Shown here: positions 1 to 64,000 of the stretch, piece by piece
Layout of the letters: each line of letters starts with the position of its first letter
How positions within the stretch are numbered: position 1 is the first letter of the stretch
Source of the DNA: Prostheceraeus crozeri
Lineage: Eukaryota > Platyhelminthes > Polycladida > Euryleptidae
NCBI GenBank assembly: GCA_907163375.1
Contig: CAJQUW010014363.1
Location: 434,001-498,000 of the forward strand
Direction: 5' to 3'
Length of the DNA stretch: 64,000 nucleotides
The notes under the pieces: model-generated
The model's database searches: none
What the model was told of the DNA's origin: nothing
The model's input: the letters and a program-made list of their open reading frames with translations, nothing else
Made by a program: the position numbers and the translations under genes

Positions 1-1952
1 TTAGTTTTTAGGATCACAAGACCTGCTGATGATTCCTGATGTTGGATAAAAATGCCTCATCTCAGGACTAGGAATTCTTACGATTTTTCATCTGAGGATG
101 GAACCCAACACTCAATTATTCTGCTGAAATAGAAAATGCACTTTCTCTTGCATTGTCTTATTAAAGAGAATTATGGATTGATGCTTGTTCCCTCTGAGAA
201 TGTCAGGTGATCAGAAAAATTCAACGGAAGTCAAAAAGTACAAGCAATCTATTTACACCTATTTCACTGTTACTGTTTACACTACATTCTCACATTGAAG
301 TTTCCATCTCGATAGAAATATTTTCCATCTCAACCTGCGTATCAGATTACTTTCTTATCAGTTTTACTCTGCAGTCCCCATGCAGTTAATTATTATGATG
401 GATTAATTGAAGGGGAGAGATCGCGTGAGATGGAATCACGAATTTGCATTCAGGTAACATTCTTATGCAAAATCGGTGAAGATCTCGTGGTTTATCAATG
501 CTGCACGTGGTTATTTCAAATTGTGAGGTATGGGAGAGTCCGTGAGTCAACAAGTTCCACGAATCCGTCGATGTTCGCGCGAGTGTTTCTGAATTTTAGA
601 TGCACATGTCCCAAGTGAGGGGCAGCAGTGAGTAACACGCCGCAGGGGAGCGAAACGAGAACGTGAGAGTGAAAAAGACGCCAGAAACCCGAATCTCAAC
701 CAAGTCGCAGTAAAAATGCAAACAACTTCGTTGCTCTTATCTCCAGTTGTTCGAGCGCGGCTCTCTCAGTTCTCTTGAACTCTTAGGTTATTACAGTGGT
801 AGAACTATTTCACGTACATCACCGGAAAGATGGAGAATCTTAATTCTCAAGAATGAAGCTGTTGAATTGCATCATTGTCCATTTATTCATTTTTTACCAT
901 GTAGATGTGGATACTAATTGACTAATGTAACAAAAAGGTTATCATTTTGTTTATCAAACATAATTGAAGTTTAGGTGTGTAATATTGGACGTCTGATTCC
1001 CATGATGACAAGTCAATTGCACATATGGAACTTGGCCGCTTGGAACTTTCGATCTACCCTTCGATCGCTATTTTATTTCCATTTCACACGGTCTTCGGTC
1101 TGGTCTGGATGAGCATCAAGAATTTTTAGACTCTTTTTGAAACAGATAATTTGAAGCATTTAAATTGCAGTTTGACCGCTGTGATTGTAGCCTTCGCACT
1201 TGACTTACACCACGCATCCTCTCATCTATGGAGTTGAATAATTACAAATCATATTCTATGAAATGAAATAAAAAAAGTACATCTCAGATGTCTGTCTGTA
1301 TACAAAGATGCAGCTAAGTCGTTTTACCAAGAATTGCGTACGCTGATAGGGACATGAAACATTACAATGCAAGTGTTTCGTTTTCAATCTAGTCCCCAAT
1401 ATCGTTTAACGAATCATCTAAAGTAGGCTAGTTTCAATTTCTTTCAGTCATAACGGTGACCTCAAAGCGGTTCTCTGCAATGCACTGAATTCGTTTAACC
1501 GGCAAGATTTTAAATGCTTAAATTTTATGTATATTGGGTGAATTTCATGCCAACATCGCAGTTCAGTATCAACTTGATCATCGATGCACGAAGTTTATCT
1601 AGTTGTCTACAATCTATCACATAGAAATTGACAACAATAAAACCTCTAGAATGGAAATTAAGCTTCATGCAATGCACAATAACGGCACATAAATCGCACG
1701 CATTTTCACTTAGATGCACCTGCCAACGGCTGTATCATTGGGTTAGAATCAGTCACATGAGTAAATCGAAGCATTTAATTGGTTCTTCATGCGCCAGCTT
1801 AGTTCCCTCGGATGTGCCGCGACCTTGAGTCAATTTCCATTCTAGCGAACTTCAGATAAACAGTTTATTTCTATGATCTATCACAATCTCAACAGCTGAA
1901 GCTGCCAAGCGACATTTTTCGAAGTATTGGCATTTATTAGTCATGCGCAGCT
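1..1952. other. No gene recognised
   Basis: Only short reading frames without family resemblance occur here. I see no splice-flanked exon chain, RNA gene or repeat structure. AT-rich intergenic sequence is the simplest reading. Confidence 0.5.
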
Positions 1953-2018
1953 TTGAACCACCGGCGTTGCACCTGGAGAGAATTCAATTGCACAATTTAA
2001 CCACTAGGCCACCACGCC
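1953..2018 (-). repeat. tRNA-like SINE head or tRNA relic
   Basis: Read on the minus strand, the segment starts GGCGTGGTGGCCTAGTGGTT, an A-box-like stretch (TGGCCTAGTGG), and ends with a B-box-like GGTTCAAA about 45 bases further on. This is the spacing of an RNA polymerase III internal promoter in tRNA genes and tRNA-derived SINEs. The arms do not pair into a complete cloverleaf by eye, so a SINE head or decayed tRNA is more likely than a working tRNA. Confidence 0.5.
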
Positions 2019-4011
2019 ATCTATCGAGCGCGTGAATTTTCCAGCAAGTCACTGCTCCATCGCAGACATGTAGAGGATGAATTCTATTCAGCAGTCACTC
2101 AACGCAGCATCCGAGCTGCTTCACACAAGCTCTATTTACTACATGTTTTCACAACTAACGTAACCTGGCTATTGATAAATGCATCCAATTTGTGGTCATT
2201 TGTCTACAATAGTTCACTGAAAGTCTCAAATTTGTCTGATTTTGTAACCCGACAATCCCAGCCCGAACCTGAGTCACATGTTTGGTTTGAAGCGCATGAA
2301 ACAATTCACAGTCATATTAAGAACATCTTTTAATAAGCCAAGTCACACAGCAATTCAATCTTTGCACATTCTCAAATTCTATTACTCCCTAGACTGTCTC
2401 ATATTCACTTATGGTCCCTCAAAAGTGGCTTTTCATCTTGCCTTTGATTGTAAATATTATTTATCAACTGTTGACTTTTTATATGATCGGAAAATGTTCA
2501 ATTAGGGAGGGGTTTCGTTTCTGCAAGTTATAATGAAAATCAAGGGAGAGTGAAAGCCAAAGAATGCTTACAACCTTTACCTTTACTAAATATGAACCCT
2601 GAACAAATCATGTGTTGCCGATGCATTAACAAAGGCATGTGGTGCATGTTGAACAGGTTCTCAGACGAGATTGCGATTCGCACTGTCAACGACTTGTTAG
2701 ATAAATTACTGATGCAGATAACTACTTCGATGCTCCACGTGCGCTGGTGTCAGGTGTGAATTGATCTGTAAAAATGAAGTATCAATGACTTGCTGATGCG
2801 AATAGAGACAAGTGATTTAATATAAAATGCATATTCAGCAATTTCTCTGTTGACACTGATCACAGACTCAAAAATAGCGCACTCAAAAATATTTCGGTTT
2901 TTTGGTTTTTCAAAAGCGATTTGATTTCCTGGGATAAAATGCCAATTTATAAAGCGAAATTCTTTGAATAAAAATTATGTACTTTGTTAATAGCAAAGAT
3001 TGGCAATGATAAAATGACATAATTTTATCCTGAGGAAAAATGATATAATTTTATATAATTTTATTTTAGAAAAATGATAAAAAATTGATATCATAAGAAA
3101 TGTTTGCTTCAATTATGTTTTCTTATCATAGATTTTGTATTGAAACAAGTTTAGTCTCTTTCGTTTGTTTTACCAATGTCCTTCCCCACTGGTTGATTCA
3201 TGTAGCGAAAAGCGATACGCTATTGTCTGTCAGTCAGTCTGTCTATCGCACAGATTGACAATGATTGAACACTGAACTCAATAATAACTGTCTTGATGTT
3301 TTTGAAGTCTGTATTTGGAATACATCGGTTGCATGCAATCTAATTTTAATTTCATTGCTAGGAGCAGTAAAAGTATCATGGTAGGCCCTAGCAGTGTAAA
3401 TCGAAAAATTCGTATGACTACTGTAGATCTATTTTCTGTGTAGGCCCATAAAATGATATCATTGCCGATCATAGGTTAATAGGCCTATTAAATGAAGAAG
3501 TCGTTGCATTTAAAGAAAATGGAAGTGTACATTGTGTTTCGGTGAATGGCAATGTTCATTGAGCTTTTTTCATCAGTTAAGGTTTCAGTTGCAAATAATT
3601 GCTTCTCAATTCTTCACACTTTATTTGAAGATCATTGCCCTATGCTTTTCCATGATAGTTTCCCCAAAACTTATCATATCAATGCGCTGAAAAAACACGA
3701 TATTTACATGAATATATCTATGACTCAAATAACCTTTTTGTCAAACATAGCAAAAAAGGATATCTATGATGCCTATAACAATTGCTCATTACCTGTAATG
3801 TGTACCTGTACATGTATGCCTACGTCATGCAGAAACTAATGAATACATATACATGTGATTTTAAGAACATGGTTAAAAAATCATTTATCAATTGTAAAAG
3901 TGCAATTGTTAAATTTCCCACTGAATTGAATATTTATCTGAGGAGCCTGGGAAACTTGATCTTCACCTTGATACGTCAGCATTTGCGATGTACATGCCTC
4001 TTCTTCCATTC
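2019..4011. other. No gene recognised; AT-rich
   Basis: No supported gene. Bases about 2870-3120 are very AT-rich, with repeated ATAATTTTAT-type words. Short open frames here have no recognisable motif. Confidence 0.5.
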
Positions 4012-5149
4012 TCACCTTCCAGTACTTTCCCACTCTTTTTTCACCACTGATCGCTTGGATGTTGCCACGGAAAGAGCCTTAGACATAGAGGAAAAATCGG
4101 AGTCTTTTCTTTTTCTGTTATATCGTTCAATGCTTCCAGGGTCTTTGTGACCTGTATTTGAAGCTATCTCAGAATTTGAAAATCCATTAGCTTTGAGCAC
4201 CGTTATATGAGTCACACGGATACAGTGATTAGTGTTTCTTTCAGAAAGTTTTAATTCTGTTGACAATGTTCTCATACGTGTTGCAATAGTGTTAATACCA
4301 GTTGTTTGTTTGCTGGTGAACCAACATCTATTTGCGAGTCCCTTCGAATAATTTTTGCAAGGTTTTGGGAATAAGTGAATTCCCTCAATTGAACTTATCT
4401 TACTCAAATACAGCTTGAGTCCTTGTACTGGACAACATCCATCGTCCTCTTCGGTATATGCGTACATGCGGACTTTTTTCATATCCTGAAATTCTGATTG
4501 AGTCAAAGAAGCTTTTGCATTTTTTTGAAAGTAATTCGTGGTTTAGGCAAACAGATTCCAGATCATCGGAATCTCTACAAAAAGAGAAGCTTCTTCTGTC
4601 AAGTTGAGGCAACGTTTCTCTTCCACGAAAGCCGAAATAATAAATAAGATTAAAAATTACTTCCTGTTGCAACACTGATCTGTCAAAATAATTCTTTATC
4701 TTTTGAAAGTCTTTGTCTTCGATGGCAGGATAGGAATCACGATCTTTTGGTTGATTGGATTTTTTGAATTTTTGTACCATAGTGACAAGCATTCTGTTTG
4801 ACTTTTCAAAACGATGATCAGAAATGATATGTACATCTTTGCGTACGAATTGAAAATGTCTATGTAAAACAGCTCGAATGCAAATCAGGTTCACAAAAAC
4901 TTTGTAAATCTTTCAACTGTGTTTTCCATTTGCTTGCGAGAAGATTCTGGTATTCCACTCTTTTCCAGTTCGTTTAGCTCTTTTAAGACATCATTTGCAA
5001 CATCCTCCTCTTCGCTATTAAGATAGTTTAGGAATCCACTTGATAATTCACTAATATATCGTATTCCCGGCTCCGTCCGTCACCCACTCCAACTCATCTG
5101 TGCTAAGGCCAGAAATTTCTTCTCTTAGTACGTTTGAAAGGTTTAACAT
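4012..5149 (-). pseudogene. Decayed Crypton-type tyrosine recombinase
   Basis: This is a leftward relic of a Crypton (DUF3504-like) tyrosine recombinase, an enzyme that would cut and rejoin DNA through a 3'-phosphotyrosine. The catalytic set can be read: Arg in YYFGFRGRETLPQLDRR, then NTNHCIR (His and Arg), TGHKDPGSIERY (second His box and the nucleophile Tyr). The coding frame moves between overlapping segments near 4400-4510 and again upstream of 4895. A plausible ATG is at 5149, but the frame is closed by stops near 5060. The same family recurs at 44281-45638 with about the same length, so this copy is full-length but broken. A domesticated gene is unlikely given the frameshifts. Confidence 0.8.
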
Positions 5150-5726
5150 CGTAGACAACAGTATCAATATAAATGATTTAGTTTTGGTTCATGTGTACTA
5201 TTGAAATTCAAATCAGTCATCTACGCATCATGACAATTTTATTATTTTATTCTATATCTATAACATGGATCACGCTTTTTTCTGCATTGTTTCACGGTAT
5301 TTTCCCATAGAAATACAGATAAATGAATAGCTTCCTAATGAGATGTTAAGACTGCAATACTTAGAAATTAGACGGGCAGCCAAAAATTCTATAGCGAAAC
5401 GCATCGTCTTGCAAGGTAGGTCAATGAACATAAATTTTTTCAATGTGCATAAAATTATGTCATAATTCTGTATCATGAATTACGCAGATCTACTGAAAAT
5501 CAAAAAAAGACCTCTTCAACATATCTCCAAAACTCAAAAGTCCATCGTCAGTGTTAATAAATAAATTAACATAATAAAATACAATCTCTTTAACGAACTA
5601 CTATATATAAATGCTTTCCCAATCATTAAACTTCCATTAGCGCATCATTAGCATTCCTATAGTAACTAACACTGCTTGGAAGGGTATTTTAAAAAAATGT
5701 AGCGAAATTTTTCGCCCCGAAAGCTA

Positions 5727-6240
5727 GTTAGATTGTTTAAGCGTATCACTTTGCTAAAAGTGCAACCTGATTCAAACAGATGGCACATGCAGGAACTTAA
5801 TAAGTGGGCAAAAAGAAATTTTTAATACCTTACAGAGATAGGAAAAATAGTCGTGCGTCGCTTGCAGATTGCTCTGAATTCCTTTGAAATGCTCCGATCG
5901 CCACGACTCCTTCAGATTCGAAGAATTCAGATCATTGCGCAAAAGTTTTCTCGATAATGTTGGTCTTTCCGATCATTAGTAAAAGAGATAGCAGCCACAC
6001 GGAAAACGTTCGCATGGTTCTCTGTAGAACTTGACATCGTTCGTGTCTCTTTGCAGTGTGATCAGATTGATAAGTCACAGAAACTTTGCACAATTTGGCG
6101 TGTTTAATGTTGAACTGGCTGCTCATTGTTCGATTGCTATGGTAATTAATCTGGAGATTGTGCTATTTCATTTACGTTACATGTTCCAGTGTTTCCCTTC
6201 TAGTCAAACAGAACAAGAGACGACCTGTCTAATTCTGTAT
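5727..6240. repeat. One-armed copy of the foldback family
   Basis: From GATTGTTTAAGCGTATCACT onward this matches the left arm and central spacer of the palindrome at 49035-49985, including the tract that ends in CGACCTGTCTAATTCTG. Only one arm is present, so it is a truncated or half copy. The arm contains a short open frame on the minus strand (5932-6126) beginning MSSQFNIKHAKLCKVSVT, also found in the arms at 49 kb. The function of that frame is unknown. Confidence 0.75.
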
Positions 6241-6317
6241 CATAGACTGTTCGTTCAATCGTGGTCGAAGCACTGAAAGCTATGCGCTAATCAACATTTA
6301 GCGCAACATCTAATACA

Positions 6318-7652
6318 ATGAATAGACGAGTTGCTCTTCATAACATCAGAATTTTATGTCCATCAATCTCAACGTATTGTGGCAGGAAGTCAAGAATACT
6401 CTCAAGAAGGAGCCACACAAAGGAGATCCTCTTGCCATGGTATGCAATAAACACTTTTTTGATAATTCAAAGTTTGAAGAATTTGCTACCGCAAGTGAAA
6501 CAAGTTTGGTTTGCAGATGATTCTTCAGGTGATGGTTCAGTGAAAGATTTAAAGACATGGTATGAAATCCAAAAAAATGAGGGGAGAAGGTTTGGTTATC
6601 TCATAAACGGAAATAAAAGTTGTGTCATAGTGAAAGTCACGAAAAATATTTGCAAGCTGCAGAAATATTCAAAGATGAAGTTAATGTGACATTTTAGAGC
6701 GACTTCTTGGAGCAGTTATTGGTTGAAGTAGTTATAGAGACGAGTATTGAAAAAATATGATGAAAAAGTGGAATGATGAACTTGTTGTCCTCAACAAATT
6801 TGCCAAATTACAGCTTCAAGCAGCATACTGACTTTTTACGAAAGCGCATCGATCCAAATTCTCCTTCATGCGGACTATCGAAAACTTTGTGGATCATACT
6901 GAATTGTTGCAGCATACAATAAGTAACATTTTAATCCCAACTCTTTTTCAGTCGGACGTTCCTTTCACGGAGCTTCTGGAACTTTTCAGCTCATCTCCTA
7001 GTGTTGGTGGTTCAATTATGCCATCTTTTCAATTGATTCGCCAATACAAGCTAAATCAGCAGAAGAAATAACGAAAGTGCATGTTGAATCGATTTTATCA
7101 CAGAAATCGTTTCGAGAAAGAGAAAACTCGCAAATATACCAAAAACATGGATGAGATGAAATAAGAAAGTTTAAGGGAAAGACAGCGAGCAATTGATAAT
7201 AAATTATCGCCAGAAATGCTAAAAGCTGTACAGCAATTGATGGATAAAGGAGCAAGCTCATGGTTGACTGCTATTCCGCTAGAGTATCAAGGTTTGGTTT
7301 TGAACATGCAAGAATTTAGAGACTCATTGCGATTGCGATACAATATGGAATTATCAAATTTACCATGTTATTATGCATGTGGAGAAAAATTCTGAACTAA
7401 CCATGCGTCATCATGCAAAAAAGGAGGTTTTGTGGCGAAACGACATGACGATAGAAAGGATTTAATAACCCTTCTCATTTCAAAGGTGTGTAAAAATGTT
7501 GAATCTGATCCAAGTCCTATGCCGTTATACGATTAACAATTCCGTTTCAAATCAGCTAACACTTGAGAAGAGACTAGATTGAATGTTAAGGCTAGTGAAT
7601 TTTGGTATCACGGAGTCACACCATTTTTTGATGTAAGAATAACGCACGTGAA
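6318..7652 (+). pseudogene. Reverse transcriptase relic, 5' portion
   Basis: Degenerate reverse transcriptase. The catalytic YxDD-type box reads WFADDSSGDG, followed by a thumb-like stretch (FGYLINGNKSCVIVK). Further on, in shifting frames, come NKLSPEMLKAVQQLMDKG, WLTAIPLEYQGLVLNMQEF and a cysteine motif ending SCKKGGFVAKRHDD. This order matches a reverse transcriptase family common in invertebrate genomes, whose exact class (DIRS-like or non-LTR) I cannot fix. Many stops and frameshifts are present. The coding text stops at FFDVRITH at about 7645, where another transposon is inserted. It resumes at 10301. Confidence 0.75.
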
Positions 7653-8130
7653 CTACACCTTTTTCACATGTTTTTCAGATTCTGTAATATGTAATTTTGA
7701 AAGACAAATTGTAAGCGTTAAATGAATTGCAGTTTTGTCACATGTATTACAAAGTAAAATGAATTTCAGAAGATATGAAAATGCGTGAAATGTATTATGG
7801 AAATGCAATTTATATTTCAGAAAACACAACATGAAATTTCTAAATCAGAAATTGAATTGTAGAATCGTAAATTCATTTTCAGATTATGTTAATATATTTT
7901 CAGATAATATGAAGTCGATTTCAGAAATCTCCAAAATTCGTAATTTGTACTTTTGAATGGTGAGTTGTATTTTCGATAACGTAACATCATTTTCAGAATC
8001 GCAAATTGAATTATCGAAAATGTCAATTGGTTTTCAGAAACCACACGTTGATTTTCAGTTATCATTGCATGTATTTCAGATAAGATCAATTAAAATTCAT
8101 CGACGAGCAATTACGAATTTTTAAAGAAAT
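7653..8130. repeat. Left long terminal repeat region of RING-transposon
   Basis: Terminal CTACACC motif followed by many imperfect words around TTTCAGA and AAATTGAATT. It matches the region 9775-10300 in inverted orientation only loosely beyond the first 25 bases, so it is an array of short interspersed repeats rather than one clean inverted repeat. Confidence 0.6.
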
Positions 8131-8295
8131 TAAGCAAAAGTTCTGCTAAAAGCGATTATCGTTAATACTCGTAGAACAACATTTGGGAATAACTGTAATC
8201 ACTTTGCTAGCCGCAATTTTGGTAAGTGAAAATAAGGAATTTCCATTCAGATATATATTGTATTATACGTGTACATTATATGAAAAAAATCGTGC

Positions 8296-9740
8296 TCAAC
8301 TGCCGGGTTCTATGTCTTGCAAATTAATGGCTGGTGTATGGAAAGTTGCCGAACGTTCTGCCGACCTTGCACAGTCTGCGTTCATAACAGTACCAAAGGC
8401 CGCATCGATGAGATTCTCCAGGTACACTATTCTCTGCTCACCAACTCCAGGTCCTTCAACTGTAGGGATTCCTATTGTAGATTTGACGTGCGATTTGATT
8501 TTCGCCCAGATGTGTTCTATGGGATTCAGCATAGGACTATATGGTCCCAATCGAAGAAATTCTGTTGGTGAACCCTCGAACAGCGAAGTCAAAGAGATGT
8601 GACATGGTGCGTTGTCACAAACCGCAACAAGATCTTCGAGAGTTTCCCCTCTCAACCCAACCATTGAGTACTTCCTCCATCCATTCCCGAGCCGCGATGG
8701 AAGTGAAGCTACCACGTCTTTTTTGTAATCATATGCACTCCGGATGCTGTGATGGCACCAATCAAATGCACATTTGGTCCTGAAAATAAAGGAAATGAAT
8801 AATAGCAAGTCTTATCAAAGGAATGATGATTGGAAAATACACGTTTGGATGATTTAAATAAGGAATAAGTAGATAAAAATTAGAAATGCACATAAAGAGA
8901 AACTGATCAACATTAAAACATGTATATACATGTAATATGATTGCAGATTTAGTGGCATGTAATTAATTTGTTAGAGGTACAACTGATAAACTCGGTCTTA
9001 CCTCGTGCTGTTGGTCTTCTTGATATGGCTCGATTGCCTTGACGAGAACGACCGCAATTCCGGCAGCAGAACAAGTTGAAATTTGTTTCGTCTATCCACA
9101 TCACTTGTCGCCCGTCTTGAATAAATCGTGTGAGCGATTCGACGTACTCCTTCCTCAGCTGCCTATTTCTACCGCTATTCATTTTGTTCGGTTCCCAATG
9201 AATTTTTTTCACCGTATACATCCTGCCGCTGAGGTAATTTCCTATGGAAGTCGTCGAAACAAACTTTTGAAACGTTGAAAAAACTTTGCCCTTCAGCTCA
9301 ACGAGAGACAGAGAGCAATCATCCTCAATCCACTGCAGCATCTGATTGATTTGATCCTCCGTCAAGATCTTTGACTTGCCTCCTACTCTTTTCGCTCCTG
9401 CGATTTCTCCTGAGCGCATCCAGGAGTATGCAGTCTTGTACTTGACTCCTATGGTCTCCGCCAGGACTTTCCAGTCTTCTCCACGATTTGAACACTCCAC
9501 TATAAGTTCTCGCTCTCGGGATGACGTTGGCTTGTACTTTCGCCGTTCGTACTCCTCTGTTTCATCGATGTCTTCCCGACAGAGTGGGCAAAGGCTAGGC
9601 TTATTAATCAAAATAGGAGCGACGCAACCTGAGTGTATCAAGTGCAAGCATGGATTCAGCCTCACGACAGGCTTCCTCGCTAAAGTCGTTTGACAGATAG
9701 AACAATTATCTGATATCTGCATTTTGCTGGTAGAAACCAT
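8296..9740 (-). pseudogene. RING-H2/HTH/DDE transposase with an intron
   Basis: Leftward transposase of the IS630/Tc1-mariner superfamily. Exon 1 (9740-9002) encodes an N-terminal RING-H2 finger (CSIC, CLHLIHSGC, CPLC), a helix-turn-helix region and the first catalytic Asp (WIDETNF). The donor is GAG|GTAAG at 9001 and the acceptor TTTTCAG|GACC ends at 8780, giving a 222-bp intron. Joining the exons keeps phase and yields an IS630-like strand. Exon 2 holds the second Asp (DNAPCH) and the final Glu (YSPMLNPIEHIW), with 32 residues between them. Two frame changes lie between about 8590 and 8740, so this copy is probably inactive. The RING finger is an unusual addition to this transposase fold, perhaps acting with ubiquitin conjugation or as a protein- or DNA-binding module. 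Confidence 0.8.
8780..9001 (-). other. Spliceosomal intron in the transposase gene
   Basis: Minus-strand donor GTAAGA at 9001 and acceptor TTTATTTTCAG ending at 8780, with a pyrimidine-rich tail. The phase-1 junction restores an uninterrupted frame for the first residues of exon 2. Confidence 0.75.
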
Positions 9741-9774
9741 GTCTTAGAAGGTGACTTAAATATTGTCCGTCTGC

Positions 9775-10300
9775 TACTGATACAATACAACTCACATTAT
9801 CTTAATTACAATTCACTTTTCACGCCACCAAAAACTGTCGTGAAACCAATATTGATTAACTGAAGTGCATTTTACGATTTCTAAAATACATTTCACGATT
9901 TCTGAATTTCAAAGAATTAAACTGTATTACAAATTTCGTTCTTCATAATACATCTGCTGCTTCTGAAATTCATTTTATGATATCCAATATTCAAATTATT
10001 GTTCTCTCTGCCTTCTAAAATTCAAATCACGTTTCCAAATTACAAATTTTGCTTCTGAAATACAATTTGCTTTATATATATTTTATATTATGAATTCAAA
10101 TTACAATTTACGAATCTGAAATACAAGTTGTGTTTTCTAAAACTCATATGTGACAAGTTCAGGTATTTTCGGAATTCTAAATAACATTTCGGAAATTCAA
10201 TTATTGTTGTCTGAAAATTCGTATGTAATACTTCTGAAAATGAAATAATGTTTCTGAAATCAAACGCATAGAATTCATAATACATGTGAAGAAGGTGTAG
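9775..10300. repeat. Right long terminal repeat region of RING-transposon
   Basis: Array of imperfect words (GAAATTCA, TTCTGAAATAC, ACATTTCGG) ending in TACATGTGAAGAAGGTGTAG, the inverted counterpart of the left end. Confidence 0.6.
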
Positions 10301-10600
10301 AGACATATGAAAATAAGCCAACCGAAATCATCTTCAAAGAACAAGAACTGGAAAAATAAAGACAACATCTTCAACGATTACTTGATGTGGAGTGTTTACG
10401 AAATTCATTTTCGGAACCAATGGAAGAGTGGGCAGAGAATCCAAAAAGTTTTTACAAAGATTGACAGAAAAGATCTTCGATAAGGAAGGTGAAGAGTTCT
10501 CCAAGGTAATTACCTTGATAAGACCAAAGTTATCCTTCGAGATATTAAAGATTGTTGTTTTATGTATTCGAGGGTCATGCGTCCTTCTCAGAAAAAAGAA
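10301..10600 (+). pseudogene. Reverse transcriptase relic, 3' portion
   Basis: Continues the relic at 6318-7652 beyond the inserted transposon. Segments such as FTKFIFGTNGRVGRESKKFL and EEFSKVITLIRPKLSF match the C-terminal signature of the same reverse transcriptase family, where a phrase of the type FTPLVF..GGMG is usual. The continuity across 2.65 kb shows the order of insertion. The reading frame is broken and no terminus could be set. Confidence 0.7.
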
Positions 10601-12426
10601 GATCTTCCCACAACCATTGATGATTTTAGGTTCTGAGCAAAGAATGTTGACATTTATTAACTTTTGAAAGGGATTACACATATGATACAGAGACAAAATT
10701 CTTTCACCTCCTTTCTTCATGTGTTGAATCCATAACTTACCTGACTTTTCTGACTTACCTTCACATTCCAGCCTTACCTTGCTTTTTGCAGATAATTTTT
10801 TGTGTATCTGTTATTGTTGATAGTAAATATAGACTTCCTAACATTTAGCGCATGAAGGCGGTGTGAATGATTTCCATCAATTCTGGTTTTACTACTACAT
10901 CAATGATATCAAATTATTGTTTTCTAACTTCCTACTCAGATAGGTAGTTTCATCAGTACATAATACAGAAATTGTGAAGCGTTGCTGTTGCCGGTCGTGA
11001 AGGATTACATACAACTAAGCAAATACCGCACAGGGTATCAACACCAATGGACAGTGGCATATTACAGTATGCGCTCAATTAAGATGGAATCCGTCGAACG
11101 ACCCTATTATGAGAAGCAAACAAGCCTCCAATCCAAGCTTCTACTTCGCAAAATTTTGAATCAATTATTTTATGTGCTTAGCGAGACACTAACAGAACGT
11201 TTCCGTGGACTCCAGCTCTTCATAAAATTCCAATTCCATATCATGAAATTGGAACCTTTTGAAAGTCAGGGCTATATCATAAAATAACCGATACATTTCT
11301 TGATGTTACTATATTGACCTTGGACATTCCGTTGATATTAAAAGAGTCAGTTAAAAAACTCGACGCTACGGCTGCCACTGACTTAGTAATTTAGTCATTG
11401 TAACTTTTTACCATTTTTGGTTTCACATCTGGCAGATATAATTTCCGTTTCCATCTAGTTTTAAGGAGTTCCATTATAGCTATCACAATCACGTAGAATC
11501 ACATGCGTGAATCATTATCGCATTGTTGAAGGTGTCTATGTACAGATGAGCGATTGATTGTAAGGTGCCCTTCAACCCGCATTTGCAGTGGTCTTGTTGA
11601 GGTTTCAATGTAAGATTTTTGATATTTCACACCAGGGATGCGGAGTCGGCGTCCCAGAGTCCTATCATTTTTTGGAGTCGGAGTCCTATCAAATGATGGG
11701 ACTCCGCACTCCGGCCTATAACTAGACCCGAAATTTAATACAAACAAATTATTTATCCTCGTATGTATGGCTGTCACTGTCTTGATGTCAACTTTCTCCG
11801 TCAAACAAAGGACAGAAACACTGCTGCATGCAAAGCTTGTAATAGTTGAGGGAATGAACCGTGATAGTGAAAAAGGATTGTCTTTTCACTCGTTGGTTTA
11901 ATAGACCCTTTGAGCCCTGAGCCATTCCCACGCCTGTTCCTGAGCCGTTTTCGTGGTTTTTGCGCGAGTTTGTTTTTTGAGAATATTGCAACTTTACGGG
12001 CGTCGACATGGTTATATTAATTCATGATTTCAATTTCCGACTCTCCAAGCTTGTAGAAAAATGTAATTGCTGTTGAACTAGTGACCCAGTTTCAAGGTCA
12101 CACGATCCAACATGGCCTCCAAGATGGTCTACTATTCCCAAATATGAAAGTTTTGAGGACGTAACATATGTTTCTTTTCTTTGGCAAGGCAGTTTTGGCG
12201 AACTAGATTTTGAAAAAAGTCGTCATTTATCCCTCTATTACATTTGAGGTAAAAACAAGATGTATTTTCTAAAAATATCTTCTAATAAATGAAATATAAT
12301 GATGAACAAATATTGCTAAAAATAACTATAATAATAGCTAAAATAACCAATGGCATCTGGTGAACGGCTTCTGTGAGAAAGACGGCTTCCATCGTTGAAT
12401 TCAGCAGCATTTAAATCATCAGAGTC
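10601..12426. other. No gene recognised
   Basis: No supported gene. Bases 11637-11720 contain a short inverted GGAGTC/GACTCC-rich stretch, probably a repeat scar. Short open frames on both strands show no family signature. Confidence 0.45.
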
Positions 12427-12957
12427 TTACTGATATTCGTCAACATCACTATCATTTTTATTCAGATCATAATATTCATCAGGAATGTCCTCCCCTAAAT
12501 CCAAATTGTCAGCATCACTATCTGCATCTGCTAGCACCCATTGCAATGCTTGATCCACAGACATTCTGTTTCTTGATCTCGCCATCACACAGTGACACAG
12601 TGAAAAATGAATTACAGAGCGCGTGCCATGGTAAGTATGCTTCAGAATTATGACGTCATCCTCGACGCGTGATTGGCCCTTGAGTGAACATTCATTCACA
12701 CTTGCCGAGGTATTTAACCCGGCTGTCTGTGAAAAAACAGTATGTTAGCTCTATCTCTTCTCTCGAGATTCTGGACGCACAACGTGCTTTGCCCGCTTGT
12801 TAGGTGGCAGAATTTTCACTCTTTCAACAAAGGGTCACTACAGATAAATCAATTGGCTTTGAATTGCTGAGAAAACGAATAAAAATTGCATACCGTATGC
12901 AATACGGTATACGGAACCTGATGTGGGATAACATACCGTATAGTGTCAAAGGGTTAA
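12427..12957 (-). pseudogene. piggyBac-like relic: N-terminus and 5' end
   Basis: The minus-strand frame 12585-12427 encodes about 52 residues starting MARSRNRMSVDQALQWVL, followed by an acidic D/E/N-rich stretch. It resembles the N-terminus of the piggyBac transposase at 39104-40795 (MAARRRRISAQTALQM, then acidic). The element's 5' end is probably the TTAACCCTTTGACAC at 12957-12943 (read on the minus strand), TTAA being the piggyBac target. The catalytic domain is missing, so this is a truncated or internally deleted copy. The other end was not located with confidence. Confidence 0.5.
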
Positions 12958-13555
12958 TAGAGAAGACAAGCCTTCCTAGCCTCGATCACACCTACGCACC
13001 AATGGTCACATCAGAGACAAAAATGAAATACTAGTTTGTTTGAGAACATTACCTCTTACCCAAACGTCAATCTTGTGTGATGGCTCCTCCAAAGCGCATA
13101 TTAAAATCAAAAGTGTACTCATATTTTTTGGAGAAGGATGGGGATTTTCCTGCCTGTTGGAGACTGAAGAAAACTATGTGAGGCACACATCAACAAGATG
13201 GGAGGAACCATCCGCATGCATGCAATTTAAAGCGACATTTGATGAACTTTCATCGAAAATGATAATCGATACAGCAATGATCACTAAAGATAGGTTCAGG
13301 TAAGCCTACAGTGATCTATGATATTATTATTATTATAAATTATTCGCACTTTGATATCATGTTTTGCGCGATGAGAAGTAATACGCGCATGACCTATTTA
13401 CTAACCTAATAAATTGTATGGCTACTTTTTAATTTATAATAATGTTAAATTGCATTTTCGAAGTCAATCAGGCACAAACAAGTTGAAAGCACATGATTAA
13501 AAGAATAACCCAAATGTGTATTGATGCGTGATAACATTGATGCAATATGCATCTA

Positions 13556-14915
13556 CCGGGTGTCCCGAAAGTCGCGTAGAACTATAAAAGGCAGTCATTT
13601 GCTTTAATTCAATCGTATTCACATGCGATTTTTTAAAAAATGTACCTCAGATCGGTGAATTTGATGTAGCATGTTTGTTTTTATACAATCAAGACTTAAT
13701 TGTCATTTTTTTGGCTGTAAGACTTTAACAACTAAAACCATGTTTATCGATAAGTAAAAAATACTGATTGCAAATAACATTTTACTTAGCCAATAACGAA
13801 GCATGCAATCAACAAAAGAAAGAGCAAACGAATTTACAGATGAATGTTCACATAAGACATTGCTCAATTGCTTCTCCTCCACACTCGATCACCGCTTCCA
13901 ATCTCGAGCGCAGACTCAGAACAGATCGTCTCAATTCATCTGAGTCGATGTTCCCAATCACCATCGTTATCCTCTCTTGTAGCTCGTGCAGGTTTCTTGG
14001 AGTGAAGCAGTGGTATGCACGTTCCTTCACACTACCCCAGAAGTACTAGTCCAGCGGTGTTAAATCTGGCGAGTCAGCTGATCACCGGTTTGGATATCCT
14101 CTGGCGATAATCCGATCATCAGGGAATATTCGAGACAGGAAAGATCTTGCAACATTCGAAAAATGTGCAGGTGCTCCGTTTTGTTGGAGGATTGAGCAAT
14201 TCACTTGCCGTCTCCTTCTCATTTGTGGGATGATCGCGAAGCATGTTGGCATAATTTTCTCCGAACGACAACTGGCTGCTCCAAATTGTGGATTTGACTT
14301 TGCGTTTCCAGTTCATCCCTTAGACATTCCTCCCTTTCATCATCGGGACTGGGCCTACCCGATCAAGGCTTATCTGTTACTGATTATGTCTCTGAACCAC
14401 TGAATCAAGCGCGAGATGACAGAAACGCTAAAAGGTCGCGATGATAACCATGAGCTATCTTGTAAGCGCACAGTGACGCTGAAGAGGACTTCTGTTGGTG
14501 AAGAAAACCTCGGCAAATTCAAGCCTAGTTTCGAGATCCACGCCTAGTGATTCTTTAAATGTGCAAGGTCTCTATGACTCGTTGTGTGAATAGAATTCAC
14601 ATCCAGACGATAATTGACCGATCGAAGTACTATGTGCGCACAACAATAGCATGGTGTAAGATTAGTGAATTTCGCCGACTGAACAATTCATAGATATCGA
14701 GTCAATAGTAAACTTTAGAATCATGAAATTATAGTGTTTCTTTCTGTGATATAAATGTCAAAATAGAATACAATGAAGAAATCAAACAGTCAAACAGTGG
14801 CAAATCAAAATCAAATTCCCCGATCTGAGGTACATTTTAAAAAAAATTCGCATGTGAATATGACTGAATTGAAGCACATAAGTTTAAAGTTTTGCGCGAA
14901 TTTTGGGACACCCGG
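13556..14915 (-). mobile_element. mariner/Tc1-like element, 1.36 kb, inactive
   Basis: Flanked by TA on both sides (13554-13555 and 14916-14917). Inverted ends start CCGGGTGTCCCGAAAGTCGCG on the left and CCGGGTGTCCCAAAATTCGCG on the right read inward. A second matched block (CACATGCGA ... GTACCTCAGATCGG) lies about 65 bases further in on each side, so the inverted repeats are near 100 bp with gaps. Confidence 0.8.
13848..14210 (-). pseudogene. mariner transposase, C-terminal half, degenerate
   Basis: Minus-strand translation in shifting frames gives NGAPAHFSNVARSFLSRIFP (second catalytic Asp position replaced by Asn), SPDLTPLD and YFWGSVKERAYHCF, then a helical C-terminus ending LEAVIECGGEAIEQ. 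This is the standard order of a mariner transposase. The N-terminal half is not recognisable and stops interrupt the segment. Confidence 0.75.
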
Positions 14916-15345
14916 TATATCCCGCCTCCACAAGAAATCTTTAAGCGGTCAGCAAATTTTAAGTTCCAATATAATTAAAGTTTTTATATCGATAAAAGTT
15001 CTGATATAAACAATTTGACCACTGACTGAGTGCTGATGTTGCGAAATGTGTTGTCTCCGACGAGCAAACTTAATTTGAAGTGATTCACCGAAGTAAGATT
15101 TACTTCTTCACTTGTTAGGGAATTCCAGTGATTTGCAACCGAAAATGAGAACTCTCTCTACTACAAATTTAAATTCACTTCTTTTGAGTTTACATTGATG
15201 ACCACCAACTGACGTCTGGAACAATGAGCTCGTTAAAGTTGTCATCAATTTTCAGTTCATCGAGTTTTCCAAGACCATCGAATGAAAAAAGCATTAGGAC
15301 AAGCAATATGACTGAAAATATGTCTCTATACAATTACACGTACAT

Positions 15346-15790
15346 GTGAGTAATCATAAGAAAGATGCTCATGTGACCGAGAACGTGCGACACGTTCGGC
15401 TACCCACACAAAGTGATCAACAACGAACCCTACATCAAGTTCGACGACAGCAGACAAGCGGACCAAACTCAGATATGTCCAACAAGGTGTTCGTCACGCT
15501 CCCTTTTATTTCTGAGCAGCAAACAAGAGAAGCGAGACGAGGACTGAAGGATTGTAAAGTGCAGGACAAGATGTTTGTTTCTTTTAAGTCTCCGACTCTT
15601 TCTTCTATTTCATGCCCCGTCGGGAACATATTTGGGTAAATAAGAATTGTAAATATTTTGAATTTTCTCTTTATTCCAATGACTGCCTCACCATATATTT
15701 TATATATTTCATTCGAAGCAATGCATGTAGCAGCTCGTATGTGGAAGAGACCTCTCGCACCTTACATTCTCGGTTATGTGAGTATCTTTC
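15346..15790 (+). pseudogene. Penelope-like element fragment (GIY-YIG side)
   Basis: The frame 15346-15639 contains KVFVTLPFISEQQTREARRG, which resembles the linker before the GIY-YIG nuclease of Penelope retroelements. The following frame contains ACSSSYVEETSRTLHSRLCE, close to the C..C..YIG.T.R...R..EH pattern, although the core YIG is altered to YVE. No reverse transcriptase core is present. I read it as a short, inactive 3' fragment. Confidence 0.45.
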
Positions 15791-15949
15791 TTATGATTCC
15801 TCACACGTATGCAGGGGAGGGGCAAAAGTCACGCAACATAGGGAGCTTTATGTATCTTATTGGTTAAGACCCATGTATGAATATAAAATCAAAAATTACT
15901 TTAAGAATGACAAATTTCTTGTAGAAACATAATAGAAACATGAAAATAT

Positions 15950-16420
15950 CTCTAAATGTTCGAAATGCTGTCCGCCGAGGTCAAGCAGATTGCTGACACC
16001 GTGAATTTGTTGGATAAGATGGTCACGATCTCTCATCTTTTCGGAGTTAACGAGAGACTTAACACAACTCCAGAAGACGAAGTCCGTGGGATTAAATCAG
16101 GACATCTTGATGCCCACTGCACAGGCCACGACACCCTATCCAACGGTCTTGAAACCTTTCGTCCAGGTATCGACAGCATAGTGTGGCGGGGCGCCGTTTT
16201 GTTGAAACCATTCAGGGTAGCGAGCCCCAAATCATTGCAATTGTGGCATCATGAAGTCGCATAACAGTCATAACAGTCGCATAACTGACTCGAGAATCCG
16301 GATTTCTTTTATTGAATTCTTCTGTAACACTTGCAGAATTGACCAGCCTTCCCTTCCGCAAAGCAGCATCAGCTCCACACGTTCCTCCAAGGAAAGCATA
16401 TTGTTAACGATGAACAGCAA
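15950..16420 (-). pseudogene. Internally deleted mariner-type transposase relic
   Basis: The minus strand carries an N-terminal piece (MLSLEERVELMLLCGREGWS, like the DUF4817 helix-turn-helix start) at about 16400. After a deletion it is followed by EWFQQNGAPPHYAVDTWTK (second catalytic box, Asp to Asn) and NPTDFVFWSCVKSLV (third box) at about 16240-16050. Stops break the frame. The family is the same broad one as the transposase at 50085-51175. Confidence 0.65.
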
Positions 16421-17892
16421 AACGACAACTTGAATTCGTAGTAATCTGATTCTTTGAAATGAACGTTCACTAAAAGCATGGAATGACAAATCAATATTCT
16501 AGTGCGATATATACGGACATTTTCTTCCTAAATTTGATTCCTAAATTCCTTTTTAATATGTAGATTGTCACACAACATCAGTAAAACGACAATTCTTGAG
16601 TTGTACCTCCGGTCGTCTTGCAAGTTACAGAGCCTCAGACATGGCAAAATGCAATCTGTTTATGTAGATCCATGTACTTCCGAGTGTCATACACTCAATA
16701 ACGTAATGATCCAGTTTCAGTACATTTGAAAACTCAAAATGAGATTTGTCATTTTTTATGATTGCACTTTTAGGGCAGAATTTTCCATCATCAGGAAGAA
16801 ATACGACATTCCTCATTACCGGTAGCTTGACCGATTTGCTGCTAAAGATGATGAAAAAGTCACAACAACCGATTTTATTGTCGCAGATAAGCAGACGGTC
16901 TCTCCTGATCACAAAAATGATATTCACAGAATTTCTTTTAGGTACAACAGGTTTTGTTTGTTGACTTTGTGAATTACGTAGCAGATGGTAAATGTGAACT
17001 GGACAATTTTAACTTCTATTCGACTTCTTGCTTCTATTGTATTCCGACAAAACGGCTAAAATATCGCCTGCGTGCGGATGCATTTCGATCAGTTTTGGTT
17101 ATTGTAATAGTTTCTAGCACGCCATATCAGCTCGTCAGATCAGCGCTTTAAAACACGCTCTAAAAAAGTATGATAAAAAAAGTCACAAGTGAAAGTCAAA
17201 ATATTCAAAAAAAAGTTTCCTCCTGCCTCGCGTTGACCACCATGGCAATGCGTATTCAAAAATATGTATTCAAAGACTCTACGTATTCAAGTTTTTGTCA
17301 TATCGGATGCGAATGGAATATGAAAATGAAAACATTTTTTAAACTTTTTGTTAAAACTAATAGGATCATTAAATCTTTCAAAAAATTCGGAGATAAATTG
17401 ATAAAACACTGAATAATGCTGCTGAGAGTAGTCAATTATTGCTATAACTTATTGTCATGAAAATAGATAAACAACCCCAATGATGCTGCAAAAGATCGGA
17501 TAGCATGTTTTCCTTTAAAATATATGAGAATCTAAAATGTGAAACTTTTGCATAAAAATGTTATTCAAGGAATCAACGGCAGGTTTCTTTCTTACATATT
17601 ATGGCGACATTGATGCTGAAAGTAAACTGAAACTGCTCCTAATTGAGCACAAAAGCGAAAATCATAAATCCGCATTCCAATAAATCATCAAAATAGGATG
17701 AATGTTTGTAGACAGCGACGATGAATAACACTATCGCTGAAGGTTCATCACACTTTTAATATCAAATATACACTTTGATTTTAAAGCTCCCTTGAAAATA
17801 GAATAACACATGTTGTTGTTGTTGAGCGGTCCATTTGTCAGCGTATGGTGATTTTTTCTCTGACGAGCTAATGAGATAGCAGTACAATGAAA
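16421..17892. other. No gene recognised
   Basis: AT-rich sequence with short frames only. I see no repeat or family signature. Confidence 0.4.
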
Positions 17893-18384
17893 TTAAAGCA
17901 CTTGTAATGGAGTGACGGATGGACCTGGAGGGAGAAACAGCTTCCCGTGCTTTGTGCTACCCATAAATTTGACATCATGTACTTCCTTTCTCATGTACTC
18001 CACTCCGGCAGAATCTCGGAACATCTTTGCACGGGTACTGCTGTTGTATACCATCGCAACAACCTTATTTTTTACTCGGCCACGGAACTGATAAATAAAA
18101 GTGATGGTTCTGCCAGGGAAAACTGGTTGTAAGAATCTTCTAACATTTTCAAAACTGTACCAATCAGTATTATGTGATGTATTGCAATGAAACTGTCCCA
18201 TTGGTTGATCGTCCTGCCAGAAACATTCAGGGTGATTGTCACAACCGCTGTTGGGGTCAGGCACGTATGTGAACATGTTTGCTTTAAACGTTATGAGCAA
18301 CTCGACTGGTCTCGTATAATAGATCCAGCATTGCGCACAATGAAACATCATGTTAAGGAAAACTATCACTCCGCTGATGCTCAT
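17893..18384 (-). CDS. Putative secreted protein, 163 aa
   Basis: An uninterrupted leftward frame. It begins with a probable signal peptide (MSISGVIVFLNMMFHCAQCW). The mature part has four well-spaced cysteines (SGCDNHPECFWQDD, FHCNTS), N-glycosylation-type sites (NTS, NSS) and a soluble-looking C-terminus rich in Arg, Lys and Gly. The frame looks coding: it is long for the local base composition, evenly mixed in residues and has a clean N-terminal signal. I recognise no family. It sits just outside the 24-bp inverted repeat at 18707, so it may be host sequence or an exon of a larger gene. No splice partner was identified. Confidence 0.45.
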   Translation of the reverse strand: MSISGVIVFLNMMFHCAQCWIYYTRPVELLITFKANMFTYVPDPNSGCDNHPECFWQDDQPMGQFHCNTSHNTDWYSFENVRRFLQPVFPGRTITFIYQFRGRVKNKVVAMVYNSSTRAKMFRDSAGVEYMRKEVHDVKFMGSTKHGKLFLPPGPSVTPLQVL

Positions 18385-18609
18385 GATGCGAGAATATTTA
18401 ACTTGTGATCAATTGAAAGTGATAAAGGAGAGATCTTCACGAGTATTGTATGAAATCTGAATTTGTTCAACACATGCGAAGTCACTCGAGACGTAGTGAT
18501 TTCTCCTGGACTAGGCTATTATGTTAATTTCAGTATGGTCAAATCAGCACATAAAACGGAAGTCAATTTCTACATGATATCTATATTTGACATTGCAATA
18601 TAGGAATAG

Positions 18610-18698
18610 TATCCACTTTTAGAGGACATAAATGCATAGATTCCGAGGACACGTTAGTGTCCGAGGAATTTTGCATTTATGTCCGATAAAAGTGGATA
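18610..18698. repeat. Near-perfect 89-bp hairpin
   Basis: Arms of about 42 bases (TATCCACTTTTAGAGGACAT... pairing with ...ATGTCCGATAAAAGTGGATA) around a 4-base loop GTTA. The apex reads GGACACGTTAGTGTCC. It lies 8 bases outside the inverted repeat at 18707, and a related GGACA/TGTCC hairpin occurs at 45774-45828. It may belong to the recombinase element or be a separate miniature transposon. Confidence 0.7.
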
Positions 18699-19065
18699 TA
18701 ATTGGTATTCTAACCCAAAAAAGATGAAATCTATATCAATGCTTTCTATCAATGCTTCATAAATTACTCATACTCATACTCATAGTACATAACTCCTAGA
18801 TATGTGTACATTATTTTTCTAAATCTTAGTTTGCGCCTAGACATCCATAAAGGGATCCTTGACATCCATGTTTATTTAATAAGAAGTCCATGGGTCATTT
18901 CATAGTCTTTGAATGATAGCCTCAAGAAGTCTATGACTACAGTTCCTAGATCTCCTTCACTAGCATAATCTGACAATATTACAAAGGTTGACTACCTTCA
19001 AAATTCAAAAAATCCATGGATGATAGTTTTGTAAACCGTAGCTTGATCACTTTTCTCGAATCACT

Positions 19066-19543
19066 AGTAGTAAGTAAAACTTCACTTCTGGACCGCGCAA
19101 GATGGCCGCCGTCGCTGACGTCCCCCCCTCTGGAACGGCAGAGTGTCGTGGTCGGCCGCCGTGGTGCTTTGATTCTGACGCCCCCCCCCTCTGGAACGAC
19201 AGAGTGTCGTGGTGTGCCGGCCAAGTGAGTCCGCAAGGTTCGCTGACGTACCCCCCCTCTGGCCGGCCGTCGTATAGCGCGCGGTGATGTGCTGTCCAGG
19301 TTGGCGTGGTGTGCCGGCCAGGTTGGGAGGGTGGACTGTCGTAGCTCACCTGAAAAAATCCTAAGTGTCAGAGTGACTTTGTATGGACAAAATTTTGAAA
19401 ATTTTCCAAAGTGTGTCATTTCGACCTGGGACCTTCACCAAAACATTTTTCATCAAATTTCACTGACCCCCCCCCTCGGGAGAGCTAGCTTCGATCTTGG
19501 CTTCTAGTGGACGGATTTTGTCGTGCAATAGCTCATTTGAAAG
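19066..19543. repeat. Polinton left terminal inverted repeat
   Basis: Matches 43724-44133 in inverted orientation. The outer part is GC-rich, with repeated modules of a C-run plus CTCTGGAACG.CAGAGTGTCG (near 19118-19165 and 19181-19215). The C7-C9 runs could form G-quadruplexes on the opposite strand. The inner part (about 19346-19543) is AT-richer and is duplicated again inside the right end. Confidence 0.9.
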
Positions 19544-19742
19544 CTAAGAGTGAGACAAAGTCACTGAAAGAAACGGCTTGTCCATATCTGCCTTACGTTT
19601 AGATGTGAGACGCCATTTAAGATTTTGGGAGATTGACGAAAAACGACAGAGTTAGAATTTCCCAAGAAACAGCTCCAGTGGGCGAATGAAGGCTGGGATT
19701 GGTAAACGGAGGCCAGATTTGGAATCAGCTTGATGTTATTGT

Positions 19743-19790
19743 CCAATGAGGATCATCATCCAATGAGAATCAAGCATTTCTATATAAATA
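19743..19790 (+). promoter_or_regulatory. Polinton left promoter: two CCAAT boxes and TATA
   Basis: CCAAT at 19743-19747 and 19760-19764 precede TATATAAATA at 19781-19790. Transcription would start near 19810, giving an 80-base exon that ends in the ATG at 19889. The same order (CCAAT, CCAAT, TATA) occurs on the opposite strand at 36092-36044. Confidence 0.75.
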
Positions 19791-19888
19791 GCGAGCCTTC
19801 GACAGTGAGAATCATTCCATCATTGAATCACACGAGTGACGGACGCACATTTCCTCTCTCTAGTTCCCTATTCTATTATCCAACTAAA

Positions 19889-20663
19889 ATGGTAAGTCGC
19901 TACTTTCCTCCCTCTCCTCCCTTGAACGTAAACTTAATACAATCTTTTCCATTTTCAGGCATCTACTCCATCTGCTGCACTAGTAGGACAAAATGGCGGT
20001 CAAACGTTACAAGGTTCGCTACGGTCAGATCATCTACAACTGAGGCCAGTGGAAGAAACAACCAAGTTACATAATCCTACACCTCTACAGCGTAAATTTA
20101 AACAAGTCTTGCGTTATGACGATCATGGCGTAGTACTCCAAACGGGAATGCTCCCTTCCACAGATGTCAAGATAATGCACAATCAGTATGGGGACTACAT
20201 ACTGATCCCCGTGAGTCCGTACATTCGCCACCAACTTGATATTATTGAGGAGTACGTGACATTAAATATGGACATTCCTACTCCTCTTGCTCAAGAGTGG
20301 AAGGCGAGAGATGACAAGGATACTCCCTATAGAAAGATTTGGGATGGTAATCAAATTTGCCTACCGGTATCACATTGGTGCACTTATTATAAGAAGGAGG
20401 GAGATCATTCAACACCCATCACATGCGACGAGCTCGGAGAAGGTACTTGGGATATCCTTTTCAAAGTGAATGGGCTATATTATAGTCGGCATAAGGATAA
20501 TAAAATAGCCTCTCTCTCCATGCATATGGAATCCATCCTATATATTCCAAAACCACCCAACGTGGACGACATAATTGATCAAATCCTTAACAGCAGTGGT
20601 ACGAAGCGCAAGTCGGAGAAGAATGCTGCATCAAAACGCAAATCAAAGAAGGAGAATTACTAG
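19889..20663 (+). CDS. Unknown Polinton protein, spliced after the ATG
   Basis: Exon 1 ends AAAATG|GTAAGT, so only the initiator codon (19889-19891) is in it. The intron is 19892-19958 (67 bp, acceptor ATTTTCAG). Exon 2 runs 19959-20663 in one frame, giving about 235 residues that begin M-A-S-T-P-S. Without splicing, the long frame has no ATG near its start, which supports the intron. The C-terminus is a lysine-rich tail (KRKSEKNAASKRKSKKENY), probably a nuclear localisation or DNA-binding tail. I recognise no domain. As the first gene after the TATA box it may be expressed early and strongly. Confidence 0.75.
19892..19958 (+). other. 67-bp intron after the initiator ATG
   Basis: Consensus donor GTAAGT and acceptor TCCATTTTCAG. 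A 67-base counterpart lies at 35886-35820 on the minus strand ahead of polB. Confidence 0.75.
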
Positions 20664-20697
20664 TCCATTCCTAACTCTACCCTATGACAATTCGCTT

Positions 20698-20823
20698 ATG
20701 TGCTTTGAGTGTCGTAGACGTGGTCTTATTAGATACATTTTACTTCTTCGTTGCCATCATATCATTTGTGTATTTTGTCGTGAAAAGCATCGATGTAATT
20801 CTTCATTTTGTAATATGTTATAG
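20698..20823 (+). CDS. RING-like zinc mini-protein, 41 aa
   Basis: Starts MCFECRRRG and carries RCHHIICVFC and CNSSFC, a Cys/His spacing (C..C, C.H..C..C, C) like the core of a RING or treble-clef finger. The longer open frame upstream overlaps the end of the previous gene and is less likely to be used. The similar box RCNHAFCQRC occurs in the protein at 21907-22230. Small RING proteins of viruses often act as ubiquitin ligases, but no partner is visible here. It may also be a fragment. Confidence 0.45.
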   Translation: MCFECRRRGLIRYILLLRCHHIICVFCREKHRCNSSFCNML

Positions 20824-20857
20824 AACGTTTCCTTAGATGTGTAAATTTCCGTTTTAG

Positions 20858-21406
20858 GCTTCTATCATCATTTTTATGGATTGTGAGGGTGAACCTGTAC
20901 AGGAGCTCAGTGCTATTGCCATGAACAATTGGACATATCAGATTGTCAGTGTCTATCATCAACACGACAACTGCAATCCCAATGTTGATCAATGGGCGAG
21001 AAAACACATTCATGGACTTAATCTGAAATATTTGCAAGACTATGGCTTTTCTTGTGAGAGTGCTCTTCTTATTGACTTTAAACGATGGTTAGCTGCTTTC
21101 AATGTTATACGCATCTTTTGTAATAATCCTGGTTAGGAGAGGAAAGTATTTCCCAATCTAATCATTGATGATATTTTGCTCCCACCTTGGGATAGTAGAG
21201 TGAATCAACATTATCATGAAGTCACGATACGTTTTAAGGATTTGTGTGTTCTTATTTTGTCTGTTCGTTGTAGTAGCTACGTTCATAACCAATGCTTCTT
21301 TCCTCCTTACCTCAGCACTGCCAAAGTCCTGTATGGTTATCATTGCTCGCTGTATGATAGTTACCAGCTGTATCTATTTTATCTCTTTCAAACCATTGAT
21401 TTATAA
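20858..21406 (+). pseudogene. DEDDh-type 3'-5' exonuclease-like, one stop
   Basis: The frame is open from the acceptor-like GTTTTAG|GCT (exon start 20858). It contains FMDCEGEP (D.E, ExoI), helical segments (WARKHIHGLNLKYL) and YGYHCSLYDSYQLY, where H-x4-D is the DEDDh ExoIII signature. A TAG at 21134-21136 interrupts the otherwise continuous frame before ExoIII. It resembles an exonuclease-like gene I associate with Polinton-type elements. It could proofread or process DNA ends beside PolB. Spliced from the ATG exon at 19889 it would start M-A-S-I; unspliced it could start at ATG 20876. Confidence 0.65.
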
Positions 21407-21493
21407 TGCATGCTTGTTACTATTATTCAATAAATGTTACTATGAGAAGAGTTGTTGTTTTCATGCAATGGATGGGTTAGATAAAGGGCGATC

Positions 21494-21904
21494 ATGTCTT
21501 TCTCAAACGACTGCGGAACATTACATTTTCATAGGCAAAGTTTAAAAGGAGCTGTTCAAGATTATGTGATAAATTTTCATAAAGATGAGACCGACATCGA
21601 AGCAGTGGTCGATGATGCTAGCACTCTATTTCTAGACTTAATGAATACATTCTCTGATAGCATTGTCATGGCGCGATTAGTTGCGAAAATTAAGTTTAGT
21701 CATTTTGGAAAGGAAGAGGTGGAAATTCGCTCTTTCCATTTTGCTTCTTATTCAATGGAAGTGGTAGATCACCCCGAAGAATTTTTTAAAAGACATATGA
21801 TAAACATTGCTGAACGTCTTAACGCATTTAACCATCATAGTAGCAGTCTAGTGATTGAAGCGATTTCAGATATTCACATTCAACTTTCCATAAAGAAAAA
21901 TTGA
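21494..21904 (+). CDS. Protein resembling the PolB N-terminal region, 136 aa
   Basis: A clean frame from ATG 21494, beginning MSFSNDCGTLHFHRQSLKG. It is rich in alternating hydrophobic residues, and its end (FFKRHMINIAERLNAFN then LVIEAISDIHIQL) resembles the segment before the exonuclease domain of Polinton and adintovirus PolB (a helix, then GS-like, then a strand). I infer a paralogue of, or partner to, that PolB segment, possibly in replication initiation. It lies 4 bases before the next frame's ATG, so the two may share a transcript. The function is not established. Confidence 0.5.
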   Translation: MSFSNDCGTLHFHRQSLKGAVQDYVINFHKDETDIEAVVDDASTLFLDLMNTFSDSIVMARLVAKIKFSHFGKEEVEIRSFHFASYSMEVVDHPEEFFKRHMINIAERLNAFNHHSSSLVIEAISDIHIQLSIKKN

Positions 21905-21906
21905 AA

Positions 21907-22230
21907 ATGCAGTGGTACTTGATTGTGGCACAACTGGTTTTCGAGCTATGTCTGCTCACTCTCGAAGTATATTCCTTCTGTACATGCGTCTATTATTTAG
22001 AAAAGGCTAGCAAATTCATATCTTCAAAAAGACTTGCTATAGACATCAGTAACGGTGAAACTATGTGTGGTGATGTATGTAAGCGAAAGGATGGAAATGA
22101 AAAGCGCATCTTCAAGAGATGTAATCACGCTTTTTGTCAACGCTGTTTCATACGTAATTGCATTCAACTTTGCAAATGTAACCACTGTGATATTGCTTAT
22201 TTCGAGTGTCACTTATGTCGCAATAATTAG
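21907..22230 (+). CDS. Membrane-anchored RING-like protein, 107 aa
   Basis: Starts at ATG 21907, just after the stop of the previous gene. Residues 2-32 are hydrophobic (WYLIVAQLVFELCLLTLEVY and on), a likely membrane anchor or signal. The C-terminal half is a Cys/His cluster (CGDVCKRKDG, FKRCNHAFCQRC, CKCNHC, CHLC) with RING/treble-clef spacing. A membrane-bound RING protein suggests a ubiquitin ligase that modifies host membrane proteins, as some DNA viruses encode, but that is inference. It lies between replication-type and virion-type genes. Confidence 0.55.
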   Translation: MQWYLIVAQLVFELCLLTLEVYSFCTCVYYLEKASKFISSKRLAIDISNGETMCGDVCKRKDGNEKRIFKRCNHAFCQRCFIRNCIQLCKCNHCDIAYFECHLCRNN

Positions 22231-22281
22231 TACCTATGCAAATGTGGTAAAGATAGGTTTTAGCAAAGGCTAACACGGAAA

Positions 22282-22632
22282 ATGGCGAAACGTAAAAGTC
22301 AAAAGTCTTCAAAGTTTTCTTCAGCCATTCAAGCTCTCCGACGAATGAAAGCAAATCAGCGATACAATGCTATACGACATGCCAACGATAAATTCATTCG
22401 TGAAATTATTTCTCATGTCAGAAAGTTGAGGACGAAGAAATTAGCGCCAAAACAACGAAAGTTACTTAAGCGATATGCCACAAAATTGCGTTTCATCTCC
22501 AATCCTAAAGTCACCCTTCAAAGAAAGAGGAAAACTCTAACACAAAAGGGCGGTTTCCTTTCAGCAATACTACCGATGCTAGCTCCTGCCGTGGGCAACC
22601 TATTGGGTAATATCTTTGGCTCTAGACGTTAA
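22282..22632 (+). CDS. Basic virion-type protein with hydrophobic tail, 116 aa
   Basis: Very basic (MAKRKSQKSSKFSS, LAPKQRKLLKRY, LQRKRKTL), with a glycine-rich hydrophobic end (QKGGFLSAILPMLAPAVGNL). Proteins with a KR-rich body and a QKGGFL...LP tail sit next to the ATPase in many Polintons and adintoviruses and are taken as core or capsid-internal proteins. The tail could insert in membranes, as adenovirus pVI does. An acceptor-like GGTTTTAG lies 18 bases upstream. The stop is 31 bases before the ATPase ATG. Confidence 0.7.
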   Translation: MAKRKSQKSSKFSSAIQALRRMKANQRYNAIRHANDKFIREIISHVRKLRTKKLAPKQRKLLKRYATKLRFISNPKVTLQRKRKTLTQKGGFLSAILPMLAPAVGNLLGNIFGSRR

Positions 22633-22663
22633 TTATGCAAATGTTGAATCTCAAAGTATTATA

Positions 22664-23281
22664 ATGGATTTCAGACTTCAATGTGGTAAAGTTCTGACTG
22701 TATCAGGTCCATCTCATGCAGGTAAAACTGTTTTCACGCTGAATTTATTGGATAAAAGAAGGGAGTTGTTTAAGGAACCTATCAATCGAGTGATTTGGTG
22801 TTATGGTATTTATCAACCGTCGCTGTTTCAGGAATTGCAAAGTCGCAACTTTATTCGACATGAAGAAATTATTGCAGTGGATAAACTTCAGTCTAATGAT
22901 GTTGTTGTATTGGATGATTTATTAAAAGAAAGTAAGAATTCAAAAGATGTTACAGATATGTTCACTCGTGCAGCACATCATAAAAGGTGTTTTATCATCT
23001 ATATCACACAAAATTTGTTTCCTGATGGAAAAGAAGCTCGTACACGAGACCTGAATACACACTATTATGCTATTTTCAAGAATCCGCGGGATAAAAGTCA
23101 ATTTGAAATTTTAGCGCGACAAGTTGCACCCAGAGGATCAAAAGCCTTAATTGAAATTTTTCAAGCAGCTACTGAAAAACCATACGGTTACTTATTCATT
23201 GACTTTACGCAAGAGTGTCCGGAAGAATTTAGATTTCGAAGTGATATTTTGAAAACTCCCATGATTATCTACAAACTATGA
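22664..23281 (+). CDS. atp: Genome-packaging ATPase (FtsK/HerA superfamily), 205 aa
   Basis: This enzyme pumps DNA into capsids by ATP hydrolysis. Walker A is GPSHAGKT (residues 15-22) and Walker B VVVLDD (80-85), followed by an Arg/Gln-rich sensor region (YITQNLF). I chose ATG 22664; the frame is open further upstream but overlaps the previous gene. The length is typical for Polinton ATPases. The stop codon overlaps the next gene by ATGA. No damage is seen. Confidence 0.9.
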   Translation: MDFRLQCGKVLTVSGPSHAGKTVFTLNLLDKRRELFKEPINRVIWCYGIYQPSLFQELQSRNFIRHEEIIAVDKLQSNDVVVLDDLLKESKNSKDVTDMFTRAAHHKRCFIIYITQNLFPDGKEARTRDLNTHYYAIFKNPRDKSQFEILARQVAPRGSKALIEIFQAATEKPYGYLFIDFTQECPEEFRFRSDILKTPMIIYKL

Positions 23282-23970
23282 GTTCTTATTCTCGCATGAT
23301 TGTTATTCCTCAGGATGAATATGTACAATTGACTGCCATGCAGCAAGTAAAGCAACCTCTTGCAAATCAAATGTATAGGAAAGAAATAGATTATCAGCAA
23401 AATGTTCACATCAAAGATCCACATCGTGCTGTATTATTACAATCGGAAACTGTTGAGAAATTGAAAAACTTGAAGAATAAGATGCGTGACTCTGTATCGA
23501 CTGCTACACCTTTAGCATCTCGCGCACATGCCATATCTCGTTTCAACAGTATTGAACCCCATCTCAATGTAAATGATAGAGGAGAAATCATTACAGATGA
23601 AAATAAAGTGATTGATGCTTCACGTCATGAAGACTTGATTCAGTATGCGACACGTAGAAAGCGCCGTCAGGGCTATGTTCCACCTGGTTGGTCATACTTT
23701 CTTAAACTATTGAAAAAGCATAATGTACCAAAATTTGCTTTGAATAATGAGACATTGAAAGAACTTGATTCAACAGTGGCTACTGCTCCAATGCTTCAGA
23801 CGATGAAAATGCCAACAAATTGGTTTAAGACGTCAGCTGCTACATCCCCTCCCACACTCACTAAGCAAACAAGAGGAAGAACTCGACGTAGATCTACATC
23901 GCCACTAAAACTAGTAAAAGGAAAACGTAAAACAGCTCCTCCCAGGAAATACATGTTCTCAGACTATTAA
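23278..23970 (+). CDS. Unknown conserved-position Polinton protein, 230 aa
   Basis: Overlaps the ATPase stop by 4 bases (ATGA), so reinitiation or a shared transcript is likely. It begins MSSYSRMIVIPQDEYVQL. It has a central basic RRKRRQGYVPPGW segment and an Arg/Ser-rich, Lys-rich C-terminus (RGRTRRRSTSPLKL). The composition suggests a nucleic-acid-binding virion or assembly protein. I do not recognise a domain. The position between ATPase and integrase is the main clue. Confidence 0.65.
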   Translation: MSSYSRMIVIPQDEYVQLTAMQQVKQPLANQMYRKEIDYQQNVHIKDPHRAVLLQSETVEKLKNLKNKMRDSVSTATPLASRAHAISRFNSIEPHLNVNDRGEIITDENKVIDASRHEDLIQYATRRKRRQGYVPPGWSYFLKLLKKHNVPKFALNNETLKELDSTVATAPMLQTMKMPTNWFKTSAATSPPTLTKQTRGRTRRRSTSPLKLVKGKRKTAPPRKYMFSDY

Positions 23971-23971
23971 T

Positions 23972-24187
23972 ATGAAGCAGATGTGTTGCTTGCCATGTAA
24001 TGAGCCGCCAGAGGTGAATGTCGTCGTCACTTGCACTTGCTGCGCCAGCTCTCACAATGAAACCCCTAAGCAATGTGAACACGATCGCAAAACCGCTAAA
24101 GCTAAATGCTGCAGTTGTTGTAAATGTAGAAAGGCAAGAAAACAAAAAGATGAGAAGGAGAAAAAAGAGTCAGTCGACATCGACTGA
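23972..24187 (+). CDS. Cysteine-rich 71-aa protein overlapping integrase start
   Basis: Starts 2 bases after the previous stop. It contains three Cys clusters (MCCLPC, CTCCASS, CCSCCKCRKARK) and a Lys/Glu-rich end. It overlaps the probable integrase start at 24150 in another frame. The Cys pattern suggests metal binding, perhaps the missing zinc module of the integrase supplied by another frame. It could also be fortuitous. Confidence 0.4.
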   Translation: MKQMCCLPCNEPPEVNVVVTCTCCASSHNETPKQCEHDRKTAKAKCCSCCKCRKARKQKDEKEKKESVDID

Positions 24188-25237
24188 ACGTTTGAAGTCA
24201 ATCTATTATGATGTAAAACATCCGGCAGGATTTGCATCTATCAAGAAATTATCAAAAGCGAGTGGTCTTCCACAATCACAAGTGAAACGATGGTTAAAGG
24301 GTCAGGCTACCTATACACTCTACAAACAAGCGAAAAAGAAATACCGCACCCGCCATTATATTGTTCATGACATCGATGAACAGTGGCAAGGAGATTTGTG
24401 CGATGTTGCCTCCATTTCAAAACATAACTCGGGCAATAATTTTATTTTAACCGTCATTGATATTTTCTCGCGTTATGCGTGGGCTCAACCTTTAAAAACT
24501 AAAGAAGGGAAAGGAGTAGCAAAAGCATTCCAAACAATTTTTCGAGAGGTCGCATTCCAAAAAGAATTCAGAGTGATCAAGGAAAAGAGTTTGAAAGTCA
24601 GAATGTGACAAGATTATTTGAGAGGCATGACATTGAGTTGTTTAGTGTAAAGAGTGATTATAAAGCTGCACTCGTTGAACGTTTTAATCGCACATTAAAA
24701 AATCGCTTGTGGCGACATTTTACTGCCAACTTGACACAAAATTGGACAAAGGTTCTACAAGATACACTCCATGCCTACAATCACTCTATCCATCGTTCTA
24801 TTGGACTCAGACCAGTAGATGTAAATGCTGACAATGTAGATAAAGTGCGCGAATCATTCCAACGTAAACGCACTCATGTGAAAAGTGATGTGAAAATTGG
24901 TGATAAAGTTCGTATCTCAAAAGTGAAGAGTGTTTTCGCTAAAGGGTACCTTCCGAATTGGACAGAGGAGGTATTTACAGTATCAAGGATTAATCAAAAA
25001 GACTCTCCGACCACCTCCAAGTTGAAAGATTATGATAATGAAGAAATTGAGGGTAGCTTTTACCGCGATGAGATTGAGGTAGTCACTGAAAGTGAAACAT
25101 ATTTGGTAGAGTAAATCATTCGATATAAAAAACGGCAAGGTGAAGAATGGTGTCTTGTTAAATGGACTGGTTATCCTTCAAGTATGAACTCTTGGATGCG
25201 TCGTTCCGACATCTTTCATCTAAGTGATCGACAGTGA
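24150..25237 (+). pseudogene. int: Retroviral-type integrase with chromodomain, broken
   Basis: The DDE integrase would insert the element and make the 6-bp duplication. It starts MRRRKKSQSTSTERLKSIYY. Catalytic residues are Asp in QWQGDLCDV, Asp in SDQGKEFESQ and Glu in ALVERFNRTLK. Two lesions are visible: a one-base frameshift near an A-run at about 24560-24570, between the first and second Asp, and an in-frame TAA at 25112-25114. After the TAA the same frame continues as a chromodomain (EEWCLVKWTGYPSSMNSW) to the stop at 25235-25237. Chromodomains on Polinton integrases are thought to guide insertion to marked chromatin. The copy should be inactive. Confidence 0.9.
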
Positions 25238-25278
25238 TTCATGCAAAGTTGTAAATAACAATGTTTAGGGTTTGAGTT

Positions 25279-25605
25279 ATGAATCCAACTGCCTCATTTT
25301 ATTCACGACCCTCCTATGTAAGTGGTGGAGGACAAATTTACATTGGCGCTCGCCGCCAACGTGGAGGTAGCATACTTGGTGCACTGAAATCTGTTGTAGC
25401 ACCTCTCATATCCAATGTCGGTAGATCTTTAAAACGAAATGTTTTAAGTAATGCCGTTGGCTTTGCTGGTGATGTTGCTAGTGATCTTTCCAGAGGTAGA
25501 AGTTTTAAGAGCAGTTTGTTGAATCGTGGGAAGGAACGCGGTTTAAAAACATTGAAGCAGACCTTTGCTGGTGTTACTCAAGGAAAAAATCACCTAAACG
25601 AATGA
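25279..25605 (+). CDS. Glycine-rich small virion-type protein, 108 aa
   Basis: Contains YVSGGGQIYIGARRQRGGSI followed by an amphipathic stretch (LKSVVAPLISNVGRSLKRN) and DVASDLSRGRSFKSSL. The arrangement resembles small adintovirus/Polinton virion proteins compared with adenovirus pVI or pX, in which an amphipathic helix disturbs membranes. It is placed directly before the capsid gene, with a 4-base stop/start overlap (ATGA) to the next small frame. The role is inferred from position and composition. Confidence 0.6.
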   Translation: MNPTASFYSRPSYVSGGGQIYIGARRQRGGSILGALKSVVAPLISNVGRSLKRNVLSNAVGFAGDVASDLSRGRSFKSSLLNRGKERGLKTLKQTFAGVTQGKNHLNE

Positions 25606-25733
25606 AAAAAGGAAGGAGGAAACATCGTGGAGCTGGTAAGGTGCGATCTTCAGTCAAAAGGCATTCACGCAAACGTCGCAGAGGCTCTAATCATTCATCA
25701 GGCGCTAAACGACGACGCTGCCATAACTTCTAA
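25602..25733 (+). CDS. Protamine-like basic peptide, 43 aa
   Basis: A short frame starting MKKGRRKHRGAGKVRSSVKR, with about half of all residues Arg, Lys or His and a RRR-containing end. Its ATG overlaps the previous stop (ATGA) and its stop lies 2 bases before the capsid ATG, so it is tightly packed in the virion-gene block. The composition and location fit a DNA-condensing core peptide like adenovirus mu/pVII. It is too short for most ORF tables, and homology cannot be shown by eye. Confidence 0.55.
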   Translation: MKKGRRKHRGAGKVRSSVKRHSRKRRRGSNHSSGAKRRRCHNF

Positions 25734-25735
25734 TC

Positions 25736-27013
25736 ATGGAGTGTAAAACTTCCGGTTTTTGTTTGTTTGATCAACAAGCCATACAGACAGATATTCTTAG
25801 TTCAAGTATTGTAGATTATCATCCTCGAACAGCTGAGAATGCTGGCCCCATTGAATTTGTTATTCCTGGTGGTAGTGATGACTACATAGATTTGAGTTAT
25901 GCGATGGTTGATTTGAGGTTTAGAATTCAGCAAGCAGATGGAACTGCTATTGACGATACACATAAAGTTGGACTGAACAATTTACCATTGACTACATTAC
26001 TTCGTGATGTTTCTCTAACGATTGGAGAGCAGCAGGTGGAAGGTGGTCAAAGCGATTATCCCTATAAATCATATTTCAATCATGTATCACAGTTTCATCC
26101 AGCAGCACAAAAAAGTCATATGGAAGCTATGGGATGGTACAGAGATGAAGCAGGAAAATTTGATGTTGAAACAAACAGTGGCTTTGTAAAGCGATCTGCT
26201 ATGATTAAAGATAGTAGAGTATGTCAGCTATATGGTCCGCTGAATTTAGACTTCTTTAGACAGTCAAAGTTTTAACTCTGTAATACCAGCATGCGACTCA
26301 AGCTGACATTGAATAAGCCTGAATTTGCGCTGAATGCATTTGCTAAAGTTGACAATTTTGGAATTCATGTGGAAGATATTGCACTTTACATTCGTCGAGT
26401 AATACCGAATCCAAGTGTCATTAGAGGACATGCTGAAGGTCTTAACCGCCAAAATGCCATTTACCCCGTTCAGCATACAAAGCTTCTCACCTTTACAATT
26501 CCTAAAGATCAAAAGAGTTTCATGAAAGATGGCCTCTTTCCATCGGAAGCACCGAAGCTCCTCATGGTGGCAATGGTTGAAAATGATGCATTTAATGGTA
26601 ATATAAAGAAGAATCCTTTCAATTTTAAACACAATCAGTTAAGTGAAATTGCTTTACGTGTAAATGGTGTGAGTCATCCTGGTCCACCCTACAAACCAGA
26701 TTTTGCTTCGGATCAATTTATGCGCAGTTATGTTGATTTTATGGATGTCTTTGGCTTTTACAATACGGATGACACCAACGGACTCACTATGAAAGAGTTT
26801 AAGAGTGGATATTCTATTTATGCATTCGATTTGACTGCTGACAGCGATATTAGTGCCCCCTATCGTCAAGCGAACGTGCCTCATAATATTCGTTTGGATT
26901 TGACGTTCAAAAGAACACTACCTGACACGATCAATGTATTAATTTATGCAGTCGTCGATTCAAATATTGAAATTACAAAGTATCGTGACGTGATTCTTCA
27001 GTATAATCGTTAA
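25736..27013 (+). pseudogene. mcp: Major capsid protein (double jelly roll), one stop
   Basis: One frame of 425 codons with a single TAA at 26273-26275. The N-terminal part carries motifs typical of Polinton capsid proteins: IEFVIPGGSDDYIDL, an LRDVSLTIGEQQVEGG turn, and PYKSYFNHVSQF. The C-terminal part has NVLIYAVVDSNIEI just before the end. Two stacked jelly-roll domains would form the hexon-like capsomer. The frame is preserved on both sides of the stop. The next gene starts one base before the stop codon ends (TAATG). It should be non-functional unless the stop is read through. Confidence 0.88.
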
Positions 27014-27474
27014 TGAGTTGGTTGACTGCTGACGATATTAAGACTAAAGTGCAGCGTAATGCAGACGAAGCGACGTTGAAATCTTTCGATAATGTCTATT
27101 CACTCGATACCTTACCACCTGCAGTAAATCACTATCCCATCTTTATTGTGCTAAACACTCAGTCGCAGAATTTAGGCGGTGAGCATTGGAAAGCGATCTT
27201 TATTGGAGAAGACCGACGTGGTGAACTATTTGACTCTCTTGCTCAACCTCCAAATATACCAACACAGCAGTGGTTGAGAAAACATACGCGTCAATATCAG
27301 CGAAATGAACGCATACTACAACATCCACTGTCATCAACGTGTGGTGCTTTTGTACTGTACTTCATCTTAAAACGTTTACATGTATCTCGATTTGTATCTA
27401 TTATTCAAAACTTTTCATGTAATCCATCCTCTAATGAAAAAATGATTTGTAAGTTCTATCATGATTTGAAATAA
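27013..27474 (+). CDS. pro: Adenovirus/Ulp1-type cysteine protease, 153 aa
   Basis: The capsid maturation protease of Polintons. The catalytic order is His58 (GGEHWKAIF), Asp74 (GELFDSLAQPP), Gln103 (QHP) and Cys110 (SSTCGAFVLYF), the order of adenovirus protease. The start overlaps the capsid stop (TAATG). The frame is intact. Its TAA stop lies inside the polyadenylation signal AATAAA (27470-27475). Confidence 0.9.
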   Translation: MSWLTADDIKTKVQRNADEATLKSFDNVYSLDTLPPAVNHYPIFIVLNTQSQNLGGEHWKAIFIGEDRRGELFDSLAQPPNIPTQQWLRKHTRQYQRNERILQHPLSSTCGAFVLYFILKRLHVSRFVSIIQNFSCNPSSNEKMICKFYHDLK

Positions 27475-27505
27475 AAACATCATGTTGGAAAAATTGTTTT
27501 TTATT
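27470..27505. terminator. Back-to-back polyadenylation signals sharing stop codons
   Basis: AATAAA at 27470-27475 (plus) contains the protease stop TAA. Its mirror image, TTTATT at 27500-27505 (AATAAA on minus), contains the stop of the leftward TBP-like gene. The two convergent transcripts end within about 30 bases. Confidence 0.7.
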
Positions 27506-28046
27506 TTACAATCCGCTGGCTACGTACATACTCGATGAGATAGTCTAGGATCACATTTGCTTGTACATGAGATTTTAATCCAGTAATGATCACTTTACTA
27601 TTATGAAAGATTGCCACATGCACAGGTAACCAACAACTAATGAGAGCTGCAGGAAAAAGTTCGGGTTCATAACACAAATTGTAACTGCTGGTACGAATCT
27701 TCAAAAATGATACACTTTCACTCAATTGAGTAGAGATCACCATATTGTCCACAGTCAGATTCGACATCACACACCTCTCCCTCTTCCATATCCGACGTAG
27801 TAGTCTTTGTAGCTCTAAGCGCATTGACTGCGCCGATGAATGAGAAAGGGCGCCGAGAATCTGTACAGTCCCATTTGGGAAGAGTTGAAGATTCCGTGAA
27901 TTGTTCATCTTCACCACTAACATTTGAGGTCGGCCCGGGTAATACTTGCTGTTGGGAAGGTGTTGGTGTAATGTTGCGAGATCGATTTTGGTGTAGAGTC
28001 TGAAGCGACGGAGAATGTTGACGATGGTGTAGCGATGGCGCTTCAT
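27501..28046 (-). CDS. TATA-binding-protein-like factor, 181 aa
   Basis: Start at ATG 28046, giving exactly the size of a TBP core. Two pseudo-repeats are visible. Repeat 1 has IVNILRRFRLYTKIDLATL, YYPGRPQMLVVKM and LQLFPNGTVQILGALS. Repeat 2 has LCYEPELFPAALI and VAIFHNSKVIITGLKS. These match the TBP pattern of NIV, DL, YxPxxF, liF.sGk..iTGaks. Of the four Phe that kink the TATA box in TBP, three are present (LFPNG, ELFP, AIFHN) and the first (in KRF) is Pro. It should bind TATA-like DNA, perhaps redirecting polymerase II to the element's own strong TATA boxes. The frame is intact. It overlaps the upstream gene's extension. Confidence 0.85.
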   Translation of the reverse strand: MKRHRYTIVNILRRFRLYTKIDLATLHQHLPNSKYYPGRPQMLVVKMNNSRNLQLFPNGTVQILGALSHSSAQSMRLELQRLLRRIWKRERCVMSNLTVDNMVISTQLSESVSFLKIRTSSYNLCYEPELFPAALISCWLPVHVAIFHNSKVIITGLKSHVQANVILDYLIEYVRSQRIVK

Positions 28047-28368
28047 GATGAAAAAATGAGTAAATTGAGCGATGTACCTTCCTTTTATACTTTTCCCAAC
28101 TACCTTGATGAAATGTGAAGTTAGTATGGAGTTGGGAATGATAGAGTTGAATTCGCCGTTTGTTGACGCGCAACCAGATGCGATTTCCAATACGTGAATG
28201 TCTTTTCATATAGAAGTATTTCAAATCCTTCATGATATGATGTAGAGATTGAAAATGACGATAAGATAAAGCAAACTCTCTTCTCACATTTCCAGTTGAA
28301 TCTTTGAAATAGACGTTTCGATCATGATCCGTTTCAATACGTTGTAGGGAATCTAATTTCCAACTCAT
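27718..28368 (-). CDS. Small paralogous protein B (PC4-like?), with long overlap
   Basis: The first ~105 residues match the neighbour at 28391-28747: both have W-LDSLQ-I at the start, NV.FK.S.G, then L..R.F..L..IM.DL.YF and WEKY.R..HRSI. The rest (from about 28050 down) overlaps the TBP-like gene in another frame and is Ser/Gln-rich, so it may be a fortuitous extension. The strand-strand-helix order (charged hairpin, then ITLT..QF..L) is reminiscent of the PC4/p15 single-strand-binding fold, but this is a guess. Its position directly upstream of a TBP-like gene supports a transcription role. Confidence 0.5.
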   Translation of the reverse strand: MSWKLDSLQRIETDHDRNVYFKDSTGNVRREFALSYRHFQSLHHIMKDLKYFYMKRHSRIGNRIWLRVNKRRIQLYHSQLHTNFTFHQGSWEKYKRKVHRSIYSFFHHEAPSLHHRQHSPSLQTLHQNRSRNITPTPSQQQVLPGPTSNVSGEDEQFTESSTLPKWDCTDSRRPFSFIGAVNALRATKTTTSDMEEGEVCDVESDCGQYGDLYSIE

Positions 28369-28390
28369 GGTGCGTGGTAGTCATGTCTAA

Positions 28391-28747
28391 TTAAGATTTG
28401 CATAGTAGGGCGATGAACTCAAGACGAATAAATGTCATGATGGAGCGATGTATGTATCTTCTATACTTCTCCCAATTGTATTTGCGAAATGAGAAACAGT
28501 TTGCGGAATGAGAATGGCAGATTTGAATTTCATTTCTGTAATGTTGAAGCCAAACTTGATCACCCAAGGAGATGAATCTTAATGTTTCAAAATATTCCAA
28601 ATCCCTCATGATATCATTGAGGTTGACAAATTGTCGCCATGTTAATGTAATACCTCTTGATGTATGACCATGAGAATTTTTGAAATGTACGTTTCCATTA
28701 CGATCAACTCTGATATATTGAAGAGAGTCCAAAATCCAAGTCTTCAT
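28391..28747 (-). CDS. Small paralogous protein A (PC4-like?), 118 aa
   Basis: Clean frame starting MKTWILDSLQYIRVDRNGNV, with GITLTWRQFVNLNDIMRDLE and NWEKYRRYIHRSIMTFIRLE. About 40 percent of aligned positions agree with the following leftward gene, so this is a tandem duplication. The two halves of the protein themselves look alike (strands followed by a W/F-helix). It is first in a leftward set of three genes ending with the TBP-like gene, and diverges from the rightward gene at 28783 across only 35 bases. Confidence 0.6.
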   Translation of the reverse strand: MKTWILDSLQYIRVDRNGNVHFKNSHGHTSRGITLTWRQFVNLNDIMRDLEYFETLRFISLGDQVWLQHYRNEIQICHSHSANCFSFRKYNWEKYRRYIHRSIMTFIRLEFIALLCKS

Positions 28748-28782
28748 GATGTTATGTAAAGCCGCAGATCAGCAATATCAAA

Positions 28783-30180
28783 ATGTCGTTTTATCATATT
28801 TTGCTTAGCAATGCGGCCGCAAATAGATTTGCTAGCAATCGAGCCGCACTCTTTTCTACTCCCATTGATCATGAGCAACAGCTAAATGGAAAGTGGGAAG
28901 TGGGTGTCACTCAACTTGTTCATAGCAACTGTGTCTATACTTTTGATCATGAGGTGATGATTATCAATATGAGACGCACAGCTGCTTACCAATGTGAAAA
29001 GGGCTACCGAGTATACTTTCCACAGTGGCCAAAGAAAGATCTCTTATCATGTAAAAAGTTTATATATGATTTCTTGAATAAAGCGTGTAAACATATTGCC
29101 CAATTTACTCCGCACAATGATGATCATAATTATGTACATCATGTAGTTGAGAAAGATTGGATTGTTGGTTTAAGTCCAAGTTTAAGAAATGATTTAGGTT
29201 ACCTCGCTAGCTCCTTAACAAGCTATGATAATTATAACGTTAATTACCACCCAAGTGGTCATAAACAGTTAATATATCGAGAGGAAGCTTATTATGTAGA
29301 TCTTATTCCAAAAAATGAGAAGACGTTTGTGAAGAAGATTGTGATTAAGCCAAGAAAGACAAACATGACTCCTGAAACATTATTGAAGAAATTTAATTAT
29401 CTCCTTCGAGTTGATGGTAAACAAGTGGCAACATTGACTTATATCAAATCATCTAATAATATTGCAATAAGTAAATTAAATGATGATGATCTAGTATTAG
29501 TTTGTTCAAAAGATTTTCATCAGTTCTTACGACATCGTTCTGCAGCTGTTCATGGAAAATTTGATATGCAACATTTACCATGTGAAAGGTCAAATCAATT
29601 TGATACAGAATGGGCCGTATCTTTATACAGAAAGTGTGTAGAGCCTTTCGGTGGTGTCTTACATGAAACAAGAGTGTTGATGCCTCGCATTATTACTTCA
29701 GTTAAATTGGTTGTAGATTATTTAAATGAAGTGATTAATGAGCAACAAATTTCATTTTCTGAAAAAGAAGGTGTTTTGTCTCTCACTATAAGTGAAAAAT
29801 GTATTGAACTAATTATGGATGAAACTCTAATGGACATTTTGGGTTTTGATCAAAATATCTTTAAAAGTGGTACTGTAACCAAAGCTAGCGCAGACATGTC
29901 ACTATCGCGTCGTATTAACCATTTTCAGATATATTCCAATATTGGTGAAGATGTACGTGTGGGAGATGTTGAAGCTCCATTGCTAGCAATGATACCATAC
30001 CAGCCAAAAAGCTGCAGTATTTTATCTGAGCATACTTTCAAGAAAGTGCATTATACAAAGCTGAAATCAAACTACATCCCACAAATTGATATTGCAATTT
30101 ATGACGATGCTGGTGCGTTGATTCCTTTTCATAAAGATGCTGTGACAAGTATCACACTCCATTTCCGAATGAAGAGTTAA
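28783..30180 (+). CDS. Candidate minor capsid/vertex protein 1, 465 aa
   Basis: An intact rightward frame beginning MSFYHILLSNAAANRFASNR, with NGKWEVGVTQLVHSN. A start of the form F...L.SN.....F..N.......L...L.G.WEVG is a recurring signature of a Polinton protein family that I take to be capsid-associated (minor capsid or vertex). The remainder is beta-rich. A second, damaged member follows at once. The divergent promoter space to the leftward gene is about 35 bases, so the regulatory sites must overlap coding or be minimal. Confidence 0.6.
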   Translation: MSFYHILLSNAAANRFASNRAALFSTPIDHEQQLNGKWEVGVTQLVHSNCVYTFDHEVMIINMRRTAAYQCEKGYRVYFPQWPKKDLLSCKKFIYDFLNKACKHIAQFTPHNDDHNYVHHVVEKDWIVGLSPSLRNDLGYLASSLTSYDNYNVNYHPSGHKQLIYREEAYYVDLIPKNEKTFVKKIVIKPRKTNMTPETLLKKFNYLLRVDGKQVATLTYIKSSNNIAISKLNDDDLVLVCSKDFHQFLRHRSAAVHGKFDMQHLPCERSNQFDTEWAVSLYRKCVEPFGGVLHETRVLMPRIITSVKLVVDYLNEVINEQQISFSEKEGVLSLTISEKCIELIMDETLMDILGFDQNIFKSGTVTKASADMSLSRRINHFQIYSNIGEDVRVGDVEAPLLAMIPYQPKSCSILSEHTFKKVHYTKLKSNYIPQIDIAIYDDAGALIPFHKDAVTSITLHFRMKS

Positions 30181-30219
30181 TGCAAAAGTATGCTAATATA
30201 TTTTTCCAATGTGAATAAT

Positions 30220-31740
30220 ATGGAAAGTGAAAATAAGGACTCGTTTCTAATCTACTTGCCCAGTAATGCTTCTATGAATAAATTTCCCAAAAATAAACCA
30301 TCAGACTATCGAGTAGAATTAAATCGCCCACTACATTTAGAAGGTGAACGGGAGGTTGGCGTTTCTAGTATTTGCTATGATAGCAATATTCAGAATGTGA
30401 ATGATTTGGAAGAAATGATATTGACTCCTCGCACCCATGATGGAATAACGATGAATAATGCATTCCAGTTCCCATACAATTTAACATCAGATGGAAAGTG
30501 GAACTATGAATGGATTCAGATAAAATCAGATTATTATGAACCATTTGGGAATGAGAAAATTATTTAGGCATTCAATAGTGGTAATACTTCCATCATGAAG
30601 AATAAAAATCAGAAAGTTTATGAGTTTACTATCTATCATTGGAGTGGGAGACAGTTCCTTCGCTTTCATTCTTTTACTAAAGGTCTTACGCTGAGGTTGG
30701 ATAATGAATTCTATCCACATCTTGGTTTTGGCCATGGACTACATCTAACGTCAATTGCTACTGCAAATGTTAAAAAAGTTTATTCAAATCGAATCAACAA
30801 ATTTCATTATTAATTTAAAATATTTGATGAAGATGTTGTAGAATGCGAAGAACGCATCATTTTGAAAAAGCGTGGTGTTCAACCTTTATCACTTATTGAG
30901 TTAGTAAAACGATGGAATGAGACTGTGGGTAAGAAGTATGGAGAGAAAATTATGGCGGACAAAAATAAGTTGGTTATTCAGAAATATAATGACAAACTTA
31001 CAGTTTATTTCTCTCCAACCTTGCGTCATTTTGTAAGACATCCAACCCCTATTATTGGAAGCGGTCTGGTGTATGCTTCTCATGAATATCACACTAAAGC
31101 TGATTCAGTTAATGATGAATGGTGGGTTGACACCTATGGTGATCGCATCAAGAAAATTTACCAGTCTTATCAAGAATCCAAAGTTGCTATCAATATAATG
31201 CCGCGTCTATATCATACAGTTGAAAGCTTCATTCATGTAGTAAATCCTTATATACAACAGAAGTTGAAGCATGTGATGAAAAGTAAATATGATGTAAAGA
31301 CACACCACATTTCGTTTTCAATTGAAAATCAACGCGTTGTTCTGAAACTGGGTGATGACATTCAATGTCAATTGAGTAAAAATTTGAAAAAACTCTTTGG
31401 TTTTTCAATGCTACAAACTGTGTTTACTGCTGCGCATACGATTGGTATAGAAACACCAATGACACTTGATAAACATGAACAGCACCTTTACATTCAAAGT
31501 GATTTGATTCTTCTTATTTCTGTTGGTGAGAAAAAAGAATACATTTTACGTGATTTCATTCATGATAAAGACGCTTCATATGGAATAGTCGAGAAGATGT
31601 TTGAATCTATTTTCTATCATCCCGTCGTCAAACAAACTATACCCTCTATTGCTATCAAAATTACCAATGGTTTACAAGAGTGCATCCATGTGAAAGATAC
31701 TAAATCCCTCGTAACTTTAGTGTTTCGGAAAACAAAGTGA
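30220..31740 (+). pseudogene. Candidate minor capsid/vertex protein 2, two stops
   Basis: A paralogue of the preceding gene by its opening pattern (DSFLIYLPSNASMNKFPKNK, EGEREVGVSSICYDS) and overall length. One frame runs through, interrupted by TAG at 30565-30567 and TAA at 30811-30813 without frameshift. An alternative ATG at 30190 is in frame. AATAAA for its transcript is at 31764-31769. A pair of such genes suggests two distinct virion components, for example vertex and fibre. Confidence 0.6.
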
Positions 31741-31763
31741 AGTCATTGTGATATGTTTATTGA

Positions 31764-31769
31764 AATAAA
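31764..31769 (+). terminator. Polyadenylation signal AATAAA
   Basis: AATAAA 24 bases after the stop of the rightward gene at 31740. The leftward polB ends at 31920, so the two converge here. Confidence 0.6.
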
Positions 31770-31919
31770 AATATGTATATGAAAAAGTCTTTTCACAGAT
31801 ATAGGGGGAATGAGCTGACTGTAGGCATATATTCACAAGGAAGAAGCGATCTCATGCGATACATAAAACAACCATGTATATATACAAAAAGCAACATCAA
31901 AATACTGAGTTAAAGTTGA

Positions 31920-34900
31920 TTATGTCAATACATCTCCTGAATGTGGTAGCGTGAGTTTTATTCTTTTGGGTGGAGGTATGTTTGTGTGAGGATGTCCATG
32001 TGGAAGAGATGTGTTATGTCCTATCCAACACCTCTTATCCTCCCATGCTGAAAGCGCTCGTTTCTTGAACGTGTGCGTTTTCACAGTATGAACTTGAGAT
32101 TTTAAGATTGTCATATTGACAAACGTTATAGTTTTATTTTTATAGGCCTTCTTATAGGACCGATGTTTCATTTTGTGAACAATGGATTTTGATATACCTT
32201 TAGCACGCTTAATACTATCTGCACATTCTTTTAATTTCATGGAATACATTTTAGGACGGAGGAGAATCATTTCATCTATTTCCTTTCCTGCTGTTTCATC
32301 CTTAAAACAACCAAGTTTGGCTTTATTCTGTATGGAATAGAGTGGATGAGTGGGATTGTAGTTAGATGTGTCGAAATATTTTTCTAATGACTTGCCTACT
32401 TCATTAAACTTTAAATCTTTTTGAGTGGTAATTCCTAAAATGAAACTATCTGTATCACCACCCAGCAAGCGAACCTCTTTTACGAGAGGGCATGGTTTTA
32501 ATATTTTGTAGAAGAGTTGATACATTTCAAGCTTGGAATAATCTAAAACGGCTTGCCCAATATAGATGGGTTTGCACAACTCAGCTTCTGATTTTATCAT
32601 TTTAACACCTACAAGATCCTCATCGATGATGTCTCCATCAATGAAAAGAGGTGATGAGGTCAATTTGTGATATTTTTGTTCATCAACGACTAGTTTGTAG
32701 TTCATACGTTTTCTAACATCCTCCATGGTCTTTCCGAAAAGACTGTTATTCTTATATTTATAAAAATCCTTTTCAAAATTATTTTGGGCGAGTGCACGTT
32801 TTTGACTGTTACTATCTATGTAGGGTTTGAGGAAGGCTTTCTGTCTAAATTTGATAATGCGGTGAACTGACTTTAGAAGCATGCCCATTTCTAAATAGAA
32901 TTTTAGTATGCAGAAGTGTACGAGATAATTTTTCTTATCATATTGGGTGAGTAAAAGTTTGCGGCATGGTTTGTACCTTGGCGGTCCACACTCTGTTAAG
33001 TTATTATGAAATTGTGACATGAATGGTGAAAACATATCTTCAGTCACTTCACCAGATTCAGGTGCGAGTGGGAAATCAGCAGTTTTATTTTTAATGCTAT
33101 TTGGATAAATCAAATCCACTTCAAAATAATATCCCCAATCACCTTCACCTGGAATCTTCAGTATGTTTGAAGGGTTGGAGTAATACTCAAGCTCATCTTG
33201 ATTTAACCAACTAAACTCGGAATGAGGTAGTGGTTTAGACAGTGAACTGCCATATAAATTATTTTGGTCATAGTACTTTAGGTGGATATGATCATCACCT
33301 ACTGTTTCAGATTTTATATGATGTTTATTTTCAAATGTGAGACCACCGCGTATTCCGCGCTCAAATATAATATACATCTCCGGGTCTTGTAAGAGATGAA
33401 TGGTCTCACCAGTCATTTTAAAGGCTGATTTAAAGGACATGGCTGGTAGACTGACAAAGTGGACAGGATCTAATTTGTCTTCTTCTAATGCCACTCGTCG
33501 AAATTCCTGAAAGACATCAGCCAGCAAAGTGACATCTAATTCTAAGTAAGCGATCATATAATCGCCAAACGTTTTACAATCAAATTTTAACCATGCCTCT
33601 TGAGCATGTTCATAATCTTCTACTGGACAATCTTGACCCGTCAAATCGTTTTGGAATTTGTCAATGGAAGGAAGGGTTGTTTCATTTAGTTTAGACATTG
33701 AGCTAAAATACGCATAAGGAAAGACTCCTTTGCGAGTGATTATTTCATCCGTTAAGTTTGGATAGTGTTTCTTCAAAGTTTGACTATGGGGAAGAAACTT
33801 GAGATTACGAACGAGAGAAGCTAGTGACGCTGACATGAATTGGAATGAATCTAAAAATTTTATTTCGAAGAAGACTGTCTTATTTTCTTTAGTTTTATCT
33901 ACTGGTACTTTTGCTGTCATTGCCATGAATTTTTCCCTCGTTTGCGCTATTACATTAAACTGCCACGATTTTATCTGGCTCAACCCTCCTTTTATGAGCA
34001 TATGACTGTCATAGCCCTTAAAGTTATGAAAAATGACGGGTAGTACACGACGTCGCAACCTAAGTGAAAAGTTACATTTGGAGCAGAGTGCGTTTCTAAA
34101 TTTACCAGTGATGTGATCATGATCACGCACTTTCTTAATTTTATCGTCATCAAACGTTTTATGACATTTAGGGCACGATGTGCAACTTTCAAATTTTTGT
34201 TTGTCTTCATCTGACATATGTAGTGACTTACACTGCAATTGGGAATCATATGATTGTTGAAATTTAGCAGTTTTATCGAGAAATTCTAGAAATTTTGAAA
34301 TGCAATCTTCACCTTGCCAAGTATGCATTTTGTTTTGTCTATTCCTAAAGTGGTCATGCCATACTTCATCGCAGGATATGGCTGCTGGCTTGTGGATGAT
34401 ATCATCAATGTAGCATTCTATGTCTGCGTAAATGACACGCAGGGGACTTAATTCGTCACCATTATCCCTATGTGAAAATATTTTATCTTTGGGCATGCGT
34501 TCCATTTGGAATTTACCTCGCTTGCACCATTCATAGTGAGTTTCAAATTTATCTTTACTCCAAAAGGAGCGGATGCAGCGGTCGCATACAAAATGTTCAC
34601 CTCTTTCAGAGTGCCCCAAGTGAGTGTACAAGCGAGAGATTTTGGGAATACCACAGTAGTGCCATTCCTCGCTATCATCTTATTTTACTAATAAGAGGTT
34701 GACTACACGTTCATAACAAGTTGAACGTGAATTATAGCGGGCACCCTTCAACCCCTTCTCCCACACGTGAACGACAATTTTAATCTTATTATGTTTTTCG
34801 AACGTTTCTACATCTTTGATTTTCATATTGTTACTATCACAACCTTCAAAGTCTAGTTCATCCTCCCACTGTCTATAGCTATAGGTGCGATCTCGGTGCG

Positions 34901-35715
34901 CGTTGATATCATTATAGTGAAGGATGGATAGGACTGCATATTTGAAACACTGTGATTTACAATCGACATTGATGACAGCTTTCTTATTATACAACGTTTT
35001 TGGTAGTTTAAATGTGCCTCGAGCTGCATGACTTTCTAATAGGGAAATTTTGAATATGGCTGAGTCCACACCATCAACAATGAGAGCGCTGTCGCGTTGA
35101 TTGAATTTATCTACATTTGATTTTAAACATTGAATGTGAAAATTTAGACTCGCAGTCTACAACTTCGGTTGCGGGAGAGGAAGGAACATGAAACTGTATT
35201 CTCTCCGTCACTTGACCCGTTTGAAAATCTATCTTAATATATTTTAGTTTAAGGTAGATGAGCGCCTTCATTCTAAAATTGTCTAAATTGTTGAAGAGCG
35301 CTTCGATAATGTTAGAATTTTGAAGGAGCCACTCAGGAAAGTCTACTATTTGAGTACTGGACTCCATGCAGTAGTCGCGTACTAAATTATTATGTGAAAC
35401 ATTAATGAGGGAGATGGTAGAGGTACCGCTGGTGTAGTGATCATTTGCATGCGTGTGTTGAAGTCTGTGCGAAGATCGCTGAAAGTGACTATCAAAAGAA
35501 AGAGGGCACAAATCGCAAGGAAAGGAGATGTCATCGTCAGAATCAACTTCACCTCCGGAGATTGACGCCGCTTTGCGTTGACACACACGTTGTTTGATGT
35601 GTCGAAGGAGACTGTGCTTCCTTGTAAACATATGTCCGCAGTCGGCACATTCCCACGCGTTGCCTTGTCGCGAGAGTCCTGAGCTGGAACTCACATCACT
35701 TGAAAGAGAAATCAT
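31920..35715 (-). pseudogene. polB: DNA polymerase B (protein-primed type), two lesions
   Basis: Replicates the Polinton from its ends. The N-terminal frame (35715-35107) has two C2H2 fingers (CADCGHMFTRKHSLLRHIKQ and CDLCPLSF...H...H). Next comes a segment with KSQCFKYAVLSILHYN (35069-34680), then 903 open codons. In the latter are a C2H2 finger (15-36), Exo I D70/E72, an endonuclease-VII-like insert (CPKC, DHDHITG 170-176), Exo II NFKGYD 203-208, Exo III Y362/D366, palm A around D455, KNNSLFG 627-633 and DTDS 726-729. Lesions are a frame change near 35110-35150 and an in-frame TAA at 34680-34682. The remaining frame is intact. Confidence 0.9.
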
Positions 35716-35819
35716 TCTATCATCTCTGTTCAAGTCTCAGTGTATTGTTACAACCTACTTTGACTCAACAACTCTAAACTTTCCTCGAGAAGGGAGGGCG
35801 TTGGTGATGAAGTTGATGC

Positions 35820-35886
35820 CTGAAATTGAGGAAGATGCTATTATCCACACGTTTGAGGGAGATGAGTGAAGAAATTTTCAACTTAA
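35820..35886 (-). other. Candidate 67-bp intron ahead of polB, donor altered
   Basis: On the minus strand ATG (35889-35887) is followed by TTAAGT where the left promoter has GTAAGT. After 67 bases comes AATTTCAG and then GCATCAACTTCATCA, close to GCATCTACTCCATCT at 19959. The length equals that of the left intron. The donor GT is TT here, so splicing may be lost in this copy. The downstream frame (M-A-S-T-S-S...) is closed by a TAA after 23 codons and does not connect directly to the zinc-finger frame. Confidence 0.45.
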
Positions 35887-36043
35887 CATTTCAACGAAAT
35901 CGAGTTTAAGGTTGATACTTCAACAAGATAGAGACTTCACGAGAGAGCAGTTCACTTGTACGCCTCAAATATAGAATTCGCCAGAGAACACTTCACTTAT
36001 ATGTCACAAAGACAGAGTGAAATGACACGAATGTCACTTTACA

Positions 36044-36092
36044 TATATACTTTCATATTCATCATTCATTGGCTGTTCATTCTGATTGGTTG
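36044..36092 (-). promoter_or_regulatory. Promoter for leftward polB transcript
   Basis: On the minus strand CCAAT occurs twice (from ATTGG at about 36087 and 36067), then TATATA near 36050-36044. This repeats the CCAAT-CCAAT-TATA order of the left promoter. A rightward gene starts at 36147, so the region may be bidirectional. Confidence 0.55.
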
Positions 36093-36146
36093 CTTGTTGA
36101 TACTTAAGAATTAGAAAACATTTCAAAGTTATTATTCACAGTCAAC

Positions 36147-36593
36147 ATGACAAGCCCTCCGACAACACCAAACACAAAATTCTCTTCTCCATGCTCAACA
36201 CCAAAGGCGCTCGTTGCACCAAACGCTCCAACGAAGGGGAAGGTAGAGAAGGTGTACCGACTGGACAATATCAGAAAGTTGTCATTACCAGCGGACGACG
36301 AAGAGAGTGTATGTGAGAAGGAGTGTCCCGACTTAACAGGCGTGAGGTGGAAGTATCTCCAGTACGATACTGACGATGTGATGGAGATCACCAGCACCAA
36401 ATTCCTCCACCAATTATGGGAGTGGTACACCCCTAACTCCCAGCCACGAACTATGGCGGAGTGGGAGTATATCGACAAAGTGAGGCTCGCAGTGGAAGAA
36501 CGATTAAAGCAAGTGAACTGTTTTTGTTAAATATGTGAAGCCAGACTATGGGACGATATTGACGATGAAGACCTTTTGAAATACATGCCATAA
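36147..36593 (+). pseudogene. Unknown Polinton protein with one in-frame TAA
   Basis: Starts MTSPPTTPNTKFSSPCSTPK (a Pro/Thr/Ser-rich, probably disordered N-terminus), followed by a more ordered half (LTGVRWKYLQYDTDDVMEIT, LHQLWEWY). A TAA at 36528-36530 would end it at 127 residues. The same frame continues for 20 codons with an acidic end (LWDDIDDEDLLKYMP) to TAA TAA at 36591, which overlaps AATAAA (36592-36597). The tail looks like genuine coding sequence, so the first TAA is probably a lesion. No family recognised. Confidence 0.5.
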
Positions 36594-36642
36594 TAAATTT
36601 TTATTTCGTATTATCTTTGCTTTCATACTGACTTACTTGAAT

Positions 36643-37261
36643 GGGGCTTCAGCGGATGATTTAACCATGTATACTTTTTCATTTGGAAATAGTAGCACGC
36701 TTAGTCTAACTTGTAAATCTTATAACATTTCATATGGGCGATAATGATATCTGAAATAGTGTTAAATAAAATTAAGATAGCTTACACTTCTGATACAGGG
36801 ATAGCAATCGACTGCGATCCATGTGTAAAGAGCTTGTTAGACTACGGATGGGCTTAAGTGGATGATTTAACCATGTATACTTTTTCATTTGGAAATAGTA
36901 GCACGCTTAGTCTAACTTGTAAATCTTAAAACATTTCATATGGGCGATGATGATAGCTGAAATAGTGTTAAATAAAATTAAGATAGCTTACACTTGTGAT
37001 ACAGGGATAGCAATCGACTGCGATCCATGTGTAAAGAGCTTGTTAGACTACGGATGGGCTTAAGTGGATGATTTAACCATGTATACTTTTTTCATTTGGA
37101 AATAGTAGCACGCTTAGTCTAACTTGTAAATCTTAAAACATTTCATATGGGCGATGATGATAGATGAAATAGTGTCAAATAAAATTAAGATAGCTTACAC
37201 TTCTGATACAGGGATAGCAATCGACTGCGATCCATGTGTAAAGAGCTTGTTAGACTACGGA
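36643..37261. repeat. 206-bp direct repeat, three tandem copies
   Basis: GGATGATTTAACCATG recurs at 36654, 36860 and 37066, exactly 206 bases apart. Each unit ends with a stretch containing AGGGATAGCAATCGACTGCG and AAGAGCTTGTTAGACTACGG. The copies differ at a handful of positions. A piece of the unit (AGGGATAGCAATCGACTGC) reappears at about 38075 just before the second 140-bp repeat, so the two repeat families were shuffled together. Confidence 0.9.
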
Positions 37262-37564
37262 AGAGAGAAGTGTGTTATGTTGCGTGTGGCGCGTGAGTGT
37301 CCTCCCATTTCATTCCATTCATCAATTCGTCTCATTGATAGAGACAGGTAGAACTTTCAACCTTCGACAGTTGGCTAAATGTCGCCCTGACGCGAATGCA
37401 TACTACGTTGAGACAGAGGCAATCACTTGCAAACATGACGCAGAGAGGTTGAACAAGATTGACCATTGCCGAATGTCCCTTGCGGTATACATAGCTATGG
37501 GTTTCACCGCCGCCCTTTACAGGAACGCCCGTCGAAAGGAAGTATTACACCGAACTTCATTTGC

Positions 37565-37704
37565 AACGTTCAAGTTGACTGATAGCAGATTCAACTTAAT
37601 GATAGTATTCGCCAGTCCAAAGACTGCCCAGGGCAAACCGCGTGGAGATTCTATCATGTCTTGCCCCATGGTGGCCCTTAAGAGAGCCGATGGTTCGTTC
37701 TCGG
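37565..37704. repeat. 140-bp cassette repeat, copy R1
   Basis: Starts AACGTTCAAGTTGACTGATA and ends GAGCCGATGGTTCGTTCTCGG minus its first base. Internal small hairpins include AAGTTGA...TCAACTT and TGCCCAGGGCA. It contains the uninterrupted TTAA (37596-37599) that is the piggyBac target in copy R3. It lies 24 bases beyond the 3' end of the leftward gene at 37729-37983. Confidence 0.9.
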
Positions 37705-37728
37705 TGTCAATGGTGTCAATTAAGTTGA

Positions 37729-37983
37729 CTATTGGCTGGAATAGTCAATGGGTATGACGGTTAGGTTGTCATAGACCCTATACCGCCTAGGTCGTGCTAG
37801 TGCATCTGGCACCTTTCGGATGCGAGTGGTATTTGGAGTCCATACCTCATCCGTCCAAACGATCTTCTTAATCTCCCCCTTCTTCTCATCCTCTTCATCC
37901 CACTCGTCGAGGATGATGAACTCGGGAATGGCGTTGTCTTCATCGATGAAGACGGGAATGGTGTTAGTAGATGTTGCTTCCAT
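37729..37983 (-). CDS. Small acidic cassette protein 1, 84 aa
   Basis: Leftward frame starting MEATSTNTIPVFIDEDNAIP, with an acidic middle (WDEEDEKKGE) and a basic end (ARPRRYRVYDNL). A TATA box (CCTATATAAGCC on minus, 38031-38025) lies about 42 bases before the ATG, so the leader must be very short. The repeat R1 follows its 3' end. No family recognised. The shared ending motif of this and the next frame (R.RVYDNLTVIP here, DRVYNNLARIG there) is too short to prove relationship. Confidence 0.5.
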   Translation of the reverse strand: MEATSTNTIPVFIDEDNAIPEFIILDEWDEEDEKKGEIKKIVWTDEVWTPNTTRIRKVPDALARPRRYRVYDNLTVIPIDYSSQ

Positions 37984-38024
37984 CGTGACTTGAAATTGAA
38001 TGAGAAGCGCTACAATCTTCTGGC

Positions 38025-38031
38025 TTATATA
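38025..38031 (-). promoter_or_regulatory. TATA box of cassette gene 1
   Basis: Minus-strand TATATAA in the context ACCCTATATAAGCCAG, about 42 bases upstream of ATG 37983. Confidence 0.6.
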
Positions 38032-38096
38032 GGGTTTTCAACAATGAATTGCTCAACAGCGAATCAGAATGCTTCAGGGATAGCAATCGACTGCAT

Positions 38097-38236
38097 AACG
38101 TTCAAGTTGACTGATAGCAGATTCAACTTAATGATAGTATTTGCCAGTCCGAAGGCTGCCCAGGGCAAACCGCGTGGAGGTTCTATCATGTCTGGCCCCA
38201 CGGTGGCCCTTAAGAGAGCCGATGGTTCGTTCTCGG
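38097..38236. repeat. 140-bp cassette repeat, copy R2
   Basis: Matches R1 with six substitutions and no length change. It lies 13 bases beyond the 3' end of the leftward gene at 38250-38516 and is preceded by a fragment of the 206-bp repeat. Its TTAA is intact. Confidence 0.9.
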
Positions 38237-38249
38237 AAGTAACGTCATC

Positions 38250-38516
38250 TTACACCCTACCAATTCTGCTGAGAGAGTCTTTGACTCTCTCTTTGGTAGC
38301 AGTGTCGACTTCCACGCTAATTGGCACGCGGCTAAAAAGTGGAATGTAGCGCCATTCGGTTGGATTGACAACAGTTGCTGTCATCGGATTGCCAATCCGA
38401 GCAAGATTATTGTAAACTCTGTCTTGCTCCTCTAGCCTGACAAATTCCTCAAATAAATTTCGCGGCCTTAACTGCGGTCCGCGAGGAGAGCTGACTTGAC
38501 TGTTCGGCGTCTGCAT
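38250..38516 (-). CDS. Small cassette protein 2, 88 aa
   Basis: Leftward frame starting MQTPNSQVSSPRGPQLRPRN, with a charged helical middle (LFEEFVRLEEQDRVYNNLAR) and a C-terminus TKERVKDSLSRIGRV. TATATAAA on the minus strand (38555-38548) lies 32-39 bases before the ATG, so transcription would begin at or next to the start codon. No family recognised. Flanked by R2 and R3. Confidence 0.5.
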   Translation of the reverse strand: MQTPNSQVSSPRGPQLRPRNLFEEFVRLEEQDRVYNNLARIGNPMTATVVNPTEWRYIPLFSRVPISVEVDTATKERVKDSLSRIGRV

Positions 38517-38547
38517 GATTGAAATGAAATGAAATGAGAGGCAGTGG

Positions 38548-38555
38548 TTTATATA
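38548..38555 (-). promoter_or_regulatory. TATA box of cassette gene 2
   Basis: Minus-strand GGGGTATATAAACCAC. The distance to the ATG at 38516 predicts an almost leaderless messenger. Confidence 0.6.
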
Positions 38556-38572
38556 CCCCTCTAACGCGACGC

Positions 38573-38607
38573 AACGTTCAAGTTGACTGATAGCAGATTC
38601 AACTTAA
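38573..38607. repeat. 140-bp cassette repeat, copy R3, left part
   Basis: The first 35 bases of the repeat up to and including TTAA (38604-38607), where the piggyBac begins. The repeat continues at 41206. Confidence 0.95.
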
Positions 38608-41205
38608 CACTAGAACCGCCAAGAATTTTACATACCTTTAACCGCCAAATGCAGTCAAAATGACTGCAACATAAAAGATAATGAATAGAACCCTGTAATT
38701 ACCTGACATCCTAAAATTTCTACCGGTTATTATTGGCTCATCATTTATCATGGTAATTGGACATATTATTGCTATACTTACTTTCATAAACAAAGTGGTT
38801 TATATGAGTAAACATATATACTGTGTTATGCACTATATTTTCATTTATGCATTAAAACTAATTATTTAGAATTTGCTGCGAAAAAAATATCACTGTTTAT
38901 TGGATAGTTGACTTTTTGCAAGTAAGTTATTTAATTTTGTCTAATAGCATTTATTTTACTTTTGGAATGATAAATTCATTTATTATTATTTATATTTCCT
39001 AAAGAATTGAAAATTATAATAAAAGGCAGCAAAAAAACAAAGTTCTAATTTGTACTGTAATTGGTTTTTACAGTAACTGCAAAACTGTCATGGTTTCCAA
39101 AAATCATTTGGCACAGTTTATACATGTAACAATGATGATTTTGTTTGCAGAACATGGACCACAGCACCATTTTTTGCATGTACTGCAAACATTCCCACCT
39201 TTGTTCTTATGTTTGCTTATTTGGCACTCCTTTCGCTTTAGTGCTGTTCTAGCTGGAGATTCTGAAACGGATGCAGGCAAATTGACCTCAAAAGGTTTGA
39301 AAATTTGACACATTCTCTCTCCCAAGAAAAGAAGATAATCTCGCCTTGAGATTGATTTTTGGCAAGCAATTTTATATATAATCCATGAATTTAGGGCAAC
39401 GATGTCCAACAAATTGTAAAATACGTGCATTGGCCATCTGCGTGAGCCCGCCTTCGTGGAATACATACGTGTCATGCTATCGAACATGTCAACGCCATGT
39501 TTCGTTTTGTTGTAAAAATTGACCGTTTCGGGAAGATTTTTCGGTCCGCCGCCAAAAGTACAAGATTCATGCATCGACGATAGAACGCAGACTGATTTTT
39601 CTGATTTTGATTTATACACCGTCAAAGAACATTTCTTGTTAGAGTTCAAGAAGAATCTTGATTCGTAACGCATCATATCCTTTTCCATTTGAGGTAACTT
39701 TTCCGGTAATTCGCGGCGATTCTTCCTGATGGTACCAACCATGGTAATCTTTTGTTCTTCCAATGCAGAGGCAAGACTCAAGGACGTAAAGTAATTGTCA
39801 CATGTGATGTTATATCCCAATTTCTTGTACGGTTTCACCAATTCACAAACGACGTATTCAGACAAAGTAACATTGCTTGGACGACTTTCCTCCTTTCCCA
39901 AATACGGTAAGCTGTTCAGGACATATTTTGTTTCGGTATCACACAGAACCCAGAACTTTATGCCGAATTTATCCGGTTTGTTCGGCATATATTGGGTAAA
40001 TGGGCATCTGCATTTCGATGGCAAGAAATGTTCATCAATCGTGAGGAATTCTTTAGGGGTGTACATGTCCTGGCTATTGTCAATCATACGTTTCCAAATA
40101 TCACGTATCAAGCAGAACTTGTCGGATAAAACTCTACTTCGCCGAGAAGTTTTCTCATCAAATCTGAGAAATCCTATAATCTCACGAAAGCGGTTGCGAG
40201 ACATAGTATTCTGTACTATTGGAATACCCCATTTATCACTCCATAATGCTTCAAGATCAAACTTTGAGGCTGACGTCGCACCACGAATATACATAATTCC
40301 AATTACAGCGAGCAGCTCTTCTTTGGAGAAGGACCATTCCGAATCAGGTTTTTGTCGATTGGCTTCAGTTATTGTACATGCATGAATGTGATTCACAATA
40401 TAGTTATCGAATAGAAGATGAAAGGCGGAAAATACATCGTCTGAGGAGATAGATCGTTTGCAGCGATAAGAAAGTCCGGGTTTAGCTGTGAAGATATTCT
40501 TCGAAGAGATCGGTCCTCGTCGCTCACGATTTGTTTCTTGCCACAAAGTACTTTTATCTTTACCCAGATATGGTGGTAATTCGGTTTCTTGTCGGTCTCC
40601 GTTATTGTGCCCAGTCGGTCTGATTATTGATTCGTCGTCAATCTCAACATCTTCATTGTCACTAATGGATGAATTTTCACTCTCGATTATAAATTCGTCC
40701 ATGGTCACCTCTTCGTCATCCGATACTTCTCCATTCAATTGCGTTATCATCTGTAAAGCAGTTTGCGCAGATATTCGTCGACGTCGTGCTGCCATCGTAA
40801 GACTTCTACTGTCCTTTTCTGATAGTCAACTTTCTTCTAAAGTGAGCGTATGATGAGAAACTAAACACTTGATCGATATGGTATATCCATGACTTGATCC
40901 TGTTCATGTTGATGAATGATGACTCACTGTTTTGTTAGCGTTAAAAATGAGATATCTAAGCTTGAAAGTTGAAGACTAATACTTTACTGATTTGCAGTCA
41001 AAATGACTGCAATTGGCGCTTAAAGATATATTGTCGTGTATTTTCAACCATAGATATATTTACTCATGAATTCTAACTTAATTTCATTCCTTGGATATGT
41101 GCAATAAATGTCATAGCTTCTGATTATCACAACTAATTCAGTTAAGGCTCTGGCTGTATTCAAAAATTGATTGCAGTCAATTTGACTGCAATGGCGGTTC
41201 TAGTG
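38608..41205 (-). mobile_element. piggyBac-family transposon, 2,598 bp, intact ends
   Basis: Flanked by TTAA on both sides (38604-38607, 41206-41209). Terminal inverted repeats are CACTAGAACCGCCA. Palindromic motifs GCAGTCAAAATGACTGC lie near both ends (38651-38667, 40994-41010; variant GCAGTCAATTTGACTGC at 41173-41189) and are probable transposase sites. Removing the element and one TTAA restores the 140-bp repeat exactly as in R1 and R2. The transposase frame is full-length, so this copy may be young and active. Confidence 0.95.
39104..40795 (-). CDS. piggyBac transposase, 563 aa, intact
   Basis: Cuts and pastes at TTAA without leaving a footprint. The N-terminus is basic, then acidic (VSDDEEVTMDEF). 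The catalytic Asp residues fit D254 (LTIDEHFLPSK), D333 (YNITCDNYFTSL) and D436 or D439 (GVDMFDSM). A cysteine-rich C-terminal domain (CSTCKKWCCGPC ... CINC) ends the protein, as in the family, where it binds the terminal repeats. Length is typical. No stop or frameshift is present. It is transcribed leftward, like the accessory genes around it. Confidence 0.93.
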   Translation of the reverse strand: MAARRRRISAQTALQMITQLNGEVSDDEEVTMDEFIIESENSSISDNEDVEIDDESIIRPTGHNNGDRQETELPPYLGKDKSTLWQETNRERRGPISSKNIFTAKPGLSYRCKRSISSDDVFSAFHLLFDNYIVNHIHACTITEANRQKPDSEWSFSKEELLAVIGIMYIRGATSASKFDLEALWSDKWGIPIVQNTMSRNRFREIIGFLRFDEKTSRRSRVLSDKFCLIRDIWKRMIDNSQDMYTPKEFLTIDEHFLPSKCRCPFTQYMPNKPDKFGIKFWVLCDTETKYVLNSLPYLGKEESRPSNVTLSEYVVCELVKPYKKLGYNITCDNYFTSLSLASALEEQKITMVGTIRKNRRELPEKLPQMEKDMMRYESRFFLNSNKKCSLTVYKSKSEKSVCVLSSMHESCTFGGGPKNLPETVNFYNKTKHGVDMFDSMTRMYSTKAGSRRWPMHVFYNLLDIVALNSWIIYKIACQKSISRRDYLLFLGERMCQIFKPFEVNLPASVSESPARTALKRKECQISKHKNKGGNVCSTCKKWCCGPCSANKIIIVTCINCAK

Positions 41206-41314
41206 TTAATGATAGTATTCGCCAGTCCGAAGACTGCCCAGGGCAAACCGCGTGGAGGTTCTATCATGTCTTGCCCCTAGGTGGCCCTTAAGAGAGCCGA
41301 TGGTTCGTTCTCGG
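41206..41314. repeat. 140-bp cassette repeat, copy R3, right part
   Basis: Resumes with TTAATGATAGTATTCGCCAG and completes the repeat. Counting one TTAA, the two parts add to 140 bases, like R1 and R2. Confidence 0.95.
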
Positions 41315-41479
41315 GAGTGTCGTGATGAGGTGGTGAAGGCGGGCAAAGATCTGCAATGAAAATGATATGCATTAGAATAGGATATACTATCTTATTTACT
41401 TTTCACTTACCAAGTTAGCCATCCTTAGGTAGTCTCGCGCGCTTCCTAACAGAAAATTTGTGGAGATGGCCGCGCATTC

Positions 41480-42580
41480 TCAGGCTGGCATGGAGACACT
41501 TTTTGGTTGGATGGCGTTATAGCAAATTATAGACTCGTCCAGACTTCGGTAGACGAGTACTTCACCGTCCAAATGATTATCCCGAATAGGGATGTGAAAC
41601 TCAAACAACCTATCCTCATTCACACGATTCCACTCATCCCTCATGCGCTCCAACTTCTCAAACGCCTGCCTCTCATCACCCCGCCGAGCCACAGTCCTCT
41701 CCAACTCAACATTCCTCGCTCTCAACACACTCATCTCCTTCATCATCTCTTCAAACTTCGCTTCTGCATCTCTCATTCTTCTCTCCGCAGCACTCCCACT
41801 CTTCTCACAGTCATCATTCTTCTCTTCCAACTCTCGCGTCTTATTCTTCAAATCAGTCACACTACGCCTCATTCTAATATTCTCATCCGCTACCTCCTTC
41901 GACTTCAGTTCCTTCTTTTTCAACTCATCCAACTCCTTCACGACTTCATCCTTCACCTTCTTCAAACTCTCATACTTATTCACCAACAAATCATGCGCCA
42001 TCTGCTGCGATACATGCCTCTTCTCTTCATCCTTCAACCACCTCGCCGACTGCATTCGAATCCCACCACTCTTCACTTTTGGGGAAGATGAGCTCTTCGG
42101 GGGGTCGGTGATGACAATGTTTGACACCTCCGACGACGAAGAGCTCAACTTCCTCACACGCTTCCTCACACGCTCCCTATCTAAATCCACATCATCCTCA
42201 TCATCACTCTCAAGCACTCTCTTTCGCCCAATCTCAGCCTCCAACGACGCAACTGCTCTCGCCAACTCATCATTCTCAACAACATTCTCAACCTTACCCT
42301 CCCGCTCTATCGCCAACATTCGCTCCCTCTCTTCAACAATCAACTGCGTGAATCGAAAGTCATTCACCAAACCTCCACTACAGTCAGCATGCACTCTGTA
42401 AAAACGCGCCTCATCCTCATCACCCTTCAACACTCTACACTTCACACACGCAACCCTATTCAGGATAATCATGTGGTCGGTGCCCGCCTTCTTGACATGC
42501 GCCTTGGTGTCCGCACTGCGATTGATTCGCCCACATGTACACATTTTAATATGAAATTTGCGGTTCTTATCGTTAGCCAT
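41480..42580 (-). CDS. Cassette protein 3: zinc-like N-terminus and coiled coil, 366 aa
   Basis: Leftward frame from ATG 42580. The N-terminus has spaced cysteines (MCTCGRINRS, ACVKCRVLK). The middle holds an acidic/basic stretch (LESDDEDDVDLDRERVRKRV) and a serine run. Residues from about 195 to 305 form a long coiled coil rich in Lys, Glu and Leu (VKDEVVKELDELKKKELKSK and on). The end is globular (FHIPIRDNHLDGEVLVYRSL). No family recognised; a structural or transcriptional adaptor is possible. A likely 5' intron separates it from its TATA box. Base use is GC-richer than in the capsid genes, hinting at a different origin. Confidence 0.65.
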   Translation of the reverse strand: MANDKNRKFHIKMCTCGRINRSADTKAHVKKAGTDHMIILNRVACVKCRVLKGDEDEARFYRVHADCSGGLVNDFRFTQLIVEERERMLAIEREGKVENVVENDELARAVASLEAEIGRKRVLESDDEDDVDLDRERVRKRVRKLSSSSSEVSNIVITDPPKSSSSPKVKSGGIRMQSARWLKDEEKRHVSQQMAHDLLVNKYESLKKVKDEVVKELDELKKKELKSKEVADENIRMRRSVTDLKNKTRELEEKNDDCEKSGSAAERRMRDAEAKFEEMMKEMSVLRARNVELERTVARRGDERQAFEKLERMRDEWNRVNEDRLFEFHIPIRDNHLDGEVLVYRSLDESIICYNAIQPKSVSMPA

Positions 42581-42599
42581 GCCTGAGATTTCTTGTTAA

Positions 42600-43162
42600 C
42601 TGTAAGATAATGAAATTTGTATAAGTTTGGAATCATGTAGTACAGTCATATTCCTAAAGCATTACACTTAGTGAGGAATGATAGATTTGAGTATAGTGAG
42701 TGGCACTCGATCCCGTCGACAGCCCGAAGGCCTTGTACTGATCACTAGGGAAGTGGGAGATCTTCCCCGATACCCGCTATTTACAGCTGAAGACATCATT
42801 GTCACTGCCCCGAAGTGGTAACAGCAACGCCGAGTCAAAGTTAGTGATCAGTAGCTGGGATCTAACCCCTCAAAGCTGCCTTAGACTTAGTTAAATTTCA
42901 AATCTGATAGCAGATTTGAACTCAACATACTTGAAAACCTTAGTCTACATGTTAAAACTTTGAAAAAACTGAAAATTAAGAATTTTTAAAAAATTCCGCA
43001 TTTTACTACTCATACTACTTTTAAAAAATTTTATCAGTGGTAAAGACACTATCAAACTCTATCATACAAACTTTGAAGTAAGAAGATAGCTTGCCTACTT
43101 CAAAAGATAGAGTCCTTTGAAACACCCGATATCGGGAGCTCAGAGCGACGACCGTCGCTTAC
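42600..43162 (-). other. Candidate 5' UTR intron of cassette gene 3
   Basis: Minus-strand donor GAG|GTAAGC at 43162 lies about 40 bases after the TATA box. Possible acceptors are TTATCTTACAG ending at 42600 or AATCTCAG ending at 42583, just before ATG 42580. This would explain why the promoter lies 600 bases from the coding frame. Confidence 0.45.
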
Positions 43163-43203
43163 CTCGTCTTTCGATGAAATGATCAGACTTACGTTGTCGG
43201 GGG

Positions 43204-43211
43204 TTTATATA
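43204..43211 (-). promoter_or_regulatory. TATA box of cassette gene 3
   Basis: Minus-strand TATATAAA followed by CCCCCG, the same TATATAAACC context as at 38555. A short hairpin (GCGACG/CGTCGC) lies just downstream. Confidence 0.5.
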
Positions 43212-43436
43212 TGCTCGGAAGAAAACTTAAAATGGCTCTATCTCCGAAAGTATTCATCGTAGCGACATGCGGTTTGTTGCAAACAATTTGTCTCATCATT
43301 CTCTATCATATGACACCTAAACCATTCTCATATAACCACGGGAAGTTGGTCCGTCAGCACATGTCCATGGAACATGCCACAAGTGAAAAAATTCCTTAGT
43401 GTGAGAGCTCCAGTGTGGTGAAAATTTTGAAAAATT

Positions 43437-43640
43437 TAAAACTTCCGAATTTCGACCTGGGACCTTTACCAAAACATTTTTCATCAAATTTCACGGACCC
43501 CCCCTCGTTCGGAGAAATTTGATGAAAAATGTTTTGGTGAAGGTCCCAGGTCGAAATGCGACACTTTAGAAAATTTTCAAAATTTTACCCATACAAAGTC
43601 ACTCTGACACTTAGGATTTTTTCAGGTGAGCTCCGACCTA
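43437..43640. repeat. Extra inverted and direct copies of inner TIR sequence
   Basis: CGACCTGGGACCTTTACCAA (43460 region) pairs with a downstream inverted copy (GGTGAAGGTCCCAGGTCG) around a C-run. The second arm continues as a direct duplicate of 43799-43924, ending with CTTAGGATTTTTTCAGGTGAGCT. The right end therefore carries a duplicated inner TIR module that the left end lacks. Confidence 0.85.
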
Positions 43641-43723
43641 AAATCTTGTAACAGCTCTAACTTTTGAACGGCTGGTCCGATTGACTCGCGGCAAAAATGG
43701 CGTCGAGCAGTTTTTTCTCCTCT

Positions 43724-44133
43724 TTCAAACGAGTAGCTGTAAGACAAAATCCGTCCACTAGAAGCCAAGATCGAAGCTAGCTCTCCCGAGGGGGGGGTCA
43801 GTGAAATTTGATGAAAAATGTTTTGGTGAAGGTCCCAGGTCGAAATGCCACACTTTGGAAAATTTTCAAAATTTTGTCCATACAAAGTCACTCTGACACT
43901 TAGGATTTTTTCAGGTGAGCTACGACAGTCCACCCTCCCAACCTGGCCGGCACACCACGCCAACCTGGACAGCACATCACCGCGCGCTACGACGGCCGGC
44001 CAGAGGGGGGGGACGTCAGACTCGAAGCAACACGGCGGCACACCACGACCGACTCGACGGACAGGAGGGGGGGGGGGACGTCAGCGACGGCGGCCATCTT
44101 GCGCGGTCCAGTGCTGGAGTTTTGCTTACTACT
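43724..44133. repeat. Polinton right terminal inverted repeat
   Basis: Inverted match to 19066-19543, ending CCAGTGCTGGAGTTTTGCTT then ACTACT at 44133. It is shorter than the left copy because GC-rich modules were lost. It contains G8-G10 runs. ATCACT follows. Confidence 0.9.
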
Positions 44134-44280
44134 ATCACTCATACAAGAAGCACGCACGGTAGACAGCAGACTTAACTATGCTGAATTTATCAAAAATCAA
44201 AGGCAACCAAATCAGTGGTTTAAGCTCAGAAAACTTGAATTTTTCTTGAAATTCTAACATACGATGACACTAATAATTAT

Positions 44281-45638
44281 GTGTATGATCAGTTTACGGG
44301 CTTAACAGATTCGCAGACTGCGGAGATAATTGAGTCGACAGCAGATTTTGACGACACTTCTTATCCCGATCTGAGTGATGAAATTATGAGGGAAATTGCA
44401 AAAACAGAGGAGGATGCGAAAAATAAGCGCACAAGTGACCAGACGAAGCAGAACATTAGCAAGTTTAAATCATTCTTCGTGATGAAAAGCTACCAACAAA
44501 CATTGAAGAAATGCCACTGAAATATCTGTCACAATACCTTCGCTTCTGGTACAGTAAATTCGCTTCTGGTACAGGGAATTTCTACAGCCCATGTACGCTA
44601 ATATGTATGCGGGCGGGAATTCACCGTTACTTGAGCGCAGACACAGGACGACAGGTCAATATTTTGAAAGACGTTGAATTTAATCAAGCAAATAACATGA
44701 TAAAATGGATGATTGCCAAATATCTTAAGTCGACGAAAACGATCAACAATCAAAACAGTGCGCGGTCAATTGATTCAACTGATTTGTTGAAGCTTGGTGA
44801 CAATTTTTCAAGAAAAAATCCTCAAGTTTTGCAACACGAGGTAATTTTTCTAATCATTTACCACTTTGCCTATCGAGGAAGAAAGTGGATGAGGAATCTC
44901 CAAAAGGAATCTCTTGTCTTCTCAGTGGATAGCGACAATCGTGAATTCATTGTGTGTAATAAAACTCTTGAAGAAAAAAATGTGAGATCAACACTCAATA
45001 AAAGGAATTACGAGAATATTAAAGACATTGTGATGTATTCAAAACCAGAGAAGAAAGATGAATGTCCTGTTGAAGCCATCCGACTATATTTGAGCAAGAT
45101 CCCCGATAATTGCACATGCTTATTCCCGAAGCCGCTGCAGAAATCAAAAATGGAGAGTGGCGGTTGGAAGAGTAATGCTACATGGTACTCGGATACACAA
45201 GTCGTGGGGAAGCATTTGTTGAATGATGCAATGAAAATCATTTCAAGGGAAGCAGACCTAAACGCAATTTACACCAATCACTGTGTGCGTGCAACAGTCG
45301 TTTCGGAGATGTTCTCAAAAGGGTACACAACGGACCAGATTCAAACGTTTACTGGTCATAAAAGGAATGATTCGGTGCAGCGCTATATTAAACGTGTAAC
45401 ACCGACAAAGAAAATGAAGGTATCACATGATTTAAGCAGCAGTATTCACCGATCCGAAACCCAACAAAGGGATATTTGTATTGAGGACAACAGTGGATCG
45501 ACATCATCCCAGGTTTTTTCAACTCATTATTCTGTTTCTGAAACAAAGACAACTGTATCAAGCGAGTCTAGAACTGTTCGGCGCCCGACCTCAATTCTGA
45601 GAAAGAATGGGTTTGTGCTAGAATTTTATTTGGATTAG
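44281..45638 (+). pseudogene. Crypton-type tyrosine recombinase, one frameshift
   Basis: Rightward recombinase with all catalytic elements: Arg in AYRGRKWMRNL, His and Arg in YTNHCVRATVV, the second His in TGHKRNDSVQRY and the nucleophile Tyr in the same motif. The N-terminal helical domain is split by a frame change near 44485; downstream, 375 codons are open from 44511. The long Ser/Thr-rich C-terminus (after 45420) is unlike typical Cryptons and may be regulatory. It belongs to the element interrupted by the Polinton. It is similar in design to 4012-5149. Confidence 0.8.
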
Positions 45639-45773
45639 AATGGACAGCACTTGTAATATGAGTAATTTCTATGTTTGCACAGTTTGCTTATGTTCTCTGT
45701 TCTTTCAGATTTTTTGGCATAGAGTTTTCTGCCGGACAATAATGCGGTTTTTAATTCAATGCAAATTCATATA

Positions 45774-45828
45774 TCAATCAGCGGACAATAATGCCAACTA
45801 CGGCATTAGTGTCCGCTGATTGATGTAG
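45774..45828. repeat. Hairpin related to the one at 18610
   Basis: ATCAATCAGCGGACAATAAT pairs with ATTAGTGTCCGCTGATTGAT around CCAACTACGG-like loop bases. It shares the GGACA..AATGC / GCATT.GTGTCC core with the 18610 hairpin. It lies 13 bases inside the inverted repeat at 45841. Confidence 0.7.
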
Positions 45829-46363
45829 ACATCGACAGGAATTTCATCATTTTTGGGTTAGAATAATCTCTATGATTACTGCTTCCATAGAGCAGTAAAG
45901 GTTATGCTTATTTTGTCATCTTTATTGCCTTCCTTCATTGAAATACATTAGCACATAAAACGTTTTTCATCCGTTATCAAATTCAATAAACTCTATTTCA
46001 AGAAAAAAAGGTTTTACAAAAGGATGAACACTACAAGTAATAAAAAGTTATACTACCTAGCAAACAGACAGTATTCCCTCGCTGCATTTAGGCTGTCATT
46101 TGAAAGGTAATACAGGGTGGGCGGAAATTAAATGCTTAATAGAAAATGCCTCTATTTTTGGTGCTATTAGTCAGTTTTATCTACCTTTCCTGGAGAATGC
46201 GCACTACGTTAAGGAGTTATTATCGCCAAAGTTTCATTCGAAAATATGCTGTACTTTCTCTTCTAGATGACTTTAAGATTAAGTTAATCGATTAATCATC
46301 CACACCATTTTCTGTTCTGTGCATTTATGACTAGTGATGACGATTCATTTACAACCCTTTCGA

Positions 46364-46460
46364 CCAGAATTAGACAGGTCGTCTCTTCTTCCGTTTGACT
46401 AGAAGGGAAGCATTGGAACATGTTACGTAAATGAAATGGCACAATCTCCTGACTAAATAC
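46364..46460 (-). repeat. Fragment of the foldback family (central spacer)
   Basis: Inverse match to the spacer of the palindrome at 49035-49985 (AGAATTAGACAGGTCGTCTC; AAGGGAAGCATTGGAACATG). No arms remain. Confidence 0.65.
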
Positions 46461-46734
46461 CGTAGCAATTGAAGGTTGCATCACGACTGACGATCGAGAG
46501 CGAAGCCCGAGATCGACAAACGATGTTGCAACCGAATTGTTAGACTCTGTTTTTTTGGACAGAGTAATGTAAGCGATTTATCACCACACTTAGCCGATTT
46601 CTATGTAATTGCTTGAACTATTAGGGAATTTGTACTTTATTGTTCCTCAATGAATGGCATAGAAATCGTTTTTCAACCATAGATATCTATAACTAGCAAT
46701 TTCGGCTGGTCAACAGTTTGCAGATGTGTTTTGG

Positions 46735-46762
46735 AACGCTATCTTAGCGCTATGATAGCGTT
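46735..46762. repeat. 28-bp palindromic site, left of recombinase
   Basis: AACGCTATCTTAGCG followed by CTATGATAGCGTT, a near-perfect palindrome. The same 28-mer with two changes occurs at 48692-48719. Confidence 0.8.
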
Positions 46763-47058
46763 ATCCGACAAACTAAGTATTTCAGAACGCGCTATTCTTT
46801 ATCATGAAGCGCCAATCTATGCGCTATTTATTGAAGTTCTGAGAAACGCTACTTAACACAATAGGAAATTGGTTGTTGTCTGTAATTGTAAATGAAAGCT
46901 ATCTTATTTTATGCACCTTTTTGGCGGAATGTTTTTGCATGTTTACTACTTGTCAAGTTACAAGAGTTCCAACAGCAACATCAGTATTAAAACTTATATT
47001 CAGCTTTTTTTTTTGTTTTCTAATTGAAAACAATTAATTCCAGATCTAATTTATTAAT

Positions 47059-48249
47059 TTAGAAAGACACATTTATATTGAAATCAAAATCAATTTGATC
47101 AATGGATGTATGAAAGCAATTACATAATTTAGTCTTTGGTTTAGGCGGGTCTAGAAGGCTGCTAAGCATCACTTCTTGCTCCGGTCTTTTTCTTTTGTAT
47201 GCTTCAACAGCATTGCTTCGATGCCCAGTTCTTGATTTTATTAACTGCTCGTCTACATTTTCTCGGAATAGCCTTGTCGCACATGTTACTTTGCCAGAAT
47301 GTGCCGTGATGTATCCTTTGATATCGGCTATGGATGCAGCCTCCGGCAACAATTTTCTGATGGAATTGACTCCAACGGGAGAAGTGGCGAATCTGGGCTG
47401 GTCTGGGATAATGTTTCGTAGTGGTCGACGGTAAAATGCTCCCGTAAAAACACCCATGCTTCGAAGCCGGCTCACGTAAAGTTTCAATATCTTATATACC
47501 GATCGATTGTTATCGCTATCGTATTGTCGAACACTTGTATCTTGCGATCGCGGATTCCACCGGAAAAGACTTTGTTGCCGCGACCCGTGTACTCAAATTT
47601 CCCATGGTCGTCTTCTGAAAACGTGAATTGCTCCAGTTGCATCTGGCGATGCTCGTCGCACGCTCTGAGCCCGAAAACTTTACAGTTGTAGAAGTAAACG
47701 GCCCGCAATAGTCCATTTCCATCATGTAAGGAAAATGCATTGGTATCCCATAGTTTCGCCTCACTATCCTCTGATATCGGATCAGCTCTCTTGTGATGGG
47801 ATCCGATGCCCCGAGAAGTGAGATTTCTCATGCAGGCATCTAAAGCACGGACAAATTGCACAAAATTGAAATCCTCCTTATCCAATATATTGCAGTCGGG
47901 TCTTTCTTCTCGGATAAATCGGGCCAATCCGCAAACAATATTGTAAATAGTATTGGGAGGATACTCGGTTCCATCCTGCCGTCGGATCTCGAATATAAAA
48001 TGTTTCAAGGCTCTTGTGGACAGCTCCAAAGGCTGACATTTCAAATCTGTTAGTTGGGGAACCAAGTAATCATTTTCTTGTGTTGTGGAAGACTTGTTGG
48101 TTTCTCCAAGTGGCCCAATCTTCATATAACTTTGTGCACCAGGAACTATTTCTAACGGTGTTCTTTGACCGTGAACATGAAACAACGCGATCAATGTCCT
48201 GAGACGACGCAATGGAAAATCGACTAGCGTCAAAGCTGTGGTCTGCCAT
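47059..48249 (-). pseudogene. DUF3504-type tyrosine recombinase, frameshifted
   Basis: Leftward relic. The start at 48249 gives MADHSFDASRFS and NTVRNSSWCTKLYEDWATWR, the usual N-terminal pattern of KIAA1958/ZMYM-like Crypton-derived recombinases. The middle (from 48080) includes KVFGLRACDEHRQMQLEQF (catalytic Arg). The end includes ITAHSGKVTCATRLF (His; the usual Arg is Lys here) and SRTGHRSNAVEAYKRK (His and Tyr). Frame changes occur near 48070 and 47500. It is flanked by copies of the 28-bp palindrome. It is inserted in a mariner-type element. Confidence 0.75.
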
Positions 48250-48541
48250 TGTGATCAGATGTGCTTAGGGTAAAATTCAGAAATCCTATTTATATATTAG
48301 TGATGAGAATTATTAACAAGTCAATCATTAAAGAATAGATTTCATATCAAATACAATCAGCAACTGCTTTATCAAAAGAAGACACTTATGAAAGAGTAAC
48401 AATACAACGCTATGAATTTGTATGGGCATTCATTCTGTCTATTCCCTTATTCCAACGCAACTAGGTGTGAAAGTCTTGACTGGCAACAGAATCTATTGTG
48501 TTCGCTGTTGTACAAAGAGATTATCAGCTATGTTATAAAGA

Positions 48542-48873
48542 AACGCTATCTTAGCGTATCTGGATAACAGAACAAGTCGAAATTACGGTTACATTCACAA
48601 TGTGCAATTACGAGCCATAGCAATCTTGGGTCAGATAATCAACAGATCAATCTATGCAGGCGGGCAGCGTTATTCTACTATAGCGCTAGAAAACGCTATC
48701 TTAGCGCTGTCATAGCGTTCGAAGTTAGAATAGCGTCACAAAATTGTGTTGAGACAGAGCCTTTCATACAAACTTCAGCGAGTGCAAATGTGGAAATACC
48801 TTGTCAGACAGTCTGACGCTATCTGTGTTTCATACAACTTACACAAGCTGTGAGGAGCTCGAACGCTATCTAA
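48542..48873. repeat. Cluster of AACGCTATCTTAGCG sites right of recombinase
   Basis: A half-site at 48542 (AACGCTATCTTAGCGTATC), the 28-bp palindrome at 48692-48719, and a partial site at 48862 (AACGCTATCTAAG). With 46735-46762 they bracket the recombinase gene. Confidence 0.7.
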
Positions 48874-49034
48874 GAAAGTGATATCTATGGTATTTCTTTA
48901 TTCAGCAGTTGAAACATGTGAAATTGCATCAACTGCACTTACATGAGGACGCAATGCAAGTGACTTAGAACTTCATGTTGATGTAACTGAAGCTACCACA
49001 GTTAATGCATATGCATGGCCTGAGTGTAACAATC

Positions 49035-49985
49035 CACAGAATTAGATTGTTTAATCGTATCACTTTGCTAGAAGTGCAAACTGATTCAACCAAATGGCAC
49101 ATGCAGGAACTTAATAAGTGGGCAAAAAGAAATTTTTAATACCTTGCAGAGATAGGAAAAATAGTCGTGCGTCGCTTGCGGATTGCTCTGAATTCCTTCA
49201 AAATGCTCCAATCGCCACGACTCCTTCAGATTCGAAGAATTCAGATCATTGCGCAAAAGTTTTCTCGATAATGTTGGGCCCTCCGATCATTTTAAAAAAA
49301 GTTAGCAGGCGCACGAAAAAACGTTCACAAACTTCTCTGTAGAACTTGACATCGACTGTGTCTCTTTGCTGTGTGATCCGGTTGATGAAAGTCACTGAAA
49401 CTTCGCACAACTTGACGTGTTTAATGTTGAACTGGCTGCTCATTGTTCGATTGCTGTGGTATTATGTCAGCAGATTGTGCCATTTCAATAACGTTACATG
49501 TTCCAATGCTTCCCTTCTAGTCAAACGGAAGAAGAGACGACCTGTCTAATTCTGTGGTACCAATCGAACAATGAGCAGGCAGTTCAACATTAAACACGCC
49601 AAATTGTGCAAAGTTTCAGTGACTGTTATCAACCAGATCACACAGCAAAGAGACACAGACGATGTCAAGTTCTACAGAGAAGTTTGTGAACGTTTTTTTC
49701 ATGCGCCTGCTAACTTTTTTAAAAATGATCGAAGGGCCAACATTATCGAGAAAACTTTTGCGCAATGATCTGAATTCTTCGAATCTGAAGGAGTCGTGGC
49801 GATCGAAGCATTTTGAAGGAATTCAGAGCAATCCGCAAGCGCAAGCGACGCACGACTATTTTTCCTATCTCTGTAAGGTATTAAAAATTTCTTTTTGCCC
49901 AACTATTAAGTTCCTGCATGTGCCATCTGTTTAAATCAGTCTGCACTTCTAGCAAAGTGATACGATTAAACAATCCAATTCTGTG
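49035..49985. repeat. 951-bp foldback palindrome
   Basis: Arms of about 415 bases (49035-49453 and 49561-49985) in inverted orientation around a 107-base spacer, beginning CACAGAATTAGATTGTTTAA. Each arm holds the same short frame (MSRQFNIKHAKLCKVSVT at 49571, and its inverted counterpart 49443-49246) of about 65 codons, ending IIEKTFAQ. Relatives lie at 5727, 46364 and 54715. It is a foldback-type non-autonomous transposon, or a small gene duplicated head to head. Confidence 0.85.
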
Positions 49986-50084
49986 CTTTCGACAGTTGCA
50001 ACTTGAACCCAGTCAGTGATTGCAAATCGAATTATTAAGAACAAAAGTCTATTGGATTGATTTTGTCATACCAATGCGCTTGTT

Positions 50085-51175
50085 ATGGCTGAGCGCTACA
50101 CGTTGACGGAGCGTACAGAATTAGCGGCTAGGTACGAAGTGTGGCAATCTGTCATAGCCGTACAAAGATGGTGGCGATCGGTGTATGGATCGCATGCTCA
50201 AGAGGATGCCAGAACAATCAACCGTCATTCTAAGCTCATGACGACCGGCTCAGTAGCAGATGCACACAGAAGCGAACGTTGTCAACATCCAACTTGCCGG
50301 AATCCTTGCAGATGGTCGAGGAGATGTTTTTAAGGAGCCCAGGAAAGCCAACCCGCCAGGGAGCTCGAGAAAGTGGACTGTCCCGCTACACAGTGCGAAC
50401 TGTGCTGAAGAAGGAGCTTGAATGGCGAGCGTGGAAGCCACACTACTGCCAATCGCTTTCTGCTGAAGACTGTGACATTCGGCTGGAGTTTGGGGAATCC
50501 ATGCTCTCCTGGCACGCGGAATGGCCCGGACTTTTCCGCAACATCATCTGGAGCGACGAGGCCGTGTTCCACGTCGGTGGCTACGTCAACCGCCACAATT
50601 GTCACTATTGGGCGGGAGAGGATCCTGGAGTTACCACTGAGAAGCTGCAGGCACGACCAAGTGTGACGGTATGGTGCGGCATGACTGCGGATTGGATTGT
50701 GGGTCCGGTACTTCTGCGCAACACCATGAATGCCGAGCGGTATCTCGCGATGTTGCAGAACGACGTCTGGCCGATTATCAGCACTTGGAACAACATTCAT
50801 GATGTTATCTTCATGCAAGATGGTGCTCCTCCACACTTTGCCCTGACTGTCCGTGACTGGCTCAGTGAGCACTTTCCTGGGCGCTGGCTAGGCCGTCGAG
50901 GGCCACTTGAGTGGCCGGCTAGGAGTCCTGATCTGACGTCGTGTGACTTCTTCCTTTGGGGTCGGGGCAAAGAAGAGGTCTATCGAACAAAACCGCAGAC
51001 ACTGGACGACCTGGAGGCCCGGATTCGTCAGGTCATTACTTCGGTGACGCCGGATTTTTTGTCTAAGTCAGTGGATGCTATCCCTCGACGTCTTCAGACT
51101 CTCGTCCAAAGAGGCACGTGTGTATGTGCACTTTCTTTGAATAAAGTATTCACATGGGATCTATTTTTTCTTTAA
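50085..51175 (+). pseudogene. mariner-type transposase (DUF4817 HTH), one frameshift
   Basis: The N-terminal helix-turn-helix reads MAERYTLTERTELAARYEVW then RWWRSVYG. The frame changes between 50279 and 50333. Downstream it is open and contains all three catalytic acids: NIIWSDEAVF, VIFMQDGAPPHF and SPDLTSCDFFLWG. The C-terminal helices end with LQTLVQRG. GC content is higher than the surroundings. One indel separates it from an intact gene, so inactivation looks recent. Confidence 0.88.
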
Positions 51176-51442
51176 TTACGAATATCGATTTTATAAATAA
51201 TTTATCAAAAGTATTTCTCGAAAAAATGAACTATAAATAATTTATAAAAAGTATTTCTCGAAAAAATGAACTTTTTTTCACAAGGCCATAATAAAAAAGT
51301 ACAGCATATTTTCGAATGAAACTTTGGCGATAATAACTCCCTAACGTAGTACACATTCTCCAGGAAAGGTAGATAAAACTGACAAATAGCACCAAAAATA
51401 GAGGCATTTTCTATTAAGCATCTAATTTCCGCCCGCCCTGTA

Positions 51443-52989
51443 TATCTTCATTGTTCTTCATTTTTTCAGATAGAAATCAGAATCATTGAAATATAAGATG
51501 CTCTATTCATCCGCTTTTTCAAGAAAGAATTATAATATAGAAGAATGACAGCATTGTTATAATGTGCACTCAGCAAATAACAGCATTATATTTGATCTGC
51601 AAGATGTGCCTTATGTTCTCCACCTTTTAGATTAATGGATGCATGCACAGATATGCACATGTATACTTGTGTGTATCAAATTCTCTATGCTGTTGTGGAC
51701 TGGACCTACATGAGGAATATCTGCTAGTGCAAAAATGTCCATTACCAAATGACGCTGAATTCGATGTTTCCGATGTCAGTTTTCGGTATATGCCGAATTT
51801 TGAAAGCCAATTGAATTGCATTTACACATAGGTAATTATGATGTTCATAATCCCAATTTTGATTGCCATGAAAATACCATGTATGCCCTTTTATTTGATT
51901 AGCAATCTATCACTTGGCACAGCCTAGCATGGCATGTCACCTATACTAAAAGGATGAGATGCATTTTCCTCAACCATAGCTCGTTAATATTACAGCATTT
52001 AATAAAATACCACTTCTCAGATGGCGTTCATTTCTAAGTGAAATTCCCTTTTAGTAGATAATACAGTCGTTCTTTGGAAATGCTGCTTAGTTGTATTTGA
52101 TTACACGCATGGTATGCCTAATAGAAATACATGTTTGAAAGGTGGATGAAAATCAGTAGATTTTAAAGACATCAATATCGAATTATATTTGACTGCCATT
52201 TAAAGACGCAATTTGCCGTAATTGTTTGTTTGTCTTGTATGCGATCTATTAGCCTACGCGAAGACAATGAGGAGGCAAATTCAATATCATCTAAATACCA
52301 TTCCTTTGAAAATTCTAATTATTTTTCAATCAGCATAATAATGCATGTATACACATGCTTGCAGAATTTTCAATCATATCAAGATTAACAGACATTTCAG
52401 ATGTGCATGTCGCTATATATTTCATGTGATATTCAAGCATGTTTGACTTAATCATTGCGTGCTTTGTGTCTGGTGAGAGCAATGGGTGAGAGCAGACGCT
52501 TGTAAGAAAAATTAGCACAACCACCTCTGCTATATTACTGTCTTCTAATCTTTTATTATCGTTGCCTTATTTTGCGGGAATTAGGCATTTAGAGTAACTT
52601 CAGGAGTTGGCATGGGAGTTGGAATTCCCGTAGGGTTTGCTGTGGTAGTGGGAAAGGGTTCCTATCCGGTGGGCATTCTCATGTGTGGGATTTCCGACGG
52701 ACATCAGCGCAAAATACAAACTGAAATCCATCAAATGTGATATATTACAGCAACAGGAAGCACGTTAATGCAATCGTTGGTCAATCACAGTTTTGCATCA
52801 ACTGTAAATGATGTCAGTTTGAGTTTGGTTGATTCATTTGACAAAGATGAAGGAACATCCTTGCTAATTTACTTTTTTAGGTATATTTGTTTGACGATGA
52901 TTATGTGAATGGAATGGGAAAAGAAAATACCAGCAATTTTTCATACATGAACGCTACCAGTCTAGATTGAGGTGAGACAGAAAAACGTG
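51443..52989. other. No gene recognised
   Basis: Non-coding by inspection; short frames only. No inverted or direct repeat noticed. Confidence 0.45.
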
Positions 52990-53690
52990 GTGTAATTCAT
53001 CGATTCATGTGCTGTGATTCAGTGATTCATGTGGTGTGAGTCATTGATTCATGTGGTGTGAGTCATTGATTCATGTGCTGTGATTCAGTGATTCATGTGG
53101 TGTGAGTCATTGATTCATGTGGTGTGAGTCATTGATTCATGTGGTGTGAGTCATTGATTGGTGTGGTGTGAGTCATTGATTCATGTGGTGTGAGTCATTG
53201 ATTGGTGTGGTGTGAGTCATTGATTCATGTGGTGTGAGTCATTGATTCATGTGGTGTGAGTCATTGATTCATGTAGTGTGAGTCATTGATTGGTGTGGTG
53301 TGAGTCATTTATTCATGTGGTGTGAGATATTGATTCGTGTGGTGTGAGTCATTTATTCATGTGGTGTGAGATATTGATTCGTGTGGTGTGAGTCATTTAT
53401 TCATGTGGTGTGAGTCATTTATTCATGTGGTGTGAGTCATTGTTTCCTGTGGTAAAATTCAGTAGTTCATGTGGTGTGAGTCATTGATTCGTGTGGTGTG
53501 AGTCATTGATTCATGTGGTGTGAGATATTGATTCGTGTGCTGTGATTCATTGATTCATGTGGTACAGTTAATCGATTCATGCGGTGTAATTAAGTGATTC
53601 ATGTGGTGCAATTCAGTGATTCATGTGGTGCAATTAATTGATTCGTGTGTTGTGAGTCATTGATTCATGTGGTGTGAGTCATTGATGCGT
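52990..53690. repeat. 22-bp minisatellite, about 32 copies
   Basis: Unit GTGTGAGTCATTGATTCATG followed by TG. Variants (TTGATTGGTGTGG, ATATTGATTCGTGTG, TTTATTCATGTGG) recur in blocks, suggesting higher-order duplication. The edges are more diverged (GCAATTCAGTGATTC). Confidence 0.95.
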
Positions 53691-54710
53691 GATTGTTGAT
53701 TGTTCTTCCATCAAACATGAAATAATAATAAGTAGGCGTCGATTTATTCAAACCATTAAGCTGATAACATCTACAAAATATTATCAAATCTATATAAATC
53801 GCTAATGCTGTGCGGAAGTGCAATTGCTGCCGGTTTGCGAAGCGGACATATACAGCTATGCATGCCAATTGTATGATTCACATTAGTTGTGTAATATGCG
53901 AAGGCGCTGAATACTATTGTAAAAAGATTCTTCAGCGTATAAGAATTCCCACATGATTTCCATTGAGATTTTCGGTGGTGCGAAGTAAGTATAGGATATA
54001 CATCATTCTGTGAAAGTCTCGTTTTAGGTCTCGTTCCCTGCAGAAACTCGTTCTGCCTGCCGTACTATAAGTCAAAGATTTGTCCACATCATCACTTTTC
54101 TCATCTCTACCACCGCCAATCACTGCGAGTTTAACTCTTAGAGCCCTGAAGTTTCCATACCCTCAGAGATGAGACGTGGGGTGCAGTGCAAACAATGCTC
54201 CAATGGGCAAGTAAATCCCTGATTAACTTGTTTAATTCGTTTAAGAGTTAGGGAAAGTTTATTTTTAGCACAACAATGATGCCAAAGCATCAATTGCTGC
54301 GCAGAAACGTTATGTCAGTGAAATGTAATATGTAAATTAGAAGATAATTGATCCTTTCGTTCAGATTACCAGAATGAGTTGAAAGATATCTCGAAGCGTT
54401 TCCTCCTCAGGTGCTCTCAATGGCAAAAGATCATTGATTGGGTTTGCACATTTTGTCTTTATTTCAATGAATCAGTCTTAATGAAAGGAACGATTCGTAT
54501 TTTTTCCTTGAAGATAATGATGCCTACTTGCAGCTGAGCGACTCCTTGATCCTCTGAGTGTAGTTCAACAGTTCTTGCTATGTACATGCGACAATGCACT
54601 GAATTCAAAAATCAAATACATTTGGTGCAAGCTTAGTTGCATTAGGAGCTGGCTTCAAGATGACTGCTGTTGCAGCATAGCCTCTCATCGTTCATTTTAC
54701 TGAAATATTG
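53691..54710. other. No gene recognised
   Basis: Short frames only; nothing supported. Confidence 0.4.
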
Positions 54711-54714
54711 GTGC

Positions 54715-55130
54715 CACAGAATTAGATTCATCTGCGCGCGCTTCGGTTTCCTAGAAAGGAAGAATCATATCTAACTTTAATATCGAAATGGCACATCACA
54801 GAATCAGACAACTTGCTCCTTCTCGAATGGATAATTCGTGTATCGCTTGTTATTGGAAATGGCAAACAATAAGCTGTCAGCAGAGGACACCAGAGCCAGT
54901 GAGAGATGCATGCGTGCTGTGATATCACTTCGCACACACCAAAACACATATTGGCTAACATTCGATTCAGTGTATGCACTATACAGTGAGAAATGCCGAG
55001 GAGAGGATGTGAAAACATCAAGTGAACTAATTTTTGTACGCCTGCTACTTTTTAATAATGATCGGAAGGGCCAACATTATTAAAACTTGTGCGCAATGAT
55101 CTGAATTCTTCTAATCTGAAGGAATCGTGA
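54715..55130 (+). repeat. Diverged foldback-family copy
   Basis: Starts CCACAGAATTAGATTCATCT, like the palindrome end at 49035. It ends with a stretch (CGCCTGCTACTTTTTAATAA, GGGCCAACATTATTAAAACT, GCGCAATGATCTGAATTCTT) matching the arm at 49700-49790. The middle is unrelated or deleted. Confidence 0.5.
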
Positions 55131-56226
55131 TAATTGAATGGAGGTCTCCAATCCAACATTAATTACAGTGAAAACTTGATCATCAGTCTATTTGTGCCAT
55201 ATAACCATGACCTGAATCATGATCAGACAAATTACACCAATTGTTTTGCAAATTGTTTAAATTAGATGAAGTGCATGTACTTCGTAATGTTTGGAAATGC
55301 TATGATATTTCTCTCGCATTCGCGCGTGCGAAGCATTCTTTGTCATTGAAAAAATCGCAAGTCAAAGAATGATGTTTTTTCATCTTCAATGTGTTTCATA
55401 CATGCAGGCATCCGTCTAGACGGTCTTTGTCTGTATAATTCTTCACTTGATATTACACTCGCGTATTATGTGCTGTCACACATCTAAAAGGAGTCTGCTA
55501 TCATAGACAACTTTTCTTTCCATCCTATTTTTGCCGTTCCCCTTTCATCTTGTGTGACAACTAATGAACAGAAGCCATCGACTCTGAGATGTTCATCAAC
55601 CCGTACACTTTCTCACTATCATGCTTTCTTTTAACTATCAGAATCACGGTTATTTACTTCACAGGAGTAGAATCTGTGCCATAACTTAGTCATTGTCTTT
55701 TTTGCAATCTTCGTGTAAGGTCTAAAGTCACACATTTCTTCAGATTTGAAAGGGATTGCCTGGGATGACATATTTCAATATGATGATGATGCACCGCTAT
55801 AATGCTTTTAGTCACGCATCATTGGCTACCAGTGATTATCAAAAATAAATTTTCACAATTATTTATTTTGATAATTTTAATTAATTTTAATTGTCAATCA
55901 TTTTCAGAAATTGGAATTTCAATTGATTGATTGGAAAGAGCAATTGAATGGCAAGCAATTGTTGCTAATTCCTGGTCTGTGCACGTGAGTAGTAATCGTG
56001 TACTACACAGTATACATGCCCTCATGCCTAGTGATGTCATAACTCATACTCTACTGTCACAAAATGCCTTATATCCTCTACACTTGTTGGGTTGGACGAC
56101 TTTTCTTCATCATGATAATTATGCGTGCTTCACATTATCATAGTGTAGACGTGAACAATCATGACTCATGATTAGGCTTAGGAATTCATAATATAACTGT
56201 TAGAATAACAGTTTGTTCATTTAGTT
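55131..56226. other. No gene recognised
   Basis: AT-rich with AATTGATT-type low complexity near 55840-55960. No supported gene. Confidence 0.4.
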
Positions 56227-57208
56227 TAGGGTGCGCAACCCTTTACATTTTTCGGTCGCCATTTCGAAGTCCGAAAGAATCACGGCCGCACTTAATATGT
56301 GTGCAAACAACTACACTGTAAATCGCTACATACCAATCACATACGAAAGTAAGTGAGATGTGGTATGAAAAACATACCAGATCTCTGTAAACATACGAGA
56401 ATCTCGTATCAGAAGTTAGTTTCAAATTGTATGTGATTTTGGTATATGTTTGTATGTAATTTTCGTATCAGCGGTTTACAGTGTAGGTCAATAGCCAATA
56501 CTTCCTATATTCCACCACTCAAATTAGCTTTCCCTGATGAATGACGCAGTGAAAATCACATAAAGACCTACTTCGTAAAGAATGAGTTAGCAAGTTAACC
56601 CATATACGACCGACGGTCATTTTTGACCCGAAAAGATATCAACCTTAAGGTGTTACTAGCACTTGAAAAGTTGAAACCATATTTTTGTAAGGGCAACCGA
56701 AGGAGAAAACACTTTACTAAGTTACTGTAATAATTCATAAAGGAATCACGAGCCTTGCAAAATCGATTCATTCCTAGATCACAGAGCCGGTGATCTAGCA
56801 GGCATCCGTATTCAGGCCATGGACTTGAAGCTCACGCGCGCGAACAATGCGAGCAAACTACAATTGTCCCGTTTGTTTCTTTTAGCTGATTACTCTAGCC
56901 ATGAATGCACATGAATGTAACTTCCCTAAAATATTCTATTCATGAGTTATCGAACTGCCTGAACGCCTTCATCGCGTCTGCGGGCGCGCATTTTTTCAGG
57001 CAGCATGGGCATAAAGGTGTTCGACAAGGAGTTCAAGGTGTTACAAGGTGACTAGTAAGCTACTATAGTTCCGATTGTTTTTCGATTGCCTTGAAATCCA
57101 GAAATGTTTGCAATATACATGTGCAATATTCTTTTTCATTTACTTCTCATTGTCACGGCCGCACTTTGCCTGTGCTACGGCCGTGCGACCGCAGGTTGCG
57201 CACCCCTG
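56227..57208. mobile_element. hAT-type non-autonomous element, 0.98 kb
   Basis: Inverted ends TAGGGTGCGCAACC and CAGGGGTGCGCAACC (read inward), with subterminal CACGGCCGCACTT repeats. An 8-base duplication ATTTAGTY flanks it (56219-56226 and 57209-57216, one mismatch). These ends and the 8-bp duplication are characteristic of hAT elements. No transposase frame remains. It contains a nested MITE. Confidence 0.85.
56314..56483. mobile_element. 170-bp TA-flanked MITE inside the hAT element
   Basis: Inverted ends CACTGTAAATCGC and CACTGTAAACCGC, with TA on both sides (56312-56313, 56484-56485). Internally it contains repeated CATACGA/TCGTATC words. The size and TA duplication suggest a Tc1/mariner-type MITE inserted after the hAT element. 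Confidence 0.8.
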
Positions 57209-57216
57209 ATTTAGTC

Positions 57217-60190
57217 TATTGATTGTTCACCACTTCCAAATTCAATAATTCTTTTATTTTCATTTCAATTTCAATTACCGGTAATTGATTAACATTGTCT
57301 TCAATTTCAATTAATTGATTGCTCTGAAATCTCAATTGCTATTCATTGATTACTCACTAATGCCAATTTCAATTAATTATTTGAAAAGAGTTGAAAAGAG
57401 CAATTATATTGTAATCAATTTCTGACAATCCCTGCTGGCTGCAAGGACCCGTGCAAGCCCATGCCAGATATCAATGTAGCAGATATCAAGGTGGAAAGCT
57501 GAAAAGGAATGCAGAATCCATCAGTACCTTCGGCTAGCTTCAAGTCGTTGGTTTTATGTTTTTCATTTCGTATTTGGATTGTAAAGCTTTGGTACTAATT
57601 TTCTCTTCTTCTGAAATTTTGGGTTTGCTAGCTTGACCATTTGTATTATTTATTCCAGTAATTCCTGGAAATATGTCATAGCAGATTCTGAGCATTAATC
57701 AGCTAGTAGCCTTTATTTATCCACAACAGTGCGAAGATATGTGTAAAATCACAAAACCGGACAACTCATGGTTCTGTAGCAGTGACTTTGATCCCTGTGA
57801 TTGCATCAAAAGCTAGTTCTTCTTCTCACCCTTCGACTCGCACAATGCATGGTTTTTGGTGCGTGCAGATTCTGAGCATATATCTCCTGAAATTATTTGG
57901 ATGATATATCCGCATTCCGCATATCATTGTACATCAGGGCATGGCTTTCCAAATTTTGATATTCATTACCTATACTTGCCGTCCTGCACCACAATAAATA
58001 AAATGCAATAAACCAATTTCTTCTAGGATTTCCCAATCAGGGCGTCTGTTTAACTTTCTATTTCTTCCGTTCTCAGATCTTGACAGTTACTCGCGTGAGC
58101 GCGCCGTGTCAATAATATTAGCAATAATGATAATAATTTTGTGTTTGATTTCAACGACCAGTTGCCATAAAGAAGGCAGTTGGTGGGCTCCAACTGGCAG
58201 TAGTGGTTCATAGATATGGGAGTTGACTTACTAATGATTAATATATAAATATTATCATATTGTTATCAACATTATGTCAATATTCCTATTTTAGAACCAA
58301 GCGTGAAATAGAATGGAGACCAGTAATTGTTTACTATCTCACTTTGGCACTTCTGTAGATTAGTGTTGCTGCTAAGACGAAGCAATCTGCCGAAAATTTC
58401 AATACTTGTAGATTCATCTGGCGGTAGCCTATACTGCAATGAATTTTTCAAATGATTTTGTGTTTAGAGAAATGAAAATAATCACGAATCTTTACACAAA
58501 CTGACAAAAGTTTAGGCGTAATTCTTACAGCAACGGGTCACCACGGCTTCATTATTTGGATAAATGGGGGTGGGGAGTGAGGAGGAGACTCTCTTGGTTG
58601 AAATTGCTGTTCAGAATCGTTGTACCTCCCATTGTATTTGTCTGTAACAATGAAGCTAGTTTCAAAAAGGCGCTGTTTTCAAAACCGATTCCACATGACA
58701 GTTTGAAGTATCAAGTAGAATTTCTATGTAATATGAAAATGAACAAATGACATGAATACATGCAAAGCGAAGTCATTCTGCAATTTAACATACCATAATG
58801 TCAAAAAGTGGGATAGATCTGCTATCAACATGGTGAGAACTGTGTAAACAACAAAAGCCATACAAACTTTTTATATCTCTCCATCGCACTCTGTGACAAA
58901 TTTACAACTTTTGAATTTCAAGACGAAATATTTAGAACATCACTTTCTTTGATCATCATTTTCCCACGTGTTTTGTTTCTCTTAGATGAATTTCGCCTTC
59001 AGCAAAAGATGTTTAAATGACCCCGTGCACTTTCAATAAGTCGACCTGGGACGAATAAATAAACCTGGAACGAATAATCTTCATTGAACACACTCCGAAG
59101 TCTTATCTCATTTTACCGTGCAGTACGAGCTTGCCGACTCTGGGGCACCGTTATGACTCAACCTCGAATGTCCCTTGACTAACATTTGGATCACTGGTAG
59201 TTGACAGACTCTGTTTGTCCTCTGCAGATATTCTTTTGGCGTGTCTTCCAATCGGCTTTGGAGGGGTCAAAGCGAGACAGTGCGTCGGAATAATCTTTTT
59301 CGCTCTCGAACAGCTGGCACTAACCCAACAGCTGACAGGTAATTAAAACGAAAACTGGAGCCACGGCAGAAGTATGACGACAGACTCTTCGTAGGCCAAA
59401 TAACAAATATTCACAATTTCCATTTGAGTGCAAATGTTATTTGAAGAACAACTCGATGTTAGGTTACAAACCGAAAACTAACAGATATCGGTAGGTTCTT
59501 ATCTTTTATGTCCCCGAAATGAGACAGAAGACATCTTATCTAAGTCTGTGCAGTTCACACTCATTAAAAGAATCCAGGAATTTTGAAATGAAAAGTAATG
59601 ATCTAAAATTTATTCTAACACGAATGGTCTGCCGCAGTTCATTGAATTTTTGCTAGAATGACAGTCATGAAGTCTGCTTGCCAAAGACCCCATGATCTTT
59701 GATTCCACGACCGCTCTCGCCTGAGCAAGAAATCAAAACATGATCAGCGAACTCTTAACTTTCTTTCACTCGACCATTTCAACGATGTAAATGGAAAATG
59801 AAGACAGAAGTCAAATTTTAGTGATATCGGCAGTTCATTGTGTTATCATCCTTTTACAGAATGCTGACATTATTCATTTACAGCGAGACAGTCTGCCTGC
59901 GCGCAATCTAGTAAATTTAATCCGGGAGCTAGCTCGAGGCTCCGCACGGAACGAGGTCGCACTTAAAACTTTAACATACGACAGCACAATTTACTCACAT
60001 ATTAACTATTACAAAACCTCACGTCTGGATTATTGTTTACTTACTTTTATTAAAAAATATTGCTTCCTGATAAATACTAAATTAAATGAAAATTATTTTA
60101 ATAAAGACTAAATGTAAATTGAACTAAATTTTGCATTCCAAATTGTAGTTCTTAAAGTCTAGCAACATTGACGTACATCGGCAGCTTGCA
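57217..60190. other. No gene recognised; AT-rich
   Basis: The stretch 57220-57420 is rich in CAATTAATTGATT words. A 64-codon frame at 58556 and a 106-codon frame at 59791 have no motif I can identify. Confidence 0.4.
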
Positions 60191-60196
60191 AAGCAG

Positions 60197-60897
60197 TTGC
60201 AACTGCTATCAACAAAATGCTGTTGCTCATTCGAGTTTCGCAGAGTCAATAGATTATGTTCTGTCAACACCGATAAGTTGATAGCTACCTCCTGTTTCAA
60301 AAGTAAGCTGTCAAGAAATGGTATTTCGCAGGAAGACATCAGACGTTGTGCTGCCAGGGCTCAGAATAATCGACACTCGACGTCATACCTTCAAAAAGAT
60401 TCTCTCATTATGAAAGTGCCATTCGTGAGTCACAAGTTTAATTATAAATTATCTCGAATAGTCCGTAATGCCGGATTTAATATCGTGTTATTAACAAACC
60501 TGGAGTCAATCTCTCTCGTCAATTAAATAAAATAAAACGACATAAAGCATGTTCCAAACGCTCATGCTTGATAAATAATCCGTCTGTTTGCTGTAGAAGA
60601 AATGTTGTCTATAAAGGCCAATGTAAGTTATGTGCTGAATTTTACATTGGGAGTACTGCTCGACCATTTCATGATCGTGTATCAGAACACTGTCAACCAA
60701 GTCGCCGCACAAATGTATTTTTTCATGCATCTCTATGCCATGATAGCTCTATTAAAGATTCTTTTACTTTTTCTATTATGAATAGACGTGATAGTGTAAT
60801 TGGATGTCAAATATCAGAAGCTATGGCTATGCGTCAGTTGTGCCCTTCCCTAAATGGTCGTGAAGAGTTTAATGACCATACTTTATTTCCTATTTAA
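60197..60897 (+). pseudogene. Penelope-like element 3' end with GIY-YIG nuclease
   Basis: The first frame ends in the linker typical of Penelope reverse transcriptases (LIMKVPFVSHKFNYKLSRIV). After a frame change near 60500, the second frame encodes the GIY-YIG endonuclease: CCRRNVVYKGQCKLC, EFYIGSTARPFHDRVSEH and a C-terminal helix (SEAMAMRQLCPSLNGRE). The reverse transcriptase core is absent, so this is a 5'-truncated insertion, the usual outcome for such elements. The nuclease motif is well preserved. Confidence 0.8.
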
Positions 60898-63595
60898 GCC
60901 TCTTTTGTTTTTTAATCTTGTAGATAACATAGCCATCTCCTTCCAACTTGTACATTTCTCCGAACCTGTGCACTGATGAGCTTTTGACTTCAGCGTGTGA
61001 ATAATTATCGCATTTTGCTCTAGCCCAGTCGATATTTGACTTTGCTACATCGATGTTTGCTATATGACTTGCAACTATTTCCTGACGATGCAGCAGGACC
61101 TAAACAAGTCGTGAAAATTCAATAGACGATTTACGGCAGATAGGTATTTTTTCTTCATTACTGTTCATTCAAGTCTTATCAACATAAGCAAAGCGAAAAG
61201 TCTGTCGGATTTCTATGGCCCCTTTCGAGTTGCCAAATCGATGTGACCTTAGCAACTCGAAAGGTGATTACAGATCACGTTTTTTTGCGCACTTTTCCGG
61301 ACTTCCTCTCAAGGTATCTTCGATTTTCAGCCAGTCAGTACTCTATTATTTTAGGAAAATCTGCATTCCTGGGTTTCAAAACAAATGAGGAAATGCTATC
61401 GTTTAAAGCATGTGATTTAGTATCATCCAAAATATTTTGATAAAACTCAAGATCTATATTCGTTTGTTTCACAGCATGGTCATGCATACGTAAGTTCGAA
61501 TTATCGCAAAGTATGTCCAAACATTAAATATTTTTATGTTGATGTCTAAAACTCTTTTCCTATTCTCCAACTTCTGTCATCAACGTAGCATGTCGTTAAT
61601 TGTGCAGAGATCAATGAAAAATCAATTTATAGCACATTGATGATTCATATAAATATTTTCAAGTTGCAGTTAACAACTAGTTCTTGGAGTAGAGCATACG
61701 ATGCCGTAATGAAATGAGGGCTAATGATTTGCCAGCCAGAGGAAGATTTCAATTGCATACGTAATCGTGAGGGATGGTGATGGCTAGTAAAGTGAAGTAA
61801 TATGTCCTCAGATAGCAATGTTTTCCTCAGGTCGTTTCGGATGCAATATCTCTGATTGCTAGCCATCATCATCATTGAACAACGTACATATTGCAAAAAA
61901 TGTTTAGATATCAGTCTCACATGTATATGAAATAGCTGTACTCCATCTAATCGGATGTTCATGCTCAAAGAATAGAAAGTGGAAGAGAACCACGAAGAAG
62001 CTGAGGAAGTCAAAAGTAAATGAAAAAATTCAACCTCATCAGTTCCTACATCAGGGAATTGAAATGGAGCGTCTAGAAACTGAGAACAAATTATGACGTA
62101 TATGAGAAATAAAAGAAATCTTCTCCAAGTTTTTCGAAATCTTCTTCCAAGTTACGATAAGAGTCAGAGCTGAATGACAAATGTTTTCTTTTTTATTAAT
62201 TGACTATACGGACACAAAAAATATCTAAAATCAAATCAATGTGCATTTTGCTGATCAAACAAAGCCATAATTGATTACGAATACATGTACACTAAAAGAA
62301 CTAGAATATTCGGTCATCTGTCGAAATACTTTTCCAGTGCACATGTATCTGGACCTTTTGTCATTCAAATCATTTCTTCACATGAATACTGAAATCATCA
62401 TCACGAATTTCAATGATTGACAGAATTACCACAAATAATCTCACTTGTCCGATGGCATCATTGGCAAATGCAATTTGGAAAGATAAATCATGAGTGTCTG
62501 TCATTCACTAAGTTTTCACCTGCAAGGATTATTGATTGTCAATAGAATCATCTTCTGATATTACTTTGCATGATATCAACATTTCAAACTGTATGAATGA
62601 ATGTGGGAGATTATTGATTAACTATCCATTTTTTTCATTTGAACGGTGTGACCGAGGATGGAATGGTCGGAAATTTGATGTTTTCTTCATTATCTCAGCA
62701 AATTCTATTTCAGAACAAACATTCGAAAAAGTTAACGTTTTGATTCCTTGTTCATTGCAGGCATCTCACTCTTCGTAATCTCATAGGAAGAGAGAATCCT
62801 CATGATCATCTGCCCCTGATCATTTTCTTGTGTAGACATGACAGATGCCTTCACCTACAGGTTAGTAAACTCACCTGGAAGACTATAAACTGTCATCTCC
62901 TTGTTTTTCAAGCTCATATGCCATTCATGCGCGGCAAATATCCCCCTAAGTATTCGGTTCATGTAGATGATAAATGACTTGTCAAAAATCTGATATTACC
63001 CAACCTCCACTTTACCTCGAAGACGCTTCATCGAAAACATGAATCAAATGAATTTCTCTTGAAGGCATCAACGCGTCATCATCCACGGGGAATTCACATA
63101 ACTGAATGATGATGCTTGGAGACAGAGAGATGAAATTCAATTGGAAAAAGAACAAAAAATTTCATAAAGCACCCTTTTAAATCGGATGTCACTGGATACA
63201 TGCAAATCCATCACATTCGTGTTCCGCAAATGTTGTTTCCCATGCATCGAAAGCTGTCTGCATAAGCGATAAGCAATAATTTCTATTATTATCATTGTGA
63301 TGTAGGAAATTTTTGTCTGCAATTTTTCATTATTGATGCCGACTAAAGACTGCGGATTGCCTCCCAAAATTGGACATCCATCACTTAGTAGGACACGTCC
63401 CACTGCATAAAAAAATAGAAGGCAAGATGCAAGTTGCGTTCAAAATATTTTCAGTCTATATCTAATTCTGCTGCAGTTCGATGCGTTCGTGCGGGAAAGA
63501 AAAAAATTGACTTGCCCGAAGTATCAAAATGGTATCTTGTGAAAGAGATTCAAATGTACATTAAGCAAGGCTGTGAAGTTAGTCGAACGTTGTCG
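60898..63595. other. No gene recognised
   Basis: Short frames without motifs. No repeat noticed. Confidence 0.4.
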
Positions 63596-63599
63596 AATT

Positions 63600-64000
63600 T
63601 AATTTCATTATTCAGTCGGAGTCAATCATCTTCAAAGCATCCTCAGTCACAGTCGGCCACCATCAAAGCATCCTCAATCACAGTTGGCCACCATCAAAGC
63701 ATCCTCAGTCACAGTCGGCCACCATCAAAGCATCATCAATCATAACTGATCATCATCAAAGCATCCTCATTCACAGTCGGCCACCATCAAAGCGTCCTCA
63801 TTCACAGTCGATCATCATCAAAGCGTCCTCATTCACAGTCGATCATCATCAAAGCGTCCTCATTCACAGTCGATCATCATCAAAGCGTCCTCATTCACAG
63901 TCGATCATCATCAAAGCGTCCTCAGTCACAGTCGATCATCATCAAAGCGTCCTCATTCACAGTCGATCATCATCAAAGCGTCCTCAGTCACAGTCGATCA
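63600..64000. repeat. 31-bp satellite running off the window
   Basis: Unit ATCATCAAAGCGTCCTCATT followed by CACAGTCG(A/G)(T/C)C, period 31 (for example CATCAAAGCATCCTCA at 63661 and 63692). Early copies have GGCCACC where later ones have GATCATC. At least 12 copies, continuing past 64000. Confidence 0.95.

What the first reader, a model, noticed from the sequence alone, without database searches (positions are those of the whole stretch)
27501..28046. Polinton encodes a TBP-like transcription factor
A 181-residue intact frame inside the Polinton shows both pseudo-repeats of a TATA-binding protein, with YxPxxF-, liF-sGk- and TGxkS-type signatures and three of the four DNA-intercalating Phe. 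The element's promoters carry strong TATA boxes. An own TBP would let it control host polymerase II or work when host TBP is limiting. I do not know of a well-described Polinton TBP; giant DNA viruses are the usual example.
Basis: partly seen in the sequence, partly recalled or inferred. Interest (0 to 1): 0.9.

Follow-up and report, generated by a model that had tools for sequence, protein, structure and literature searches.

The report
TATA-binding protein inside a Polinton
A virus-like jumping element in an animal-sized genome carries its own altered copy of TBP, the protein that marks where genes start, apparently keeping the docking point for the cell's machinery while changing half of its DNA-reading face.

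The parts
27501..28046 (-). TBP gene, 181 aa; repeat 1 about residues 6-85, repeat 2 about 97-175
   Evidence: Pfam PF00352 E 1.2e-20; AlphaFold2 pLDDT 96.3; Foldseek and VIA-align to TBPs; 62 homologues
27718..28368 (-). 216-aa ORF (O216) whose last 108 codons are overprinted on TBP repeat 1 in another frame; its first 112 aa are a tandem paralogue of the 118-aa ORF
   Evidence: Chance of the frame staying open 2.8e-5 and paralogy 42% E 2e-29; same overlap in lineages B and C
28391..28747 (-). 118-aa ORF (O118), paralogue of the N-terminal part of O216, function unknown
   Evidence: model poor, pLDDT 46
27013..27474 (+). adenain/Ulp1-like cysteine protease, tail-to-tail with the TBP gene (26 bp apart)
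   Evidence: Peptidase_C48 E 0.0011, 19.3 bits, just under the cut-off of 20.7; of 54 relatives 2 carry PF00770 and 2 PF02902
25736..27013 (+). probable major capsid protein region, interrupted by an in-frame stop
   Evidence: identity as capsid protein recalled from Polinton layout, no Pfam hit
22664..23281 (+). packaging-ATPase-like gene
   Evidence: Pox_A32 E 0.012, below cut-off; phrog_6891 ATPase E 0.0027
24018..25114 (+). retroviral-type integrase region, reading frame interrupted in this copy
   Evidence: first piece only: rve E 0.0011, below cut-off; phrog_8463 transposase E 1e-4
31920..34631 (-). probable family B DNA polymerase with Endonuclease_7-like N-terminal domain
   Evidence: PF02945 E 3.1e-6; polymerase motifs recognised by eye (recalled)
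19066..44133 (.). whole Polinton, 25,068 bp, ends AGTAGTAAG...CTTACTACT
19060..19065 (.). target-site duplication ATCACT, left copy
44134..44139 (.). target-site duplication ATCACT, right copy
28083..28089 (-). TATAAAA 43 nt upstream of the TBP ATG, inside O216; similar TATA at -47 in L056 (lineage B) and -43 in L070, L071, L080 (lineage C)
22236..22242 (+). ATGCAAA, one of six ATGCAA sites within 60 nt upstream of a gene start (others: 21463+, 22635+, 25241+, 28403-, 30180+)
   Evidence: not found in lineage B

Best explanation
The gene encodes a divergent TBP that belongs to this group of Polintons. SHOWN by computation: TBP fold, membership in a distinct clade, recurrence in several Polinton lineages of one genome, retention of repeat 2 and of both TFIIB-contact glutamates, and replacement of the repeat-1 DNA face by a different conserved set of residues. 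INFERRED: the protein enters the nucleus, binds a promoter element whose half under repeat 1 differs from a standard TATA box, docks host TFIIB through the C-terminal stirrup and so brings host RNA polymerase II to Polinton genes. Because the basic N-lobe patch used by host regulators is not conserved, it would largely escape TFIIA, TAF1, NC2 and Mot1 control. Its own gene may be switched on by host TBP through the TATAAAA box lying in the overlapping ORF.
Against: No expression, DNA-binding or TFIIB-binding data. The candidate promoter motif ATGCAA (6 of 18 gene starts) was not within 90 nt upstream of any lineage B orthologue seen, including the five whose lineage A counterparts carry it (o21494, o22282, ATPase, o25279, O216), so there is no recognised target site. 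Selection within copies is not significant in the parts unaffected by how copies were ranked (repeat 2 in A dN/dS 0.64, p 0.24; repeat 1 in C 0.63, p 0.15). The lower value of 0.20 comes from copies ranked by TBP protein score and is biased. Among less selected copies the frame is not always open: stops or frame-changing indels occur in a few of 13 A and 9 C copies. Pro at the F99 position could mean weak DNA bending. Lineage D has Lys, not Gln, at the V122 place.
Confidence: 0.6

Rival explanations
1. It is functionally an ordinary TATA-binding TBP: the repeat-1 changes are tolerated and it reads the same TATA boxes as host TBP, simply supplying more TBP during element replication.
For: Repeat 2 keeps its recognised DNA-contact residues except yeast L205 (Ala/Thr) and V213 (mostly Ile); TATAAAA or TATAAAT lies upstream of the TBP gene itself in lineages A, B and C and TATAAAA upstream of the o20148-like gene in lineage C.
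Against: The repeat-1 changes are not free drift: Pro40, Q62 and Q54 are nearly fixed in 87 diverged rows. Most gene starts in the element have no TATA within 200 nt (2 of 18 do, one being TBP itself).
Confidence: 0.17
2. It is a decoy or repressor: it keeps the TFIIB-docking stirrup but does not bind promoters well, so it titrates host TFIIB (or TFIIB-related factors) and damps host transcription.
For: Both TFIIB-contact Glu conserved (86 and 87 of 87) while half of the DNA face is changed.
Against: A pure decoy should lose DNA contacts in both repeats; repeat 2 and F56 (87 of 87) and N10 (72 of 72 ungapped) in repeat 1 stay fixed. Conserved new residues suggest a new site, not loss.
Confidence: 0.13
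3. A TBP-fold nucleic-acid-binding protein with no role in transcription initiation, for example in genome packaging or replication.
For: In lineages A, B and D the gene lies beside the capsid/protease module.
Against: A conserved TFIIB-contact pair would have no purpose; in lineage C the gene lies elsewhere, facing PolB.
Confidence: 0.07
4. A recently captured, dying host TBP copy inside this one element.
For: The element is partly degraded (integrase and capsid frames interrupted).
Against: 19-26% identity to solved cellular TBPs; clade support 100/100 with 87 rows; 150 near-identical full-length copies without stops, this one included, and three further lineages in the same genome; the host TBP exon L053 is canonical and distinct.
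Confidence: 0.01

Closest known systems
Canonical eukaryotic and archaeal TBP (PF00352; e.g. 7o4i_O, 1cdw, 2z8u)
   Different: Only 19-26% identical; repeat-1 F99 to Pro, L114 and V122 to Gln, T124 to Leu or another hydrophobic residue; basic N-lobe patch not conserved
TBPs of giant viruses and mirusviruses (e.g. Heterosigma akashiwo virus A0A1C9C511; mirusvirus TBP in PMC10132985, passages)
   Same: Virus-encoded TBP fold
   Different: Those viruses are far larger and mostly bring their own TFIIB, with variable TFIIB-contact residues (PMC7221094 passages; a megavirus, PMC11464507 passage; CpV-BQ1, PMC12085832 passage). Here the element is 25 kb with no recognised TFIIB, and the contact residues are nearly invariant. 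Identity in the 50 structural alignments shown is 7-21%
TBP-related factors TRF2/TLF of animals (recalled)
   Same: TBP-fold paralogues with altered DNA-intercalating residues that act on non-TATA promoters (recalled)
   Different: Host genes; not compared here by sequence, so a relation is neither shown nor excluded
Animal Polintons/Mavericks/adintoviruses
   Same: 6-bp target duplication, inverted termini, integrase-, protease-, ATPase- and polymerase-like genes
   Different: Searches for TATA and TBP in the main texts of seven Polinton, Maverick or adintovirus papers found no occurrence: PMC8097293, PMC3671162, PMC10120064, PMC11071308, PMC11071296, PMC6035795, PMC10675110

Membership tests
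TBP superfamily (PF00352) | Profile match above the curated cut-off | tested here: met
   73.6 bits against 22.9
TBP superfamily (PF00352) | Two tandem pseudo-repeats forming one saddle | tested here: met
Canonical TATA-binding TBP | Four intercalating Phe | tested here: not met
   three of four; the yeast F99 equivalent is Pro in 80 of 81 ungapped rows. So it is filed as a TBP-superfamily member, not as a canonical TATA-binding TBP
Canonical TATA-binding TBP | Sequence-specific TATA-box binding | not testable with these tools
   needs a binding assay
Canonical TATA-binding TBP | TFIIB-contact Glu pair in the C-terminal stirrup | tested here: met
   E127 86 of 87, E129 87 of 87; role of the pair from PMC7221094 passages
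Canonical TATA-binding TBP | Conserved basic patch on N-lobe helix 2 | tested here: not met
   P0001 columns 77, 78, 81, 85: commonest residues L14/R13, E45/K14, H19/Q16/R10, R21/Q14/K10 of 87; assignment of these columns to the patch is recalled
Giant-virus type TBP | Encoded with a viral TFIIB-like protein | tested here: inconclusive
   no TFIIB match among the element ORFs scanned with Pfam, but not every ORF or interrupted frame of the element was scanned
Polinton/Maverick | Terminal inverted repeats with AG...CT ends and 6-bp target duplication | tested here: met
Polinton/Maverick | Adenain-like protease | tested here: met
   C48 E 0.0011 just below cut-off, adenovirus endoprotease C5 E 0.038; of 54 relatives 2 carry PF00770 and 2 PF02902
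Polinton/Maverick | Retroviral-type integrase | tested here: inconclusive
   rve E 0.0011, 19.6 bits under the cut-off of 32.6, on the first, uninterrupted piece only
[quoted passage not shown]
   only the Endonuclease_7-like domain scored; polymerase motifs seen by eye
Polinton/Maverick | Double jelly-roll major capsid protein | not tested

The most novel reading that the evidence does not exclude
An animal virus-like element has evolved a re-specified TBP: it keeps the port for host TFIIB and polymerase II but reads a private core-promoter element, giving the element its own promoter class (early genes with TATA read by host TBP, later genes read by the Polinton TBP). Each Polinton lineage would have its own pair of TBP and promoter element, which would explain why ATGCAAA is found in lineage A and not in lineage B. 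The TBP gene is further locked to a second protein by a roughly 330-nt overprint.
Probability: 0.3. Interest if true: 0.92.

Novelty: new variant of a known kind. Interest (0 to 1): 0.78.

Why it matters
TBP is usually treated as a fixed, host-owned part. Here a 25-kb element with no recognised TFIIB or RNA polymerase of its own carries a TBP that has diverged in half of its DNA face while preserving the host docking site. If it works as inferred, it is a natural example of re-specified core-promoter recognition inside an animal cell, and it makes a question directly testable: can a TBP with a new repeat 1 define a private promoter class using host TFIIB? It also gives a handle on how Polintons time their gene expression, and a marker gene for finding this Polinton group.

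Tried and rejected
Searches for relatives with context outside this genome gave nothing: viral contigs with P0001, alignment A1, PolB, a capsid piece and a protease alignment, prokaryote genomes, phage records. These scans start from a few short peptide patterns, so they can miss distant relatives. An alignment of 20 other TBPs found 4 viral contigs; the two translated keep the canonical repeat-1 residues and are not close relatives.

Idea that ATGCAAA is the family's promoter element: enriched in the window's element (best 6-mer, 6 of 18 starts; 1 of 500 random sets as good for 6-mers and 7-mers, but 35 and 82 of 500 for 8-mers; 5 and 15 of 500 shuffled sets for 6-mers and 7-mers; the opposite-strand control there is uninformative by construction). 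Across the whole window the motif is not enriched. It is not within 90 nt upstream of any orthologue listed for lineages B, C or D. Kept only as a lineage A lead.

Idea that TBP is under detectable purifying selection among recent copies: dN/dS 0.20 over 48 copies is biased because most copies were ranked by TBP score; in regions not used for ranking it is 0.63-0.64 and not significant (the protease of the same A copies gives 0.27, p 1.4e-5). Constraint is therefore claimed between lineages only.

O118 as PC4-like or PUR-like: model pLDDT 46; PUR-alpha hits at E 0.12-0.28 are not evidence; no family or convincing structure hit. Left open.

Recent capture of host TBP: rejected.

Full report

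WHERE IT LIES. The element is 19066-44133, 25,068 bp, beginning AGTAGTAAG and ending CTTACTACT, flanked by ATCACT on both sides. It carries an adenain/Ulp1-type protease, an integrase-like region, an A32/ATPase-like gene and a large minus-strand gene with an Endonuclease_7-like domain and polymerase-like motifs (several scores are below the curated cut-offs, and the polymerase and capsid assignments lean on recalled layout). Integrase and capsid regions are interrupted in this copy. The TBP gene is tail-to-tail with the protease, 26 bp apart.

IT IS NOT A ONE-OFF. A protein search gave 62 relatives, all with PF00352; the profile search gave further members (1687 hits, best 120 listed, many of them ordinary TBPs). 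Contexts are not shown by that tool, so I used the length of the longest contig as a fingerprint. Of 54 protease clusters 10 have exactly the contig length of one of 101 TBP clusters, against 1.0 expected from 600 shifts (most 4). For contigs of at least 2 kb it is 8 of 29 against 0.21 (most 2). One of the ten (1771 bases) is probably coincidence, as its protease is only 40% identical while its TBP is 82%.

THE SAME GENOME. The window lies in a 2.05-Gb genome of 14,165 contigs. With P0001 as query, 150 of 11,874 first-look candidates were scored, and all 150 listed rows, this copy included, are full length, 98-100% identical and without stops (ranked by score, so a lower bound on number and biased towards intact). 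With the Pfam TBP model, 150 of 10,982 were scored and 30 loci fetched. Of these 30, 26 are Polinton-type TBPs that I sort into four lineages: A, window-like, 13; B, 3; C, 9; D, 1 (B-D are 39-47% identical to P0001). The other 4 did not match P0001 by tblastn. One of these, L053, is a canonical TBP exon with NPKRFAAVIMRI and ALIFSSGKMVCTG, taken as the host gene; L054 looks like a degraded TBP-like copy. Protease was found in the flank of 16 of 26 loci (12 of 13 A, 3 of 3 B, 1 of 1 D, 0 of 9 C). In B the order capsid-protease-TBP-O216-penton-like gene equals that of the window except that O118 was not found; in C the O216-TBP pair lies between an o20148-like gene and PolB. Gene names there are from blastp against the window's ORFs.

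WHAT HAS CHANGED IN THE PROTEIN. Over 87 family rows against 30 other TBPs (15 half-length rows were left out), repeat 2 keeps N101, V103, F131, F147 and T155 almost without exception, and the stirrup keeps E127 and E129. Repeat 1 keeps N10 and F56 but has Pro40 for yeast F99 (80 of 81 ungapped), Gln54 for L114 (76 of 87), Gln62 for V122 (87 of 87) and Leu (79 of 87) or another hydrophobic residue for T124 (no Thr in 87). Yeast numbers and their DNA-contact roles are recalled; F116 (N.L5.1) and the TFIIB role of the Glu pair are in PMC7221094 (passages). Lineages B and C show Pro, Gln and Gln at the three places; D has Lys at the V122 place (read). The same paper reports that viral TBPs conserve the first Glu in only about 40% and usually come with a viral TFIIB. 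Here the pair is nearly invariant and no TFIIB-like ORF was recognised among those scanned. The tree puts all 87 rows on one side of a branch with 100/100 support and very long separation from 18 other TBPs. Animal TRF factors were not in the set, so the origin is not resolved.

AN OVERPRINTED ORF. The 216-aa ORF 27718-28368 begins upstream of TBP and runs on in another frame over the first 108 TBP codons. Given the TBP protein and the element's codon usage, such a frame stays open with probability 2.8e-5. An O216-like ORF overlapping TBP was listed in 2 of 3 B loci and in 4 of 4 C loci examined (of 9); five of these six were compared with O216 by blastp and matched, E 1e-5 to 7e-14 (L072 was not compared). 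Of 15 half-length database relatives, 14 begin at the Met near residue 93-94 and one about six residues later, as expected if gene callers prefer the overlapping ORF (inference). Against a strong role, the ORF is intact in only 36 of 48 copies in which TBP is intact in 48 (TBP-ranked), and its tail shows no constraint of its own among recent copies (dN/dS 1.15-1.96), so TBP is the better constrained frame. The part before the overlap gives 0.55, 0.45 in A and 1.13 in C.

PROMOTERS. Of 18 gene starts, chosen by me from the ORF list, 2 have TATAWAW within 200 nt. ATGCAA is the most enriched 6-mer within 60 nt (6 of 18 starts, 12 sites in the whole element), but it is absent upstream of the orthologues seen in lineages B, C and D, so it is at best lineage-specific. 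TATAAAA (or TATAAAT) lies 43-47 nt before a TBP ATG in A, B and C; it falls in O216 codons for Tyr-Lys, so protein constraint may explain it.

MECHANISM AND LIMITS. The most economical reading is an alternative TBP that borrows host TFIIB and polymerase II with changed DNA preference. Steps shown: fold, clade, linkage, residue pattern. Steps inferred: nuclear entry, DNA target, TFIIB binding, activation, escape from TFIIA/TAF1/NC2/Mot1. The N-lobe patch assignment to helix-2 columns is recalled. Selection within recent copies is inconclusive, and some copies there carry stops or frame-changing indels in TBP.

LITERATURE. Ten paper searches were made; seven of them asked for TBP, TATA or TFIID terms together with Polinton or Maverick terms or viral TBP, the others for neighbouring topics. 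No listed title or abstract start reports a Polinton TBP. Terms were looked up in the main texts of PMC11071308, PMC10120064, PMC3671162, PMC8097293, PMC6035795, PMC10675990, PMC10132985, PMC11071296, PMC7221094, PMC10675110, PMC11464507 and PMC12085832, and only the passages shown were read. Where they mention a TBP outside cells it is that of a giant virus or other large DNA virus, a mirusvirus, or a mirus-like insertion. PMC7786948, PMC10558129, PMC11125864 and PMC9341512, listed for both terms, were not opened. The library holds open-licence papers only; the original adintovirus and first Polinton papers were not seen.

Noticed in passing
window 27718-28368 (-) over 27501-28046 (-): Long same-strand overprint: the O216 ORF stays open over TBP repeat 1 for 108 codons (chance 2.8e-5) and the arrangement recurs in two other Polinton lineages.
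   Followed up: partly
window 28391-28747 and 28045-28368 (-): Tandem paralogues (42% identity) of unknown fold upstream of TBP; the low-confidence model alternates strands and helices and weakly recalls PUR repeats.
   Followed up: partly
window 38604-41209: A piggyBac-type element nested in the Polinton: identical 17-bp ends TTAACACTAGAACCGCC in inverted orientation around a DDE_Tnp_1_7 transposase, 39104-40795.
   Followed up: partly
G000: The genome holds at least 150 near-identical copies of this TBP, which suggests a recent large Polinton expansion.
   Followed up: partly
L054/L061 (G000:C3829): A second, canonical-looking but degraded TBP-like stretch with a stop, perhaps a processed copy of the host TBP.
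   Followed up: no
window 21463, 22236, 22635, 25241, 28403(-), 30180: ATGCAA sits within 60 nt upstream of six of 18 gene starts in the right orientation; exact TATGCAAAT occurs three times in the window, each before a Polinton gene.
   Followed up: partly
window 44511-45638 and 47484-48233: Tyrosine-recombinase-like ORFs (DUF3504 in both, Phage_integrase below cut-off in the first, QRICH1 above cut-off in the second) lie to the right of the Polinton, probably Crypton-type elements.
   Followed up: no
P0191: A Polinton-type protease is filed in NCBI under a Pseudomonadota metagenome bin, probably a contaminating animal contig.
   Followed up: no
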